Below, piece after piece: positions 1 to 64,000 of a stretch of 64,000 nt of DNA. The translations under genes and the position numbers were made by a program. The stretch is taken from the NCBI RefSeq assembly GCF_009765375.1, contig NZ_VTOK01000001.1, positions 186,001-250,000 on the forward strand. The letters run 5' to 3'. Within the stretch, counting starts at the first letter, position 1. The number at the start of each line of letters is the position of its first letter. The DNA comes from Alteribacillus sp. YIM 98480 (GTDB lineage: Bacteria > Bacillota > Bacilli > Bacillales > Marinococcaceae). A model generated the notes under the pieces. That model ran no database searches. It was not told the DNA's origin and saw only the letters and a program-made list of their open reading frames with translations.

Positions 1-257
1 TAAGCCCATATTATCTAGGACGGCTTTTTAAAAAGATCGCGTTAGAAACTCCACGCTGCTATTTAGAAAAAATACGAATAAACAAGGCTCTTCAGCTTCT
101 GAAAACGACTAATCTATCTATTGTGGATATTTGTTATGAAGCAGGATTCCAGAATTCTTCTAGTTTTTATCATGCTTTTCGAAAACACTTCCAGCAAACC
201 CCTCAACAATATAGAAAGACGTTTAGTCATAATGTCAAACGGACACTGGACATGTGA
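1..257 (+). CDS. AraC-family transcriptional regulator, C-terminal fragment
   Basis: The window opens inside a gene whose frame begins at base 3 and stops with TGA at 255-257. About 84 residues remain and they form the double helix-turn-helix DNA-binding domain of AraC/XylS regulators. The second helix-turn-helix is plain: an IVDICYEAGFQNSSSFYHAF segment is followed by FRKHFQQTPQQYRK, the usual family ending. The ligand-binding part lies outside the window, so the regulated pathway cannot be named. No strong terminator follows it. Confidence 0.85.
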   Translation, partial: SPYYLGRLFKKIALETPRCYLEKIRINKALQLLKTTNLSIVDICYEAGFQNSSSFYHAFRKHFQQTPQQYRKTFSHNVKRTLDM

Positions 258-508
258 GGTTTGTATGAATTGTTGTTAGTGTCGAGAGCTGCAATGGTGA
301 AAGCAGCTTGCACACATTATGATTCAGTATTTCTCTTATCTTGTCATCTTGAACCCGGGTGTTAGGAGGAGAGTAACTCGACTCTCTTTGAATCTAATCA
401 ACTTTCTCCAAAATTGTCATTTTTACACATTTCTATAGATTACTTCGCAAAATTCACAGTCAATTTTTGCTAAAATGAATACTAATTCATACCAGGGAGG
501 TTTCTCCT

Positions 509-1534
509 ATGAAAAAATGGCTGATCGGAGTCCTTTGTACAGCAGCGATTATGGTAATAGCAGCAGCGGCGATATCGAGCGAGTCTGCAGAAAACATCCA
601 GCCCGCTTTTACTGGAGAATTTACAGTAAATCACAACGGGCAGATTGCTTTCGTCTTAGAAGAAGAGCAGATGCAGGTGTTATATAAGCAAACAGAAAGC
701 GGCGTAAAGCGTGTATTTGAAGCTGATGAAGACCGGGAGATCAAAAGCCCTGTCTTTACTGAAGAGAACAACCTGTCATTTATTCATACGACCGGCTATC
801 CTCCCGAGCCGGAGGGAGAGCAGAAATTTCAGCTGGAGTACAGCGATGTTGTGCAGGTAGAAGGTGAAGATACGGATGAACTCGTCAGCATGCGCGGGGT
901 GATGACGGATCTTGTTGTAGATCCAACTCATGACAGGCTGATCATCGGCGGTATTCTGCTTAACATCGAGGAAGCGCCTCAAGAGGGATTCATTCCATAT
1001 TCTTCTTCTCTGCATACATTAGAACAAGATGGAACGCTGGAAGAAATCCGTTCGTTTGACGCGTATTCTCCAGATTCACTTCAGCTGAAAGAAGGCGGGG
1101 AAAACTTGCTGATGATTCTTCCAGATGATTTTGAAAACGTTACACCGGATTCCATGTTTGAATCTACTGATCGGATATACGAAATGAATATGGACAATCC
1201 GCAGTCACTAAAACTTGTTTCCGATGAGGATACCGAAATACCAATCAGTGAAGTAGTGATATCTCCGGACAACAGTAATCTTTTATTCCAGACTATCATG
1301 AACTGGAATGAAAGCGGTGACTATGAATATGATATGGTACAGTACGATCCGGATTTGATGACAGAGGGCAAGCGGCTCCACATCGATGACAGCGTAATGA
1401 ACGCAGAAGTACATAATGAAAACCTCTACTACATCAAAATGAGCCGAAATACAAACGGTTCTAACAAATATGCCTTGTTTCGTTTCGATTTAGCAAGCGG
1501 TGAAGAAGAACAGATCAATTTAATTTCACCTTAA
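509..1534 (+). CDS. Secreted or membrane-anchored protein, probable beta-propeller-like fold
   Basis: A 341-residue protein begins with a Lys-Lys start, a hydrophobic stretch (about residues 4-24) and an Ala-rich end resembling a signal peptide or N-terminal anchor, so it should act outside the membrane. The rest is acidic (many Asp and Glu) with recurring beta-strand-like segments such as NHNGQIAFVL, VDPTHDRLIIGG and ISPDNSNLLFQT. These resemble TolB/WD-type propeller blades. The start is fixed by a GGGAGG ribosome site about 8 bases upstream. I do not recognise a specific family and no catalytic motif is visible. The gene is monocistronic. Confidence 0.75.
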   Translation: MKKWLIGVLCTAAIMVIAAAAISSESAENIQPAFTGEFTVNHNGQIAFVLEEEQMQVLYKQTESGVKRVFEADEDREIKSPVFTEENNLSFIHTTGYPPEPEGEQKFQLEYSDVVQVEGEDTDELVSMRGVMTDLVVDPTHDRLIIGGILLNIEEAPQEGFIPYSSSLHTLEQDGTLEEIRSFDAYSPDSLQLKEGGENLLMILPDDFENVTPDSMFESTDRIYEMNMDNPQSLKLVSDEDTEIPISEVVISPDNSNLLFQTIMNWNESGDYEYDMVQYDPDLMTEGKRLHIDDSVMNAEVHNENLYYIKMSRNTNGSNKYALFRFDLASGEEEQINLISP

Positions 1535-2003
1535 AATGGGTTTTTTAAAGTATAAGCAAAACTTCGACTTGTGCCATAAGGACTGGCGTCAAGTCGAGTT
1601 TTTCGAATTATTATGCTTGGGGCAGCAGCGGCATAGCAGACAGGACATTATATTAGTAAAAGCACGTAAAAAAGAAAAATTTAAATTATTTGGGGAACGG
1701 TCTAGCCACTCCTCTGGAAAATTAGTATGTGATCATCGCGTTAATCGCCGGTGAAGGATTTGCCGGATCAGCGATGATGATGACGTATTTGCCGCTTTTT
1801 TCCTAACACGACCTAACTTTTCGTGGAATTGTTTACGAAAATGGACATAGAAGACACCATGAGAAGACACGACGATAAAGGCATTTATCGCAACACCACA
1901 AAAATTGCCCTTTGAACTTGCACTTCTTTTATTCCTCCCCCTTACAGAAGATTAAGTTATTTTCTCATTATTAAAAATAAGAGGCTAATAACCATCGCCG
2001 TTT
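1535..2003. other. Gene-free stretch with terminator and decayed coding remnant
   Basis: After the terminator at 1558-1603 this stretch has no supportable gene. Around 1731-1806 a GTG-initiated run of about 25 codons reads VIIALIAGEGFAG and ends at a stop. It resembles a membrane-segment fragment of a transporter (AGEG motifs are seen in OPT-type carriers), but it is too short to assign. The 72-codon open frame at 1536-1754 has no ribosome site and looks random. The region is best read as gene debris. Confidence 0.4.
1558..1603 (+). terminator. Rho-independent terminator-like hairpin
   Basis: The arms AAACTTCGACTTG and CAAGTCGAGTTTTT pair with one bulged base around an 18-base loop and end in a T-run, 24 bases after the stop of the secreted-protein gene at 509-1534. 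Confidence 0.6.
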
Positions 2004-2621
2004 TCACGTTACAATATTCAAGGCAAACTCAAGGTCAGCTTCTAGGTGTGATTTCATTAAATCACTGGCTTGTTCTGGTCTATGGTTTGCGATCGCTTCA
2101 CAGATATCGCCGTGTTCTTCTACGAGAAATGGACGTTTGTGGCTTACTACAGCGCGGCTGAACAAATAGATGATCGCTTGCATATGTTCGAAATTTTTAA
2201 TCATGATTGGGTTTCTGGATTCGCGGACGATCAGGTCATGAAATTGCTTATTGTAATAGATAATCTCTTCTGTATCCTTGTTGGTTTTCGCATAATGAAC
2301 ACAGGCTCGTAATTGTTCGATTTGGTCATCGATCATGTAACGGGCTGCTTTCTTTGCGGAAAAGCTTTCTATTAAGATACGCATTTCAAATAAGTGACGT
2401 ATATCTGTTTCGGTTGGTTTAAATACTTTTTTATTTTTAATTAATCCTTCCTGCTCAAGTCTTCTGATGGCCTCCCGGATCGGGGTGCGGCTCACGCCGA
2501 TGCTCTCTGCAAGATTCATTTCCGTCAGCTTTGTCCCGCCTTCGTATTCTCCATTCAGTATTTTATCTCTTATTTGTTTATATGCGTACAATTGTGACGT
2601 TTTCTTTTCATTTTTATTCAT
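2004..2621 (-). CDS. GntR-family regulator with FCD ligand-binding domain
   Basis: A 205-residue FadR/VanR-subfamily repressor. The N-terminal winged helix-turn-helix is seen in ESIGVSRTPIREAIRRLEQEGL (about residues 40-61). The all-helical FCD effector domain follows, with FEMRILIESFSAKKAA and a histidine-rich YNKQFHDLI segment typical of metal and acid binding. An AGGAG ribosome site fixes the ATG. The gene is divergent from the four-carbon acid-sugar operon beginning at 2961, and twin palindromes lie in front of that operon, so it most likely represses it and responds to a sugar acid. The effector is inferred only. Confidence 0.9.
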   Translation of the reverse strand: MNKNEKKTSQLYAYKQIRDKILNGEYEGGTKLTEMNLAESIGVSRTPIREAIRRLEQEGLIKNKKVFKPTETDIRHLFEMRILIESFSAKKAARYMIDDQIEQLRACVHYAKTNKDTEEIIYYNKQFHDLIVRESRNPIMIKNFEHMQAIIYLFSRAVVSHKRPFLVEEHGDICEAIANHRPEQASDLMKSHLEADLEFALNIVT

Positions 2622-2803
2622 ACTGATTCTCCTGTTCTATGATAGACAATCAAAACCGAATCCAGCATTCAGCCGGCATCGGGTACACGCGACGTCCCTA
2701 TAATGTCACGTGCTGGGGTGTTGCGGCATAGAGCTTCTATGTGTTGATGTGTACGTTTTTAAAAGACGTTCTTTTATACTTTAGCCGAATTCCGTTTTCA
2801 AGT

Positions 2804-2817
2804 TGTTAGCGCTTTTC
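2804..2817 (+). promoter_or_regulatory. cre-like catabolite control site
   Basis: TGTTAGCGCTTTTC matches the CcpA consensus TGNAANCGNWNNCA with two mismatches. It lies about 95 bases upstream of the operon -10 box. Carbon catabolite control of a sugar-acid operon would be expected, but this is a moderate match only. Confidence 0.4.
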
Positions 2818-2860
2818 TTATTATACATGAACAAACACCTTTCCGTACAATCTGAAATAA

Positions 2861-2894
2861 AATGTATACAAATTAACATAAAAATGTATACAAA
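2861..2894. promoter_or_regulatory. Twin TGTATACA operators for the GntR/FCD regulator
   Basis: Two copies of AATGTATACAAA contain the perfect palindrome TGTATACA at 2863-2870 and 2885-2892, 22 bases centre to centre, i.e. about two helical turns on the same DNA face. The GT-N2-AC core fits the GntR-family operator pattern. The downstream copy overlaps the -35 box of the acid-sugar operon, which predicts repression by the adjacent regulator. Confidence 0.75.
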
Positions 2895-2915
2895 ATAAAA
2901 TGATTGTATTATAAT
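2887..2915 (+). promoter_or_regulatory. Sigma-A-like promoter of the acid-sugar operon
   Basis: A consensus -10 box TATAAT at 2910-2915 is preceded, with a 17-base spacer, by TATACA at 2887-2892. The weak -35 box is buried in the second operator palindrome. Confidence 0.6.
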
Positions 2916-2960
2916 TCTATCCAGAACAACTTGAAAACAGTTACAAAAGGAGTTTTTGAT

Positions 2961-3857
2961 ATGCAGGTAGGATTTATTGGTCTCGGTATTATGGGAAAAC
3001 CTATGGCTTTGAATCTATTAAAAGCTGGGTTTTCTTTGAAAGCGTTTGATATTAGCGAAGAGGCAAAAAATGAGGTGAAAAAAGCAGGAGCTCAAGTAGT
3101 AGAGGATGCCAGCGCTGTAACAGAAAAAAGCGATATTGTTATTACGATGCTGCCCAATGCGGCCATTATTAATCAGGTGATTAACGAACAGCTTCTGCCA
3201 TATTTACACAAAGAAACAATTGTTGTTGATATGAGTTCTGTTTCACCCGTCGAATCAAAACAATGGGCGGAACAGTTGGCTGAAAAGAATGTAGAATTTA
3301 TTGACGCGCCGGTGAGCGGCGGAGAGCCAAAAGCAATAGATGGAACCCTTTCCATTATGGCAGGCGGAAGCGAATTTGCATTTGAAAAAGCACTGCCTGT
3401 GCTAAAAGCAATGGGACAAGACATAGTCCGAGTTGGAGAAGCCGGGGCTGGTTCTACAACAAAACTTGCCAATCAAATTCTTGTAAACGTTACAATGGCG
3501 GCGATGTCTGAAGCTGTTCTTCTCGCTTCTAAAGCAGGGGTTGATATTGAAAAAATGTATGAGGCCATTCGCGGTGGTCTGGCTGGAAGTAATGTACTTG
3601 ATGCCAAGATTCCGATGATTCTTGAGCGGAATTTTGAAGCTGGTGGACGCATTGATATTAATTTAAAAGATTTAACAAATGTCCTTGCAACCGGAAAAGA
3701 GATTGGCGCGCCGCTCCCGCTTACATCAGATGTCGCGGAAATGTTTCAGTCGCTCACATCACACGGTAAACAGACGATTGATCATTGTGGTGTTCTCCAA
3801 TACTATGAATCTTTATCGAATTATCAAGTACCAAAAGGTGGGAAGCAGAATGTCTAA
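2961..3857 (+). CDS. NAD-binding 3-hydroxyacid dehydrogenase, GarR/LtnD type
   Basis: A 298-residue beta-hydroxyacid dehydrogenase. It has an N-terminal Rossmann motif GFIGLGIMGKPMA, the substrate motif DAPVSGGEPKA, and the catalytic lysine segment GAGSTTKLANQILVN. The start at 2961 (MQVGFIG) has AAAGGAG nine bases upstream; an upstream in-frame ATG at 2904 overlaps the promoter and is rejected. With a DUF1537 kinase next to it, the likely role is oxidation of the C2 hydroxyl of a four-carbon sugar acid (L-threonate or D-erythronate), as known for LtnD, rather than tartronate-semialdehyde reduction. The 3' end overlaps the next gene by 8 bases. Confidence 0.85.
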   Translation: MQVGFIGLGIMGKPMALNLLKAGFSLKAFDISEEAKNEVKKAGAQVVEDASAVTEKSDIVITMLPNAAIINQVINEQLLPYLHKETIVVDMSSVSPVESKQWAEQLAEKNVEFIDAPVSGGEPKAIDGTLSIMAGGSEFAFEKALPVLKAMGQDIVRVGEAGAGSTTKLANQILVNVTMAAMSEAVLLASKAGVDIEKMYEAIRGGLAGSNVLDAKIPMILERNFEAGGRIDINLKDLTNVLATGKEIGAPLPLTSDVAEMFQSLTSHGKQTIDHCGVLQYYESLSNYQVPKGGKQNV

Positions 3858-5274
3858 TGTAAAAGAAATTGTCGATTCTTTACAGGAATATTCTACAGAA
3901 ACAATTAATGAATGCTTTGAAAGCCGCTTTAAAAATTTTCATCATAAAATTATCGCGCTCGATGATGATCCAACCGGCGTACAAACCGTCCATGACATTC
4001 CGGTCTTCACTGATTGGACAGAAGAAACGATCGAGCAGGCATTTGATGATCCAAGACAGCTCATTTTTATTTTAACGAATTCACGCTCTTTTTCAGAAGA
4101 AGAAACAAAAAAGGTCCATACGGATATTGCTGAAAGGATCGCACGTGTGTCAAAGAAAAAGGAAATGCCGTTTCTTCTTATAAGCCGAGGAGATTCAACA
4201 CTGCGCGGCCACTACCCGCTTGAAACGGAAGTGCTGAAAGATACGCTTGAGCGGGAAGGAGAGGACGCGATCGATGGTGAAATCATCATTCCATTTTTCC
4301 GTCAGGGAGGCCGACTGACCATCGGTGACGTACATTATATCCAGCAGGGGGAGACGTTTACGCCTGTTGGAGAAACAGAATTTGCTAAAGACCGCATGTT
4401 TGGTTTTCAAAGCAGCAATCTTGCTGCTTATGTCGAAGAAAAAACGGCTGGTCGGTTTCCGAAAGATAACATACAACGTGTAACGCTCTACGAATTGAGA
4501 AATCTTGAGTTTGAGGCTATAGAAGCAAAACTTATAGGTTTGAATCATTTTCAAAAGCTGATTGTCAACGCTGTAACCGATGAAGACATCCGGGTTTTCT
4601 GCACTGCTTTGTATGGTGCGCTTGCGAAAGGGAAGAAATTTCTATACCGGACGGCAGCAACATTTACAAAAGAAGTGGCCAATATATCATCAAAACCTTA
4701 TCTTAAGGCAGGTGATCTATATGAGAAGCGAAATAGCAATGGCGGATTAATTATTGTTGGATCGCATGTCCAGAAATCTACTGATCAGCTTAATGAATTA
4801 AAACAGCTTAAAAATATTGAGTTTGTCGAATTCTACTGTCCCGCAGTAAAAGAAGATGATGCATTCAAGCGGGAAACGGAAAGAGTGCAAAAGGTAATGA
4901 ACGAAAAAATAGCGGATGGAACCACGGTCTGTGTTTACACGTCACGCGAACGTCTTGATTTAGGTGAAGATCGAAGGGAAGAAGAGCTCGCGCTTTCCGT
5001 GAAAATATCTAATTCCGTAACGCAATTTGTCAAGCAATGTCAGCATGAACCGAAATTTGTTATCGCAAAGGGCGGTATAACATCAAGTGACGTAGGAACG
5101 AATGGATTAGAAGTGAAAAAAGCAGAAGTGCTTGGGCAGATTGCTCCGGGCATACCAGTTTGGCAAACCGGAAAGTACAGCCAATTCCCTGGCATTCCGT
5201 ATATCATTTTCCCTGGTAATGTTGGGAATAAAGAAACGTTAAAAGAAGTAGTCACCATTTTAGAAGAACAGTAA
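3850..5274 (+). CDS. Four-carbon acid sugar kinase (DUF1537 family, OtnK/DtnK-like)
   Basis: A 474-residue member of the DUF1537 family, known to phosphorylate 3-oxo-tetronates or D-threonate with ATP. The N-terminal substrate domain shows ALDDDPTGVQTVHD and RGDSTLRGHYPLE. The C-terminal nucleotide domain shows FVIAKGGITSSDV and FPGNVG. The start at 3850 (MSNVKEI) follows an AGGTGG site inside the upstream gene. A 57-codon in-frame extension back to 3679 overlaps the dehydrogenase and is rejected. Translational coupling with the dehydrogenase implies that the oxidised acid is its substrate. Confidence 0.85.
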   Translation: MSNVKEIVDSLQEYSTETINECFESRFKNFHHKIIALDDDPTGVQTVHDIPVFTDWTEETIEQAFDDPRQLIFILTNSRSFSEEETKKVHTDIAERIARVSKKKEMPFLLISRGDSTLRGHYPLETEVLKDTLEREGEDAIDGEIIIPFFRQGGRLTIGDVHYIQQGETFTPVGETEFAKDRMFGFQSSNLAAYVEEKTAGRFPKDNIQRVTLYELRNLEFEAIEAKLIGLNHFQKLIVNAVTDEDIRVFCTALYGALAKGKKFLYRTAATFTKEVANISSKPYLKAGDLYEKRNSNGGLIIVGSHVQKSTDQLNELKQLKNIEFVEFYCPAVKEDDAFKRETERVQKVMNEKIADGTTVCVYTSRERLDLGEDRREEELALSVKISNSVTQFVKQCQHEPKFVIAKGGITSSDVGTNGLEVKKAEVLGQIAPGIPVWQTGKYSQFPGIPYIIFPGNVGNKETLKEVVTILEEQ

Positions 5275-5289
5275 TCGGAGGTCTATACT

Positions 5290-6633
5290 ATGGAAGGAAA
5301 TATGTTAATTCTCGTCTTTATTCTTTCACTCGCTGCACTCTTTTATATGATTCTAAAGCTGAAAGTAGATCCTTTTATTTCTTTAATCGTTATTGCTTTT
5401 CTCACCTCACTTGTTTTAGGATTTGCGCCGGAAGACATTCCGGCACTCATCACCGAAGGGTTTGGAAGCACGCTCGTTGGGGTCGGAATCTTAATTGGGC
5501 TTGGCGTAGTATTTGGGCAATTGCTTGGCGCCTCAGGAGCAATTGAAAAAATAGCAGAAGCAGTTCTTAAAGTCTTTGGAATTAAACGCTCCCCTGCTGG
5601 TCTTTCCATTACGGGGATAGCTGTGTCGATCCCTGTTTTCTTTGACGCTGCTTTTGTCATCCTTAGTGGCTTGGTTAAAAGTTTAACGAAAAAAACCGGT
5701 ATTTCTATTGTATCGTTTGTAACCGCTTTAGGTGTCGGTCTCATTGTATCTCACAGCATGATTGCACCAACACCAGGTCCATTGATTGTTGCTGAAAACA
5801 CTGGATCGGAGCTTGGACTATTTATCGTATACGGGCTCATTTGTGCGATTCCGGCCACTATTGTCGGCGGATATATTTATGGAATGGCAATCGGTAAAAG
5901 AATTAAACCATCAATGGAAGACATAGAAGCACAGCTGCCAGAAAAAACAGATGCTCCCCGTAAAGAAATTTCAACAGGATTATCGTTTTTACTATTGGTA
6001 TTGCCGATTTTTCTCATCTTGTTAAACACTGTTGCGGGACTATGGGTTGACGAAGGTCCGGCTGCAAGTGTCCTCGGGTTTATCGGGGATAAAAACGTTG
6101 CTCTTCTCATCAGTGTCATTGTGGCAATTATTGTTTTGCGTCCTTATATTAGTACACCTTATTCTCAGCTTTATTCCGAAGCGATCAGCTCCGGGGGGAT
6201 GATCATTCTTATAACTGGTGCTGGTGGTGCATTTGGGGCTGTCATTAATGAGAGCGGAATAGGGGATTATCTCGTTGAAACGATGCAGAGTTGGAGTATT
6301 CCGGTCGTTTTGTTAGTGTTTATTTTCTCTCAAATACTCCGGGCTTCTCTAGGATCGGCGACCGTTGCTTTAGTAACGACATCGACTATCATGGGACCAA
6401 TGGCTGCTGATCTCGGTATTTCTCCTATATTAATGGGGCTTGCTATTTGTGCTGGTGCTATTGGTCTTTCACTCCCGAATGACTCTGGATTCTGGGTTGT
6501 CAATAAATTTGGAAGACTGACGATCCCACAAACAATACAGGCCTGGTCGATCGGTGGTTTTGTTGCTGGTGTCACCGCTCTGTTTATGGTCTTTCTGCTC
6601 AGCTTGTTCAGCGGAATTCTGCCAGGTTTATAA
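5290..6633 (+). CDS. GntP-family gluconate/sugar-acid:H+ symporter
   Basis: A 447-residue, highly hydrophobic protein with about 12-14 membrane segments. GntP-family features include GFGSTLVGVGILIGLGVVFGQLL near residues 56-80 (described in part), MIAPTPGPLIVA and ASLGSATVALVTT. A strong GGAGG site sits 8 bases before the ATG and 15 bases separate it from the kinase stop, so it is the third gene of the operon. It presumably imports the four-carbon sugar acid. A perfect terminator follows, so the operon ends here without an obvious aldolase or decarboxylase gene. Confidence 0.9.
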   Translation: MEGNMLILVFILSLAALFYMILKLKVDPFISLIVIAFLTSLVLGFAPEDIPALITEGFGSTLVGVGILIGLGVVFGQLLGASGAIEKIAEAVLKVFGIKRSPAGLSITGIAVSIPVFFDAAFVILSGLVKSLTKKTGISIVSFVTALGVGLIVSHSMIAPTPGPLIVAENTGSELGLFIVYGLICAIPATIVGGYIYGMAIGKRIKPSMEDIEAQLPEKTDAPRKEISTGLSFLLLVLPIFLILLNTVAGLWVDEGPAASVLGFIGDKNVALLISVIVAIIVLRPYISTPYSQLYSEAISSGGMIILITGAGGAFGAVINESGIGDYLVETMQSWSIPVVLLVFIFSQILRASLGSATVALVTTSTIMGPMAADLGISPILMGLAICAGAIGLSLPNDSGFWVVNKFGRLTIPQTIQAWSIGGFVAGVTALFMVFLLSLFSGILPGL

Positions 6634-6651
6634 GTCAAATTGAATCCATTG

Positions 6652-6692
6652 AAAAAACCCGAACGACAGGTACAATTCGTTCGGGTTTTTTT
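6652..6692 (+). terminator. Rho-independent terminator of the acid-sugar operon
   Basis: AAAAAACCCGAACGA pairs with TCGTTCGGGTTTTTT around a 10-base loop, giving a perfect stem with flanking A and T runs. Confidence 0.9.
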
Positions 6693-6738
6693 AAGAGTCG
6701 AGGGAAAAGCCCGGCTTCTTTTTTTAATACGAAATAAT

Positions 6739-6984
6739 TTAATTAAATAATACCGGAATTCGTTCAGGAATATGTATATCTTTTACGTTCATATACTTAT
6801 GCCGGCTGAAGATTGCAATACTTATCATCAACATGCCCACCAAACCGATAGAAATCAGATTAAACCATTCATCGGATGAATGTGGAAGATCTATAAACAG
6901 CACAACAATTCCTGCAAGAATAATAAAAACTGCTATAACAAATGCTGCTTTCATTTTGCGCTGATACATTGAAGCAATCATCAA
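6739..6984 (-). CDS. Small two-helix membrane protein, unknown function
   Basis: An 81-residue protein with two hydrophobic helices (about residues 12-32 and 42-60) joined by a short acidic loop, and a polar tail ending in RIPVLFN. A GGAG site lies 10 bases before the ATG. It is a convergent neighbour of the sugar-acid operon across its terminator. No family is recognised and nothing in the context suggests a role. Confidence 0.55.
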   Translation of the reverse strand: MMIASMYQRKMKAAFVIAVFIILAGIVVLFIDLPHSSDEWFNLISIGLVGMLMISIAIFSRHKYMNVKDIHIPERIPVLFN

Positions 6985-7394
6985 AAATCAACTCCAATAA
7001 TCGTCTTTAGTATAAGTTTGTATGATAGAGGTAAAGTATTCAATATTGCAATTTCTAGAAGTGTGTGTCTAGGAATTGATTTTTTTCTGTTCGAGATAAC
7101 TATATTTATATTATTTGATCTATGTCTTAGATTCAGCGCGTTGCTGCTCGAGTGATCACGATTTCTTTACTTAAAACGAACTTCCTCTTTAAAAGGATAT
7201 TGCGTTTTTGGTGAGTTGAAGCGCATGATTGTTTAAAATATTTTTGGTTATTTGAAACAATTAAAGTTAGTTTTTTGTATTCAATATGAGAAGAAGCTAT
7301 GGTTAGTGTGATCGGGAAGCAAAATTTAAAACGAAAGAACTATTAGTAATGAGAGGCACTCAAGTGTTTGATATAAAAGAGAGGAAGTGAAGAA
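6985..7394. other. Gene-free stretch, no structure recognised
   Basis: About 410 bases between two divergent small membrane-protein genes. It is AT-rich, contains no open frame with a ribosome site, and no convincing promoter or riboswitch was seen. Confidence 0.5.
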
Positions 7395-7622
7395 ATGAAA
7401 AAATACTTACTGTTTATCGTTAGTTTTGGCATACTGTACATTGTCTTTGAAATAATGTCAGGTATGATGCTTACATCTATGTATTTGTCTGATTTTTCTT
7501 ATCGGGAAGCTAATTTAAACCAAAAAGTGTCTTTTGGAACTCATTCATACCCTTTTCTTATGGGATTGTTAGCTGCCACTTTAGCATTTTTTATTGCACA
7601 AAAATCGTTTAATGAAAAATGA
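7395..7622 (+). CDS. Small membrane protein, unknown function
   Basis: A 75-residue protein with two membrane helices: an N-terminal one after MKK (about residues 4-28) and a C-terminal one (about 52-68), joined by a polar stretch. The GAGAGGAAG site 7-8 bases before the ATG supports translation. It is monocistronic and followed by a perfect 15-base inverted repeat. I do not recognise the family. Confidence 0.6.
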   Translation: MKKYLLFIVSFGILYIVFEIMSGMMLTSMYLSDFSYREANLNQKVSFGTHSYPFLMGLLAATLAFFIAQKSFNEK

Positions 7623-7673
7623 TTATAATACTTGCGGCTGTAAGGTTACTTCATTCTTGCCCTGACATAACAG

Positions 7674-7708
7674 AAGGTGGTCAACTTTTATATAAAGTTG
7701 ACCACCTT
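7674..7708. terminator. Perfect 15-bp inverted repeat between convergent genes
   Basis: AAGGTGGTCAACTTT at 7674-7688 is repeated inverted at 7694-7708 around a 5-base loop. It lies between convergent genes and has no long T-run on either side. It can act as a transcription barrier or mRNA 3' stabiliser; a classical terminator is less certain. Confidence 0.6.
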
Positions 7709-7735
7709 CGATTATTGTAGGAGTCATTACTAGTG

Positions 7736-8176
7736 TTAAAATTCTATATTCCCGTTTAGAGTCCCAGAACAGAAGCATTCTTCTTCTCCTTCACGGCATG
7801 CAATAGATAAAGTATGAACGTCACTCTCTAAAAGGATTAAACTTCCACCAACTGGAATCCTGAATAATATTTCTTCTTCATTTAGCTTTCTTACTATGAG
7901 AGTGATATTTTGAGAACAAGCATTAGTTATATGAATAGTAAGAAATATTGTATTAGGAATAGAAGACCAAAATAAAGGTTCAGGAAGCTCTGCACTAGGA
8001 AATCTAAATTCGGTAGATATATTATTTTTTAAAGGCTCTTCCTTTGATTTTCCCACAGTAGTGTGAATTTCAGGATTAATGTTAATAGAGCCTTTTATTC
8101 CTGTGGCTTTTGAGCTAGTATCAGATTTTGATTTGCGACTAGCTGAGCCGTTCTTAGTCTTGTTGGTTTTATTCAC
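7736..8176 (-). CDS. Possible spore-surface/appendage-type protein (weak DUF3992-like resemblance)
   Basis: From a GTG at 8176 with an ideal GGGGGA site five bases upstream, the product is 146 residues; the ATG at 8242 has no ribosome site. The N-terminal 55 residues are Lys/Ser/Thr/Asn-rich and look disordered. The remaining 90 are beta-rich: SIPNTIFLTIHITNACSQNITLI in part, a RIPVGGS turn, then SIACREGEEECFCSGTLNG with three Cys. The pattern of strand, PxGxS turn and terminal cysteines resembles the jelly-roll subunits of Bacillus endospore appendages. The resemblance is by eye only; it could be another secreted beta-sandwich protein. Confidence 0.5.
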   Translation of the reverse strand: MNKTNKTKNGSASRKSKSDTSSKATGIKGSININPEIHTTVGKSKEEPLKNNISTEFRFPSAELPEPLFWSSIPNTIFLTIHITNACSQNITLIVRKLNEEEILFRIPVGGSLILLESDVHTLSIACREGEEECFCSGTLNGNIEF

Positions 8177-8580
8177 ATTAATTCCCCCTGAACAAGATGG
8201 TAAAAAAACTATTATATTACATACTATGAGGATAGGTTGCATTTGAGTGGACGTACGAAGGACCTAGCAGGCATTCGGCTGATTCTAAATATGTTAAACA
8301 TTGAATTTATCGAATAAAGGAAGGGATTATAATCTGGAATAGTCATGCTATCATTTTAATTCAACTAGAGATAATGGAGAGAGAAGTAAAAAAAGTACGA
8401 AAACCACGATGCGACATCTGTTTGATAAAAATGTTTAGATATATTTAATCTAAAACAGTGTCTGCTGAAAAACTCCAGGATCCTGCTGGGACTTGAAGTT
8501 CATTTTCCAAAAGTGTGTTTCCGTTCAACGTTCAGCGGCTCGAATGCACATAATACCAGGAACACTCAGCCGCTTACGCT
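8177..8580. other. Gene-free stretch with possible mobile-element remnant
   Basis: No gene is visible. At 8458-8580 there is a more GC-rich block starting GTGTCTGCTGAAAAACTC, with AGCGGCT-type inverted arms near 8539 and 8570. It looks like the end of a decayed insertion sequence or a weak hairpin downstream of the permease gene. Confidence 0.35.
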
Positions 8581-10527
8581 TTATTTCAATGATTCTTTTA
8601 TAATTTTTTTATAATAGATTACAGACAACAAACCAAAAATGGAATACAGCGCTGTATATATACCCATGACAAGAAGCATTGGCGTCCACACCTCGGTTCC
8701 GAAGAAAAACCAGCCGGATTGGACTGCGAAATAGCTATGCAGCAGGCCTACGATGAGCGGAATTCCAAAGTTGAACAGTTGTTTACCCTGAATACCTTTT
8801 ACCAAATCTTTAATGGTGAAGCCTAGTTTTCTTAGAATGGTATAATTCGGTTGTTCTTCTTCACTTTCATCCATCTGCTTGAAGTAGAGAATACAACCAG
8901 ACGTGATTAAAAACGTTAAGCCAAGAAAGCCGACGATAAACATGTAAAGCCCCATATTCTGTTTCTGTATTTGGGCTGATGCATATTGAGAGGCGTTACC
9001 ATGTTCCTCACTTAGCGGCATCTCTTGAAAGAGATGATTCGCTTCTTCTATTGATGAAGCATTTTCTAAGTTAAACCCAACGAACACGGATGATTCACGT
9101 TGGATGTCCGCATTTGAATCGGCCGAAATCTTTTTAAATGTATCATCATCGACAACAACTGTCGGAAGGCCCGCTGTAAAGTACAATGGGAGAACGTCTT
9201 CTTTGGTTACACCGATATATTCTCGTTCGATTGCTTCGTTTAATCCATGAATCACGATGTCCCCGGATTCTTTAAAACTCATAAGCTGCTGCATCGCATC
9301 GCTCGAGCCGGTAAATTGTGTTTCATTTTGGCTCACATCTACATTTTCCACATAACTATCGCTAACAATCGGCATCGTCATCATTCCGCCATTAGTATTT
9401 AAGTCATCTATGTTCGTTCCTACTATATCCTTAATATTTATTTCTGCCATTACAACCTCACGGGTTAGATCATTATATCCAATTTCATGTTCAGCTAATA
9501 CGTCGCCAAAAGCATTGGCATCTTCTGTACTAATAAAAGCGAAATCAGCAGGTGCATTACTTTCAGCGGTTTTTTCAGCAGAATAGTAGGAAATATAGCT
9601 TAACGATAACAAACCGATTGCAAGAGCAGAAACCGTAGTAATGACCGTCAATAGCACAGCGTTTGATTTCATTCGGAACATAATTGAGGACATGGACATG
9701 ACTTGATTAATATTCAAGTAGCCGTCTTTATTTTTTCGAAGAATATTTGCTAGAAAGCAGACAGAACCTTTGTAGAAAAAATACGTACCGATAATGACAG
9801 AGGATAGAATGAAAATCATTGCTAGAAACAGTTGGTTGATAGAAACGAAATCCCCATCGAATAATTTCGAAGATACATAATAACCGCCAGCAATGAGTAA
9901 GATTCCACACACTCCCATAAAACCTTCGATGATGGATATTTTCTTAATGTGTATTTCGGTTTTCGATCTTACATGAAACAAAGAGAGAATACTTTGGTGT
10001 TTGATAAATACATAGTTCATCAATAAGATCAACAAAGAAATACCACTAAACACCATTATGGTCTGCCAAAATGCTTGAGCTGAGAAATGTAAAGAAGCAA
10101 CAGCTTCTACATCAGTCACCTTAAATAAAATCATGGTCACTAATTTTGATGCAGAAAATCCAAGTATACTTCCGATTAATACGGAGCTGAAATAAAGGAT
10201 CAAATTTTCTGCACTCAATATCCAGAAGATGCGATTCTTAGTCAATCCAATCAGTTGAAACAGACCAATTTCTTTACTGCGGCGTTTAATGAACAGATTA
10301 TTTGCGTACAAGAGAAAAATCGAGACAATCGCTACGAGTAAAATCGAAGCTGTCCGCACGGCAGCTGCCCCTTTTATCGATCCCGTCGCTTCATCCATCG
10401 ATGGGTCGTATTGAAGGGTAACAAACATTAAATAAAGCGCGGCACTGAAAATTAGAGCAAATACATAAAGATAGTAGCTTTGTACATTTTTCTTTAAATT
10501 ACGCAAAATGAGTTGGTTAATGCTCAT
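8581..10527 (-). CDS. bceB: BceB-type ABC transporter permease (FtsX family)
   Basis: A 648-residue permease with about ten membrane helices and a large extracellular domain of roughly 200 residues between helices 7 and 8 (about residues 310-520), the hallmark of peptide-antibiotic sensing and detoxifying BceAB transporters. The start at 10527 ([14 protein letters not shown]) is the usual one for the family and overlaps the ATPase gene by 11 bases. BceB forms a complex with BceA and with the kinase BceS, using ATP to free lipid II or undecaprenyl-pyrophosphate from bacitracin-like peptides. The exact peptide is not predictable from sequence. Confidence 0.9.
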
Positions 10528-11278
10528 ATTGCACCCCGCCCAATACACCTTGTGTAGTCATGATGTCTTTTAGAAACGTTTGGCGTGTCTGATCCCCTTT
10601 ATTCAACTGCGTATAGATCTGTCCGTCTTTAATAAAGATAACACGGCTGCTGTAGCTTGCGGCAACAGGGTCATGCGTAACCATGACAATAGTTGCCAGG
10701 TGTTTTTCATTTAAATTGCTCATTTTATCTAATAAATCAGAAGCAGATTTAGAGTCAAGTGCACCTGTTGGCTCATCTGCAAAAATAATACTAGGGTTGT
10801 GGATGAAAGCTCTAGCTGCAGAGGTTCGTTGTTTCTGCCCGCCGGAGATTTCGATTGGATATTTATGTTGAACGTCTTCAATGCCAAGTTCTAAGGCTAT
10901 TTCCTGAAATTTTTTATTTGCTTCTTGTTTCGAGACTTTTGTTATTGATAATGGAAGCAATATATTCTCTTTAACCGTCAACGTATTCAATAAATTGTAT
11001 TCTTGAAAAATAAAGCCTAAATGGTGTTTTCTAAATGCGGCTAACTGCTTTTCTTTTTGACTAGTTAAATCTTTGCCTTCTATTTTAATAGTGCCGCGGC
11101 TCAAACGGTCAATAGAAGAAAGCACATTTAATAAAGTCGTCTTTCCGGAACCAGAGGCACCCATAATTGTAAGAAATTCGCCCTTTTCAATTCTGACATC
11201 AATGCCTTTTAACACCTCTTGCTTTGTAAATTTGTTTCCATAGCTTTTATAAATTTTATTCGCTTCTAAAATAGTCAT
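10517..11278 (-). CDS. bceA: BceA-type ABC transporter ATP-binding protein
   Basis: A 253-residue ATPase with Walker A GASGSGKT (residues 40-47), Q-loop [10 protein letters not shown], signature ISGGQKQR and Walker [13 protein letters not shown]. The start at 11278 is fixed by GGGGGA seven bases upstream; the longer frame to 11380 runs through the promoter. It pairs with the overlapping permease gene and is preceded by its own promoter and a BceR-type palindrome, so transport genes can be induced separately from the two-component genes. Confidence 0.95.
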
Positions 11279-11306
11279 TTGTATTCCCCCATACATTGTT
11301 ATCTTT

Positions 11307-11335
11307 ATTATATAAACTTCAAATACGTCTGTCCT
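11307..11335 (-). promoter_or_regulatory. Promoter of bceAB
   Basis: On the minus strand a consensus -10 box TATAAT (plus coordinates 11307-11312) is preceded by AGGACA (11330-11335) with a 17-base spacer. The poor first half of the -35 box is typical of activator-dependent promoters. The BceR-type palindrome lies 29 bases further upstream. Confidence 0.65.
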
Positions 11336-11364
11336 TTCAACCATCGAACAAAAAAGAAAAGCGA

Positions 11365-11380
11365 GTGACATTTTTGTCAC
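11365..11380 (-). promoter_or_regulatory. BceR-type operator, GTGACA-N4-TGTCAC
   Basis: A perfect inverted repeat GTGACA-TTTT-TGTCAC overlaps the last codons and stop of the histidine kinase gene. It fits the known BceR-like pattern of inverted repeats with a four-base spacer upstream of bceAB-type promoters. Confidence 0.8.
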
Positions 11381-12384
11381 ACGCCTTGAATATCGACAAA
11401 TTCATTTGCTTTTGGAAAAGTAAGAGAAAAAGAGGTACCGCAGCCGAATTCCGATTGAACGTTAATATGAATATGCAGGGAAGATGCCACTTTTTTTGCT
11501 AAGTAGAGCCCCATTCCAGATGCAGTGTTGTCTTGATGTTGACTCGTTGAGGTAAAGCCTTTGTCAAAAATACGCTGCAGGTCGCGTGCCTCAATGCCGC
11601 GCCCGCTGTCAGCCACCGTGAAAATAGTTTGTCCGTTATGCTTGCTGCTTGATATGGAAATATCTGAACCTTTTTCACTATATTTTACGGCGTTTGTGAG
11701 AAACTGGCGAATGATAAAAGAGAGCCATTTTGAATCGCTAAGTACATTTATAACTGTCAAATCAATATTAAAACCAATACCTTTTTGCAGACACCATGAT
11801 CGCAGAGTGTTGATTTCACTATAAACGATAGAAGCGAGCTCGATTTTTTCCATATATAGATCATTCTCCATAAATGGCATGCGTTTTTGATGGAGCTGTT
11901 GATCGAGCAGCAAATGTACTCGCATCCATTCATGAGTCAGCTGCAATTTCAGGTGCCGGTCTTCCACGCGGTCAATAATTAATTGCATAGCCGTTAAAGG
12001 AGTTTTCACTTCATGAATCCACGCTAGCATTTCATCTTTTTCCTGTTCGAGTAATGTATGCTGAGTGGAAACTTCTGCTTTTAGTTCTTCTATCGGTTGG
12101 GAAATGCTTTGTTCTATCAGTTTCTCAAACGGGCGGTTTGGCTCGGGTAAAGTGGTGATGTCTGTATCCTTTTTACGCTCCGAAAGTTCTATGAAAAATT
12201 TCACCTCTTGATGGTAACGAATGATGATAAATATAGTGAAAATGATGGTTGATAGAAAAACGTAATACATGACAGCGGAATATGGAATCGATGAATCGAG
12301 ATAGGTGATAAACAGTGCAAGTACCTGTAAAAACATAAACATAAGGATCCAGCTGCGCCGCTCTCGTAAATATTTTCGAATCAT
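11377..12384 (-). CDS. bceS: BceS-type intramembrane-sensing histidine kinase
   Basis: A 335-residue kinase with two closely spaced N-terminal membrane helices (about residues 12-30 and 36-56) and almost no extracellular loop, so it senses through the BceAB transporter rather than directly. Phosphorylation site H124 lies in [13 protein letters not shown], the N box is [11 protein letters not shown], and G boxes are VADSGRGI and GMGLYLAKK. Its ATG overlaps the response-regulator stop as ATGA, with AAAAGGAAA upstream. It phosphorylates the cognate regulator on exposure to cell-wall-active peptides. Confidence 0.92.
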
Positions 12385-13070
12385 TGATTTTCCTTTTCTA
12401 ATGCGATATAACCCTGACCGATTTTGGTCTCGATCGTATTATTAAGTCCAATCTCAGACAATTTTTTCCTTAGACGATTCACATTGACCGTCAGCGTATT
12501 GTCACTGATAAATCGCTGATCATCCCATAGTCGAGTCATTAAATCCTCGCGACTGACAATTTGATTTTTATTCTCCATTAAAAGCTTTAAAATCCACATT
12601 TCGTTTTTTGTCAGCTCAACCGTTGCTTGTCCAATCGCCACTTGATTTCGTTCAAAATCAATCGTTGCTCCTCGCCAAGTTTTAAGGTCCGGAACTGCAG
12701 TGCTGTAGTTATATACCCGGCGCAGGATCGCCTGGATTTTTGCAATCAGCACATCAAAGTGAAAAGGTTTCTGAATATAATCATCGGCCCCAAGATTCAT
12801 GGACATCACCATATCTGTCGGGTGGTCACGGGATGACAAGAAAATAATCGGCACATTCGAATGTTCACGAATCATCCGGCACCAATGAAATCCATCAAAT
12901 TTCGGCAGCTGTATATCTATGATCACCAAATGAGGCTTTACAGATGTAAAAGTTTCCAATACTTTTTGATAGTCTGTTATCCCGGAGACGACATATTCCC
13001 ATTGAGAGAGACGGTTTTTCATTTCATTAAAAAGGGAAGCATCATCTTCTATAAGCAGTATGTTGAACAA
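12381..13070 (-). CDS. bceR: BceR-type response regulator (OmpR family)
   Basis: A 229-residue regulator: receiver domain with acidic pocket E8-D9-D10 and phosphorylation site D52 in IIDIQLPKFDG, then an OmpR winged helix ending in NTLTVNVNRLRKKL. The chosen start is TTG at 13070 (MFNILLIEDD), which aligns with the known BceR N-terminus and lies six bases after GAGGTG. The GTG at 13079 sits on the ribosome site itself. It should activate bceAB through the palindrome at 11365-11380. Confidence 0.92.
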   Translation of the reverse strand: MFNILLIEDDASLFNEMKNRLSQWEYVVSGITDYQKVLETFTSVKPHLVIIDIQLPKFDGFHWCRMIREHSNVPIIFLSSRDHPTDMVMSMNLGADDYIQKPFHFDVLIAKIQAILRRVYNYSTAVPDLKTWRGATIDFERNQVAIGQATVELTKNEMWILKLLMENKNQIVSREDLMTRLWDDQRFISDNTLTVNVNRLRKKLSEIGLNNTIETKIGQGYIALEKENQ

Positions 13071-13347
13071 CAGGATCACCTCTAGGAAAATTATAGCAAA
13101 TATCTATCTGCTGCTCTATTGCTAAAAAATAAAAAGCTATTATTCCCCTTTATTTCCAGAATATTCAACAATTCCTTCGATGTACATGAAAAAAGAGAGT
13201 CTCTCTGTATCTCGAAAGAATGGTGACCACACAAAATCCAAGAGTACAGAAGAAACTCCCTATGTTTACTTATTTTCCGTTTGAGCTGCGAGAATACACG
13301 ATTTTAGAACCTCAAATTGCTTGAATGGCGGATCCTGTTGCATATTG

Positions 13348-14412
13348 TCACTTTGAGGAATGATTTTTTGCAAGTTTTTCTCGATCAGCGGACGTTGGAG
13401 GCTCCTCTAACCAGCCTTGTTTAATCATTAAATTTGTTCCTGTATTAACATATTTTCCGATTCCAACGGAAAGTGAAGCAAAAGCAAGGTGTACATCATG
13501 CCTTAATATTTTACTCATTGCTGATCCATAATTTTGTATCCCAACTCCATTAGATAATACAGTATGATAAAGCAATAGCTTATCAGAAAAAGGTGAAATA
13601 GTAGAATCGGTAACATGGGAGTCCACTATCTTAGGAGAAGGCAGCATATCTTTCAAAAGTATCTGTCCTAATTCAGTTATTTGTTTCTCTGCCAATTGAG
13701 ATCCTTCTTGAAAATAACTTCTTAACTCTTCTGAAGATGCTATTTGGCTAAATGCTATCATTAATGCTTTGCCTAGTGTATTGGTATTGAGGTTAAGTTG
13801 TAATTGCTTGATTTCTAAAGCCGTTAATGGCCTGGTTTTTCCTGCTATAACAGATATAAAAGATTCTTTTTCTATAAAGTCGACTTTGTTAGGATAAGGA
13901 ATTTCAGGATGAGAAATGTCGATCCCTTTTGAAAGCAGCAAGTTGATGCCCTGTTTATAGGTAGATATTGTATCATTTAAGCCCGTTTCAAAATATTCGA
14001 TAATATCGTTCCTAAAAGAAGTAGAGAGAGCACTGCCGTATGTTTCAAAGCCTGCTCTTGCCATTTCAGTAATATAAAAAACCATAAAAACGTCGCTAAA
14101 TAAACGAGGTGCTTCTTTTCGAATATCTTGTTCCCCGAATCCTACGGGAATAGGGATTTTTTCTTTTGTAAAAATTTCCTCTATGGCTCTTAAATGCTTT
14201 TTAGAAATATTTAAAGCAAACTCAATAAATTTTTTAATTTCATCGTCTTGAACTACTTGAAGATGATGTTCATATACGCAGCAAAACAAAGAGTCACCTA
14301 AATAATTTGAAAATAAATCACCTAGTTCCGAGGAGACTAATTTTTTATTTAGATAATGTTCTTTCATTGTTCTTTTTATATCTGTTTCTTCCTGTGATTC
14401 ATTCTTCTCCAC
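13348..14412 (-). CDS. DUF3231 family protein (tandem CotF-like helical bundles)
   Basis: A 354-residue helical protein built of two similar halves (about residues 15-165 and 190-345). Each half has an EMARAGFETYGSALSTSFRNDI-like pattern, recurring near the end as NYGSAMSKILRHDV. This is characteristic of the DUF3231 family, common in spore-forming Bacillales and distantly related to spore coat protein CotF and ferritin-like bundles. The GTG start at 14412 follows AGGAGG by eight bases. Function is unknown; a stress or spore role is inferred from the family. The gene is monocistronic. Confidence 0.85.
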   Translation of the reverse strand: MEKNESQEETDIKRTMKEHYLNKKLVSSELGDLFSNYLGDSLFCCVYEHHLQVVQDDEIKKFIEFALNISKKHLRAIEEIFTKEKIPIPVGFGEQDIRKEAPRLFSDVFMVFYITEMARAGFETYGSALSTSFRNDIIEYFETGLNDTISTYKQGINLLLSKGIDISHPEIPYPNKVDFIEKESFISVIAGKTRPLTALEIKQLQLNLNTNTLGKALMIAFSQIASSEELRSYFQEGSQLAEKQITELGQILLKDMLPSPKIVDSHVTDSTISPFSDKLLLYHTVLSNGVGIQNYGSAMSKILRHDVHLAFASLSVGIGKYVNTGTNLMIKQGWLEEPPTSADREKLAKNHSSK

Positions 14413-14828
14413 TTTTCACGCCTCCTTCTATGTAATCATGATGTATTATTTGTAAAAAAAGAAAAAATATAAGGACTTGATTACATAAATCGAACATCCT
14501 ATATGAGCTGAATTCTCAGAGGGTGCATTTCAAAAGTAGATACGCTTTTCAATTTTTACGTAATTCTTCTATGCCTTTAAACGCCATAGACTTTGATGGT
14601 TAAACGGACGAGTGAGGGTGTGGTTATTTTCGTTCAGAGACTCCCGGATAAGGAAGTTCTTATGAAAAAACTGGGGTCATATTGATGGATTGTCTGAAAT
14701 GAAATCGATCTCTTTTAAAAATATAATAGTGCTCAGTTCATGGTAACGAGCAGTTTATTATTTGTGAAATGCAGTATTAAGAAAATAATATTGTAATACC
14801 TTTGACTATAGAAAATGAGGCAATCTTT
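14413..14828. other. Gene-free stretch, possible decayed 5' part of the GGDEF gene
   Basis: No intact gene. At 14680-14790 the plus strand can be read as short hydrophobic pieces (for example SFKNIIVLSS) broken by stops. These may be the lost N-terminal membrane part of the broken diguanylate cyclase gene that follows. No promoter or RNA element was recognised. Confidence 0.35.
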
Positions 14829-15512
14829 ATGGATATAAGTGGGAGAATATTTGCAATCGGGGTGGTTGATTTGCTAATATTCTTCGTTATTTTTATTATC
14901 ATCAATATTTGGCATTGCCTTTTAAATGGAATCTCTTTGTGTGACCAGCTATATTTCTACTGATTGCCTGGTGGCGCGAAAAACAATATGACAAAGCAAA
15001 ATATTATTCTGGAAAAGGTCCATTAACCAATACGTATAATCGACGAACAGTGGAAAGTATCTTCCAAGCATTTTCTTTGCATTCGAAGAAAAGAAACGAA
15101 AAACTAGACATTTTTATCATTGACCTCAACCATTCCAAGAAAATTAGTGATGCATATGGGCATAATACAGGGGATGAATTGTTACAGGCTATATCCTTTA
15201 TCTTAAGAAAGATGATTTTATTGCAAGGTGGGGAGGCGATGAATATTTAATCCTCATTCCAAATTCAAGCGAAGTATTTTCGAAGATATTTTATTAAGAT
15301 CTCCGTAAAGAACTAGAACATAATGAGGTCGTGAACATTTCCTATTTTGGGGTTTCTATTGGTTGTGCAATCTATCCTGATAATGGAGACCGTTTTCAGA
15401 TGGCTGATAAGGAGAGGTATAAGTTGAAAGAGAAAAACCTGGGCACTTATGAACATAAAACGTTAATATTATTTTTTATAGGGAAGTATTATGGAAGGCA
15501 TTTATTTTTGTA
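14829..15512 (+). pseudogene. Membrane-anchored diguanylate cyclase (GGDEF), multiply disrupted
   Basis: The pieces of a GGDEF protein are spread over several frames. A hydrophobic N-terminal segment starts at 14829, then a frame change near 14960 leads to LTNTYNRRTVESIF and IIDLNHSKKISDAYGHNTGDELL. A further shift near 15210-15230 leads to ARWGGDEYLILIPNS, with the GGDE signature at 15232-15243, and a stop at 15294-15296 before the VSIGCAIYPDNGD tail. At least two frameshifts and one nonsense codon make it a clear pseudogene. The intact protein would have made cyclic di-GMP. Its active-site motif survives, so decay is probably recent. Confidence 0.85.
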
Positions 15513-15671
15513 ATTATTATTAGTTTTATTGCGTTGCCTTTTATTAGACTAACAGCATAAATGTCTGAGGGTAATGAAAACAAATGAAGTGAACTGTTTT
15601 GTTGGGTACTTGCGCAATGATTTATACAAATAAATGAGGTTGAGAAAGTCTTTTGAAAATAAAATATAAAA

Positions 15672-15697
15672 CAAAAAGCCCCCGATTCAGGGGCTCT
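15672..15697 (-). terminator. Terminator of the nucleosidase lipoprotein gene
   Basis: On the minus strand GAGCCCC, a six-base loop and GGGGGCTTTTTGTTTT form a compact hairpin with T-run right after the stop at 15704. Confidence 0.85.
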
Positions 15698-15703
15698 TTG
15701 GTA

Positions 15704-16531
15704 TTACTTGTTTTCAAGTATTTCTTCAATAACGTGACTGGAGTTTTGTGCCGCTTCTTCGACGAAGTTTTCTTGAATTTCTGCTGCTTCTTCTCCGGCG
15801 TCGTCGGAAGCAGAGCGAATGACAACGTATGGGACGTCATTCAAGTAGGCAATTTGGCCAACTGCAGCGCCTTCCATTTCTACTACGTAAGCGTCAAACG
15901 TTTCGTTAATCCATTGCGATTTTTCTTCGCTGTCAATAAATTGGTCACCGGTAGCCACTGTTTCAGTGAACACATCCACATAGTCAGGCAATCCTTCTGT
16001 TCCTTCTTCTGCAAGAGAAATCAATTCATCATCAGCTTCAAAGTACAGTACGTCCATATAGGGAATTTGGCCAGGTTCATAATCTTTAGCTGTTTCATCC
16101 ATATCATGGTGAACTGTTTGGGTAGAAATTACAATGTCGCCAAGACCTACATCAGGATGTATACTTCCTGCTACACCTGAATTGATCAATGCATCAACAT
16201 TAAATTCACTAAGAAGAATTTGAGCTGCAATCGAGGCATTGACTTTCCCGATGCCTGATTGAACGAGCACAATATTCTCATCTTTTAGAGTTCCTTCATA
16301 AAACGTCATACCAGCGATGTCTTTTTCTTCTTCTACCTCCATATTAGAACGTAAAATATCGATTTCTACTTCCATCGGACCAATGATACCCACTGTTTCT
16401 TCTTCATTTTGATTATCTGTTTCCTCGGTTTCTCCACCTTCAGCTTGTCCTGAATCTTGACCGCAGCCTGCTAAAACAAGAGTAAGAACCAATAATAGAA
16501 CGGTGTTTTTCCAAGATGATAAAAAGTTCAC
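15704..16531 (-). CDS. Lipoprotein 5'-methylthioadenosine/S-adenosylhomocysteine nucleosidase-like protein
   Basis: A 275-residue protein starts with a lipoprotein signal peptide (lipobox LAGC, lipidated Cys23) and an acidic linker (about 24-48), then a complete MTAN/Pfs-type nucleosidase domain. Visible active-site elements are PMEVEIDIL (general acid Glu), NSGVAGSI, VEMEGAAVGQ (ribose-binding Glu) and RSASDDAGEE (catalytic Asp). MTAN enzymes normally work in the cytoplasm; here the domain would be anchored outside the cell, suggesting nucleoside salvage from the medium. The GTG start has GGGGGT eight bases upstream. The next gene along the strand, adenine deaminase, could use the adenine released after uptake. 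Confidence 0.85.
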   Translation of the reverse strand: MNFLSSWKNTVLLLVLTLVLAGCGQDSGQAEGGETEETDNQNEEETVGIIGPMEVEIDILRSNMEVEEEKDIAGMTFYEGTLKDENIVLVQSGIGKVNASIAAQILLSEFNVDALINSGVAGSIHPDVGLGDIVISTQTVHHDMDETAKDYEPGQIPYMDVLYFEADDELISLAEEGTEGLPDYVDVFTETVATGDQFIDSEEKSQWINETFDAYVVEMEGAAVGQIAYLNDVPYVVIRSASDDAGEEAAEIQENFVEEAAQNSSHVIEEILENK

Positions 16532-16656
16532 TTTTTTGTACCCCCATAGATGTTATTTAATTTCTAAAGTGAAATTGATGAAAAAACGAACATTAAATAA
16601 AAATTTAAATAAAATGTCCGTATTTTATTTTAAATAAATTTAATTAGAACGCAACC

Positions 16657-18423
16657 CTATTCTGCATTTTTTTCTGTATTCGATCTGAAAAAATCGACCG
16701 GAATGTGTTTAAATGTACCTACATCAAACAACCCGGCATCCGTTAATTTTAGCTCTGGTATAACGGGCAGTGTTAAAAAGGACAAGGTTAAAAATGGGTT
16801 GAATGTTTGGGAACATCCTATATCTAATAGAGATGCGTTTAATTGGTGAAGAAGATTGTTAACCTCGTCACTATCTTTGTCAGATATCAGTCCTGCTATG
16901 TTTAAGGGAAGGGCTGCTATCACTTGATTATCTTTTACAACAGCCAACCCGCCCTGCATATTTTTTATGGCATGTATAGCTGTTATCATATCCGTATCAT
17001 TGGTTCCCGCAATAACGAGGTTATGGGAATCATGCGCTACGGTCGAGGCGATTGCTCCTTCTTTTATTCCGAATCCTTTGACAATCCCTAATCCAATATT
17101 ACCGGTTCCAGAGTGTCTTTCCACAACAGCTAACTTTAATTGATCGTGTTCAACAGAGGGGATAAATGTATCATCTTCCACCGTGACATTTTCCACTAGC
17201 TTATTGGTGACCAAACTATTTGGAGATACACCGATAATATGAGCCTTTTTTCCATCTATTGGAATATTTAAGTCTTCTTCTCGCAAGGTTGGAACGTTGA
17301 CCGTATTTGTTAGTCGAGAAGGTGGTTTTATGAATGAAAGCGTCTTGCCAACGTATTTTCCATCTTTTCCGGTAAGTTTTCCGAATTTGTAAACTGCATG
17401 AATTGAAACAGAGGCTAAGTCGTCGAGCAGCAGAAAGTCGGCAGCATATCCTGGTGCAATGGCACCTTTATTTTTTAATCCATAACATTCGGCAGCATTC
17501 AGTGATGCCATCTGTATAGCTAATAACGGGTCAAGTCCTTGTTTGATAGAGAGACGAACATTGTGATCGATGCTGCCTTCTTCTAATAAATCATCTAAAT
17601 GTTTGTCATCTGTACAAAAGAGGAAACGACGGGCATTTTTATGATTTACGAGTGGAACAATAGATGTGAGATCTTTTGCTGCAGAACCTTCACGAATGAG
17701 AACGTACAATCCACGTCTTAATCGGTCTAATGCCTCGGAAGCTGAGTTAGCCTCATGGTCAGTACCTATTCCAGCTGAAGCATATACATTGAGAGCATCG
17801 GAATGAAGACCGGCTGCGTGTCCGTCTACCAAGCTGCTGTATTTTGAAGTGGCGATCAGTTTATCAATCATCGCATTATCTGAATTTAATACAGACGGAT
17901 AATCCATAACTTCAGCAAGTCCAAGCACCTGTTTGTGATCAAAAAAAGCAGTGAGATCTGCGGCGTTTAACTGAGCTCCATTGTTTTCAAACGGTGTGGC
18001 CGGAACGCAGGAAGGCAGCATGACTTGAATATCCATCGGTAGATTTTCTGAGTCATCTAACATAAATTGGATGCCGTCTTTTCCAGCCACGTTTGCTATT
18101 TCATGCGGGTCCGTAATAATAGTGGTAACACCGTGAGGAAGTACAGCTTTTGCGAACTCAGCGGGGGTTACCATGGACGATTCAATGTGAACATGACCGT
18201 CTATAAAGGAAGGACACACATACCGGTTGTTTGCATCAATTACTTTTTTTCCTTCAAATTGACCAATACCCGCAATATATCCATCGGCAGTTGCAATATC
18301 TCCCTCAATAACTTCAAGGTTAAACACATCTATAATCCGTCCATTTTTTATGACAATGTCAGCCGGAATTCTTTGACTTGCCACAGCAATGCGCTTTTTT
18401 AATACGCTTTTATCAATCGCCAT
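16657..18423 (-). CDS. ade: Adenine deaminase
   Basis: A 588-residue amidohydrolase of the AdeC family, converting adenine to hypoxanthine and ammonia. Metal-ligand motifs are FIDGHVHIESSM and TDPHEIANVAG, with further HEANSASEAL and FCTDDKHLDDL segments. The C-terminal adenine-deaminase domain ends near GIKEGAIASTVAHDSHN and the PELKLTDAG tail. The ATG has GGGGGAAAG upstream. It is preceded by a purine riboswitch with a terminator, so expression is set by purine supply. It lies 125 bases upstream of the nucleosidase lipoprotein gene on the same strand, with no clear terminator between them. Confidence 0.95.
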   Translation of the reverse strand: MAIDKSVLKKRIAVASQRIPADIVIKNGRIIDVFNLEVIEGDIATADGYIAGIGQFEGKKVIDANNRYVCPSFIDGHVHIESSMVTPAEFAKAVLPHGVTTIITDPHEIANVAGKDGIQFMLDDSENLPMDIQVMLPSCVPATPFENNGAQLNAADLTAFFDHKQVLGLAEVMDYPSVLNSDNAMIDKLIATSKYSSLVDGHAAGLHSDALNVYASAGIGTDHEANSASEALDRLRRGLYVLIREGSAAKDLTSIVPLVNHKNARRFLFCTDDKHLDDLLEEGSIDHNVRLSIKQGLDPLLAIQMASLNAAECYGLKNKGAIAPGYAADFLLLDDLASVSIHAVYKFGKLTGKDGKYVGKTLSFIKPPSRLTNTVNVPTLREEDLNIPIDGKKAHIIGVSPNSLVTNKLVENVTVEDDTFIPSVEHDQLKLAVVERHSGTGNIGLGIVKGFGIKEGAIASTVAHDSHNLVIAGTNDTDMITAIHAIKNMQGGLAVVKDNQVIAALPLNIAGLISDKDSDEVNNLLHQLNASLLDIGCSQTFNPFLTLSFLTLPVIPELKLTDAGLFDVGTFKHIPVDFFRSNTEKNAE

Positions 18424-18502
18424 TAGTCTTTCCCCCTTTTTTATACTTTACGAAAGTTTTTTTGTTTAAAGGATCAAAGGCGAGCAGAGTTTTCTAAATA
18501 CT

Positions 18503-18530
18503 AAAAAAACCCCAGGTTGTCCTGGAGTTT
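18503..18530 (-). terminator. Riboswitch expression-platform terminator
   Basis: On the minus strand AAACTCCAGG and CCTGGGGTTT pair over ten positions (one G-T) around ACAA and run into seven T residues, 80 bases before the adenine deaminase start and after the aptamer. Confidence 0.85.
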
Positions 18531-18599
18531 GACGTACGATAAGGGGTAACACATTTTACGTATAGGTGTAACATACGTGCTGTCTGTTAGTATCCCCTT

Positions 18600-18666
18600 C
18601 TCGTAGTCAAACTATTTAAGGTAGTTTGGTAGAAACGATTGGACCATATTTCCAACATTATACGAG
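18600..18666 (-). ncRNA. Purine riboswitch aptamer, guanine/hypoxanthine type
   Basis: On the minus strand P1 is CTCGTA/TACGAG, P2 is GTTGGA/TCCAAT with the loop AATATGG, and P3 is AAACTA/TAGTTT with the loop CCTTAAA. Junction sequences TATAAT, GTTTCTACC and GACTACG match the purine aptamer core. The base that selects the ligand (position 74 of the xpt numbering) is C, as in guanine/hypoxanthine binders, not U as in adenine binders. The downstream segment CCCCTTATCGTA can pair with the 3' P1 strand plus AAGGGG, giving a possible alternative fold before the terminator. Confidence 0.92.
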
Positions 18667-18702
18667 CAAGGCATGAGTGATTCTATTTAAATATTGTTTC
18701 AT

Positions 18703-18731
18703 ATTGTAAAGACGTCTTCATAAAGTGTCAA
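18703..18731 (-). promoter_or_regulatory. Sigma-A promoter of the riboswitch-adenine deaminase transcript
   Basis: On the minus strand TTGACA (plus 18726-18731) and TACAAT (18703-18708) are separated by exactly 17 bases and lie about 37 bases upstream of the aptamer. Confidence 0.85.
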
Positions 18732-19081
18732 TATACAGAGGACATCAACTAAATTTTCACAATTGCTGGACCTTTCAAAAAGATAGGGGCACATACTCCA
18801 AAAGCCGCTGGGTGAACGATACGGGTAATATTTAAATCCAAGAAATTGGAAGGACAAAAATGACGGTTTCTTTTATCATTGGAGAAGTTCGAATGCGGAA
18901 GCTGTACACATGCTTGAATACCGGAATGATGGAAGTACAGGAACTATATTAGTAAAATTTATAAAGAGACTTATTAACAGGAAATGAAACAATGGTGCTG
19001 TTGGAAGGATTTGATTTAACGTTGAACAAATTGATGGAGGGATTGAACAATTTAGCGATATATTTAAAATTGGCAGTTATC
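18732..19081. other. Gene-poor stretch upstream of the riboswitch promoter
   Basis: No convincing gene. Short coding-like pieces occur on the plus strand (for example LEYRNDGSTGTILVKFIKR near 18913-18969). A 43-codon open frame at 18992-19123 ends in a hydrophobic segment (LKLAVILFCITV) and has AGGAAA ten bases before its ATG, but it overlaps the YkuK-like gene on the other strand. This is either a tiny membrane peptide gene or debris of a decayed gene. Confidence 0.35.
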
Positions 19082-19606
19082 TTATTTTGTATAACGGTTC
19101 GCATAACAAGACGCTACGAATGAATCTGGCTTCACTCGAGCTTTCATCCCATAAACTTTAAGACGGGCCATCATTTCTTCTACATAAATTTTTGTTTTAT
19201 TGCGTTGACCCTTTCCAACATCTAGATGTCCTTCGAATGTAAAGGAGCTTCCTTCATCAATATGGGGCATGATAAGCTGTAATAATTTTTGTTTTCGTTT
19301 AGGTGTGAATAATTGAGCTACTTCTTCCGTTAAAAGGGTTTCCGTCGATACTTTTTCATGTAAATGTTCGATTCGTCTTTTCACTTCATGCTTTTTTAAA
19401 CAAGCCCATACCCCGTGGCCTTCACGACGTATGACAATGCCGGTAACAAAACGTGTTGATTTCCTGTGTACTTGTGAGTCGGTGCCAATCATTAATCTAT
19501 ACTGTGCTTGCGGGTTTTGCTTCATGAATGTTTCTATATGATGATAAACCTCTGCAAAGGACATATTTTTATTCGATAAGTTATGAAAACGGAAATGTCT
19601 GCTCAT
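19082..19606 (-). CDS. YkuK-like ribonuclease H-fold protein (DUF458)
   Basis: A 174-residue protein matching the YkuK family: MIGTDSQVHRKSTRFVTGIV carries the first acidic position of an RNase H-like fold, and DEGSSFTFEGHLDVGKGQRNKT (in part) and the VKPDSFVASCYANRYTK end are typical. The start at 19606 (MSRHFRFHN) follows GGGGGAG. Family members are found in spore formers; a ribonuclease activity is inferred from the fold. It is monocistronic. Confidence 0.85.
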   Translation of the reverse strand: MSRHFRFHNLSNKNMSFAEVYHHIETFMKQNPQAQYRLMIGTDSQVHRKSTRFVTGIVIRREGHGVWACLKKHEVKRRIEHLHEKVSTETLLTEEVAQLFTPKRKQKLLQLIMPHIDEGSSFTFEGHLDVGKGQRNKTKIYVEEMMARLKVYGMKARVKPDSFVASCYANRYTK

Positions 19607-20036
19607 TTTTTTTCTCCCCCTTATATAATAGATATAACGAAAGAAGAAAAAACAGACCATCTATTGTAACTTCTGACTGCAATATTTGAATATAACAGTG
19701 TGTCATTGACTTCTTCTTCACCTTTTTTTTAGAGAAATGAAACCATTTTTGTATGTGAGTTTTATTAACGAGTTTATTGCTATAACAATTAGAAAAACTA
19801 TAATCATGTTTATACAATCTATACAAAAAAGACAGGGCAATAAGCCGATGTCTCTTTTATTTTTCTAAAATGGAGAAGTAACAGACGAATACTTTATTTA
19901 AAGACACACTGCCGAAGTACCCTGAGTTTTCTCGGGGTATCCTTTTTTATAAATATGTAATAATGACTTGGCATCAGGCTGAGCTTTTATTTTAAAGGTT
20001 TTGGGTACATACAAAAATAAGGAGAGGAAAACTGGT
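19607..20036. other. Leader region of the cytoplasmic chemoreceptor gene
   Basis: No gene. At 19827-19858 a GACA-GGC/GCC-TGTC hairpin flanked by A and T runs overlaps a sigma-D-like promoter (AAAA at 19825-19828, 15 bases, GCCGATGT at 19844-19851). A strong terminator at 19918-19948 follows, then the chemoreceptor gene. The set could make a short RNA of about 90 bases or an attenuated leader. Confidence 0.4.
19918..19948 (+). terminator. Terminator upstream of the chemoreceptor gene
   Basis: TACCCTGAG-TTTT-CTCGGGGTA forms a 9-bp stem with one T-G pair and runs into TCCTTTTTT. It lies 89 bases before the chemoreceptor start with no clear plus-strand gene upstream. Confidence 0.75.
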
Positions 20037-21506
20037 ATGTTCATATTTAAAAATAAGAAGTATCACCATCAAGTAAATAATCATTTGAAAAAGGTAGCGG
20101 ATGGGGATTTGAGTTTCCAATTATCTGATGTTGCTTCTGCAAAAGATTATCAATCAACAAATGGTATCTTACGTAAAACCGTGTCAGGGTTAAAAAATGT
20201 CATTCGAATTGTTCGGAATTCTGCTGCAACCGTAAATGAACGTGTAACCGATATTTCGAACCGGTCTAAAAACATTGCTGGTTCTATACATACCGTAACA
20301 GAGACAATGAACGAACTTACAGATGGAATTCAACAATCAGCTAATGAATCGGCAAAAATCGCAGAAGAGATGCATAGTGTACATCAATTTGCTGAAGATG
20401 TAGTAGAAAAAAACCATGAAGTGATGCAGGCTAATAAATCCGTAGCCCAAGCGGTAACGAGGGGAAGAGAATCTGTAAAGGAATCGGTAGTTGTAATGAA
20501 CAAACTGGAAGAGGAGAGTAAAAATAACGAAGAAGGCATGCAGCGATTATCGTACTCTTCAGATGAAATATCGACGATTTTGAAGATGATAAAAGACATT
20601 GCTGAACAAACAAACTTACTCTCGTTAAATGCTAATATTGAAGCAGCAAGGGCAGGATCGTATGGTAAAGGTTTTTCAGTGGTCGCAGGAGAAGTAGGAA
20701 AATTAGCAATTCAATCAAAACAGGCAACAGAAAAAATAGAGCACCTTATTGGTGGCTTATTAGAAGAGGTTAACCAAACATCGAAACGAACAACTTCCGT
20801 GCTTGAACTAGTTCAAATGGGAGTAGATAGTATTACAAATTCAAGTTCATCCTTTGATTCAATAGAAAACGAACTAAGTAATATTGAAGGGCAAATCGAA
20901 AATATGAATGATGCAGGAAAAAAACTGTCAAAAAGCACAGCTGTTATAACGGATTCTCTTAATCATAATTCAGCCATTATTGAAGAAATTTCAGCTGGCA
21001 GCCAAGACGTATTAGGTTCTGCTCAGGAACAACAAGCTAATATTGAAGAAATGCATGCATCGATCCTGGACACTACCCAGCACACAAATACACTTACCGC
21101 TGTTATCTCCCAATTTAAGCTGCCAAATGTTAGTCAATTACACAAATACCAAAAGGAAATAGAAATGTTTTTAGAACAGGCATTAACTATACGCGGTATA
21201 ATGGTTAACATGATTAATTGTACAGATATGGAAGAAATATCAAAATGGAACAAAAAAAAGAAAGAAACAGAAAAACAGTTATACAACACCATTCAACAAT
21301 TGAAGAACTTTTCATTATCTCCTATAGACCAACAGTATCTAACTGATTTGGAAAAAGCGTGGAATACATTTAGTGAGATAAAAGATAATAATGCAAAATT
21401 AATGATAAAAGGAGAGTTTGAACAAGCACGCAAAAATTTAGTAAACAAAGGCAGAGCCAGTTTTAAAGAAGTAACCAATACCATTACTAGTTGGCTGGAT
21501 CAATAG
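20037..21506 (+). CDS. Cytoplasmic methyl-accepting chemotaxis protein
   Basis: A 489-residue protein without membrane helices. Residues about 20-60 look like a HAMP-type linker ([10 protein letters not shown]), followed by a long coiled coil with the signalling hairpin [20 protein letters not shown] near residues 191-210, slightly changed from the usual [18 protein letters not shown]. After the coiled coil comes an unusual C-terminal helical domain of about 120 residues ([16 protein letters not shown] onward), rich in charged residues, that may be the sensory bundle. The start at 20037 has AAGGAG upstream. It would signal through CheW/CheA from the cytosol. Confidence 0.9.
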
Positions 21507-21921
21507 TTAATTAAGCAAGACAAGTTCACTTAAGATTTGAAGTACAAATGATTACAACTGGATAAACTAAATGGTTGATGAATTCCAAGATTTCTGGAGA
21601 GGAACTCCCTTTGTCTACTCCTTATATCTACGTATTTGGTATAAGGATGATATTATTTTATAAAAGTATAGGATATTTAATAAAGAAGAGGGCACTGAAA
21701 TTTTATGGTGCCCTCAAATAAGATAAATCAGCAAATGACAAATACGGGCGAGAACCTAGAGACGACATAGGTCAATAGCGACAAAATGCGGTTTCTTTCT
21801 GGACATTCATATCCTAATGATTTTGTTAAGCTCTAATTAAATAAAAGAATGTAAATAGTCTTCTTTTATAGTCACTCTCCTTTTGCCTTAGTATCATTCT
21901 AATAATGTCATCTAATCGCCA
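21507..21921. other. Gene-free stretch with one hairpin
   Basis: Between convergent transcription units. GAGGGCAC at 21688-21695 and GTGCCCTC at 21708-21715 form a perfect 8-bp hairpin without a T-run. Nothing else was recognised. Confidence 0.5.
21688..21715. repeat. 8-bp inverted repeat between convergent genes
   Basis: GAGGGCAC and GTGCCCTC flank a 12-base loop. It may act as a weak bidirectional terminator for the chemoreceptor gene and the symporter operon. Confidence 0.45.
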
Positions 21922-22038
21922 TTAATCACCATTAATCACTTCATCTATATAAAATTTAATAGAAATTGCACCAAAGACAACAGTTACTACTATAATAATC
22001 CAGGGTATACTATATAAAAGAGCTCCATATATATTCAC
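21922..22038 (-). CDS. Small accessory protein of a sodium:solute symporter
   Basis: A 38-residue peptide begins at GTG 22038, four bases after the symporter stop, with GGAGGGG overlapping the last symporter codons. It has one strong membrane helix (PWIIIVVTVVFGAISI) and a short polar end. Single-helix partners of this size directly follow SSS symporters in many Firmicutes and are known as symporter small accessory proteins. It probably stabilises or tunes the symporter. It is too short for routine gene callers. Confidence 0.7.
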   Translation of the reverse strand: MNIYGALLYSIPWIIIVVTVVFGAISIKFYIDEVINGD

Positions 22039-22042
22039 TTTT

Positions 22043-23476
22043 CTACCCCTCCTTCTCTTCATTTAGTGAAGTATGGGCGAGTTCTATATTTTTAGCTGGA
22101 AATGTTTTTTCAAAAATATAAATAACGAAAAAAGTAATAATATTTGCTGTAACCCCGGGAACAAGTCCAGCAATGCCCCAAGGTTCATTTAATCCCCAGA
22201 TCCAAACACTCGTTACAATGCCACCTACTATTATGGCATAGAATCCAGCGTTTTTACTGTATACTTTTCCAACCGAGGCAATAATAAGTGGAACTACCAC
22301 TGTAGGAGCCCATAAGGAATAGGCGTACATTAGAGCGTCTATAATGCTTGGAGCTGATAATGCAAAAATAACGGCGGTAACCCCGACAACTAGAGTAACG
22401 ATTCTACTTAATAGGAGTAATTTATTATCGTTGGTGCGAGAATTAGGTTTTAAAAATGGCGTGTAAATGTCTCTCATGAAGGATACACTGGTTGAATTTA
22501 AATAGGAATCGGCGGTAGACATGATGACTGCTAATAAAGCTGCTACTGCTAGACCTGTTATACCCATAGGGAGCAAATTTTGTACAATAGCAGGCAATGC
22601 TTGGTCTGATGGAATGCCAGGAAAAACAATATACGCTATCAAACCAAGTGTCGCGGCTATAAAGTAGAAGCCAAAAGAGAATATTCCTGAAATTAAATAT
22701 CCTTTACGAGCGTGATTTGAATCTTTGGTACAAAAAGCCCGCTGTGCATAGGGAGGAACGAGGGCCTCTCCTAGTAAAAACGTAACAAACAAACTTACAA
22801 ATGCAATGACCTCCCACTCACCGAAGAAAGTGAAGAATGAGGCAGGTACTTCTTCAACAAGACCAATAGGTCCGCCTGTTTGACTTAGACCAATAAGAAG
22901 GGTCACTGGCAAAAGAATTCCTAAAACGATAAATTGTATTACATCTGTTTGAATGACTGCCCAGATCCCGCCAATAGTTGAATACAAGATCACTAATCCC
23001 ATACCTATGATAATCCCTGCAGCTGGAGGAATATTTAAAACCATATTAAAAATTGTTCCTATCGCAAGAGCTTGAGCTCCCAATATACCAGCGCATAAAC
23101 AAATGGAAAGAATGCCTGTTAGTAGTTTTGTTTTTCTTCCGTAATGGTGTTCCATTATATCACCGATGGTTTGAGCGCCTTTATAATCTTTTAAACGTGG
23201 GGCTACGAAATAACCTAATAGTACGAATTGAATGGAAAAGCCAAAGAATGCAAAGAGAAATACATATCCATCGTTTGCTATGTTGCCGGCTATTCCTATT
23301 GAAGCTCCGCCTCCTAAAAAGGAAGCGGCTAAAGTTGCAAACATAACTGGCCATACAATTTTTTCGCCAGCAATAGCAAAATCATCCATATTTTTTACAC
23401 GTCGGCTGGTTTGTACACCAATTAATGCTAGCATTGCAAAATAAATAACGACAAAGATCCAATCTAAAGCAGTCAC
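22043..23476 (-). CDS. Sodium:solute symporter (SSS family)
   Basis: A 477-residue carrier with about 13 membrane helices. SSS features include the AGEKIVWPVMFATLAASFLGGG region near residues 36-57 (given in part) and AALLAVIMSTADSYLNS, which carries the Na+-site Ser/Thr and Asp. The GTG start has GGGGGAAG upstream. The gene is 24 bases downstream of an opine-dehydrogenase-like gene and is followed by its small accessory peptide. The substrate is not predictable; by context it should be the substrate or product of the dehydrogenase, perhaps an amino-acid derivative. Confidence 0.9.
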   Translation of the reverse strand: MTALDWIFVVIYFAMLALIGVQTSRRVKNMDDFAIAGEKIVWPVMFATLAASFLGGGASIGIAGNIANDGYVFLFAFFGFSIQFVLLGYFVAPRLKDYKGAQTIGDIMEHHYGRKTKLLTGILSICLCAGILGAQALAIGTIFNMVLNIPPAAGIIIGMGLVILYSTIGGIWAVIQTDVIQFIVLGILLPVTLLIGLSQTGGPIGLVEEVPASFFTFFGEWEVIAFVSLFVTFLLGEALVPPYAQRAFCTKDSNHARKGYLISGIFSFGFYFIAATLGLIAYIVFPGIPSDQALPAIVQNLLPMGITGLAVAALLAVIMSTADSYLNSTSVSFMRDIYTPFLKPNSRTNDNKLLLLSRIVTLVVGVTAVIFALSAPSIIDALMYAYSLWAPTVVVPLIIASVGKVYSKNAGFYAIIVGGIVTSVWIWGLNEPWGIAGLVPGVTANIITFFVIYIFEKTFPAKNIELAHTSLNEEKEG

Positions 23477-23500
23477 AAATCTTCCCCCTTTTTGATATAA

Positions 23501-24586
23501 TTAGAGACGCCCTTCCGTTACATATTGAATGGTTTCTTGGGAGCTCAATTTTTCTAAACCAAATGATGAAAGGGTCCTGGTAATATCATTAGGTTCCATA
23601 TCTAAGAAAGCCATGCCTAGTGTAATCATTGAATCAATAATTGGTGTATCTATACCTAAAACATCGCCGAGAGATGACCAGGTTGTTAATCCATAAGGTA
23701 TATCCTCTCCAAGATACCGTGATTTTAAATGAGTTGGACCTTTAACCGGGGTAAGCATCTGGCTGCCGTTTAAAGCTTCCCAAGTAGACCCTTTTGGAGA
23801 CAAACCTCCTTCATGTAAAGCTTCAGAGATGGGCGGAAGTTTGAGGTGAAAGGCTTCCCCGATAGATCGTCGTTCTTCATCCAGCATGTCAATGATTTTG
23901 GTGACAGAAGGAGACATGCCTTCTTCATAAATATAAAATTCTCCTTTAGACCGTTCAATTCTGCCGGCATTTAATATGGTTCCAGGCGGGTGGATAACAG
24001 GGTTTATACTGTTTAAACCTGCTTCTAAAACATTTTGGGCAGGAGTGACGTCCAGAATCCCTTCTAATTTGTTCACTGTTTCCTCTGTTTTATTTGAAGG
24101 AAATACGCCTAACTGTACTGTTGTTTTACCATAAATACGAATATTACCAGGGGTATCTATTCTAGTTACGTAAGGAAGCGTATCCGCTTCTGCCAAAATT
24201 ATATCTTTTGTAATTCCCTTATTTCCCCAAATGTGAGCAAATTCTAAAGTTCCCAAGCTTCCAGGTAACAATATATAGATCTGGCCCGGTTCCACATGGG
24301 GAGCAAGCAATTCAGCATATTCCTTATGCGTGAATGCTGGCAAAGGAATGAAGACAATTTCAGCTCCACTTATTGCTTTTCTAATATTACTAGTGACAAC
24401 AGATATGGATGCTTTTCCTTCAATCACATCCCCAATGACATTAATTTCTTTTGTTTCAAATACTTTGTCAATACAATGGCGAAATCGTTCAAGCTCAAAC
24501 AATCTAACCTCATTTCCATTCAAACTTTGTTCTGCTGCTAACGCATGTGCTCCGTTTCCGCCGCCAAGTACTGCAATTTTTTTCAT
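23501..24586 (-). CDS. NAD/NADP octopine/nopaline dehydrogenase family protein
   Basis: A 361-residue protein with an N-terminal Rossmann fold (VLGGGNGAHALAAE) and the all-helical opine-dehydrogenase C-terminal domain, including NPVIHPPGTILNAGRIE, where family members carry a catalytic His. Known members reductively couple an amino acid with a keto acid, or run the reverse oxidation; some act on pantothenate-like or other hydroxyacids. The start at 24586 is fixed by GGAGG nine bases upstream, five codons into the longest frame. With the symporter and the divergent CdaR-type regulator it forms a compact uptake-and-oxidation module. Confidence 0.88.
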   Translation of the reverse strand: MKKIAVLGGGNGAHALAAEQSLNGNEVRLFELERFRHCIDKVFETKEINVIGDVIEGKASISVVTSNIRKAISGAEIVFIPLPAFTHKEYAELLAPHVEPGQIYILLPGSLGTLEFAHIWGNKGITKDIILAEADTLPYVTRIDTPGNIRIYGKTTVQLGVFPSNKTEETVNKLEGILDVTPAQNVLEAGLNSINPVIHPPGTILNAGRIERSKGEFYIYEEGMSPSVTKIIDMLDEERRSIGEAFHLKLPPISEALHEGGLSPKGSTWEALNGSQMLTPVKGPTHLKSRYLGEDIPYGLTTWSSLGDVLGIDTPIIDSMITLGMAFLDMEPNDITRTLSSFGLEKLSSQETIQYVTEGRL

Positions 24587-24668
24587 GGTAAAAACCTCCA
24601 AATTTTTTAAATTTCTAATAACTTAACTTTATTATAAAATTTACGGTACACTGTTTGTTACAGACAAA

Positions 24669-24696
24669 TTGTTAAAATTTTAAATCTATTTATTAT
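24669..24696 (+). promoter_or_regulatory. Candidate promoter of the CdaR-type regulator gene
   Basis: TTGTTA (24669-24674), a 16-base spacer and TATTAT (24691-24696) lie just upstream of the palindrome at 24702-24722, which would then cover the transcription start. Confidence 0.45.
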
Positions 24697-24701
24697 ATCG
24701 T

Positions 24702-24722
24702 AACTGTGCATTTTGCACAGTT
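24702..24722. promoter_or_regulatory. Palindromic operator AACTGTGCA-N3-TGCACAGTT
   Basis: A perfect 9-base inverted repeat with a three-base centre lies in the divergent intergenic region, 18 bases before the regulator ATG. It is a strong candidate binding site for the adjacent CdaR-type regulator, controlling itself and the divergent opine-dehydrogenase/symporter operon. Confidence 0.75.
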
Positions 24723-24740
24723 GAACAGGAGGGAAAAGGA

Positions 24741-25841
24741 ATGTTAACAAAGACAACTGCTATGGAAATAGCTAAAAAAACCACTGCTATTTGTGGGTAT
24801 AATATTCTCATTATCGATGAAAAAGGTAACATTCTGGGGTCTGGAGATGTGGAACGTGTCGGTCATTACCATGGAGGCGTGCAAGAGGTTGTTAAGTTTG
24901 AGAGAATATTGATGGAAAAGCAAGATGAAGCTATAAGGAACCAAGCATTGCCAGGAGTTGTTTTACCTATCAAGGTAGACCATAACATCATAGGGGCAGT
25001 TGGTATTACCGGAAATCCAGAAGATGTATTTAAATTTGGAAAACTCATTCAAAATCAAGTAGAAATGATGTGTATGCAAGAAATGTCTCATCATATCTCA
25101 ACTTTAAAATTGCAGAGTCAGAAATTTTTAATACAAGAATTGCTGGAAAATGATCCCGATAGAGATAAAATAGAGAAATTAGCAGATTTACTTAATTTAG
25201 ATCTTCACAAGTCGAGAGTAGCAATTAGCGTTCGTTTGCTGCACCCCTCATTAGACTACGTGATAAAAGACGTTTTGAACCAACTCATAATAGATAAAAA
25301 AAACACCATATTTGCTCACATGAAAGAAGATCACTGGATAATGTTTTTGCCGTATTACGAGTATTCATATTATAAAATCAAGACAATTTACGAACGTATT
25401 CTTAAAAATTTTGGTAATTGCTGTCTTGTTGGTATAGGTAAAGCAAATGACAGGATTAAAGGGTATCGAACATCCTATAAACAAGCAGAAAATGCACTTT
25501 TCATTGGTAAAAAACTGAGAGGACATGGAATTTTTAATATTGAGGATTACTGGGTTGAAGAATTAATGTGGGAAAATGAAAGTAAAACAGAAGAGGACCT
25601 GTCTCAATTTAAGTGGTTAAAGAAATTAAATCCATATAAAACACCTCTACTAGTAGAAACTATAAATGCGTTTTGCAAATATAATTTAAATGTAAGTGTT
25701 ACAGCTAAACATCTATATATTCATCGAAACACATTATTATACAGATTAGATAAAATTGAAGACGAAACAGGGTTAAATCCCAAAAATTTTCATGAGTTAA
25801 TGGAATTATGGTTGATTAATAAATTATTTTGTTTAAAATAG
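24741..25841 (+). CDS. CdaR-type transcriptional regulator (sugar-diacid recognition and PucR-type HTH)
   Basis: A 366-residue protein with the N-terminal diacid-recognition domain (about residues 5-135; IIDEKGNILGSGD, GHYHGGVQEV, LPGVVLPIKV), a middle GGDEF-like region (about 150-270) and a C-terminal HTH_30 helix-turn-helix (SVTAKHLYIHRNTLLYRLDKIE). CdaR relatives respond to glycerate or sugar diacids, so the substrate of the divergent module may be a hydroxy or dicarboxylic acid. GGAGGG lies upstream of the ATG. The gene stands alone. Confidence 0.88.
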   Translation: MLTKTTAMEIAKKTTAICGYNILIIDEKGNILGSGDVERVGHYHGGVQEVVKFERILMEKQDEAIRNQALPGVVLPIKVDHNIIGAVGITGNPEDVFKFGKLIQNQVEMMCMQEMSHHISTLKLQSQKFLIQELLENDPDRDKIEKLADLLNLDLHKSRVAISVRLLHPSLDYVIKDVLNQLIIDKKNTIFAHMKEDHWIMFLPYYEYSYYKIKTIYERILKNFGNCCLVGIGKANDRIKGYRTSYKQAENALFIGKKLRGHGIFNIEDYWVEELMWENESKTEEDLSQFKWLKKLNPYKTPLLVETINAFCKYNLNVSVTAKHLYIHRNTLLYRLDKIEDETGLNPKNFHELMELWLINKLFCLK

Positions 25842-25985
25842 AATACAAGAAACTGAAAATTCTAAAATAAACAAAAAGTCTTTCCCGATGTGGGTAAAAT
25901 ACTTTGTTAATTAATCTGACATTCATGTTGATAGTTACATTACGGAAATGATAAATTATTTTTTATCAACCTGATTGCTGCAGAA

Positions 25986-27089
25986 GTGGAGACAACAAGG
26001 ATAATGCAAACAATTAGTGATTTAGGACAAGTAACTCATCTTTCTGATGAACAGTGCAATATTATTAAAAATATGGCAGCGAATATGCAAGTAATGGCTG
26101 ATATTTCGCGGGCAGATATGTTTATTGACTGTCTTTCACCGGACAAAAATGCCGCTATAGTGGTAGCCGAAGCCTCACCTTCAACAGCACCTTCTTTGTA
26201 CAGAGAAAGTGTATTAGGGGAGATAGCTCTTGAAAAAACAGAGCCTGGTGTTTTATTTAGCTTAAAAAATGGCAAATCGATTATAGGATCAAGAGGGATC
26301 TCGCAGGAAAATATTGTTATGCAGCAAGATATTGTTCCAATTACTGATCCATCTGGTATAACGATTGCTGTTTTGATTAAGGAACATGATATTTCAGATA
26401 CGATCAGGAACGAACACAAAATGAAATCGCTTCTGAAATCCACAGATAAGGATCAAAAGCAGGAAATAAAACAATCACTGATTATTCAAGAGTTACATCA
26501 CAGAGTCAAAAATAATTTGCAGGTTATTTCCAGCATGCTTCGTTTGCAGATGAGGCGATCTGCTTCAGAAGAAGTGGTTAGGGTATTTAGTGACAGTTTA
26601 AATAGAATAGCAAGCATGGGGAAGGTTCATGATTACTTGGCGAAAAATGGATTTGAAGAAGTAGATGTCACATTTGTAATGGAGCAAATTGGGACATTAC
26701 TCGTTTCTTCATCCACTACTAGCGAACAAAGTATAGAAATATCTGTGAAGGGAAAGCCGCTATTTTTACCTTCAGATAAAGCAACATCCGTTGCATTGGT
26801 AGTAAATGAATTAATTCAAAATGGTATCAAGCATGCTTTTCACACAACGTCTGTTGGAAAAATTGAAATAAAGACGAACATAAGAAAACAGATGGTCAAT
26901 ATTATCGTTTCGGATAATGGGGGCGGTATGGACCATAGCGTCTATACTCAAAACTCATCTTCCTTAGGTCTTCATCTTGTTGAAATGCTAGTAGAAGAAG
27001 AGCTGGAAGGTATTCTTTCTGTTTTTCACTCGAATCGGGGGACAAACGTTTCTCTTACATTTCCGATTACAAATAAGGTGATGGAATGA
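25986..27089 (+). CDS. eutW: Ethanolamine-sensing histidine kinase EutW
   Basis: A 367-residue soluble kinase: an N-terminal sensor domain of the H_kinase_N type (about residues 10-140), a HisKA_2 dimerisation helix with H171 in ELHHRVKNNLQVISSML, and an HATPase domain with NELIQNGIKHAF and SDNGGGM. EutW is activated by ethanolamine and phosphorylates the antiterminator EutV. A GTG at 25986 and an ATG at 26004 are both possible starts and neither has a perfect ribosome site. The stop overlaps eutV as ATGA. Confidence 0.9.
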   Translation: METTRIMQTISDLGQVTHLSDEQCNIIKNMAANMQVMADISRADMFIDCLSPDKNAAIVVAEASPSTAPSLYRESVLGEIALEKTEPGVLFSLKNGKSIIGSRGISQENIVMQQDIVPITDPSGITIAVLIKEHDISDTIRNEHKMKSLLKSTDKDQKQEIKQSLIIQELHHRVKNNLQVISSMLRLQMRRSASEEVVRVFSDSLNRIASMGKVHDYLAKNGFEEVDVTFVMEQIGTLLVSSSTTSEQSIEISVKGKPLFLPSDKATSVALVVNELIQNGIKHAFHTTSVGKIEIKTNIRKQMVNIIVSDNGGGMDHSVYTQNSSSLGLHLVEMLVEEELEGILSVFHSNRGTNVSLTFPITNKVME

Positions 27090-27661
27090 AACAATCAAGG
27101 ATTATGGTTGTAGACGATGAACCTATTACAAGATTCGATATAAAAGAAATATTAAAAGAAAAGAATTATCAAGTAGTAGGAGAAGCTAAAAATGGCGAAG
27201 AAGCCATCAAAGAGGCCTATGAACTTGATCCTGACCTTATTCTTATGGATATAAAAATGCCAAAGGTTGACGGTATTAAAGCTTCATCTATTATCAAGGA
27301 GTTCTCAAGTTGTTCGATTCTCCTCCTTACAGCATATAGTGATGATGAATATATCGACCAGGCAAAAAAGGCCGGGATTAATGCTTATGTTGTTAAGCCA
27401 GTGAACGAAAAAGAATTAAACCCGGCGGTGGAAATAGCATTACAACAACGTGCGAACCACTTAAACATGCATGAAAAAATAGGAAAATTAGAAAAGAAAA
27501 TAAAAGAGCGTAAAATAATAGAAAAAGCAAAAGGGTATTTGATGGACCAACAAGGGTTTACAGAGGAACATGCTTACCGATGCATGCAAAAGCAAAGTAT
27601 GGAACATCATATTCCTCTTATAGAAATTGCAAATAAAATCTTAGCTTCACATTCCAAGTAA
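27086..27661 (+). CDS. eutV: ANTAR-type response regulator EutV
   Basis: A 191-residue protein: receiver domain with D10-D11 and phosphorylation site D55 (LILMDIKMPKVDG), then a coiled coil and a C-terminal ANTAR RNA-binding domain (IIEKAKGYLMDQQGFTEEHA, about residues 145-185). Phosphorylated EutV dimers bind hairpins with A1/G4 hexaloops and prevent terminator formation in eut leaders. A matching hairpin and overlapping terminator lie directly downstream, before eutA. Confidence 0.95.
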   Translation: MKQSRIMVVDDEPITRFDIKEILKEKNYQVVGEAKNGEEAIKEAYELDPDLILMDIKMPKVDGIKASSIIKEFSSCSILLLTAYSDDEYIDQAKKAGINAYVVKPVNEKELNPAVEIALQQRANHLNMHEKIGKLEKKIKERKIIEKAKGYLMDQQGFTEEHAYRCMQKQSMEHHIPLIEIANKILASHSK

Positions 27662-27668
27662 ATAAAAC

Positions 27669-27686
27669 CAAAGCAATGGCGCTTTG
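27669..27686 (+). promoter_or_regulatory. ANTAR (EutV) target hairpin
   Basis: CAAAGC and GCTTTG enclose the six-base loop AATGGC, with A in position 1 and G in position 4 as the ANTAR motif demands. It fits AGCAANGRRGCU in 11 of 12 positions. Its 3' strand is the first part of the terminator stem, so EutV binding and termination are mutually exclusive. The second (upstream) hairpin expected for an ANTAR pair was not recognised. Confidence 0.8.
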
Positions 27687-27741
27687 AATTAACATCTACT
27701 TTTTAAATAGAAGAGTAGATATTAATTCAGAGCGCTTTTTT
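27679..27741 (+). terminator. EutV-controlled intrinsic terminator before eutA
   Basis: Arms 27679-27700 and 27714-27735 can pair over 22 positions (two G-T pairs) around a 13-base loop, followed by six T residues. The stem starts inside the ANTAR hairpin. Confidence 0.88.
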
Positions 27742-27780
27742 AATAGGTAAGAAATTGTAAATAGTTGGCGTTTTACATTT

Positions 27781-27896
27781 CTAGCGCAAGCGCCTACTCG
27801 CTCGAGATTCCTTCGGTTCGTCAATGGAAAGCAAAGATCAGCTTTCCATATGCCGACCCTCCAGGACTTGTCGCTCGTGAGCAATGCGCTTGCGCT
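27781..27896. repeat. Structured inverted-repeat element between eutV and eutA
   Basis: AGCGCAAGCGC at 27783-27793 is repeated inverted at 27886-27896, enclosing a second perfect 9-bp hairpin (ATGGAAAGC at 27824-27832, GCTTTCCAT at 27841-27849). The element is richer in GC than its surroundings and lies between the terminator and the eutA ribosome site. It resembles the dispersed intergenic palindromic repeats of Bacillaceae. Copies elsewhere in the genome would confirm that. Confidence 0.6.
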
Positions 27897-27926
27897 TTTC
27901 TTATTTTTAATAGGAGGTGAGAAATC

Positions 27927-29366
27927 ATTGAAAATTGGATAACGAGTATTGGACTTGATGTTGGGACGAGTACAACCAAATTCATTGTCAGCCGTCTGCT
28001 TATTGAGAATCGAGGAAATTCATTTACTTTGCCGGCTTGTCAGATAATGGATCGTTCTGTTATATATGCAAGCCAAATGTATAAGACTCCCTTAATAACT
28101 GAATACGAAATAGATATTAACCGTTTATCTGACATTTTAGCATTTGAGTACAAGCAAGCTGGCCTTATGTTTGAAAATGTACAAGCAGGAGCTGTCATTA
28201 TAACGGGAGAAACGGCACAGAAACAAAATGCACAAACCATTATTAATTACTTAGCTGAGCGGGCCGGTGATTTCGTTGTAGCTACAGCAGGAGCCGACTT
28301 GGAAGGTATTCTTGCTGGGAAAGGTTCTGGGGCTAAGAAAAGGTCTGAAGAAACAGAGGGGGTAGTAGCCAATATAGACATTGGCGGAGGAACGGCAAAT
28401 GCAGCGTTATTTCAAAATGGGAAAGCTATTCGCACATTAACTTTTCATGTTGGCGGCAGATTAATCCGGTTAACGGAACAGGGAGAGATTAAATACATCT
28501 CAAATTACATTCGCCCATGGCTTCAAGCTAATCGCTTTGATCTTCAAGTTGGTCATACAGTAAGTTTCGAATTGCTGAAAGAAGTGTGTCTTTGTATGAG
28601 TAAAAGCATGCTTTCATATTTTATGGATGGCCCAATCACAAGTGCAGAGAAGTTATTGTTTTCTTCTATTTCCAGCCCGCTGCCGCAGCTTAAAGAAATA
28701 ATTTTTTCAGGAAATATTGGCAAAATGATTCATAAAAAGGAACCAGACTCTTTTAAAGAGGTAGCCAAGTTTGGCGATATAGGACCTATGCTTGCATATA
28801 CGTTAAATCTTATTGTAAAAGAATCGTCTCTTTTCGTAAAACTAGCAAAGGAAACTTCAAGAGCTACTGTCATTGGAGCAGGAATGCAAAATACTGAACT
28901 AAGCGGAGCTACTGTATTCGTAAATGAACAACTTCTTCCCCTTAAAAACATACCGATTTTGAATGTATTCATTGATAGTGAAAAGTGGGAATCTCAAGTT
29001 TTTAAAGTGGAAGTAGATAAAGTTATGAAACAGGCAAAACAATTATTTGTAGAAAAAAAAGACCCGCCATTTGCCCTTGGACTATCAGGTTTAGAATACT
29101 GCAGCTATAAAATGCTTCAATCCATTGCAGCTGATATCTGTACACCATTTAAAAAATACTTTCCATATTCAAACTGTATGGTGGTTATTTGTGAAAATGA
29201 TATGGCAAAAGCAATGGGGCAAGCTCTGAAAATCTATAGTTCAGAAGGTATGCAAATAATGAGCATCGACCAGGTTGATTTTACCTATGGAGATTATATT
29301 GACTTAGGTTTACCAGCTGCAGGGGAAGCCATTTCTATTACTGTCAAAACATTAGCATTTGGATAA
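27927..29366 (+). CDS. eutA: Ethanolamine ammonia-lyase reactivase EutA, probable ATT start
   Basis: A 479-residue ASKHA-fold ATPase that removes damaged cobalamin from ethanolamine ammonia-lyase. The phosphate-1 motif SIGLDVGTSTTK begins six codons in and IDIGGGTANAALF is phosphate-2. These need the frame upstream of the first ATG (28029). In that frame the only initiator after the stop at 27918-27920 and the AGGAGG site is ATT at 27927. Alternatively a TTG one base later would be in frame if the following A-run were one base longer. The gene leads eutB by 15 bases. Confidence 0.88.
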   Translation: MENWITSIGLDVGTSTTKFIVSRLLIENRGNSFTLPACQIMDRSVIYASQMYKTPLITEYEIDINRLSDILAFEYKQAGLMFENVQAGAVIITGETAQKQNAQTIINYLAERAGDFVVATAGADLEGILAGKGSGAKKRSEETEGVVANIDIGGGTANAALFQNGKAIRTLTFHVGGRLIRLTEQGEIKYISNYIRPWLQANRFDLQVGHTVSFELLKEVCLCMSKSMLSYFMDGPITSAEKLLFSSISSPLPQLKEIIFSGNIGKMIHKKEPDSFKEVAKFGDIGPMLAYTLNLIVKESSLFVKLAKETSRATVIGAGMQNTELSGATVFVNEQLLPLKNIPILNVFIDSEKWESQVFKVEVDKVMKQAKQLFVEKKDPPFALGLSGLEYCSYKMLQSIAADICTPFKKYFPYSNCMVVICENDMAKAMGQALKIYSSEGMQIMSIDQVDFTYGDYIDLGLPAAGEAISITVKTLAFG

Positions 29367-29381
29367 ATAGGAGAGGGTTAT

Positions 29382-30746
29382 ATGTATAAAAAGACAACAT
29401 TGCTCGGAATCACCTATGAGTTTCACAGCTTAAAAGAAATTATGGCAAAGGCAAACGAAGAAAAGTCAGGGGACGAGCTTGCCGGAATAAGCGCGGAGAA
29501 CATGAAAGAAAGAATGGCTGCCAGAGCAGTATTAGCAGAAACAACTCTTTCAGACATAAGGAGTTATCCCGTTGTTGCACCGGAAAAAGATGATGTATCC
29601 AAACTAATCGAAGAGAATGTCAATGAAGAAATCTACGGTGTTATAAAAAATTGGACGGTTGCTGATCTAAGGGAGTATATCTTAAATGATGAGCATTTGA
29701 GCAAGGAGTTACTTCAAATTGGCACCGGGTTGACGAGCGAAATGATTGCAGCAGTTACGAAAATAATGTCCAATTTAGATCTCATCCAGGCGGCTTCGAA
29801 AATAACAGTTATTACTCATTGTCAAACCAAAATCGGACAAAAAGGAGTGCTTGCCTCAAGAGCACAGCCAAATCACCCATCTGATCATTTAGCTGGGATA
29901 CGCGCATCTCTTTTTGAAGCGTTAAGTTATGGAATCGGTGATGCTGTGATCGGTATAAATCCTGTCATTGATACAACAGATAATATTTATGCATTGTTAA
30001 ACGAGACCAAGGAAGTTATCGACCGTTTTGATATTCCGACCCAAAATTGTGTGTTATCACATATATCCAGTCAAATGAGAGCAATTGAAAAAGGAGCGCC
30101 GGCTGATATGATTTTTCAAAGTCTGGCTGGTACACAAACAGGCAATGAATCGTTTGGAATATCTATTTCAATGCTTGAAGAAGCTACTTCTCTCATTTTT
30201 GAAAAAGGGACAGCAGAAGGGCAAAACCGCTGGTACTTTGAGACCGGTCAGGGGTCAGAATTATCAGCAGATGCTCATTTTGATGTTGATCAATTAACAT
30301 TGGAGTCAAGGTGCTATGGCCTTGCAAAACATTTTAACCCTTTTATTGTTAATACAGTAGTTGGGTTTATTGGTCCTGAATATCTTTACGACAGTAAACA
30401 AGTTATACGTGCAGGCCTTGAAGATCATTTCATGGGTAAAATACATGGTCTGCCAATGGGGGTTGATGTATGCTATACGAATCATATGAGTGCCGACCAA
30501 AATGATATGGATAATTTAAGTACGTTATTAAGTACTGCAGGAGTTAATTTTGTAATTGGGGTACCAATGGCAGATGATTGTATGCTCAATTATCAGTCCT
30601 TAAGTTTCCATGATATCGCTACGCTGCGAAACGTTTTAGGAGTAAGTGCAGCTCCTGAATTTGCAGATTGGTTAAAAAAACAAGGGTTAACTATTTCATC
30701 AGGACAGTTAACGAAACAAGCCGGTGATCCATCATTTTTTCTGTAA
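29382..30746 (+). CDS. eutB: Ethanolamine ammonia-lyase large subunit EutB
   Basis: A 454-residue TIM-barrel subunit, the normal length for EutB. It carries the active site of the adenosylcobalamin-dependent lyase, which splits ethanolamine into acetaldehyde and ammonia. Typical segments are MAKANEEKSGDELAGI, SRAQPNHPSDHLAGIRAS and ETGQGSELSADAHFDVDQ. AGGAGAGGG precedes the ATG. It pairs with EutC encoded 69 bases downstream. Confidence 0.96.
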   Translation: MYKKTTLLGITYEFHSLKEIMAKANEEKSGDELAGISAENMKERMAARAVLAETTLSDIRSYPVVAPEKDDVSKLIEENVNEEIYGVIKNWTVADLREYILNDEHLSKELLQIGTGLTSEMIAAVTKIMSNLDLIQAASKITVITHCQTKIGQKGVLASRAQPNHPSDHLAGIRASLFEALSYGIGDAVIGINPVIDTTDNIYALLNETKEVIDRFDIPTQNCVLSHISSQMRAIEKGAPADMIFQSLAGTQTGNESFGISISMLEEATSLIFEKGTAEGQNRWYFETGQGSELSADAHFDVDQLTLESRCYGLAKHFNPFIVNTVVGFIGPEYLYDSKQVIRAGLEDHFMGKIHGLPMGVDVCYTNHMSADQNDMDNLSTLLSTAGVNFVIGVPMADDCMLNYQSLSFHDIATLRNVLGVSAAPEFADWLKKQGLTISSGQLTKQAGDPSFFL

Positions 30747-30815
30747 ATCCATGCAAGTAAAATTTCGTCATTAAGACTCGCCGATAATAAGAGTCTAGAA
30801 AAGGGGGCAATTTTG

Positions 30816-31529
30816 ATGACTGATGAAAATATTGCTAATCACCTCAAGTCGCTCAAGAAATACACTCCGGCCAGAATTGGAGTCGGAAGAACAGGGACAA
30901 GGCCTCTGACAAAGGACTTTTTATCTTTTCGTACAGATCATGCTGCAGCGGTGGATGCTGTCTATGGAGAGGTGTCTTCTAAACTGATAGAAGAATTGGA
31001 CTTGTTTTCGGTTGAAACATGTTACGAAACAAAGGATCACTACTTAAAGAGGCCTGATAAAGGAAGAATACTATCAGAAGAAGCAAAAACGATAATAAAA
31101 GAAAAATGTACTCCGAATCCCCAAGTGCAAATTGTTGTTTCGGATGGGTTAAGTGCTAGTGCTATCGATGAAAATATTTTAGATGTTTACCCTGCATTAT
31201 TAGATTCTCTCTCTATGTATGGATTAAATATTGGAACACCATTTTTTGTGAAAGGTGGGAGAGTAGCGTGTATGGATGATATTGGTGAGATTTTAGCGCC
31301 TGAAGCTTTTATTCTCTTAATTGGAGAGCGCCCAGGACTTGTTTGTGCCCACTCTCTTAGTGCTTATATGTGTTATCAGCCTAAAAAAGGAATGAAAGAA
31401 TCGGATCGAATGGTTATCTCTAATATTCATCGCAGTGGTACACCGGCTATCGAAGCTGCAGCTCACATGGGTACATTAATTAGCAAAATGCTGGATCAAA
31501 AAAAGAGTGGAGTAGGTCTTGTGATATAA
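30816..31529 (+). CDS. eutC: Ethanolamine ammonia-lyase small subunit EutC
   Basis: A 237-residue cobalamin-binding subunit. Recognisable parts are PARIGVGRTGTRPLTKDFLSF, DGLSASAIDEN and IGERPGLVCAHSLSAYMCY. It lacks the N-terminal extension of about 50 residues found in enterobacterial EutC (about 295 residues), the segment linked there to microcompartment targeting. This fits the absence of shell genes here. The ATG at 30816 follows GGGGGC by about eight bases; the TTG one codon earlier is less likely. Confidence 0.93.
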   Translation: MTDENIANHLKSLKKYTPARIGVGRTGTRPLTKDFLSFRTDHAAAVDAVYGEVSSKLIEELDLFSVETCYETKDHYLKRPDKGRILSEEAKTIIKEKCTPNPQVQIVVSDGLSASAIDENILDVYPALLDSLSMYGLNIGTPFFVKGGRVACMDDIGEILAPEAFILLIGERPGLVCAHSLSAYMCYQPKKGMKESDRMVISNIHRSGTPAIEAAAHMGTLISKMLDQKKSGVGLVI

Positions 31530-31570
31530 AAAGTTACATCAAAATTAAATTTGATAAGGAGGAATCGTGA

Positions 31571-32836
31571 ATGGTAATGATAGGTGAAATTGTTATTTAC
31601 ATTATTATGGCCTGTGCAGTCATTGGCGCGATTGCATCCATTAAAAATAGTGATGAAGGATTAGGGAAGCAGTTTATGGAAGGATTGCATGCAGTTGGGC
31701 ATATTTTTGTGCCGGCTGCTGGGATTATGGCTTCCATTCCTTATCTATCATGGTTTGTAGATAAAGTTTTTGGACCATTCTTTGCTTCGATTGGTGCAGA
31801 TCCGGCTATTGCAGCTACTTCTATCCTGGCAACAGATATGGGAGGTTATCAGTTAGCTGAAGCACTAGCTGGTTCATACGAAGGCTGGATTATGGCAATG
31901 ATTGTTGGTTTTATGGCTGGAGCTACCATCGTATTCTCGGTTCCAATGGGACTGGCAATGCTTGATAAAAGGGATCATAAGTACATGGCTCTCGGTATTA
32001 TGTCTGGCATATTAACGATTCCAATCGGAGCTTTTATTTCTAGCGTTGTTACGTTAATAACAAACTCCGAAGTTCGTGACGTTATTTCAACTACAACGGA
32101 CTCTACATATGAGTTTGCAATAAGTTATTTAAGCATATTTGCAAATTTATCACCATTAATTATTTTTGTTGTTTTATTAGCTGCAGGTCTGTATTTCTTA
32201 CCGGATTTAATGATAAACGGCTTTATGTGGTTTGGCCGCCTTATGGACGCAGCTATAAAGCTCGTATTAGTTTTTTCCATTGTAGAAGTATTCACTGGCT
32301 TGTTTTCTACTGTGTTAGGCGGTTGGGGTTTCGATCCAATAATGGCTGATACCGAAGATCAATTCAGAGCATTAGAAACAGCTGGTTATATTGGAATCAT
32401 GCTTGCAGGTGCTTTTCCGATGGTTTATTTGCTTCAAAAGTATGCAGGAAATAAGCTGGAATCCATAGGAAGTAAAATCGGTTTAAGCAAAGAAGGAAGT
32501 GCAGGGCTGGTTGCAACAATTGCTAATATTTTGGCAATGTTCAAATTAGTTCGTAACATGAGGCCGAAAGATAAAGTGATAAATATTTCTTTTGCGGTAT
32601 GTGCTGCCTTTTTATTAGGAGATCATTTATCTTTTACAGCTAACTTTCAACCAACTCTCATATTGCCAATCATAATTGGAAAATTAGCAGCAGGTGTGAT
32701 TGGGATTGGGCTGGCTTACTGGCTATCGGTTCCAAAAGCTTTAGAATTAGAAAGAAAAGATCGGGAAGCAGGAATTATTGGTGAAAATGAATATGTAAAT
32801 GCGGAAGAAAAACAAGAAACGAAAAAAGTAGGATAA
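31571..32836 (+). CDS. eutH: Ethanolamine permease EutH
   Basis: A 421-residue membrane protein with about 10-11 helices, matching EutH (HAVGHIFVPAAGIMASIPYL, ILATDMGGYQLAEALAGSYEGW in part, and LLGDHLSFTANFQP). It facilitates ethanolamine entry. AGGAGG precedes the ATG by eight bases. It is the last gene of the operon and is followed by a strong terminator. No shell proteins, EutE, EutG, EutD or EutT are present, so acetaldehyde would be handled by unlinked enzymes. Confidence 0.93.
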   Translation: MVMIGEIVIYIIMACAVIGAIASIKNSDEGLGKQFMEGLHAVGHIFVPAAGIMASIPYLSWFVDKVFGPFFASIGADPAIAATSILATDMGGYQLAEALAGSYEGWIMAMIVGFMAGATIVFSVPMGLAMLDKRDHKYMALGIMSGILTIPIGAFISSVVTLITNSEVRDVISTTTDSTYEFAISYLSIFANLSPLIIFVVLLAAGLYFLPDLMINGFMWFGRLMDAAIKLVLVFSIVEVFTGLFSTVLGGWGFDPIMADTEDQFRALETAGYIGIMLAGAFPMVYLLQKYAGNKLESIGSKIGLSKEGSAGLVATIANILAMFKLVRNMRPKDKVINISFAVCAAFLLGDHLSFTANFQPTLILPIIIGKLAAGVIGIGLAYWLSVPKALELERKDREAGIIGENEYVNAEEKQETKKVG

Positions 32837-32848
32837 AGAGAACTTTCT

Positions 32849-32888
32849 AACCACCCGAGAGAATATCGCGCGGGTGGTTTATTTTTTG
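32849..32888 (+). terminator. Terminator of the eut operon
   Basis: AACCACCCG and CGGGTGGTT form a perfect 9-bp stem with a 13-base loop, followed by TATTTTTT. Confidence 0.88.
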
Positions 32889-33060
32889 AAGGTGTAGAAG
32901 GCACAACTATTAAAGATCATTGGTGATAGTGATCATTAGAACTCTCATCTGTATTTAATTGAAAACGTTATCGAGTAATTATATGTTCTTCATAAAAAAG
33001 CAGTGTGGCTAAGGGGATTATGGCGGTGAGGAATACACTTCCACAGCTCAACATGTTCTG

Positions 33061-33474
33061 CTATTTAATTATTAAAACAGCGCAATGAGCTCTTTTAGCT
33101 ACTTTGTGACTTACACTGCCTAGAACCAATTCTTGAAAACGATTTAGCCCTCGGCTGCCTAACACTACTACATCAAAGTCTTTTTCATTTGCATGATTTA
33201 CGATAGTTGGTCCAGGTTCCCCTCGTAAATACTCCACCTCATAGCTTATATCTGCAGCCTTTACTTTTTCTTCCGTAGGCCTTACTTTTTCTTTTCGTTT
33301 TTGTTGAGCACCAGTTGTGTTCCAGTTTTCTAAAACCTCCGTTTTCGAGCTATCCACAACATATATAACATGAATAACAGACTCTGGATTACATTTTGCA
33401 AGGTCAATCGCTTTTTCGGCAGCACGAATTGCGTGGTCAGATCCATCTGTGGCTAATAAAATTTTTTTAAACAT
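33061..33474 (-). CDS. Universal stress protein, UspA family
   Basis: A 137-residue single-domain UspA protein. LLATDGSDHAIRAAEKA carries the N-terminal Asp, and GSRGLNRFQELVLGSVS contains the G-2x-G-9x-GS nucleotide-binding signature, so it is an ATP-binding type. GGAGG fixes the start. It lies 14 bases behind the SulP transporter gene and is very likely co-transcribed; SulP-Usp pairs are common and the stress protein may modulate the transporter. Confidence 0.93.
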   Translation of the reverse strand: MFKKILLATDGSDHAIRAAEKAIDLAKCNPESVIHVIYVVDSSKTEVLENWNTTGAQQKRKEKVRPTEEKVKAADISYEVEYLRGEPGPTIVNHANEKDFDVVVLGSRGLNRFQELVLGSVSHKVAKRAHCAVLIIK

Positions 33475-33488
33475 TGGTTTACCTCCAT

Positions 33489-34937
33489 TTAATGGCTGCT
33501 TAATTTATGTCGTAACTTTTCCACTAAAAGGGAACTTGCTTCATTCAGGCCAGAAATTTCAACTGTTATGCCATTTTCTTCAAATTTGGCGATAATTTTT
33601 TCCATAGCTTCGACGGCAGAATCATCCCAAATGTGGGCATGCGTTAAATCAATTTCCACTTCTTTAATATCTTCTTTAAAATCAAAACCAGCAATGGAAT
33701 CCGTGACAGAAGCAAAGAACAATTGACCGTTAATAAAATACGTTCTCTTTTCTTTTTTATCATTGAGCTTGCTTTCTATACTTATTTTTGAAATTTTTGA
33801 GACAAAGAAGATTGCACTTAAAAGAATACCAGCAAATACACCTTTAGAAAGATCGTGAGTCACCACGACAACAATCACGGTAACCACCATAACAATTGCA
33901 TCGGTTCCAGGTACAATAAACAATGTTCGGATTGAATTCCAGTCAAACGTACTGATGGAGACCATAATCATTACGCCAGCTAATACTGCCATCGGAATTT
34001 GCACGACAATGTTACCTAACAGAATGATCAGAAGAATAAGGACAACACCAGCAGTAAGGGCAGACAATCTTCCTTTTCCACCTGACTTTACATTAATCAC
34101 GGATTGTCCAATCATCGCACATCCGGCCATTCCACCAAAACATCCAGCAACAATGTTTGCAATCCCTTGTCCTCTGCTTTCTTTGTTTTTATTACTGTTT
34201 GTATCGGTCATATCATCAACAATTGCTGCTGTAAGGAGGGATTCAAGCAGACCGACTACTGTCAGGGCAAGAGCATAGGGAAAGATGATGGTCAGGGTCT
34301 CATAGGAAAACGGGACTTGCGGTAAAAGAAAAACAGGTAATGTCTGCTCTAAGTTTCCCATATCACCAACGGTAAAAACATTTAACCCAGCTGCCAACGA
34401 AAAAGCAGTAACGATAATAATGGCTATTAATGTTGAAGGGATAGCTTTAGATAGGTACGGAAACAGATAAATAATCGCCAGTGTAACAGCAGCCAATCCC
34501 CACACTACCCATCCTTGTCCAGTTAAATGGGGAATTTGCGATGTGAAAATAAGAATGGCTAATGCATTTACAAATCCTACCATTACAGAACGCGGAATAA
34601 ATTTCATATAACGAGCGATTTTTAAATAACCGAAAACTATTTGCAAGATTCCAGTAAGTATGGTTGCGGCGAATAAATATTCGAGTCCGTGTTGTGCAAC
34701 AAGGTCAATGAATAGTAAAGCCATTGCCCCGGTAGCTCCTGAAATCATTCCTGGTCTGCCGCCGACAAAAGCAATCATTACTGGGATAATAAAGGAAGCG
34801 TATAAACCAACCATCGGATCTACCCCGGCTATAATGGAAAACGCAATGGCTTCAGGAATTAATGCAAGTGCCACAACAATGCCAGCTAATATATCTCCCT
34901 TTATATTCCCGAACCAATCTGCTTTCAATGTATTCAC
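33489..34937 (-). CDS. SulP-family anion transporter with STAS domain
   Basis: A 482-residue protein with about 10-12 membrane helices followed by a C-terminal STAS domain (about residues 385-480). SulP markers include [36 protein letters not shown], and the [19 protein letters not shown] region. Substrates of this family include sulfate and bicarbonate. The start is taken as GTG 34937, which has AAGG at a good distance; the ATG at 34946 is too close to it. It is followed at once by uspA. Confidence 0.9.
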
Positions 34938-35082
34938 CTGAATCATCCTTTACAAGAAACATCTCTTGTCTTAGTTTCTTATAACATTTAAGATTTTATT
35001 GCAGTTAAAAGGTGGAAAGGTGTGTAGAATATTTTTTATGAAGCATTTAATAATCATGAACACATAAATCGATCGCAACATA

Positions 35083-35110
35083 TTGACAGCAAAAAAGCGG
35101 TATGTAAAAT
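35083..35110 (+). promoter_or_regulatory. Sigma-A promoter of htpG
   Basis: TTGACA at 35083-35088 and TAAAAT at 35105-35110 are spaced by 16 bases and lie just upstream of the CIRCE element. Confidence 0.75.
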
Positions 35111-35123
35111 AAAAGTAGGACAT

Positions 35124-35150
35124 TTAGCACTCAGGTGGATAGAGTGCTAA
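35124..35150 (+). promoter_or_regulatory. CIRCE element (HrcA operator)
   Basis: TTAGCACTC-N9-GAGTGCTAA is a perfect CIRCE inverted repeat, placed between the promoter and the htpG ribosome site. It predicts heat-shock control of htpG by HrcA. In B. subtilis, by contrast, htpG is not under CIRCE. Confidence 0.95.
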
Positions 35151-35181
35151 AAAATTCCGTATTTTGAAAGGAGATAAGATG

Positions 35182-37062
35182 ATGGCAACGAAACAATTTC
35201 AAGCGGAGTCGAAACGTTTATTAGAAATGATGATTAACTCCATATATTCTCAAAAAGAGATTTTTTTACGAGAGTTAATTTCAAATGCTAGTGATGCAAT
35301 TGATAAAATGTATTACAAAGCTTTAACCGATGAATCCCTCACTTTTAATAAGGATGATTACTACATAAAAGTGAGCGCAGATAAGGAAAACCGAACCTTA
35401 AAGATAGAAGATACCGGTATTGGAATGACCGAAGAAGAGCTGGAATCCAATCTTGGTGTCATTGCAAAAAGCGGCTCACTAGCGTTCAAAAACGAAAATG
35501 AAATAAAAGACGGTCATGATATTATTGGTCAATTCGGTGTGGGCTTTTATTCCGCATTTATGGTAGCAGATGTAGTCACCGTTTACACAAAATCAGCAAA
35601 TAGCGATCAGGCTTACAAATGGGAGTCAAATGGTGCTGATGGATATACAATAGAACCGGCAGACAAAGAGACGGTCGGAACAGAGGTTTACATTAAATTA
35701 AGAGAAAACACAGAAGATGAAAACTATGACGAGTATTTAGAAGAACATCGATTAAATTCCATTATAAAAAAATACTCTGATTACATTCGCTACCCTATCA
35801 AAATGGACGTTACCGTACAGAAACCAAAAGATGATGATGAAGAGGAAACGGCAGAGGTGAAAGAAGAACAAACCGTTAACAGCATGGTGCCGATTTGGAG
35901 AAAAAATAAAAATGAGCTGACTACCGAAGATTATGAAGCTTTTTATTCCGAAAAACATTACGGTTTCGATAAGCCGTTGACCCATATTCATCTTAGTGTA
36001 GACGGGGCGGTGCGCTATCAAGCGATTTTATTCATACCGGAAAATACGCCTTTTGATTATTATACGAAAGAATATGAAAAAGGTCTCGAGCTGTATTCCA
36101 ATGGCGTTTTGATCATGGAAAAATGTTCAGACCTGCTGCCCGATTATTTCGGTTTCGTTAAAGGGATCGTTGATTCCGAAGACTTATCATTAAATATTTC
36201 CCGAGAAATGCTCCAGCATGACAGACAGTTGAAACTGATTGCTAAAAATATTAAAAATAAAATTAAGAGCCAGTTGAAAACACTCTTAAAAGATGAACGC
36301 GAAAAATATGAGAAATTCTATCAATCCTTTGGCCGTCAATTAAAATTCGGTGTTCATATGGATTTTGGAACCCATAAAGACGACTTAAAAGATCTGCTTC
36401 TTTTCTATTCATCTAAAGAAAAGAAATTAGTTACTTTATCCGAATATGTTTCAAGAATGCCAGAAGATCAGCAGTACATTTACTATGCTACCGGGGATTC
36501 ATATGACAGAATTGAAAAGCTTCCGCAAACGGAAATGGTACTAGACAAAGGATATGAAATCTTATATTTCACCGAGGATATAGATGAATTTGCGATTAAA
36601 ACATTGATGAGCTATGACGACAAACAATTTAAGTCTGTAGCGAGCGGCGATTTAGGTATTGAGTCAGAAGAAGACCAGGAAAAAGAGCAAGAAGAGAAGA
36701 AAGACAACAAAGAACTATTTGAAGAAATCAAAAACATCTTATCTGATAAAGTGAAAGATGTCCGTGCGTCGAAAAGGCTGAAAACCCATCCAGTCTGCTT
36801 AGCAGCTGACGGAGAAGTTTCTATTGAAATGGAAAAAATCCTTCAGCAAATGCCAGACAATCAAAATATAAAAGCGGACAAAGTACTAGAAATTAATATT
36901 AACCACGATGTGTACCAATCCTTAAAAAATGCGTACGATCAGGATAAAGAAAAATTAAAACTGTACACCAACCTTTTGTATAACCAGGCTCTTCTCATTG
37001 AAGGTCTGCCAGTTGAAGATCCTGTCGCATTTACAAATGATATGTGCAAAGTGATGGCGTAA
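35182..37062 (+). CDS. htpG: Chaperone protein HtpG (Hsp90)
   Basis: A 626-residue Hsp90, the same length as the B. subtilis protein. The N-terminal ATPase shows [18 protein letters not shown] and [13 protein letters not shown]. The middle domain contains [14 protein letters not shown] and the C-terminal dimerisation domain ends near [14 protein letters not shown] highly acidic stretch ([16 protein letters not shown]-like, about residues 495-512) precedes the C-terminal domain. The start is the second of two adjacent ATGs (35182), eight bases after GGAG. It is monocistronic. Confidence 0.96.
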
Positions 37063-37070
37063 ACGATAAA

Positions 37071-37109
37071 AGCCTCCTTTCCGACTAATCGGAAGGAGGC
37101 TGTTTCTTT
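37071..37109 (+). terminator. Terminator of htpG
   Basis: AGCCTCCTTTCCGA and TCGGAAGGAGGCT pair with one bulged T, followed by a T-rich tract. Confidence 0.8.
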
Positions 37110-37357
37110 GTTGGTTGGGGGGAGGGTGAGATTTTCAATAAAAAAAGTCATATAGCGAGAACGAGGTTTATTACTTCAACCGTAGCCAGAGCTCCAATTA
37201 TATAATTGTCCGTAATCTGTACTACTTTTTCTTTAATGTCGGACTAATTCATGCTGTCACTTCTTCGCTTTAAAAGTAATCCTTATTTGCGCTGCGAATA
37301 AACGATGCTTTCCATACAAAAACTAAAACCATAGCGAATCAGGAAAGGAGCATGGTA

Positions 37358-37507
37358 ATGGCAAATAATAAAAAAAAGAAACCCGATAATCAATTTAAAG
37401 AAAATAAAAATCATGGAGAGCACCGAAATGGACGATTAAGCCAATTTAAAAATCATAGTGCTCATGGTGGAGAAGTACCGAACGAATATATAAACAAAGA
37501 GGAATAA
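37358..37507 (+). CDS. Small basic hydrophilic protein, unknown
   Basis: A 49-residue peptide, rich in Lys, Asn and His, with no hydrophobic segment (MANNKKKKPDNQF start; NHGEHRNGRLSQFKNHS middle). AAAGGAG lies seven bases before the second of two in-frame ATGs. The composition recalls minor small acid-soluble spore proteins, but no known family is recognised. It is followed immediately by a symmetrical terminator shared with the convergent phosphatase gene. Confidence 0.65.
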   Translation: MANNKKKKPDNQFKENKNHGEHRNGRLSQFKNHSAHGGEVPNEYINKEE

Positions 37508-37512
37508 TAAAG

Positions 37513-37544
37513 AGTGGTGTGAGAGATTTAGAGCTCACACCACT
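37513..37544. terminator. Bidirectional terminator hairpin
   Basis: AGTGGTGTGAG (37513-37523) and CTCACACCACT (37534-37544) form a perfect 11-bp stem between two convergent genes. Confidence 0.75.
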
Positions 37545-37554
37545 GGATCTTATT

Positions 37555-38196
37555 TTACTGAGTCTGTTTAAGAAAGTGAAGTAGATCGGAAGGATGGGTG
37601 AAGACAGCATCAGGTTCAGTTGTGTATTCTGAAGATTGGTATTCTGGCAGCCATTTAGCACCTGCCGTCGTCACATTTGCCCGCCTACCAGCATGAATAT
37701 CACCGTCGCTGTCTCCTATATACATAGACTGGTCACTTTTCATATCCATTTTTGATAAAGCCTTAAAAATGCCTTCTGGGTTGGGCTTATCATATTCTGT
37801 GTCATCACCTGTGATCATAACATCAAAAAGGCTGGTCATTTTCAGTATTTCTAATGATGTCTCAAAGCTTCTGCTTGATTTTCCAGTAACTACTCCTAAT
37901 TTCATTCTGTGATTTTTCAGCTTGAAAAGCATGTCTTCTATATCTTTGTTTCTGTTCACTAAGTGAGAATGATGGGTTTCATACACTTTATAATAATATT
38001 CTATTGCTTTTTCCACTTGATCACTGTTTAAGTGCTTTTTAATAATCTCTGGTTCAGGAGGTCCAAACAAGTTTTTGACTTCCTCATCAGACAGACTTTT
38101 GTTATCAAATTCTTGAAAAACATGTTTAAAACCAGCATAATTCACGGGCAGCGTGTTGGCTAATGTTCCGTCAAAGTCAAAAATGATAGCCTTCAT
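37555..38196 (-). CDS. HAD-family hydrolase, phosphoglycolate-phosphatase-like
   Basis: A 213-residue HAD phosphatase with motif I IFDFDGTLANT at the N-terminus, a four-helix cap (about 15-80), motif II GVVTGKSS, motif III lysine in DKPNPEGI and motif IV YIGDSDGDIHAGRRA. Such enzymes hydrolyse small phosphomonoesters; the substrate cannot be told from sequence. It lies 22 bases downstream of the UbiA-family gene on the same strand, probably in one operon. Confidence 0.9.
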   Translation of the reverse strand: MKAIIFDFDGTLANTLPVNYAGFKHVFQEFDNKSLSDEEVKNLFGPPEPEIIKKHLNSDQVEKAIEYYYKVYETHHSHLVNRNKDIEDMLFKLKNHRMKLGVVTGKSSRSFETSLEILKMTSLFDVMITGDDTEYDKPNPEGIFKALSKMDMKSDQSMYIGDSDGDIHAGRRANVTTAGAKWLPEYQSSEYTTEPDAVFTHPSDLLHFLKQTQ

Positions 38197-38218
38197 ATTA
38201 TCAACTGCCTTTCGTTAT

Positions 38219-39148
38219 TCATATAAATAATCCGAGCCAAACAGCTGCGGTCATTGCTAATAACAGTAATATTTTTTCATATGCTGAGACTTGCTTGAAG
38301 TCATTAATATCCATTTTTCCAATGATAATAACAGAGACACATAATATCAGAAGCAAACCAAGTGCAGCAGGAAGGCGGTCAAGTCCCAGCCAAAACCCGC
38401 ATAAAGCAGCAAAAATATAATACATTAACGCTGGAAAACGAATAAAAGAGGAACCGAATTTTTGTTCACACCAAACCACACTCGTTTGTTTCATAGGTGT
38501 TGCATTTTTATCCGCACGTATATCGGGAATGTGATGCACCATAACCCAGCTAATGCAAATGAGGGCGTTGATGACGGCATTTTGGAATGCCCAGTCTGGA
38601 ATGTTGTCTAATGTTAACCATGCACCGGCTAGCCCAAGGAACAGAACAGACGGAAAGGTGCACAGCCATTCTCCAGTAAATGGACGGTAGCTTAGCCGTA
38701 AGGGCGGTAAGGAATAAGTAACTGCTCCCCATAATCCAACCGCTAACAAAACAGCCAGCCGATAAAAATCAAATAAGATAAAAATAAGCAAAACGAAAAC
38801 AAGTGTAATCATCAGCCATATTCCAACCAAGCGCATCTTTTCTATAGTAATAAATCCTTTTTGAATGACACGGCTGCCGCCTGATAATATCGCAGGACTA
38901 TGTATATCCGTTCCCGATAAATGATCAACATAATCGTTTAAAATATGTGTGAGTACGCCGTGTATCAAAAAGGCACTGAACAAGAGAAGAAAAAAGAGAG
39001 GAATCAGCTCTTTTGCAGAAATAGGATAATATAAAAATAAAGGAAGCATAGAAGAAATAATAGCAGCCACACTTGAAGAAATAACCGCTATCGAACGCAG
39101 CAGCAGCCATCCTCCTTTAAGAGGGGAAATTTTTCCGATACTATCCAC
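38219..39148 (-). CDS. UbiA-family prenyltransferase (MenA-like)
   Basis: A 309-residue membrane protein with about eight helices. The first Asp-rich motif is HILNDYVDHLSGTD and the second is HHIPDIRADKNA, both of which bind Mg-prenyl diphosphate in UbiA enzymes. It resembles the MenA branch, which prenylates 1,4-dihydroxy-2-naphthoate, but is divergent in length and termini, so its acceptor is uncertain. The GTG at 39148 lies very close to its AAGGA site, so the exact start is not secure. Confidence 0.8.
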   Translation of the reverse strand: MDSIGKISPLKGGWLLLRSIAVISSSVAAIISSMLPLFLYYPISAKELIPLFFLLLFSAFLIHGVLTHILNDYVDHLSGTDIHSPAILSGGSRVIQKGFITIEKMRLVGIWLMITLVFVLLIFILFDFYRLAVLLAVGLWGAVTYSLPPLRLSYRPFTGEWLCTFPSVLFLGLAGAWLTLDNIPDWAFQNAVINALICISWVMVHHIPDIRADKNATPMKQTSVVWCEQKFGSSFIRFPALMYYIFAALCGFWLGLDRLPAALGLLLILCVSVIIIGKMDINDFKQVSAYEKILLLLAMTAAVWLGLFI

Positions 39149-39248
39149 TTCCTTTCTTCAAATAAACATATAATTTCACAAACCACGCGGTTTATTTATT
39201 GTCTCATGAAACGTTTTGATGGCACAGCCTTTTTAAAAATTTTACGCT

Positions 39249-39288
39249 TAAAAAAAAAGTGTCTTTAGATTTAATGCCTAAAGACACT
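39249..39288 (-). terminator. Terminator downstream of gdhA
   Basis: On the minus strand AGTGTCTTTAG and CTAAAGACACT form a perfect 11-bp stem followed by eight or more T residues, about 120 bases after the gdhA stop. Confidence 0.88.
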
Positions 39289-39407
39289 CCATATAAAAAC
39301 ATTAAGAATTTTTTTGTTAAAGAAACGAAGTAAAGTAACAGTCTAAAACTTCCGCGGGGCAAGTAAAGTTTTTCTAATAGTTTTATAAAGCCAGTTTACA
39401 TTCCTTA

Positions 39408-40808
<1,401 letters not shown>

Positions 40809-40954
40809 TTATTCAATGATTGATTTTTTGTAGAAAAAGAATTTTGTTATGGAGTATTTTATAATTATTAGCTGAAAAGAAACAATATAAATTATAGATA
40901 GGTTTCATGCGGTTATGAGATGAATGAATCGAAGACACGGCTGAATGGGGAAAA

Positions 40955-41122
40955 TTATTTATTCATTTTTAACATTGAATAGTTGGAGGAAAAGGATCTG
41001 GACTTGTATTTTTTATTCACTTCCTTCATTTTTTTCTTTCTTTCTATCTCAGACATATCAGGTTTTACATAATCCTCACGAAGTACTTTTTTTTGCCAAT
41101 TGTTCCAGTTATGTTCAGTCAT
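40955..41122 (-). CDS. Small charged protein, unknown
   Basis: A 55-residue, Lys-rich hydrophilic peptide (MTEHNWNNWQKKVLRED start, IERKKKMKEVNKKYKSRS middle). The ATG has AAGGTGAG upstream at good spacing. It is divergent from the GltC-like gene and upstream of gdhA on the same strand. No family is recognised. Confidence 0.6.
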   Translation of the reverse strand: MTEHNWNNWQKKVLREDYVKPDMSEIERKKKMKEVNKKYKSRSFSSNYSMLKMNK

Positions 41123-41327
41123 CTGCTCTCACCTTTTTAACTATTATTAATTTTCGTACTTTTGATTAAAAAATTTGATATAATAACGAATCGATTGCCC
41201 GTTAGGAAAATGTTATTTGTTTAACGGTTGATTTACGTGTATTTTATTATGTAGCCAATCATCTAATCAATATGAATAACAGATAATAATGATATCGTAT
41301 TGAGATGATTAAAGGAGAGAAGAACTT

Positions 41328-42227
41328 GTGGAATTAAGACAATTAAAGTATTTTATGGAAGTTGCCCAACGTGAACATATGACAGAGGCCGCTGAAAATC
41401 TGCATGTTGCACAATCCGCTGTAAGCCGTCAAATATACAATCTCGAATCAGAACTGGGGGTAGACCTGTTTGTGAGGCAGGGACGAAGAGTCCGTTTAAC
41501 CCCAATAGGAAGAATGTTTTTAGAGAGCTCCACTCAAGCGATGAAAATGCTCGAAAATGCCAAGCGCGAAGTGAAGGAACATTTAGATCCGGAAAGAGGT
41601 ACCATCCGAATTACCTATCCAATCAGTGTGGCTGCTTATACGCTCCCAACAGTTATTTCATCTTTTCGGGAGAAATATCCAGATGCTCGATTTCAGCTAA
41701 AACAAAATATATATTATGATGTCATAGAAGAAGTGGTAAACGGCGAATACAACATGGGACTGCTTGCTCCAGTGCCCAAAAACAACAAAAAAGTAGAAGG
41801 ATACACGTTATTTACAGAAAATGTGATTGCGCTTTTACCAAAAAATCATTACCTGGCTGATAAAGGTACCTTGCAGTTGACCCAATTGAAAGAAGAGTCA
41901 TTTATATTGCTTCCTGAAGGGATGTATTTTCGTGAAATGGTTATAGAAGCGTGCTTAAAACAGGGGTTTCACCCAGAAGTAGCTTTTGAAGGTGATGATG
42001 TCGATGCTTTAAAAGGGCTGGTTTCAGCTGGATTGGGTATCGCTTTGATTCCTGAAATAACTTTGGTTGATACTACGCCGCGTTTTACGGTGAAAAAACC
42101 AATTACAGATCCAGATGTAACCCGTAGCGTCGGAGTCATCGTTCCTAAAGAACGACAGCTTCTTCCTACGGAATGTTTATTTTTTGATTTTCTTAAGGAG
42201 TTTTTTTCCAGAATGGAAGAATATTAG
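41328..42227 (+). CDS. LysR-family regulator, GltC-like
   Basis: A 299-residue regulator. The helix-turn-helix is MTEAAENLHVAQSAVSRQIYNLE (given here as the region of residues 18-40), and a LysR substrate-binding domain follows (about 90-290). Length and sequence resemble GltC, which senses the 2-oxoglutarate/glutamate balance and activates glutamate synthase. No gltA is visible, while gdhA lies 540 bases away, so regulation of gdhA is possible. The GTG start follows AAAGGAG. Confidence 0.85.
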   Translation: MELRQLKYFMEVAQREHMTEAAENLHVAQSAVSRQIYNLESELGVDLFVRQGRRVRLTPIGRMFLESSTQAMKMLENAKREVKEHLDPERGTIRITYPISVAAYTLPTVISSFREKYPDARFQLKQNIYYDVIEEVVNGEYNMGLLAPVPKNNKKVEGYTLFTENVIALLPKNHYLADKGTLQLTQLKEESFILLPEGMYFREMVIEACLKQGFHPEVAFEGDDVDALKGLVSAGLGIALIPEITLVDTTPRFTVKKPITDPDVTRSVGVIVPKERQLLPTECLFFDFLKEFFSRMEEY

Positions 42228-42296
42228 AAACCATTTCTAAGATTAAAATATACTTATATATTTTTATGGAATAATATTTTGTGATAAGGAAATAGA

Positions 42297-42986
42297 TCAT
42301 TTTACTGAGTGCTGTTCATAAGGAATAACAAATAAACCATCGTTTTCTAACCATTCGGCAAAAAGAACTGTTTCTATATTAGCTATTCCTTGTCGTTCTA
42401 GTTGATTTTTCAGCCATTCTTTATCTTTTTCAATTTCTTGTAAGTTAGCATGAAGTAATTCTCCATCTCTTATCAAAGTCACTGGCAAATAAACGGAATG
42501 CGGGGGGAGATTTAAATCTTGCAACGTCGTTTTTTGATATGGTGACTTTTTTAATATACTTATGGCACCGTTTGGTTCAATAAATGCATAAGCTACTTCT
42601 CGGATAGAAAATACTTCACTTTGTCGAAGCAAACTTTGTAATTGATTGATGTTCATACGATTATTCTTTAATTGATCAAAATCAATTTTCCCGTTTCGAA
42701 TAACCATAGAAGGTTTCCCATCAAACGCGTGACGAAACGGCAAAAATTTCTGTGATAAGTATTCTACTGCAAATAATAATCCTCCCCATAAAACCATTGT
42801 ATATAAAACATGTAAAATGGCGGTGTTTTTTTGGTAAACAGCATTGCCTAATAACTCACTCAAAACAATAGCTGCAATAAAAGTAAACGGTGTAATTTGA
42901 TTTATTAATTTTTTTCCGACAATTCTTATTAAAAGAAAAAGAACGAAGAATCCAATGATAAGCTTTAACGTGATGGATAAAATTAT
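42297..42986 (-). CDS. DUF421 membrane protein (YetF-like), non-canonical start
   Basis: A protein of about 229 residues with three N-terminal helices and a soluble DUF421 domain (PFRHAFDGKPSMVIRNGKID, MNINQLQSLLRQSEVFSI, SVYLPVTLIRDGEL). Family homology clearly extends upstream of the first usual start (TTG 42863): the first helix and the GKKLINQITPFTFIAAIVLSE segment are encoded to at least 42980. After a strong GGAGGG site the only start candidates are ATA (42986, eight-base spacing) or ATT (42983). The 5' end is therefore either a rare initiator or affected by an indel. YetF proteins have a role in spore germination or membrane biology that is poorly defined. Confidence 0.8.
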   Translation of the reverse strand: MILSITLKLIIGFFVLFLLIRIVGKKLINQITPFTFIAAIVLSELLGNAVYQKNTAILHVLYTMVLWGGLLFAVEYLSQKFLPFRHAFDGKPSMVIRNGKIDFDQLKNNRMNINQLQSLLRQSEVFSIREVAYAFIEPNGAISILKKSPYQKTTLQDLNLPPHSVYLPVTLIRDGELLHANLQEIEKDKEWLKNQLERQGIANIETVLFAEWLENDGLFVIPYEQHSVK

Positions 42987-43146
42987 AGAAACTCCCTCCC
43001 AATCTAAGTTTTATTTAACGTTTTCACATATCCATAATTTCCAAGTTTACAATGACAAATACATGGAATCTATAAGATAATAAATCTATTATTAAAGCAT
43101 AAAGCTATTCAAAGGACGTTTTTTCAACATAATAATTAAAAAGCAG

Positions 43147-43188
43147 AAAACCCCCTTCCGATAGCTTCTATTTTATCGATAAAGGGGC
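43147..43188 (-). terminator. Terminator of the RND transporter gene
   Basis: On the minus strand CCCCTTTATCGATA and TATCGGAAGGGG pair imperfectly and are followed by GTTTTCTGCTTTTT, directly after the stop at 43203. Confidence 0.6.
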
Positions 43189-43202
43189 TTTTTTCACTTT
43201 GA

Positions 43203-46200
43203 TTAAACAGCTGATTCTTTTCCTTCTGCTGTATTTGTTTGCTTATTCTTTTTACTCCTTTTTCCAAAACCAGGACCAGCTGCGGTAAACAGCCGATAAA
43301 CAGCAGGAATAAGCAGTAAAGTGATAAGTGAAGCAAAAAGCAGGCCGGAAATAATGACAGTTGCCATTGGGGCTTGATAGTTACCGGCTGTACCTGAAGC
43401 CAGTGCGAGCGGAAGCATTCCGCCAGCAGTAGTTAAGGTAGTCATTAAAATAGGGCGTATCCGATTTCTGCCAGCTTCAATAAGTGCTTCTGTCACACTA
43501 TATTCCTGCCGGCGAAGCTGATTGGTTCTATCTATAAGCAAAATAGCGTTGTTTAAGACAATTCCGATCAGCATGATGACACCCATGCCAGACATTATGC
43601 TAAGTTCGCGCTGCGTGATTAACAACCCTAATACAGCCCCAACGAAAGTCATTGGAATGACTGACATAACAATAATAGGATGGATAAGGTGGTTAAATTG
43701 AACAGCCATCACTAAATAGACTAAAAAGATGGCAATTCCAAGTACAAACAACATTTCCTGTATAAGTTCCTGCTGCTGCTCAAGGTCTCCAGCAACGGAA
43801 ATACTATAACCAGCCGGTGTGTCAAAGTCATTAATTATTTGTTGTACATCTCGATTAATTGTTCCAAGGTCAGTTTCTTCTATATCTGCCGATACCGATA
43901 AAGAGCGCTCCCCATTAACATGTACAATCTCGTTTGGCCTTTCGACACGTGTTAACTGCACAAAACGAGATAAACTATCTTCTCCTTCAGCAGTTGGAAC
44001 GTCTAAATCAAGCAGATCAGAAGCTGAATCGGTTTGTTCGTCCCATTTGACGGTTAAAGGTACATTTTCTTCATCAATGGTCATTTCACCAAGCGGCATC
44101 ATGAAAAATACCTGCCCCATAAACTGTCTAATTTGAGCTTGGGATAAACCAGCTTCTTCTATTTCTTCCTCATTTAATTCAATCAATTGCTCTGGTGAGG
44201 TTCGTTCCATTGAATTCGTTACACCGACCACGCCATCGGTTTCTTCTAATTCTTTTATGAAATCATCCATAATTGTATGCAATTCCTCAAAATCTTCTCC
44301 CTTAATGTTTACCTGTACGGGAGCCGCTGTCTCACCGGACATAACATCTTGCACACTTTCTATAGGGTGGGAGTCTTCGAGTTCGCGTAAAGAACGGAAA
44401 ATATCCTCATTTACTTCCTTTTGGTCTCTAGTAATGTCATCTTCTTTTGTCATATTAATTATCGTGTAAAAGATACTTCCGTTATCAATAATATAGCTTG
44501 ATTTAACGTCGTCGATAGAGTTTAGAGTATCATACATACTTGCTACAAGGTCTTCTTTGTCATCTGGTGTAATCCCTGTTTCTAAATCTACCATCAGTTC
44601 TGCATATCGATTAAACATATCTGGCATGATAGTCATTGGGATTTTTTGCACAAACATGAAAGATCCGGCAAACATGAGGACAAACATTCCAATGACAGCA
44701 GCACTGTATCGTTTTTTCTTTACGAGTCGTGAAATCAAACCGGTGTACCCTTTTAATAACATTCCGTCCTGTTTCTCTCTTTTTCTTTTTCGAAGTTTAA
44801 GAAATTTTTCAGAAAGCGAAGGAATTAACGTAAAAGATACAAGTACCGAGCTGATAAGAGTTATAGCTACGACAGCGGAGAGCATGATCATAAACTGTCC
44901 CATCTCACCGCCAATTAGACCTATCGGAAGGAAAACAACGATGGTTGTTAACACCGAAGCGATAACGGCGGTCGCAACTTCTTTTGTTCCTTCTATAACA
45001 GCCTCAAGCGGCGGTAGCCCCTGCTCTTTTTTTCGGTAAATAGATTCTAAAATAACAATCGACGAGTCGACCATCATTCCTATTCCTAAACCAAGACCAA
45101 TTAAGGTCAATATGTTAATACTGTAGTCAAACATCCACATCGAGGCAAAGGTAAGCAAAATAGAGGTTGGAATTGAAATACCAACGATAAAGGTAGCCCG
45201 GACGTTACGCAAAAACAGGAAAAGCATAACGATAGCAATGATACCGCCAAGAAGAATATTATTTGTGACACCATCAATGGAATCTTGCACATAATCGGCT
45301 TGTGCAACCATTTCATGCAATTCAAAACCATTAACGAGCCCTTCGTCTCTTATATTTTGAACTTCTTCTCGTACCGCCTGTGCCATATCAATTTGAGTAA
45401 CATCAGTGGAACGACCAACTTGCACAAACATAAAATCTTTTGTACCGTTTTTCCAAACAAAAGATGAATTTTCAATAGGTTCTAGTGAGACGTCTGCAAT
45501 TTCGCTCAGTTCGATGAACTCGTTTTCTACAGGAATTTTAATATTCTCCACATCTTCAGCAGTTTCTAAGGTCGTATTCCAGCGTAAGGAAGGGGAGTCG
45601 TTATCTTCGCTTAATTCTCCTAATGTGGCTGCGTTGTTCGCTTGTTGAATGACATCGGTCACTTGCATCACATCAAGACCCAGGCTGTTTAATTCATCTT
45701 GACTGAATTCTATATTCATTTCCTGTTCGACCGTTCCTGCCAGCTCAACGTCTCGAACTTCTGAAAGTTCCTCCAGTCTTGGTTTAAGCACATCTTTGGC
45801 AAAAGCAGTCATATCATCCATATCACCGCCTGAGACATCCATGTAAAACTCATAATCTTGAGTAGTACCGTATTGTAAAGCTTCAGTGTTATTGATATCT
45901 TGATTTTCAGAAGCTGAAGCATTCACAATGGATTCTACTTCATTGAAACCGTCATCACCGCCGCCTTCTTCAAAGGTTAATTGAAAGGTAGTTCGGCCAA
46001 TTGTTGTGGTAGAATGCATGTCTTCTAGACCATCTATTCCTTGTAATTTTTGTTCTATAGGCGAAGTAATGGTTCGTTCCATTTCAATTGCAGGCAAATC
46101 TCCAGCACTTATTTCTACATAAGCACCATCCATTTTGATATCAGGAAGCAATTCTTTGTTTAATTCAAAAACAGCATAACTTCCAATCATTACTGCTAAA

Positions 46201-46256
46201 ACAGCCATTAATCCAACTAAAATTTTACGTTTTACAATAAATCTCAACCATCGCAT
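43203..46256 (-). CDS. RND-family efflux transporter (SwrC/AcrB-like)
   Basis: A 1017-residue RND transporter with twelve membrane helices, two large extracytoplasmic loops (about residues 35-330 and 560-830) and internal duplication. Proton-relay Asp residues lie in GIGMMVDSSIVILE (helix 4). It resembles SwrC of B. subtilis, which acts without an outer-membrane channel and exports surfactants or lipophilic compounds. The start at 46256 (MRWLRF) follows GGGGGAG; two upstream ATGs are less likely. No membrane-fusion protein gene adjoins it. Confidence 0.92.
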   Translation of the reverse strand: MRWLRFIVKRKILVGLMAVLAVMIGSYAVFELNKELLPDIKMDGAYVEISAGDLPAIEMERTITSPIEQKLQGIDGLEDMHSTTTIGRTTFQLTFEEGGGDDGFNEVESIVNASASENQDINNTEALQYGTTQDYEFYMDVSGGDMDDMTAFAKDVLKPRLEELSEVRDVELAGTVEQEMNIEFSQDELNSLGLDVMQVTDVIQQANNAATLGELSEDNDSPSLRWNTTLETAEDVENIKIPVENEFIELSEIADVSLEPIENSSFVWKNGTKDFMFVQVGRSTDVTQIDMAQAVREEVQNIRDEGLVNGFELHEMVAQADYVQDSIDGVTNNILLGGIIAIVMLFLFLRNVRATFIVGISIPTSILLTFASMWMFDYSINILTLIGLGLGIGMMVDSSIVILESIYRKKEQGLPPLEAVIEGTKEVATAVIASVLTTIVVFLPIGLIGGEMGQFMIMLSAVVAITLISSVLVSFTLIPSLSEKFLKLRKRKREKQDGMLLKGYTGLISRLVKKKRYSAAVIGMFVLMFAGSFMFVQKIPMTIMPDMFNRYAELMVDLETGITPDDKEDLVASMYDTLNSIDDVKSSYIIDNGSIFYTIINMTKEDDITRDQKEVNEDIFRSLRELEDSHPIESVQDVMSGETAAPVQVNIKGEDFEELHTIMDDFIKELEETDGVVGVTNSMERTSPEQLIELNEEEIEEAGLSQAQIRQFMGQVFFMMPLGEMTIDEENVPLTVKWDEQTDSASDLLDLDVPTAEGEDSLSRFVQLTRVERPNEIVHVNGERSLSVSADIEETDLGTINRDVQQIINDFDTPAGYSISVAGDLEQQQELIQEMLFVLGIAIFLVYLVMAVQFNHLIHPIIVMSVIPMTFVGAVLGLLITQRELSIMSGMGVIMLIGIVLNNAILLIDRTNQLRRQEYSVTEALIEAGRNRIRPILMTTLTTAGGMLPLALASGTAGNYQAPMATVIISGLLFASLITLLLIPAVYRLFTAAGPGFGKRSKKNKQTNTAEGKESAV

Positions 46257-46545
46257 AAAACTCCCCCTTTTGTCTGCTCCCATCACCTCTCTTATCATAT
46301 CGTTTTATGAAAAATTTGGTATTAAGCTGAAGATGTATTTTATCTCCGTCTTAAGGCCTACATATTTAAGGTTCTGGAGTAATATGATTCATTGATTAGA
46401 AAGTGAAGACCATAAAGAAAAGATTGGTGCCATGACCTGTCTTCTGCCGGCTATAAAGTTCCAAAAAATAATTATTTTTACAAACCAGCTGCCAAAGAGG
46501 TCCTTCTAATAAAGATATAATTTTCAGAAAAGTAAGTGAAAAGTG

Positions 46546-46574
46546 TTGACAAAAATGTAAGCGTTTTATAACAT
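46546..46574 (+). promoter_or_regulatory. Sigma-A promoter with embedded cre site
   Basis: TTGACA (46546-46551) and TAACAT (46569-46574) are 17 bases apart. Within the spacer TGTAAGCGTTTTAT (46556-46569) fits the CcpA cre consensus except for its last two bases. CcpA bound there would block RNA polymerase, so the operon should be shut off by preferred sugars. Confidence 0.75.
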
Positions 46575-46655
46575 GGACAGTAGCAACTAGAAAATGAATA
46601 TTGATGGATTGTTAAAATACGACTCCATTCCATACCAGAATGGAATCTCGGATCT

Positions 46656-46723
46656 AAAAGCCAGTCCATCTTCCTTTTAATACAAATAATTGTATTAATG
46701 TATAGGGAGAGGACTGGCTTTTT
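46656..46723 (+). terminator. Leader terminator-type hairpin
   Basis: AAAAGCCAGTCC and GGACTGGCTTTTT pair perfectly and enclose a second hairpin (AATACAA/TTGTATT). With its T-run it should terminate transcription 55 bases before the acyl-CoA dehydrogenase gene unless overridden. An alternative is that it ends a small RNA starting at the promoter above. Confidence 0.7.
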
Positions 46724-46777
46724 GCATGCTTTTAAAGGAAAACGATTAGGTGAACGAAAAAGGGGAGGGAGATAATA

Positions 46778-47986
46778 ATGGATTTTCATTTTTCGGAAGA
46801 ACAAGAAATGGTGAGGAATATGCTTAGAAATTTTGTGGATAAAGAAATTATTCCAAATATGAAGGAGTGGGACGAAAAGGGGCATTTTGAATCATCCATT
46901 TTTAAGCGTTTAGCAGAACTTGGCATGATGGGCACTTGTATACCTGAGCAGTACGGCGGCAGCGGAATGGATTATAATACGCTTGCAATTGCTTGTGAGG
47001 AGTTGGAACGAGGGGATACGGCTTATCGAACAGCAATTTCTGTCCACACAGGATTAAACAGCATGACTTTGCTGCAGTGGGGAAACGAAGAACAAAAACA
47101 ACGAATTCTGACTCCTCAGGCAAAAGGGGAGAAAGTAGGTGCGTTTGGATTAACAGAGCCCAACGCAGGCTCTGATGTAGCAGCTATGAATTCTACTGCA
47201 GAAAAACAAGGAGATTATTATGTTTTAAACGGTTCCAAAACGTGGATTTCTCTATGCGATTATGCGGATCATTTTTTAGTTTTTGCTTATACCGATAAAA
47301 AGAAAAAACATAAAGGCATATCAGCATTTGTGGTGGAACGAGACAGAGAAGGTTTTTCTTCTAAAGCAATTAAAGGAAAACTGGGCATTCGCGGGGGAAA
47401 TACAGGCGAAATATTCTTTGATAATGTGAAAATACCAAAGGAGAATTTAATCGGGGAAGAAGGAGAAGGTTTTAAAATTGCAATGTCAGCGCTTGATAAT
47501 GGAAGATTTACCGTGGCTGCAGGCGCGTGCGGTTTGATTATGGCTTGTCTTGAAGCTAGCGTGAAATATTGTCACGAGCGTAAAACATTTGGAAAAGAAA
47601 TCGGAAAACATCAGCTCGTTCAGCAAATGATCGCCAAAATGGAAGCTGGACTTCAAATGAGCCGGCTGCTAGTTTATAAGGCTGGGGAGTTAAAAAATGC
47701 TGGCAGACGTAATACCCGTGAAACGTCGTTAGCAAAGTGGCAGGCGTGTGATTTTGCTAATGAAGCTGCTAATGATGCAGTGCAAATTCATGGGGCTTAT
47801 GGATATTCCAATGAGTACCCTGTCGAACGTTATCTTAGAAATTCAAAAGCACCGGTTATTTATGAAGGAACCCGTGAGATTCATACAGTGATGCAAGCTC
47901 GTTATGTATTAGAATATAACGAAGATAAGCCATTAAGAAAAATGCTTCCGTCCTGGCCTTTTGAAGAAGAAAAAATAAAATCTTAA
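46778..47986 (+). CDS. Acyl-CoA dehydrogenase, probably glutaryl-CoA dehydrogenase type
   Basis: A 402-residue FAD-dependent acyl-CoA dehydrogenase. FGLTEPNAGSDVAAM and TWISLCDYADHFLVFA line the flavin site, and the catalytic base is the Glu in VIYEGTREIHTVMQ. The SVHTGLNSMTLLQWGNEEQKQ stretch (in part) resembles glutaryl-CoA dehydrogenases, which oxidise and decarboxylate glutaryl-CoA to crotonyl-CoA. The partner class III CoA-transferase 18 bases downstream supports that reading. The ribosome site is GGGAGGGAG. A short-chain acyl-CoA dehydrogenase of other specificity is the alternative. Confidence 0.85.
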   Translation: MDFHFSEEQEMVRNMLRNFVDKEIIPNMKEWDEKGHFESSIFKRLAELGMMGTCIPEQYGGSGMDYNTLAIACEELERGDTAYRTAISVHTGLNSMTLLQWGNEEQKQRILTPQAKGEKVGAFGLTEPNAGSDVAAMNSTAEKQGDYYVLNGSKTWISLCDYADHFLVFAYTDKKKKHKGISAFVVERDREGFSSKAIKGKLGIRGGNTGEIFFDNVKIPKENLIGEEGEGFKIAMSALDNGRFTVAAGACGLIMACLEASVKYCHERKTFGKEIGKHQLVQQMIAKMEAGLQMSRLLVYKAGELKNAGRRNTRETSLAKWQACDFANEAANDAVQIHGAYGYSNEYPVERYLRNSKAPVIYEGTREIHTVMQARYVLEYNEDKPLRKMLPSWPFEEEKIKS

Positions 47987-48003
47987 GATGGGGGGAGTAT
48001 CAT

Positions 48004-49188
48004 TTGAATCAACCGCTGTCGGGAATAAAAATTTTAGACTTATCCCGTGTATTAGCAGGACCACTTGGATCGATGCAGTTAGCTGATCTCGGAGCAGAAG
48101 TTATTCGGATCGAAGCCCCTGAAGGAAAAGACGATATCAGGCATTGGTGGCCGTTTGTAAATGAAGAGAGCACTTATTATTTATCTGCGAATCGTAATAA
48201 AAAGTCAGTTACGATTAATTTAAAAAAAGAAGAAGGAAAAGCATTATTTAAAAAAATGACGGCTAAAGCTGATGTTATTATCGAAAATTTCAAAACCGGG
48301 ACGCTTGAGCGATTAGGATTAGATTATAATACAATGAAAAGACAAAAGGAAGACATTATCCTTTGTTCGGTAACCGGGTATGGTCAAACAGGACCATATA
48401 AAGATCTGCCAGGCTATGACCCGGTTATTCAAGCTGTGGGAGGCCTTATGGATATTACCGGCCATCCTGATTCCGAGGCAACAAGGGTAGGCACTCCGGT
48501 CGTTGATATCATGACCTCTCATTATGTGGCCATAAGTATTCTCGCAGCGTTAAGAAAACGGGATATGAGCGGAGAAGGGGAGCATATTGATTTATCTCTT
48601 TTAGATATTCAAGTAGCTTCTCTTGGAAATATTGCAAGCAGTTATTTGTTAACGGGACACATTTCTAAAAGAATGGGGAATGCCCACGGAAACATTACAC
48701 CATATGAGACATTTCAATGTGCGGATAAGCCAATTATGGTGGCGGCAGGAAATGATCGTATGTTTAATCAATTAGCTGAAATCATGGGGCGACAAGAATG
48801 GAAAGGGGATCCACGGTTTAAAACGAATGCGGACCGGATTAACAACCGAGAACAATTAAGAAAACTACTTGAAGCAGAGTTTTTAAAAAAAGACGCAGAC
48901 CAATGGGAAGAACTTTTATCAACTGCTATGATTCCGTGCGGTCCGGTTAATAACGTAGAGCAGGTTTTTAATCACCCGCAGGTGAAAGCGCGTGATATGA
49001 TACAAAAAAGCAGCCATCCCTCTCTTGGAGAAATAAAAACGGTTAGAAATCCTATTAAATTTAAAAACACAAAGGTAAAAGCAACATCCCATCCTCCTAT
49101 ACTAGGGGAGCATACCGTTGACATATTAATGGATTATGGGCTGTCTGAAAGCGAAATAAAGGAGCTAAAGGAAAATGGAGTGATTTAA
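48004..49188 (+). CDS. Class III CoA-transferase (CaiB/BaiF family)
   Basis: A 394-residue family III CoA-transferase. The N-terminal LSRVLAGPLGSMQLADLGAEVIRIE part binds CoA, and the catalytic Asp is D168 in GTPVVDIMTSH. Paired with a glutaryl-CoA dehydrogenase-like gene, it likely moves CoA from succinyl-CoA to glutarate, as human SUGCT does. The TTG start follows GGGGGGAG by seven bases. It is the second gene of the cre-controlled operon. Confidence 0.88.
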   Translation: MNQPLSGIKILDLSRVLAGPLGSMQLADLGAEVIRIEAPEGKDDIRHWWPFVNEESTYYLSANRNKKSVTINLKKEEGKALFKKMTAKADVIIENFKTGTLERLGLDYNTMKRQKEDIILCSVTGYGQTGPYKDLPGYDPVIQAVGGLMDITGHPDSEATRVGTPVVDIMTSHYVAISILAALRKRDMSGEGEHIDLSLLDIQVASLGNIASSYLLTGHISKRMGNAHGNITPYETFQCADKPIMVAAGNDRMFNQLAEIMGRQEWKGDPRFKTNADRINNREQLRKLLEAEFLKKDADQWEELLSTAMIPCGPVNNVEQVFNHPQVKARDMIQKSSHPSLGEIKTVRNPIKFKNTKVKATSHPPILGEHTVDILMDYGLSESEIKELKENGVI

Positions 49189-49271
49189 ACGTTAAAAACA
49201 GGAGGTTCTATCCATTAAACAGCAATCCATTGTACAATAAAGGAAGAAGCTGGAATGATGGGAGGACTACA

Positions 49272-49613
49272 ATGGCTAATGTTCATACTTGTTTTATAGC
49301 TGGGCATGCCAGACTTCCGCAAGGAATGGCAGCTCAAAGCATCTTCAACTCTCTTACGATAACTGCAGAAGTGGACCGCAAATATGGGGTAATAATCGAA
49401 GCATCCTGTACGCTAGCAACTGACCATGGCCGCCAGTACATTCACGAAATATTAAAAGGGATCAGCATAAAAGATGGTGTGGAAGACGCGGAAAAATTAA
49501 TCGAAACACATTATAAAGGAAAAGCAGCAAATGCATTAGTAGCTGCCCTGAAAGATTTATACCGCCAATACGAAATAGCAAAAGAAGATGAACAATCAAA
49601 TAAAACCATTTAA
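49272..49613 (+). CDS. DUF3870 domain protein
   Basis: A 113-residue protein of the DUF3870 family (TCFIAGHARLPQGMAAQSIFN start, SCTLATDHGRQYIHEILKG middle). The family is small and uncharacterised and often sits beside acyl-CoA or amino-acid catabolic genes. The ATG at 49272 follows GGGAGG; a longer frame to 49230 has no ribosome site. It is the third gene of the operon and might be a small enzyme or sensor in the same pathway. Confidence 0.8.
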   Translation: MANVHTCFIAGHARLPQGMAAQSIFNSLTITAEVDRKYGVIIEASCTLATDHGRQYIHEILKGISIKDGVEDAEKLIETHYKGKAANALVAALKDLYRQYEIAKEDEQSNKTI

Positions 49614-49617
49614 AGGA

Positions 49618-49754
49618 AGAGGGAGCTGTCTCAAACGTTAGTTTAGTATGATGGTCATCTAGCAGCTGGAGTATGGGAGATTCCTGCAGGTAATCGAGTT
49701 TATTCCAGTGCGTTTACCGACAACTGCTTTATGGGACAGCACCGTCCTCTTTTA
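49618..49754. mobile_element. MITE-like element or insertion-sequence remnant
   Basis: AGAGGGAGCTGTCTCA at the left and TGGGACAGC followed by ACCGTCCTCT at the right form an imperfect terminal inverted repeat about 137 bases apart. The interior has no coding capacity. GCTGTC-TC-CA ends of this kind occur on insertion sequences of Bacillaceae, so this is probably a non-autonomous derivative. It may also serve as terminator for the upstream operon. Confidence 0.45.
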
Positions 49755-49796
49755 ATTATTGTTTAATGGTCTATCTACCGATGAGGTATTGAACGA

Positions 49797-50916
49797 TTAT
49801 TGTAAAGCAGCTTTAAGATTAATGATTCCATTACCATAGTAAGAGGAATCACCTAATCGATCTGCTGTTGAATTTAGCTTTTGGCGTATTTCTTCATTAG
49901 ATAAGGCTGGATTATTATCAAGCATGAGTGCTGCTGAACCGGCAACGTGAGGAGCCGCCATAGACGTACCATCAAAGGCTTGATAGTTATTATCAGGTGT
50001 CGTACTTAATATATTGACTCCTGGAGCCATCACCTCCAACTCCTCTCCTACACTAGAAAACGATGCACGAGTGTCATTTTCATTTACAGCACCAACGGCC
50101 AAAACCGAATCATACTTCGCTGGATAGCTAATGGTATTTAAAAAGAGTAAAGAGCCAGAGTTTCCAGCTGCCGCAATGACAGTAATGCCAGCTTCATTTG
50201 CATTGCTGCTTGCCTCTTTGAGTGTTTGAGAACCTATCGTGCCGCCAAGACTCATATTAACAATATCTATATTATTATCAATAGACCACTCCAATCCTTG
50301 TTCAATACTGCTGAAATCTCCACTTCCATCGGAACCGAGCACTTTTACGGCATATATTTCAGCTCCATGAGACATTCCGAGCACCCCGCTGTTGTTATCC
50401 ACGGCAGCTACTGTTCCGGCAACATGGGTACCATGGCCGTTTCCATCTGTTTGTGGATCAGGCTCACTCTCAACGAAACTAGCACCTCCTGCTACTTGTA
50501 AATCTTCGTGTTTGCCGTCTATTCCACTATCAAGCACAGCAACTTTACATGCTTCCCGTGTTTCCATCACCATGCACATCAGAAGCTTTAAGTCTATTTA
50601 ATCCCCACGGTACCTCTTGTTCCAATGCTTCCATTTCTTCATTTTCTTCAATAAATTTAACATTAGGGTTATTTTCAAAGGCATTTGCAGCTTGTTTAGG
50701 AATAATTATTTCTAAAACATTCATATGTTTAAATTCATGTTCGATTTCTCCGTTCGCTTGCTTTACTTCTTGAACTTCTTTTTCTCCAATAGCTGTGTTA
50801 AAACCGATTAAGTATTCTTCTTTATCTACTTGTTCCGCTTGAACTTGTCCGGTAAAGATAAATAGTCCGATCACTAAAGCAGTACCAGGTTTTTTACCCA
50901 AATTTTCTTTTATCAT
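49797..50916 (-). pseudogene. Subtilisin-like alkaline serine protease, frameshifted
   Basis: Two overlapping frames together encode a complete secreted subtilase. The first (start 50916, AAGGAGG site) carries a signal peptide and the I9 propeptide (EYLIGFNTAIGEKEVQEV, KFIEENEEMEALEQ) up to [20 protein letters not shown]. The second carries the full catalytic triad: Asp in VAVLDSGID, His in [11 protein letters not shown], Ser in [15 protein letters not shown]. The frame breaks near 50541-50553, at the junction of a conserved NTG-x-VKVAVLD motif, and a stop follows at once. All else is intact, so this is either a very recent mutation or a sequencing error. Confidence 0.85.
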
Positions 50917-51304
50917 AAAAAATACCTCCTTGATTTAATAGATTAATTAAAATAGAGAAAGAGAAAGATAAAATTTTTAAATAATTGAATAAATTTCAGA
51001 ATTCATTTCTATATCATTATAAACGAACGTTGTATAAAACTTCTTTGTTATCGTTGAAAATCAAAATAGCACTTATGAAATTGATTCAATTAAAATGAGA
51101 GAATGCTAGAAGGAAAAAGTAAAAGGTTATCACTTTTTATATAATAAGACTTGCAAGTATGCATATCATTTGTTTTGGTAACTTTCTACATCTGCTGGCA
51201 GGTCCTGAAGAGAGAATAAATCCTATCATCTCTATGTCAGGAAATTGTTGAGTTTTATAGTATTACTATGTTCCAAGCAGGACATAGGAAAGAGGGGTTA
51301 ATAA
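50917..51304. other. Gene-free stretch, nothing recognised
   Basis: AT-rich DNA between the divergent protease pseudogene and the Cdd1-like gene. A possible -10 box (TATAAT near 51140) is present, but no clear promoter pair, repeat or small gene was seen. Confidence 0.45.
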
Positions 51305-51769
51305 ATGAAAAAAATGAACAGACCAAACCTTCCTTTGACTGCAGAAGAAAGAAAATCTTTGCGTAGAAATGGAGTAACTCTTACGATGATTCATACTTAT
51401 GAAACAGAAGACCTCCGTTTAATGCTGCGTTGTTCAAAGGAGCGGGCAGAAACATTAAGAGCGTTGGCTGTCTTTCAGCATATACCATCAATAGGATTAA
51501 AAGGAGCAGAACAGGTTGTTTATGGGTTAGGGGTGCTGTCGCTGCAAGAGTTAGCAGAGAAAAGCGGAGCAGACTGGCTGGATGAACTCGAACAAAATCT
51601 AGGTGTTTGGACAGACCCATGTGTAGAAGATCAACTGCGCTGTATGGTGCACCACGCCCGCCATCCAAACAGCAGCAGAAAATGGTTCGATTTTACAGTA
51701 AAACGAAAGGAGTATCGGGCGGAGTATGGATACCCAGTAGAACGTCCTGAAAGGGCATGGTATGAATAA
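51305..51769 (+). CDS. Helix-hairpin-helix protein, Cdd1 (pathogenicity locus) family
   Basis: A 154-residue protein whose middle (about residues 40-95: ALAVFQHIPSIGLKGAEQVVYGLGV and LQELAEKSGADWLDELE) is a helix-hairpin-helix fold, as in DNA polymerase and ligase nucleotide-contact motifs. The C-terminal RCMVHHARHPNSSRKWFDF region is typical of Cdd1 proteins. DNA binding is inferred; the role is unknown. GAGGGG precedes the ATG. Confidence 0.8.
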   Translation: MKKMNRPNLPLTAEERKSLRRNGVTLTMIHTYETEDLRLMLRCSKERAETLRALAVFQHIPSIGLKGAEQVVYGLGVLSLQELAEKSGADWLDELEQNLGVWTDPCVEDQLRCMVHHARHPNSSRKWFDFTVKRKEYRAEYGYPVERPERAWYE

Positions 51770-51770
51770 A

Positions 51771-51816
51771 AAAACCTGCTGAGATGAACAGAGCATTCAT
51801 TCCGCAGGTTTAGGTT
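51771..51816. terminator. Terminator between convergent genes
   Basis: AACCTGC (51773-51779) and GCAGGTT (51804-51810) form the stem. On the minus strand it is followed by seven T residues and so best serves the MetE-C-like gene. Confidence 0.65.
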
Positions 51817-51833
51817 TTACAAATGAAGAAAAA

Positions 51834-52937
51834 CTACTTCCAGACGTCTGAGGCAATATCTGTTACATGTCGAAGTTTTGTCCATTGCTCTTCCTCTGTC
51901 AGCAAATTTCCTTCTTCTGTGGAAGCAAATCCGCATTGAGGGCTTAAGTTAAGCTGATCTAAAGCTACATATTTAGAAGCTTCTTCAATGCGGCGCTTTA
52001 CTTCCTCCGCCGATTCAAGTTCTCCGGACTTAGAAGTAATCAAGCCTAGTACGATCTGCAAATCTTTTCGCTTAACAAAGCGAAGCGGTTCAAAACCTCC
52101 AGCACGGTCACTATCATATTCAAGGAAAAATCCATCGATATTCAATCCGTCAAACAAAATGTCAGCAACTGGCTCATAACCGCCAGAAGAAATCCACGTA
52201 GAACGGAAATTGCCCCGGCAAATATGCATCGTAATTTTCATATCAGCGGGCCTGTCAGCAATCGCTTCGTTGATCGTCTTTTTATACCAGGATTTTAACT
52301 CTTCTGGATTACGACCGCGTTCTTTAATTTTTTCTAGTTGTTCATCAGAACAAAAGTAAGCCCAAGATGTGTCATCAAGCTGCAAGTAACGGCAGCCGGC
52401 CTCATAAAAAGCTTGAATAGCTTGTTTGTATGTAAAAGCTAAGTCTTGAAAGAATGCTTCGTCACTATCATAAACGTTTGTATCTATGTCGCTTCGAAAG
52501 TGCAGCATACTTGGGCTTGGTATCGTCATTTTTGCTGTATGATCACCAGCTGCTTTCTTTAAAAAAGTAAAATCATCTACCATTGGATGATTGGAAAAAC
52601 CAAGTTTCCCGGTTACTTTAATAGCACGTGATTTAGTTTGAGTATTTTTAAATTGAATGCCGCTGTCAGCGTTATATCCTTCGACGCCATCAAGGTTTTC
52701 AAGAAAATCAAAATGCCACCACCCTCTCCGGAATTCTCCATCCGTGACAGCTTGAAGACCAGCTTCTTTTTGCTTTTCCACGATACGAATGATCTCTTCG
52801 TTTTCTACATCCCGCAGCTGTTTTGCAGTAATCTCTTCTTTGTCGTACTGGGTACGTGCTTCTTTGATACGTTCAGAACGCAATAAACTGCCAACATGGT
52901 CCGCTCGGTATGGTGGTTGATTAGAATGGTCTGTCAT
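51834..52937 (-). CDS. Cobalamin-independent methionine synthase C-domain protein (YxjG/YxjH-like)
   Basis: A 367-residue TIM-barrel protein equivalent to the catalytic half of MetE. The ADHVGSLLR start, TDGEFRRGWWHFDF, the zinc-ligand region HICRGNFRS with its Cys, and LSPQCGFASTEEGN with the second Cys are typical. YxjG/YxjH paralogs transfer methyl groups to homocysteine or metabolise related thiols. The start at 52937 has AAGGA eight bases upstream. No SAM riboswitch was found in front of it, unlike the B. subtilis relatives. Confidence 0.9.
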   Translation of the reverse strand: MTDHSNQPPYRADHVGSLLRSERIKEARTQYDKEEITAKQLRDVENEEIIRIVEKQKEAGLQAVTDGEFRRGWWHFDFLENLDGVEGYNADSGIQFKNTQTKSRAIKVTGKLGFSNHPMVDDFTFLKKAAGDHTAKMTIPSPSMLHFRSDIDTNVYDSDEAFFQDLAFTYKQAIQAFYEAGCRYLQLDDTSWAYFCSDEQLEKIKERGRNPEELKSWYKKTINEAIADRPADMKITMHICRGNFRSTWISSGGYEPVADILFDGLNIDGFFLEYDSDRAGGFEPLRFVKRKDLQIVLGLITSKSGELESAEEVKRRIEEASKYVALDQLNLSPQCGFASTEEGNLLTEEEQWTKLRHVTDIASDVWK

Positions 52938-52991
52938 CACTACATTCCTTCCTTCTTTATTAAATATGTAGAAAAGAGTAACAAACTTTAT

Positions 52992-53021
52992 TTGACATGT
53001 AAATCGAATGATTTGTACATA
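52992..53021 (+). promoter_or_regulatory. Candidate promoter of the chemoreceptor gene at 53165
   Basis: TTGACA (52992-52997) is followed after 18 bases by TACATA (53016-53021), about 145 bases before the ATG. No sigma-D-like box was found. Confidence 0.35.
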
Positions 53022-53164
53022 GAAAAGATAATGTAATGACTTTTTACCTAAAAATGTGTTACATAATCTAACATTAATGTAGAGTTTTTGATTCTTAAGT
53101 GTTAATTTTATTTTAGTTGTTTCAACTATAGACTCTCATCTTTGCACGAAAGGCATGGTTCAAT

Positions 53165-54853
53165 ATGACTATTCAAAAGAAACTGCTGATCGGGTTTGGT
53201 TTTGTTCTAATTATTGCTATGATTGCTTTTATTAGTGTTTATTATTCGTTAATAAAAGTCGGAGATTCTTATAATGAATTAGCAGATGAAGAAATGGAAA
53301 AATTAACATTGGCTCAAGAGATTCAATATGAAGACTTAGCTTTATCAAGTGCCGTAAAAGGATTAATTATTGCACCAGGTAATGAAAAAGACAGTCAAAG
53401 CTATGAGGAAAATGCCGTACAAATTGAAGAAAATATTGAAGAAGTATTAACTCTTATTTCTGATGAAAGATCAATGGAACTGTTAGAAGAAGTCAATAGC
53501 CATAATACTCAATTAATTGAACTAGAAGACCAAATGATGGCTTTAGCGCAATCAAATAGAGAGACTACGTTAGATATTTATAATGGAGAATATTCAGATC
53601 TGCGCACTATTTTTAATGATAATTTAGAAGAATTTAAGCAAATTCAACAAGAAGCGATGGACAGCAAAGTAGCTGCAGACGAAAGAATGATCCAATCGAG
53701 TGCTGTTTATGGAATTATAGCAATCATTGTTATGCTAGGAGCAGGGGTTATTTTATCAATAATGATAGCAAGAAAAACGACAAAACCATTAAAAATGGTT
53801 GTAGAAAAACTTGAGGAATTATCACGAAATGAAGGAGATTTGACAGCCAGGCTTAACATAAAAAGTAAGGATGAGGTTGGACAGCTAGCCAGTGCTTTTA
53901 ATGGTATGGTAGGAAACATTCAAAAGCTGATTCAGCAAGTAAAACATAATACAGAAGAAGTAGCGTCTTCTACAGAAGAGCTCGCAGCAAGCAGTCAGCA
54001 AAGCCAAGAGGCAACGAATCATATCACAACATCCATTCAGGAAGTAGCCAGCGGTGCGGAAACACAATCGAGTGTTTCCGAAGAAAACACTTCTATTGTT
54101 AAAGATATATCTCAAGGCGTCAGTAACATTGATTCACTTACATCTTCGGTTCTCGATTCTTCTTTAACGATGACAGAAGAGGCAAAAGAAGGGCAGCAGA
54201 TCGTTCAAAGGTCCATCCATCAAATGAATAAAGTAGAAAAAACAATGGGAAATGCAAGTGAAAAAGTAGGAGAATTAAATAATCTTTCTGGTGAAATCGG
54301 ACAAATTTCCAATTTGATTACAGATATTGCAGAGCAAACTAACTTACTTGCATTAAATGCGGCGATTGAAGCAGCCAGGGCTGGTGAGAGTGGAAAAGGC
54401 TTCGCCGTGGTTGCTGAAGAAGTCAGGAAACTAGCAGACGAATCGAAGACTTCCGCTTCTAAAATTGATGAGTTGATTAAGGAAGTTCAAACATCGACTT
54501 TTGAGGCCGTGCAATCAATGAATGAAGGAACTTCTGAGATGCAGGTTGGCATAAATGATGTGCAAGCAGCAGGAAGTGTTTTTGAAGGCATCATTTCAGC
54601 TGTGGAGAATACAACAGAACAAATTAAAAGTGTTTCCTCTGCTTCCAATAAGCTTTCAACGGGTACAGCCAACATTCAATCATCTATCAACCATTTAGCT
54701 GAAGTCTCAAAGGCCTCTACAGATCATTCTCAACAAGTAGCAGGAGCAGCTGAAGAACAGCTGGCTTCCGCAGAAGAAACACAATCTGCCATTGAAAATT
54801 TATCAAATATGGCGGCTGAATTGCAGAACCATGTCGGCCGCTTTAAAGTATAA
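53165..54853 (+). CDS. Transmembrane methyl-accepting chemotaxis protein
   Basis: A 562-residue chemoreceptor: N-terminal helix (about residues 8-28), an extracellular four-helix-bundle sensor (about 30-180), a second helix (about 182-204), a HAMP domain ending near [19 protein letters not shown], and the signalling hairpin [20 protein letters not shown] with [18 protein letters not shown]. All are canonical. The ligand is not predictable. AAAGG lies about nine bases before the ATG. It is monocistronic with a terminator shared with the convergent gene. Confidence 0.95.
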
Positions 54854-54861
54854 CCAATTAT

Positions 54862-54901
54862 AAAAATAGCAGGTTGCCCATAAAGGAACCTGCTATTTTT
54901 T
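54862..54901. terminator. Bidirectional terminator
   Basis: AAAAATAGCAGGTT and AACCTGCTATTTTTT form a near-perfect stem with A and T runs on both sides, between the convergent chemoreceptor and DJ-1/PfpI genes. Confidence 0.88.
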
Positions 54902-54908
54902 CTAATAT

Positions 54909-55562
54909 TTAATTTAACGCATTCACCACTTTTTCTGCAGTACTTCTGCTTGATTGTGGGTTTTGACCAGTAACAAGGTTCCCATCCGCAACGGAAAAAT
55001 CGGACCATTTGTCGCCGCGCTCAAAATTTGCTCCTTTTTCGCGCAGCTCGGTTTCAAGCATAAATGGCATATGCGTATCTAGCTGCATTTCCTTTTCTTC
55101 TTCATCTGTAAAGGCAGATACTCTCTTTCCTTTCACAAGCGGTGTGCCGTCAGCATATGCTGCGTTGACAAGCCCCGCCGGCCCATGACAAACAGCACTA
55201 ATGACTTTATTATTTTCTGCAAAGTGCTGCAATACGGTTTGCAGTGTTTGGTTATCTGGAAAATCGAACATCGTTCCATGTCCGCCAGGGAGGAAAATGG
55301 CATCAAAATCTTCTGTGTCATTTTCGCTCAACACGGCTGTATTTTTTAGTTCTTCTTCTGCTGTTTTCCATTCAGGGCGCTCTTCAATGCTGTTTGGGTC
55401 AAGCGGAACTTCTCCGCCTTCAATGCTTGTGACCTTTACGTCATAGCCATTGTCTTTAAAAACATTGTACGGAACAGCAAACTCCTCAAGCCAAAGCCCC
55501 GTTTTGTGGTCATCTGTAATTGTTGTATGATTGGTTACAACCATGAGAATGTGTTTTGACAA
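54909..55562 (-). CDS. DJ-1/PfpI-family protein (Hsp31-like class I glutamine amidotransferase fold)
   Basis: A 217-residue protein with the nucleophile Cys in VISAVCHGPAGL and the upstream Glu-containing WLEEFAVPYNVFKDNGYDV segment; FLPGGHGTMFDF is the family oxyanion region. Relatives are glyoxalase III or protein deglycases acting in carbonyl stress. The TTG start has GGGAGG eight bases upstream. It is monocistronic. Confidence 0.9.
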   Translation of the reverse strand: MSKHILMVVTNHTTITDDHKTGLWLEEFAVPYNVFKDNGYDVKVTSIEGGEVPLDPNSIEERPEWKTAEEELKNTAVLSENDTEDFDAIFLPGGHGTMFDFPDNQTLQTVLQHFAENNKVISAVCHGPAGLVNAAYADGTPLVKGKRVSAFTDEEEKEMQLDTHMPFMLETELREKGANFERGDKWSDFSVADGNLVTGQNPQSSRSTAEKVVNALN

Positions 55563-55770
55563 AATAAAAACCTCCCTTTATTAATACAATCTTATTGTAA
55601 ATTCTAGAAAATAAATTGTACATTATATTGCTTAGAAGAATAGGTGAAAATACATTGATATTTTCCACGTAATAGTATCAAACATCTGATTAATCTTTAT
55701 TCTTTAAAAAGAGAAAGTTAATTTACGGGTTAAAAATTTGTACAAAAAAGGATGAATTTTTAGAATATTA

Positions 55771-55799
55771 TTGACAATATATGATATATCATATATTTT
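55771..55799 (+). promoter_or_regulatory. Promoter with perfect 22-bp palindrome
   Basis: TTGACA at 55771-55776 is followed by a perfect palindrome at 55776-55797, centred on GATATATC (ATATATGAT on one side). It fills the spacer and reaches the -10 region (TATTTT, 55794-55799). This is the probable autoregulatory operator of the GntR-family gene that starts 30 bases downstream. Confidence 0.7.
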
Positions 55800-55828
55800 A
55801 TAGTTAAGTTAAAAAAAGGAGCAATTAA

Positions 55829-56491
55829 ATGACAGTAACTAAAAACATTTACACTACCAAGTCAGATTATGTACATCAATTTTTGAAACGTAAAATATTG
55901 GACGGTGAACTATCCATGGGTGAGGATATAAACATTAGCAAGGTTTCTAAAGAATTAAATGTTTCTATTATCCCTGTGCGAGAAGGTTTAAAAAGACTAG
56001 AAACGGAAGGTTTAGTTGAAGTAATTCCTCATAAAGGAGCACGTGTCAAAACTTTTAATTCAGAGAAAATCAGAGAAATATTTGATATTCGGGCAGTGTT
56101 AGAAGGGCTTGCAGCAAAAACCGCTATTTCTAATATGGATGCCGACAAAATTAAACAGTTAAAATCAATGACTGATAAAATGAAAGCGTATGCAATAGAA
56201 GGTAATGATAAGGAATTTGGTCAAGCGAACAAAGATTTTCACCGATACATTTATAAAAACTCCGTCTATCCAAGACTATATGATATGATTTTTAACCTTT
56301 GGGAAGGAAGTTGGACCCAGGCAGTTTTTGCATTTAGTCCTGAAAGAATGCTTGCATCAGTAGAAGAGCATTATGAAATTATTAAAGCAATGGAAGAAAA
56401 AGATGAAGAAAAAACAGAACATTTAGTTAAATTGCATAAGTTGAATACGGCTGAACTGTTTGTAGAGGTCTCGAAAAAAGAGGAAGGATAA
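55829..56491 (+). CDS. GntR-family regulator with FCD domain
   Basis: A 220-residue FadR/VanR-type regulator with winged helix NISKVSKELNVSIIPVREGLKRLE near residues 33-56 (given in part) and an FCD helical domain (IREIFDIRAVLEGLAA, FGQANKDFHRYIYKNS, VEEHYEIIKAM). AAAAGGAG precedes the ATG. It is the first gene of a run of same-strand catabolic genes and probably controls them, perhaps as a repressor released by an organic acid intermediate. Confidence 0.9.
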   Translation: MTVTKNIYTTKSDYVHQFLKRKILDGELSMGEDINISKVSKELNVSIIPVREGLKRLETEGLVEVIPHKGARVKTFNSEKIREIFDIRAVLEGLAAKTAISNMDADKIKQLKSMTDKMKAYAIEGNDKEFGQANKDFHRYIYKNSVYPRLYDMIFNLWEGSWTQAVFAFSPERMLASVEEHYEIIKAMEEKDEEKTEHLVKLHKLNTAELFVEVSKKEEG

Positions 56492-56555
56492 ATGTTATAT
56501 TGTCAACTTTTGTTGAAGCCATTGGAAGTTTTTAATAGAAGGAGGGTTAAACTTC

Positions 56556-57410
56556 GTGTCGGAATTTTTATATCATGTACCTAATAATTTAGACGATCTC
56601 TTTTCAACGATAAAAAAACATGGATCCTCAGCAGCATTACTTGCTGGTGGAACAGATCTACTTATCCATTTAAAAGTAGGAAAGATTGCTCCACAACATG
56701 TCATTGACATAAAACATGTTAAAGAATTGTATGAAAAAATAACTTTTTGTTCCAACGGAATGACAATTGGAGCGCTTACAACACTTATTAATATAACCAA
56801 ACATCCTGATGTACAGAAATTATATCCAGCTTTGTCAGAGTCAGCTCGAAAGGTGGGGTCAAAGCAAATTCGCAACAGAGGTACACTAGTTGGTAATATT
56901 TGCAATGCTTCCCCAGCAGCTGATACTGCTCCGGCACTACTTATATACAATGCAGAAGTAACCATTGTTGGGATGAACAGTCGCCGGACTATACCGTTTG
57001 AATCTTTTATTAAAGGACCGGGTAAAACGGACTTAAAAGAGGGAGAAATAGTCGAAAGTTTGTTTTTTCCCTTCCCGCCTGCTAACTCAACATCAAATTT
57101 TGTGAAATTGGCGCGCAGAGAAGGGGCCGACTTAACTATTGTGGGAACAGCAACGTTAGCTGCATCTAATTATGAAACGCGAATTGCACTCTGTGCCGTT
57201 GCTCCTATTCCTTTTAGAGCCTGCTCGGCAGAATACGTATTGAATCAAGGGGGGTATAATCAACAAAATATAGATAAAGCACTTGAGAAAGTTGTACATA
57301 ATGCAAATCCAATATCGGATTTACGTGCAACCAAGGAATATCGTCTTGCAATGGTTGAAGTAATAACTCGAAAGTCTTTAGAAAATTCACTCAAAATCCT
57401 TACAAACTGA
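56556..57410 (+). CDS. Molybdenum hydroxylase FAD-binding (medium) subunit
   Basis: A 284-residue CoxM/XdhB-type flavoprotein. AALLAGGTDLLIHLKVG and VGSKQIRNRGTLVGNICNASPAADTAP (given in part) are the two FAD-binding loops. It passes electrons from the [2Fe-2S] subunit to an acceptor. GAAGGAGGG lies about 11 bases before the GTG start. It is followed by the iron-sulfur and molybdopterin subunit genes in the order typical of the family. Confidence 0.93.
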   Translation: MSEFLYHVPNNLDDLFSTIKKHGSSAALLAGGTDLLIHLKVGKIAPQHVIDIKHVKELYEKITFCSNGMTIGALTTLINITKHPDVQKLYPALSESARKVGSKQIRNRGTLVGNICNASPAADTAPALLIYNAEVTIVGMNSRRTIPFESFIKGPGKTDLKEGEIVESLFFPFPPANSTSNFVKLARREGADLTIVGTATLAASNYETRIALCAVAPIPFRACSAEYVLNQGGYNQQNIDKALEKVVHNANPISDLRATKEYRLAMVEVITRKSLENSLKILTN

Positions 57411-57463
57411 TATACAATTCTATTATTTATGAATATGAAACAGAAATGAGGTGAGAACCAAGA

Positions 57464-57958
57464 ATGGAGAATGAATCTTTTGAACTTGAATTTATTTTAA
57501 ACGGTGAAAGCAAAAATATAAGAGTGAAACATTACTGGACCTTAGCTGAAGTTCTTCGGAGTCAGGAAGGATTAACTGGAACCAAACTTTGTTGTGAGGA
57601 GGGTGAATGTGGAGCTTGCACGGTAATTGTAGATGGAAAATCAGTAACATCGTGTATTGTGTTAGCCCCTGAAGTCCAAGGAAGCAATATTGTTACAATT
57701 GAAGGTCTGTCACAAGATGGAGAGATTGACCCGGTACAAGAAGCATTTATAGAAGAAGGTGCTGTACAATGTGGATACTGTATTCCGGGAATGGTTATGT
57801 CTGCCAAAAATTTACTTGATGAAAACGACTCCCCTGATGAAGAAGAAATAAAAGAAGCACTCGGTGGAAATATTTGCCGATGTGCCGGGTATTACAGAAT
57901 TATTTGTGCTGTTCAATCAGCAGCACAGAAATATAAAGAAAAAGTGAAAGTATTATAG
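57464..57958 (+). CDS. Molybdenum hydroxylase [2Fe-2S] (small) subunit
   Basis: A 164-residue CoxS/XdhC-type protein. The plant-type cluster is bound by Cys44, Cys49, Cys52 and Cys64 (CEEGECGAC); the second cluster by Cys103, Cys106, Cys138 and Cys140 (QCGYC and NICRCAG). All eight ligands are present. GAGGTGAG precedes the ATG. It connects the molybdenum centre to the flavin subunit. Confidence 0.96.
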   Translation: MENESFELEFILNGESKNIRVKHYWTLAEVLRSQEGLTGTKLCCEEGECGACTVIVDGKSVTSCIVLAPEVQGSNIVTIEGLSQDGEIDPVQEAFIEEGAVQCGYCIPGMVMSAKNLLDENDSPDEEEIKEALGGNICRCAGYYRIICAVQSAAQKYKEKVKVL

Positions 57959-57974
57959 AAATGAGGTGAAAAAC

Positions 57975-60254
57975 TTGAGTATTACGATTGCAGATAAAGA
58001 TACAGAGAACGATTTAAAAATAGTGGGGAAAAATGTTAAACGTTCAGATGCATTAAAAAAAGTAACTGGCACTTTAGATTATGTTATTGATCAGAAAATG
58101 CCAGGTATGCTACATGGAAAACTTTTACGTTCTGAGTATGCAAGAGCTGAAATTATTAAAATAGATACAACAGAGGCTAAAGCTATAAAAGGTGTTTATG
58201 ACGTATTGACAGGAGAAAATTTATCTCAACCTGTACCGCGTTTTGGTTCTATTAAAGAAGATCAGCCGTTGTTGGCTGACAAGGAAGTTAAATATCATGG
58301 GGAACCGATTGCTATAGTATTAGCAGTCGATGAAGAGACCGCTAAGAAGGCCTTGAAATATGTAAAAGTTAAGTATAAACAATTACCGTCTGTCTCAACA
58401 ATAGAAGAGGCATTAAAACCAAATGCGCCGATCGTTCATTCGAATGATCAGGATAACGAGAAAACAAATTCTAATATATGTGGCCATTGGGATTATAATT
58501 GGGGGGATGTTGATCTACAGAAAGAAAACAGTTCGTTCACTATCAATAATGAGTTTGAATTTCCTATGATTCACCATTTTCCAATTGAACCGTATTCTTG
58601 CATTTCATATCCTGTTGATGATGAATTAGTAATAAAAACCCCAATCCAACACCCTTTTATTTTGCGTCGGGTTGTGGCGCAAGCGTTGAATATGGAATTG
58701 TCAAAAGTAAGAGCCATTTCTAACACAATAGGTGGAGGATTTGGAGGGAAAGGCTATCCAAAAATTGAACCTTTAGCAGCCTATCTAGCAATGGAAACTG
58801 TAAGACCTGTAAAGATTACATTATCTTTAGATGAAGGTTTTTTTTCCGCACGACGCTCCTCTGCACAAGTCAATATATGCACGGGATTTAATAGTGAAGG
58901 ATTCATTAACTATCAAGATATTACAATAAAATACTTAATAGGAGCTTATGCTGATTCTGCTCCAAGAGTAGCAGGAAAATCTAGTTATCTTGCATGCGGT
59001 CCTTATCGAACACCAAATGCTAGAATAAATTGTGAAGCTGTTTATTCAAATACAGTGCCCAGTACTGCATTTAGAGGATTTGGGATGCCACAGTTAATTT
59101 GGGCTTTGGAATCTCAAATGAATGAAGCAAGTAAAATTGTAGGTCTTGACCCGGTCGACATTCGACTTAAAAATCTTCCTGAGAAAGGAGATGTGTTAAT
59201 ACCAGGGGATAATCCTGTAGATGGGGATTGGAAACAAGGGCTGCGCAAAGCTGCTGAATTAATAGGTTGGGGAAAAGATAATGAAAAAAACAAAGGCAAA
59301 GGGATAGCGATTGGGATAAAAAACCCCATTCCAGCATCTGTTTCTAAATCAATTGTTAGACTACACGCCGATGGAAGTGTCACGGTATCTTCAGGAACTT
59401 CTGAAATGGGACAAGGAGCAAAAACTGTTATGGGTCAAATCGCAGCTGAGGAATTAGGTGTACCTATGAATCGTGTATCTGTAAATCTTGGTGACACATC
59501 CGTAGCTCCTTTTGATACAGCTACAGCAGGAAGTCGCTCAACGGTAAGTATGGGTAGAGCAATTAAGAGTGCGTGTGATGATATAAAAAATCAAATAAAA
59601 GAAATAATACATGAACTCTATACATTGAAAACAAGCGAAGAAATGATAATATCTGACGGATACGTAAAAGTACACGAAAAAGTTATCTCTTATGCTGAGA
59701 TTCTTACTGAATATATGGGACCAAATTTAGGAGAGATTGTCGGACGAGGAGTGTTTAAAGGGACGAAGATTAATAATCATCCAATGGGAGGTTTGGCAGA
59801 TTTTTGGGAAATTGTATTTACAGCTTCTGAAGTAAAAGTAGAGAAAGAAACTGGAAAGTTAAATATCAATAAACTGCTCAATGTAAGCGATGTGGGTTGT
59901 GTAATTAATCCATTACAAGCAGAAGCCCAAGAAGAAGGTGCAGCAATAATGGGGTTAGGTCATACATTGATGGAGCAATTGGTATATGATAACAATTCTT
60001 CTAAACTAATGAATGGAAGTGCATTAGATTATCGAGTGCCAACTTCAATGGATATTCCAGATAATTTTGAAAGCGATTTCATAGAAAACCACGATGGACC
60101 TGGTCCGTTTGGAGCAAAAGGTCTTGGCGAAAGTGGTATTATTGCTGTTGCTCCTGCTGTTGCTGGTGCTGTGTCTGAGGCAGTAGGTATAAAAATGAAA
60201 GATTTGCCAATCTCAGCAGAAAAAGTTTGGGGATTAATAAATAATAAAAAATAG
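57975..60254 (+). CDS. Molybdenum hydroxylase molybdopterin-binding (large) subunit
   Basis: A 759-residue subunit of the xanthine dehydrogenase/CO-dehydrogenase family. NTIGGGFGGKGYPKIEP binds the cofactor. Residues from 365 read AFRGFGMPQ, the xanthine-dehydrogenase-like active-site loop rather than the CO-dehydrogenase AYxCSFR loop. Catalytic Glu719 lies in GAKGLGESGI. It should hydroxylate an N-heterocycle or oxidise an aldehyde; the substrate is unknown. The TTG start at 57975 lies six bases after GAGGTG; the GTG at 57966 sits on that site. No cofactor-sulfuration or chaperone gene is in view. Confidence 0.93.
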   Translation: MSITIADKDTENDLKIVGKNVKRSDALKKVTGTLDYVIDQKMPGMLHGKLLRSEYARAEIIKIDTTEAKAIKGVYDVLTGENLSQPVPRFGSIKEDQPLLADKEVKYHGEPIAIVLAVDEETAKKALKYVKVKYKQLPSVSTIEEALKPNAPIVHSNDQDNEKTNSNICGHWDYNWGDVDLQKENSSFTINNEFEFPMIHHFPIEPYSCISYPVDDELVIKTPIQHPFILRRVVAQALNMELSKVRAISNTIGGGFGGKGYPKIEPLAAYLAMETVRPVKITLSLDEGFFSARRSSAQVNICTGFNSEGFINYQDITIKYLIGAYADSAPRVAGKSSYLACGPYRTPNARINCEAVYSNTVPSTAFRGFGMPQLIWALESQMNEASKIVGLDPVDIRLKNLPEKGDVLIPGDNPVDGDWKQGLRKAAELIGWGKDNEKNKGKGIAIGIKNPIPASVSKSIVRLHADGSVTVSSGTSEMGQGAKTVMGQIAAEELGVPMNRVSVNLGDTSVAPFDTATAGSRSTVSMGRAIKSACDDIKNQIKEIIHELYTLKTSEEMIISDGYVKVHEKVISYAEILTEYMGPNLGEIVGRGVFKGTKINNHPMGGLADFWEIVFTASEVKVEKETGKLNINKLLNVSDVGCVINPLQAEAQEEGAAIMGLGHTLMEQLVYDNNSSKLMNGSALDYRVPTSMDIPDNFESDFIENHDGPGPFGAKGLGESGIIAVAPAVAGAVSEAVGIKMKDLPISAEKVWGLINNKK

Positions 60255-60280
60255 ATAAATACTTATCGTTTAACTCTTTT

Positions 60281-60298
60281 ACCTTGAATGTACAAGGT
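60281..60298 (+). repeat. Small hairpin after the large-subunit gene
   Basis: ACCTTG and CAAGGT around a six-base loop, followed by an A-run rather than a T-run. It is at most a weak pause or mRNA 3' end. Confidence 0.3.
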
Positions 60299-60442
60299 TG
60301 AAAAAAAGGTTTTTGATCTGTTGTTTATTAGATTCTCGTATCATCTTCCAATTTATGCCGCGATTATCACGGTGAATAATTTTCTACTTATACCCAATTG
60401 GGAGTTAGAAGGTAAACGTAAATTTTAAGGGAGGATGAAATT

Positions 60443-61777
60443 ATGGACAAAAGAGAAATTTCCAATGAACAAACTGCTTCAGATCAAGCTGTTGCAGAAC
60501 AAGCTGCTACTGAACAGGCAGAAATAGAACCAAGTGACTTACAAGAAGCCAATAATGCAACACCGCTCAGTAAATTGATGAAATACTCAAAATTAATGGG
60601 ACCTGCTTGGGTAGCTATTGCATTAAATATAGGAGGCGCAACAATAGCTGCTGCTGTTGTTGTAGGTTCATCAACAGGTTTTAAATTTTTATGGGCTCTG
60701 GTTCCAGAAGTGTTTACTATTTGGATCGCGTGTATTTTATGTACAAAGTTAACGTTAGCTACAGGTGAAGGAACGATAGGAGCTGTAAGAAAATTTTTAG
60801 GTGAAGGAGCAGCATTGTTTACCGGTATTTGTGTTTTTATGGTAAATGCGATTTTCCATGCTGTTAACTTTTTATTAGCTGGTATGGCATTAGAAACATT
60901 GTTTGGAGTAGACCAAAGATTAGGTTCTCTCGTTGGATTAGTTTTTATACTACTTATCGTGTTTAATCCGGCCAAAGGAGACCGATATATAAAGATCATA
61001 GAAACAACACTCCGAATTTCCATTTGGCTTCTATTTCTTACCTTTTTACTCGTACTATTTATGATTGATATTCCATGGGGAGAATTATTTAAAGGGTTAT
61101 TTGTACCAACTTTACCTAATTCTAGTGAAGAAATGGCCACATTTGCAGGCCTTCTAGGAGCAGCAATTGCGGTAAACGTACCAGTAATGGCCGCTTATGG
61201 AATAAAGGAAAGAAAATGGGGTAAAAGGCGCAGCGGCTTAAGTATTTTTGAAATAACATTTACTCATATTATGTTACTTCTTGTACAGTTAGTTGTTGTT
61301 ATAGCTACAGCCTCAACACTATTTCAAGAAGGAACAGTAGTAACAGATGGGATCGTTGCAGCCCAAGCACTCGAACCATTTGCAGGAGGATTTGCAGTCT
61401 ATTTATTTGGGATTGGGTTGCTAGCTTCGGTATTTACAACATTGGTTTCACAAGTTCTTCTATCTGGTTATTTAATCACAGATACAATGAAATGGAAGGT
61501 TGATACAAAGTCTACAAAATTTAAACTGAGTCAATTAGCAGTAGTAATATTAGGTGTAACAGCTCCACTTTTTGGTTGGAATGCATTCCAGGGGGTTATC
61601 TATGCAAGTGCCGTTAATCTTACATTTATGCCGGTGGGAATAATTCTTTGGTGGTTAATAGGCAATAAAACAAACGTTATGAATGAATTAAAACTAAGTA
61701 AACCAATGAATATTAGTGTGGCTTTAGGTCTTATCCTAGTTTTGATTGCAACAATTAGATTTTGGATTAATCTGTAG
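60443..61777 (+). CDS. NRAMP-fold transporter lacking the metal-site motifs
   Basis: A 444-residue membrane protein with an acidic, Gln/Ala-rich 45-residue cytoplasmic start and about 11 helices. The overall pattern (MGPAWVAIALNIGG, GSSTGFKFLWAL) resembles NRAMP carriers. However, the metal-binding DPGN of helix 1 reads NIGG here, and the MPH of helix 6 is replaced (AVNVPVMAAYG). The protein is therefore unlikely to move Mn or Fe and may carry an organic substrate, as suspected for YcsG-like members. GGGAGG precedes the ATG. It lies between the hydroxylase and lyase genes. Confidence 0.8.
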   Translation: MDKREISNEQTASDQAVAEQAATEQAEIEPSDLQEANNATPLSKLMKYSKLMGPAWVAIALNIGGATIAAAVVVGSSTGFKFLWALVPEVFTIWIACILCTKLTLATGEGTIGAVRKFLGEGAALFTGICVFMVNAIFHAVNFLLAGMALETLFGVDQRLGSLVGLVFILLIVFNPAKGDRYIKIIETTLRISIWLLFLTFLLVLFMIDIPWGELFKGLFVPTLPNSSEEMATFAGLLGAAIAVNVPVMAAYGIKERKWGKRRSGLSIFEITFTHIMLLLVQLVVVIATASTLFQEGTVVTDGIVAAQALEPFAGGFAVYLFGIGLLASVFTTLVSQVLLSGYLITDTMKWKVDTKSTKFKLSQLAVVILGVTAPLFGWNAFQGVIYASAVNLTFMPVGIILWWLIGNKTNVMNELKLSKPMNISVALGLILVLIATIRFWINL

Positions 61778-61873
61778 TAATAGAATTTATCATTCATCGT
61801 CTTCCTCTATTAGAGCCATTGAAATGATAAAAACATAAACAAAAACCATACAAAAAAGAGGTGTTTATTAAAT

Positions 61874-62821
61874 ATGAAGCATTCTAGTTTAACAGGAGTA
61901 ATTCCTGCTAATTTGATCGCCTTTAATGAACAATTAGAACTCGATGAGAAAAACTATCGACTCCATATTAGGCATATTGTAAACACAAAAGGTGTCGCAG
62001 GTATCACTACTAATGGGCACGCTGCGGAAGTAGCTTCATTAACATTTGATGAACAAAGAAGGAGTTTAAATATTACTTTAGATGAAGTCTCCGGAAAAGT
62101 CCCTGTTATTTGTGGAATCTATGAAAATGGAACTCAAAAAGCAGCCGACATGGCTAAAATGGCTGAAAGAGAAGGTGCAGATGCCCTTCTAGTGTTTCCG
62201 TCAGAAGTTTTAAATTTTGGGCATCAATTACGACCTGACATGGCATATTATCACTACGCTACGGTAGCTAAAGCAACGAATTTGCCTATTGTTGCTTTTG
62301 TGTACCCTACCACTTCAGGTTTGCATATTCCAACGGACCATTTAGTGAAAATTTGTAAAGAAATTGATAATGTAGTAGCTGTTAAAGAGTGGTCTAATGA
62401 TATATTTGTTTATGAGCAAAACTACCGTGAACTAAAGAAATTAGACAAGCACATATCCATATTAACGAGCTTTAGTAAATCATTACTTGCTTCACTTTGT
62501 ATAGGTGCTGATGGTATTCTTTCAGGACACGGCAGTCTTATAGCGGAAATTCAAGTGCACCTTTATGAGGCAGTTAAATCAAATGATTTAGAAAAAGCCC
62601 GTATAATAGCTGAAAAACTTTATCCTTTAGTTCAAGTGTTTTACAAAGAGCCTTTTTTGGATATGCATAACAGAATGAAAGAGGCAAATGTTTTATTAGG
62701 TAGAATGGAAAAAGCCTATGTGAGACCTCCTTTACAAAAAATCTCGGAGGAAGAGCGTAATATAATTGATGAAGTTATTATGAACGCTAGATTACCACAA
62801 TACAAGGAAATCAAAAAATAA
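61874..62821 (+). CDS. Dihydrodipicolinate synthase-family lyase/dehydratase
   Basis: A 315-residue DapA-superfamily TIM barrel. The Schiff-base Lys lies in NVVAVKEWSND and the active-site Tyr in AFVYPTTSG. The usual GTTGE phosphate/carboxylate loop is replaced by TTNGHAAE, so it is not DapA itself. Relatives cleave or dehydrate 2-keto-3-deoxy acids, N-acylneuraminate or hydroxylated pyruvate adducts. It would act after ring or sugar-acid oxidation in this operon. AAAGAGGTG precedes the ATG. Confidence 0.88.
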   Translation: MKHSSLTGVIPANLIAFNEQLELDEKNYRLHIRHIVNTKGVAGITTNGHAAEVASLTFDEQRRSLNITLDEVSGKVPVICGIYENGTQKAADMAKMAEREGADALLVFPSEVLNFGHQLRPDMAYYHYATVAKATNLPIVAFVYPTTSGLHIPTDHLVKICKEIDNVVAVKEWSNDIFVYEQNYRELKKLDKHISILTSFSKSLLASLCIGADGILSGHGSLIAEIQVHLYEAVKSNDLEKARIIAEKLYPLVQVFYKEPFLDMHNRMKEANVLLGRMEKAYVRPPLQKISEEERNIIDEVIMNARLPQYKEIKK

Positions 62822-62872
62822 TTTTTCGAATATTTTAATATCATTACAAATAAGCAATATGGAGGGTTCACA

Positions 62873-63799
62873 ATGAAATTATCGACAGTGCTTATCAATA
62901 ACGAATCAAGATTAGTAGGATTTCTTAATGAAACTCATGTAATTGATTTATTTGAAGCTCAAAAAGAGCTTAATAATAAAGAAATCCCTGAAAATGTTTG
63001 GATGAACATGCAATCATTTATAGAAGCCGGAGAGCCAGCCATTTTAGCTTGTCAACAAATGTTGTCAGACTTTACAGACAGTTTGTCACATAGTTTTATT
63101 TACCCCTTCGAGGATCTCAAAGTTCTTCCTCCCATCCCGAGACCATTGAAAAACATTATGTGTGTAGGGCGAAACTATAAAGAACATGTTGGTGAAAGTA
63201 AACAGCTAAGTGGAAAGTCACAACCAATACCAGAGAAACCTATCTATTTTACAAAATCTTTTACTAGTTTAGTGGCTCATGAGGATTTTATCGAGTTTAA
63301 TCGTAACGTCACAGAAAAAGTTGATTATGAGGGAGAGCTAGCAGTCATTATTGGAAGTAAAGGTAAAAATATTTCTAAAAATAAAGCAATGGACTATGTA
63401 TTTGGTTATTCAATTATGAATGATGTATCCGCTCGTGATCTACAGTTTGGACATGTCCAATATTTTAAAGGCAAAGCTTTAGATACCTTTGCTCCAATAG
63501 GTCCATGTATTGTCCATAAATCTTCTCTTCCAGATTACACAAAATTTAAATTACAAACAACTGTAAATGGTGAACTGCGACAATCAGCTTCGTTAGAACA
63601 ACTTATTTTCGATATCCCTACGATTATTTCGACTCTTTCTTCTGGAATGACCTTGCATCCAGGTGACATTATTGCAACTGGTACGCCTTCTGGGGTAGGT
63701 GGTGGATTTGACCCACAACGTTTTCTTAATGATGGTGACATAGTAGAAATTACGGTAGACCCGATTGGTACATTAAGAAATAGTGTGCGTGAATTATAA
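62873..63799 (+). CDS. Fumarylacetoacetate hydrolase-family protein
   Basis: A 308-residue FAH-family enzyme with NIMCVGRNYKEHVGE, the metal ligands in VDYEGELAVIIG, and MNDVSARDLQ and GTPSGVGGGF loops. Members hydrolyse beta-diketones or decarboxylate or isomerise 2-oxo-diacids. AUG with GGAGG upstream, 51 bases after the DapA-family gene. Together they suggest breakdown of a 2-oxo acid intermediate. Confidence 0.9.
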   Translation: MKLSTVLINNESRLVGFLNETHVIDLFEAQKELNNKEIPENVWMNMQSFIEAGEPAILACQQMLSDFTDSLSHSFIYPFEDLKVLPPIPRPLKNIMCVGRNYKEHVGESKQLSGKSQPIPEKPIYFTKSFTSLVAHEDFIEFNRNVTEKVDYEGELAVIIGSKGKNISKNKAMDYVFGYSIMNDVSARDLQFGHVQYFKGKALDTFAPIGPCIVHKSSLPDYTKFKLQTTVNGELRQSASLEQLIFDIPTIISTLSSGMTLHPGDIIATGTPSGVGGGFDPQRFLNDGDIVEITVDPIGTLRNSVREL

Positions 63800-63827
63800 G
63801 CTATATTCTATGAAAGGACGGAGAAAT

Positions 63828-64000
63828 ATGCAATTTATTGATTTAAGTGTTCCACTTGAACATGAACCTATAACAGAAAAAAGACCTTCCCGTATTGAAA
63901 GATTTAATCATGATAAAGAGGGGCTAGACTTTTTAACAAAAGCCTTTGGATGTGAACCGTCTGACTTAGTTTTATCCGGTGGACTGGGAAATGCGATTGA
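63828..64000 (+). CDS. Cyclase-family metal-dependent hydrolase, 5' part
   Basis: The first 57 codons of a gene cut by the window edge. MQFIDLSVPLEHEPITE matches the start of cyclase-family (kynurenine formamidase-like) hydrolases, which cleave amides or lactones with a metal site. GGACGGAG precedes the ATG, 28 bases after the FAH-family gene. The catalytic HxGTHxDAPxH motif would lie beyond the edge. Confidence 0.75.
   Translation, partial: MQFIDLSVPLEHEPITEKRPSRIERFNHDKEGLDFLTKAFGCEPSDLVLSGGLGNAI

Follow-up and report, generated by a model that had tools for sequence, protein, structure and literature searches.

A probable GntR-controlled molybdenum hydroxylase operon in Alteribacillus sp. 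YIM 98480, proposed to serve the catabolism of a small cyclic acid

We propose that eight co-directional genes of Alteribacillus sp. YIM 98480 (55829 to 64589) represent a GntR-controlled and probably horizontally acquired operon by which a small cyclic acid is catabolised, most likely a heteroaromatic carboxylate with nitrogen or oxygen in the ring, a reading that we hold with moderate confidence. Positions are those of the window, the whole stretch of 64,000 nucleotides that was analysed, whose end is crossed by the last gene; extension past 64000 completed this gene, which starts at 63828 and stops at 64589. The original prediction, made from the sequence of the window, was of an uncharacterised catabolic cluster. 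This view is supported in part, in that the genes probably form a single operon, the hydroxylase is of a non-purine type and relatives of the cyclase are linked to enzymes acting on C-C bonds. All of the genes that it named were found, in the order and direction claimed: a GntR/FCD regulator, the FAD, 2Fe-2S and Mo subunits of an XDH-family hydroxylase, an NRAMP-fold carrier, a DapA-family lyase, an FAH-family enzyme and a cyclase-family hydrolase (Table 1).

Table 1. Features of the proposed operon, in window coordinates.
Feature	Position	Strand	Basis
Sigma-70-type promoter of operon (TTGACA, 17 nt, TATTTT)	55771..55799	+	Best + strand match, 10/12
18-nt perfect palindrome inside promoter, probable GntR operator	55778..55795	.	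Sequence
GntR/FCD-family regulator	55829..56491	+	Pfam; 67% identical to B. centrosporus regulator
FAD subunit, XDH-family hydroxylase	56556..57410	+	Pfam; 58% in B. centrosporus
2Fe-2S subunit, XDH-family hydroxylase	57464..57958	+	Pfam; 70% in B. centrosporus
Molybdopterin subunit, non-purine subfamily	57966..60254	+	Pfam, motifs, tree; 68% in B. centrosporus
NRAMP-fold carrier without usual metal-site residues	60443..61777	+	Pfam, structure-relative alignments
DapA-family lyase with Schiff-base lysine	61874..62821	+	Pfam, alignments
FAH-family enzyme	62873..63799	+	Pfam; closest solved relative 8sky
Cyclase-family (PF04199) metal-dependent hydrolase	63828..64000, on to 64589 in genome	+	Pfam, alignment

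Gene set, spacing and domain families can be read directly from the DNA. The Pfam gathering scores were passed by all eight products, by GntR with FCD in the regulator, by FAD_binding_5/CO_deh_flav_C, Fer2/Fer2_2 and Ald_Xan_dh_C with MoCoBD_1/2 in the hydroxylase subunits, and by Nramp, DHDPS, FAA_hydrolase and Cyclase in the remaining four. The intergenic gaps are, in gene order, 64, 53, 7, 188, 96, 51 and 28 bp, and a strong hairpin (z −4.83), likely a terminator, lies 3' of the last gene; the eight genes probably constitute a single operon. The promoter scan as a whole yielded fewer matches than shuffled sequence (22 versus a shuffle mean of 30.9), and hence the promoter call rests on its position and on the operator within it. 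With up to two mismatches allowed, the palindrome occurs once in the window, at that place, and in none of 100 shuffles. Brevibacillus centrosporus has it, with two mismatches, in the same position ahead of its related gntR (up to three mismatches allowed, none of 100 shuffles). The palindrome is probably the GntR operator, and the regulator would then probably be an autoregulator of the operon.

The hydroxylase belongs to the XDH family, as its FAD, 2Fe-2S and MoCo domains are encoded together and its Mo subunit has the GxGE motif, the Glu of which is catalytic in such enzymes; the motif reads GLGE in the window protein and is present in 28/28 aligned rows. The predicted AFRGFGMPQ loop spans Mo-subunit residues 368-376. 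The usual target of XDH-family hydroxylases is a carbon adjacent to a ring heteroatom. Among NCBIfam models the Mo subunit scores best with XdhA, reaching 514.9 bits where the cut-off is 780. Purine hydroxylases of the PucD type share the family architecture with separate subunits, but a PucD-type assignment was rejected: the Mo subunit is below the pucD cut-off (417 versus 783.65), it lacks the motifs GGKD-EL, MHGGGLG and EFRGFGGNQ (common to the five proteins, of ten scanned, that pass that cut-off), and it stands outside the PucD rows in a tree in which long branches meet and from which, as from the alignment, 4 of the 32 ORFs of at least 600 aa were omitted as not being Mo subunits. In this tree it groups with Variovorax plasmid hydroxylases, whose operons also hold an FAD monooxygenase and an isochorismatase-family protein.

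The last gene provides the probable ring-opening enzyme; opening of a cyclic 1,3-dione by an enzyme of the cyclase family has been demonstrated (PMC10470551). Its product scores 129.3 bits against the PF04199 gathering score of 23.1, and HTSTHMDAPWH in the alignment corresponds to HxxTHxDxPxH, the metal-binding motif of the cyclase family. Its relatives stand beside BKACE, HMGL-like or UbiD genes at 9 of 14 Bacillota loci and in none of 20 control regions, which were taken at round coordinates on the same contigs in 9 of the 14 genomes; the test queries were taken from loci outside the 14. The cyclase stretches include five of less than 14 kb, owing to contig ends or to the stretch chosen, and all 20 controls span 17 kb, a size mismatch that works against the enrichment found. 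The wider pattern, in which BKACE, HMGL-like, FAH or UbiD genes neighbour a cyclase-family hydrolase, could help to annotate other unexplained clusters. The 14 other Bacillota cyclase loci hold no XDH genes in the 9-17 kb covered at each, so that the pairing of hydroxylase and cyclase is rare.

Class I lyases of the DapA family carry a Schiff-base lysine and a catalytic tyrosine. The lysine is present in 7/7 aligned rows, but F stands at the tyrosine place of the solved relatives 3si9 and 1o5k, which is why ordinary aldolase action of the window protein is uncertain. The FAHD/YisK oxaloacetate tautomerase group is characterised by an FAA_hydrolase domain with a lid His and Glu, and the FAH-family enzyme has this domain with a His and Glu aligned with those of 8sky, which we take to be YisK. 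NRAMP metal transporters hold the metal through a DPGN motif in helix 1 and an MPH motif in helix 6. When the window carrier is aligned with 10ky by phmmer, GGAT and AVN stand opposite these motifs, and alignment with 7qia likewise places no Asp at the DPGN position. The carrier probably takes up an organic substrate, and the NRAMP-family protein PxpT is described as needed for growth on cyclic 5-oxoproline (PMC13274462). B. subtilis YcsG, the NRAMP member of a 5-oxoproline operon, is a reported Mn importer (PMC10448178), which counts against an organic-substrate reading of the window protein.

The predicted route of import, Mo-dependent hydroxylation, ring opening and 2-oxo-acid cleavage fits these gene families, from which we infer both reactions and substrate. 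The NRAMP-fold carrier would import the compound, and the hydroxylase would add an oxo or hydroxy group beside the ring heteroatom to give a lactam, a lactone or a cyclic 1,3-dicarbonyl tautomer. The cyclase-family hydrolase would open the oxidised ring by hydrolysis, the YisK/FAHD-type enzyme would tautomerise, decarboxylate or hydrolyse the resulting enol or 2-oxo acid, and the DapA-family Schiff-base lyase would cleave the 2-oxo acid to pyruvate and an aldehyde or small acid. More specifically, and here we are speculating on a long shot, the route might be CoA-independent and lead from an acid of the furan- or pyrrole-2-carboxylate type to a 2-oxo dicarboxylate, with the Mo hydroxylase acting on the free acid, the cyclase as a dedicated lactone or lactam hydrolase, the YisK/FAHD-type enzyme as enol-to-keto tautomerase of the ring-opened product and the NRAMP-fold protein as organic-acid importer.

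This kind of pathway is already familiar; the gene set itself was not met in our literature searches, which gave no publication containing it, in keeping with the original prediction. Furoate catabolism by hmfABCDE of Cupriavidus basilensis HMF14 (PMC6678421) is similar in its described chemistry: there too a Mo-dependent enzyme hydroxylates the derivative of a small heteroaromatic acid, and the ring is then opened to a 2-oxo acid. The hmf route differs in acting on CoA thioesters; it involves a CoA synthetase and a proposed thioesterase, and the eight genes encode neither. In that account lactone hydrolysis has no assigned gene, whereas the window operon encodes a hydrolase. If our reading is correct, the operon would be a compact and testable ring-degradation system from a Bacillota species, in which an XDH-family hydroxylase has a concrete ring-opening partner and one more NRAMP-fold protein probably carries an organic acid.

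The 9.2-kb operon block is accessory, since a same-genus genome (G002) has an empty site, with a gap of 173 bp, where the operon sits in the window genome; it was probably acquired horizontally, as a gain rather than a loss. The own genome alone among 398 was matched by the Mo subunit at 1e-170 and by the DapA-family protein at 1e-60. At 1e-150 the Mo subunit matched 2 of 398 genomes of the class sample, the second being B. centrosporus, in whose family 1 of 39 genomes was matched; weaker XDH relatives are common (at 1e-60, 18 of 29 genomes of the family of the window genome, itself included). B. centrosporus is the only other species found with the GntR-hydroxylase-cyclase core, encoded together (GntR, FAD, FeS and Mo at 58-70% identity, cyclase at 49%) and with the same operator. 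Conservation of the neighbourhood is therefore partial: the core recurs, but NRAMP, DapA and FAH had no match within 22 kb around it, so that the later pathway steps are not conserved. In their place are an HMGL-like synthase, an MFS carrier, an enoyl-CoA hydratase and XdhC, and the cyclase sits between FeS and Mo. In the weakly supported cyclase tree (6 of 23 inner branches well supported) the two cyclases are not sisters, that of the window being nearer to another locus (L059). From this placement, the 49% identity and the differing positions in the gene order, the cyclase may have been recruited twice. A second XDH cluster in the own genome also has XDH subunits beside a cyclase-family gene, but its cyclase is distant (32% over 198 residues) and it includes an IclR regulator, a TctC receptor, CoxG, UbiD and RraA. 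The own genome also carries XdhC- and MobA-like maturation genes. No plasmid relative of at least 60% identity was obtained with the Mo, cyclase, DapA or NRAMP protein as query. The plasmid contexts of three Mo and four DapA matches (one without annotation) had no common gene order. Of 201 plasmid records with a cyclase match, the contexts of 9 were covered, from a gene table stated to be incomplete.

An unlikely alternative is that a carbocyclic or enone compound is degraded via a cyclic 1,3-dione, the hydroxylase oxygenating a carbon ring, the cyclase making a retro-Claisen C-C cut and FAH-type C-C hydrolysis following. With the five Bacillota cyclases that have a BKACE gene close by, the window cyclase shares 43-50% identity, and one of those BKACEs (at locus L060) passes the curated 3,5-dioxohexanoate:acetyl-CoA family cut-off (433.1 versus 430). 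Against this, the window cyclase lies outside a 15-row clade (98/99) that contains the L060 cyclase, a carbon ring is not the usual target of an XDH-family hydroxylase, and neither BKACE nor an SDR-type reductase is among the eight genes by Pfam. A precedent is dihydrophloroglucinol cyclohydrolase, a cyclase-family retro-Claisen enzyme that opens a cyclic 1,3-dione and is encoded near a BKACE-family enzyme (PMC10470551). The phloroglucinol pathway resembles the window operon in that a ring-opening cyclase-family hydrolase is followed by a C-C cleaving enzyme, but the eight genes lack its SDR-type reductase, dehydrogenase and BKACE and the first step would fall to a Mo hydroxylase.

The sugar-acid substrate that was also predicted is less favoured, and we consider an oxidative route for a sugar acid or aldehyde improbable. 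In such a route the Mo enzyme would act as dehydrogenase of an aldehyde (glyceraldehyde, for example), the DapA-family protein as aldolase or dehydratase of a 2-keto-3-deoxy acid, the FAH enzyme as hydrolase of a 2,4-diketo-3-deoxy acid and the cyclase as lactonase. The FAD and FeS subunits do match glyceraldehyde dehydrogenase models (200.5 and 187.6 bits) and the FAH enzyme matches a 2,4-didehydro-3-deoxy-L-rhamnonate hydrolase model (163.7 bits), but these scores are far under the cut-offs of 350, 290 and 500, and a further glyceraldehyde dehydrogenase model gave 370.6 against 790. An SDR gene just upstream of the B. centrosporus gntR has a glucose 1-dehydrogenase subfamily model as its best match, slightly below cut-off (197.4 versus 215). 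By Pfam, none of the eight window genes encodes a sugar dehydrogenase or sugar-acid dehydratase domain, and the eight B. centrosporus proteins scanned include no sugar-acid dehydratase.

Use of purines or pyrimidines, by a xanthine dehydrogenase or by a uracil/thymine dehydrogenase and barbiturase whose malonate and urea would pass to neighbouring malonate-decarboxylase and urea-carboxylase-like genes, is very improbable, as the XDH family, the sub-threshold XdhA match and the adjoining malonate operon are outweighed by the missing PucD motifs, by malonate genes at the same place in G002 without the operon, and by a guanidine-I riboswitch before the urea-carboxylase-like region. Barbiturase (PF09663) had no match in the genome, which proves little as the same search matched no control genome either. 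The malonate-decarboxylase genes, favoured only by proximity, were rejected as part of the pathway on the evidence of G002, and a urea link was rejected because of the riboswitch. Past the operon are MadLM-type genes on the opposite strand and a second GntR gene (by Pfam), and further along the malonate-decarboxylase operon (genes named by eye), after which come the guanidine-I riboswitch and then a large carboxylase-type protein and an amidase-type protein, also named by eye.

The eight co-directional genes beginning at position 55829 of the window (G000:C1:186001-250000) are a real set and probably represent one acquired, regulated operon. They encode, in order, a GntR/FCD regulator, the FAD, 2Fe-2S and Mo subunits of a xanthine dehydrogenase (XDH)-family hydroxylase, and NRAMP-fold, DapA-, FAH- and cyclase-family proteins, which confirms the gene set and single direction of the original prediction. 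The sequence beyond the window completes the cyclase gene, which begins at 63828, crosses the window end at 64000 and stops at 64589. None of nine proteins (these eight and the next regulator) reached a curated NCBIfam cut-off and hence no standard name fits the operon proteins, nor was the gene set found described in the literature searched. Catabolic operons of uncharacterised kind are common, and each family in this one is already known.

The eight genes are probably a single transcription unit. The intergenic gaps are 64, 53, 7, 188, 96, 51 and 28 bp in gene order, and a Shine-Dalgarno-like stretch is seen by eye ahead of seven of the eight starts, that of the Mo gene being unclear. The promoter scan as a whole gave 22 matches, below the shuffle mean of 30.9, so that the weight rests on the position of the promoter and on the palindrome (see table), which is the sole window match at up to two mismatches and had none in 100 shuffles. 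A long hairpin 3' of the cyclase gene (-27.8 kcal/mol, z -4.83) is a likely terminator by prediction.

Coordinates of features in the window, in other stretches of the host genome and in a related cyclase locus
Feature	Stretch	Position	Remark
Promoter TTGACA-17-TATTTT	Window	55771-55799	Promoter scan
18-nt perfect palindrome	Window	55778-55795	Spans promoter spacer
Seemingly split protease gene	Window	49797-50916	- strand
Second XDH-family cluster	L080 (G000:C32:216000-233201)	4285-16391	
Cluster with paralogous FAH gene	L081	1749-8890	
Carrier and malonate-decarboxylase genes	L006	10828-19137	
Guanidine-I riboswitch	L007	2691-2812	
Cyclase gene beside BKACE gene	L060	7959-9689	

The flanks in one other genome of the genus (G002) correspond, in window numbering, to positions 54855-55579 (94% identity) and 64826-73290 (93%) and are spaced by 173 bp, versus 9,246 bp in the window genome, while in another (G003) the right flank is present with no operon match beside it and the left flank is on another contig; the block is therefore the operon and little else. 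An XDH-family match at E 1e-60 is absent from both, and thus the block occurs in one of three genus genomes. Its G+C content is 35.7%, with the flanks at 38.9% and 40.2%. Searches with the Mo protein gave a match in 1 of 398 genomes at E 1e-170 (phylum sample) and, at 1e-150, in 2 of 398 (class sample), the second being Brevibacillus centrosporus itself, and in one of the 39 B. centrosporus family genomes; the DapA protein matched in 1 of 398 (1e-60). With three genomes of the genus to compare, the narrow distribution favours gain here over loss in the others.

Relatives were sought by a pattern scan of a genome contig collection, the reach of which is close relatives, and one was found in B. 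centrosporus. Counterparts of the GntR (67%), FAD (58%), 2Fe-2S (70%), Mo (68%) and cyclase (49%) proteins are encoded together there, with the cyclase gene placed between those for 2Fe-2S and Mo, and the window palindrome with two mismatches precedes gntR (none in 100 shuffles). The neighborhood is conserved only in these parts, as the NRAMP, DapA and FAH proteins have no match at E 1e-5 within 22 kb; B. centrosporus instead has an HMGL-like (isopropylmalate/homocitrate-synthase-like) protein, an MFS carrier, an enoyl-CoA hydratase and XdhC, and an upstream SDR gene whose best model, the glucose 1-dehydrogenase subfamily, was narrowly missed (197.4 versus 215). In our reading, a shared front end made up of regulator, operator and hydroxylase serves one substrate or closely related ones, and the back ends are exchangeable. 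Identity between the two cyclases is lower than for the remaining shared proteins, and the cyclase tree does not join them as sisters, so that the cyclase may have been recruited to the hydroxylase twice.

Across 28 aligned Mo subunits, of which 27 differ (ten were scanned and five of these passed the pucD cut-off), the window protein retains GxGE and lacks the motifs of PucD, the purine-type subunit. It has GGKG-YPKIEPL where PucD has GGKD-EL and AFRGFGMPQ where PucD has EFRGFGGNQ, and its loop at the MHGGGLG place is shortened. It pairs with the Brevibacillus protein in the Mo tree (100/100), with two Variovorax plasmid proteins adjoining (98/94) and the PucD rows apart, a tentative placement as the program warns of long branches. 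Besides XDH subunits, the two Variovorax operons encode an FAD monooxygenase and an isochorismatase-family protein, a combination familiar from pyridine degradation, and no cyclase was seen in them. This kinship speaks weakly for a heterocycle. The proposal of an undescribed catabolic route for a heterocycle or unusual sugar acid is upheld in part, as a probable single operon with the former substrate weakly favoured. A second XDH-family cluster of the host genome, with a distant cyclase-family gene (L080), also holds CoxG, UbiD, RraA, XdhC, a MobA-like transferase, a TctC receptor and an IclR regulator, and its maturation genes may serve the cofactor of the window hydroxylase.

Solved relatives of the cyclase are four isatin hydrolase sequences and the unnamed cyclase-family 8f9x, at E 2.5e-8 or worse, and relatives at E 1e-40 occur in 15 of 398 genomes (phylum sample, own genome counted). 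Fourteen other cyclase loci (9-17 kb fetched) were probed by tblastn with proteins from other loci, giving C-C enzyme genes for BKACE (five), HMGL-like (three) and UbiD (one) proteins, with none of these at five loci and XDH or FAH genes at none of the 14. The C-C enzyme gene adjoins the cyclase gene at each such locus except L056, where one gene lies between, and these enzymes were found in 0 of 20 control regions from nine of the 14 genomes (Fisher one-sided 3.8e-5). Among nine plasmid contexts examined out of 201 records, FAH adjoins the cyclase in three and lies five genes downstream of it in a fourth, BKACE adjoins it in one and is one gene further in one, neither is present in three, and XDH genes are nearby in one (L035). 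Hence the cyclase-type hydrolase often accompanies C-C bond enzymes, and the bond cut in the window could be C-N, C-O or C-C. The L060 BKACE exceeds the 3,5-dioxohexanoate:acetyl-CoA family cut-off (433.1 versus 430), which suggests a phloroglucinol-type cluster, and retro-Claisen ring opening in that pathway is reportedly performed by a cyclase-family enzyme (PMC10470551). In the cyclase tree the window protein falls outside the 15-row clade to which L060 belongs (98/99), among rows including the four HMGL-linked ones. An HMGL-like and cyclase-family gene pair recurs in Bacillota, at L059, L061, L065 and, with two genes between, the B. centrosporus cluster.

The FAH protein is nearest to 8sky (282.7 bits), which we take to be B. 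subtilis YisK, and its lid residues His and Glu align with those of 8sky. FAHD proteins including YisK are described as chiefly oxaloacetate tautomerases with minor decarboxylase activity (PMC10825186). A second host FAH protein (43% over 311 alignment columns) is encoded in another cluster (L081) that contains an enolase-superfamily gene; an IclR-type regulator, TRAP-type carrier genes and an alcohol-dehydrogenase-like gene were recognised there by eye. In the DapA protein the lysine is retained, but F replaces the tyrosine and GHAAE stands in place of GTTGE; GHA(A/S/G)E and HNRMK are common to four plasmid relatives, one of which neighbors chlorocatechol-type genes on the Delftia plasmid pLME1, and no pathway emerged from the neighbors of the four. 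The NRAMP-fold protein aligns GGAT opposite DPGN and AVN opposite MPH. Family member PxpT is reported to be required for growth on 5-oxoproline (PMC13274462), while its B. subtilis counterpart YcsG is a reported Mn importer (PMC10448178), so that organic-acid transport is likely here though not certain, and the carrier might reasonably instead provide the cyclase with Mn.

The proposed route would begin with substrate uptake and hydroxylation next to the heteroatom; the ring, as a lactam, a lactone or a 1,3-dicarbonyl, would then be opened by hydrolysis, and the product would be tautomerised or decarboxylated and finally cleaved into pyruvate and a small carbonyl. Speculatively, with furan- or pyrrole-2-carboxylate as substrate, no more than the first two enzymes would be needed to reach the enol of a 2-oxo dicarboxylate, and an FAHD-type tautomerase would fit the third step; the known furoate route works on CoA esters and has a lactone hydrolysis without an assigned gene (PMC6678421). 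Uracil oxidation yielding malonate and urea is no longer supported, since the MadLM-type and malonate-decarboxylase genes fall in the right flank common to G002 and the urea-carboxylase-like genes follow a guanidine-I riboswitch.

Beyond the window, the MadLM-type carrier genes lie opposite a GntR gene and the malonate-decarboxylase operon, a region that G002 and G003 also have, and an MdcA relative (E 1e-60) occurs in 10 of 29 family genomes, own genome counted. Downstream of the riboswitch, inspection by eye shows genes for two smaller proteins, for a large protein of carboxylase type and for one of amidase type, together probably a guanidine degradation operon. Within the window, a subtilisin-like protease is seemingly split, by eye, over two overlapping reading frames.
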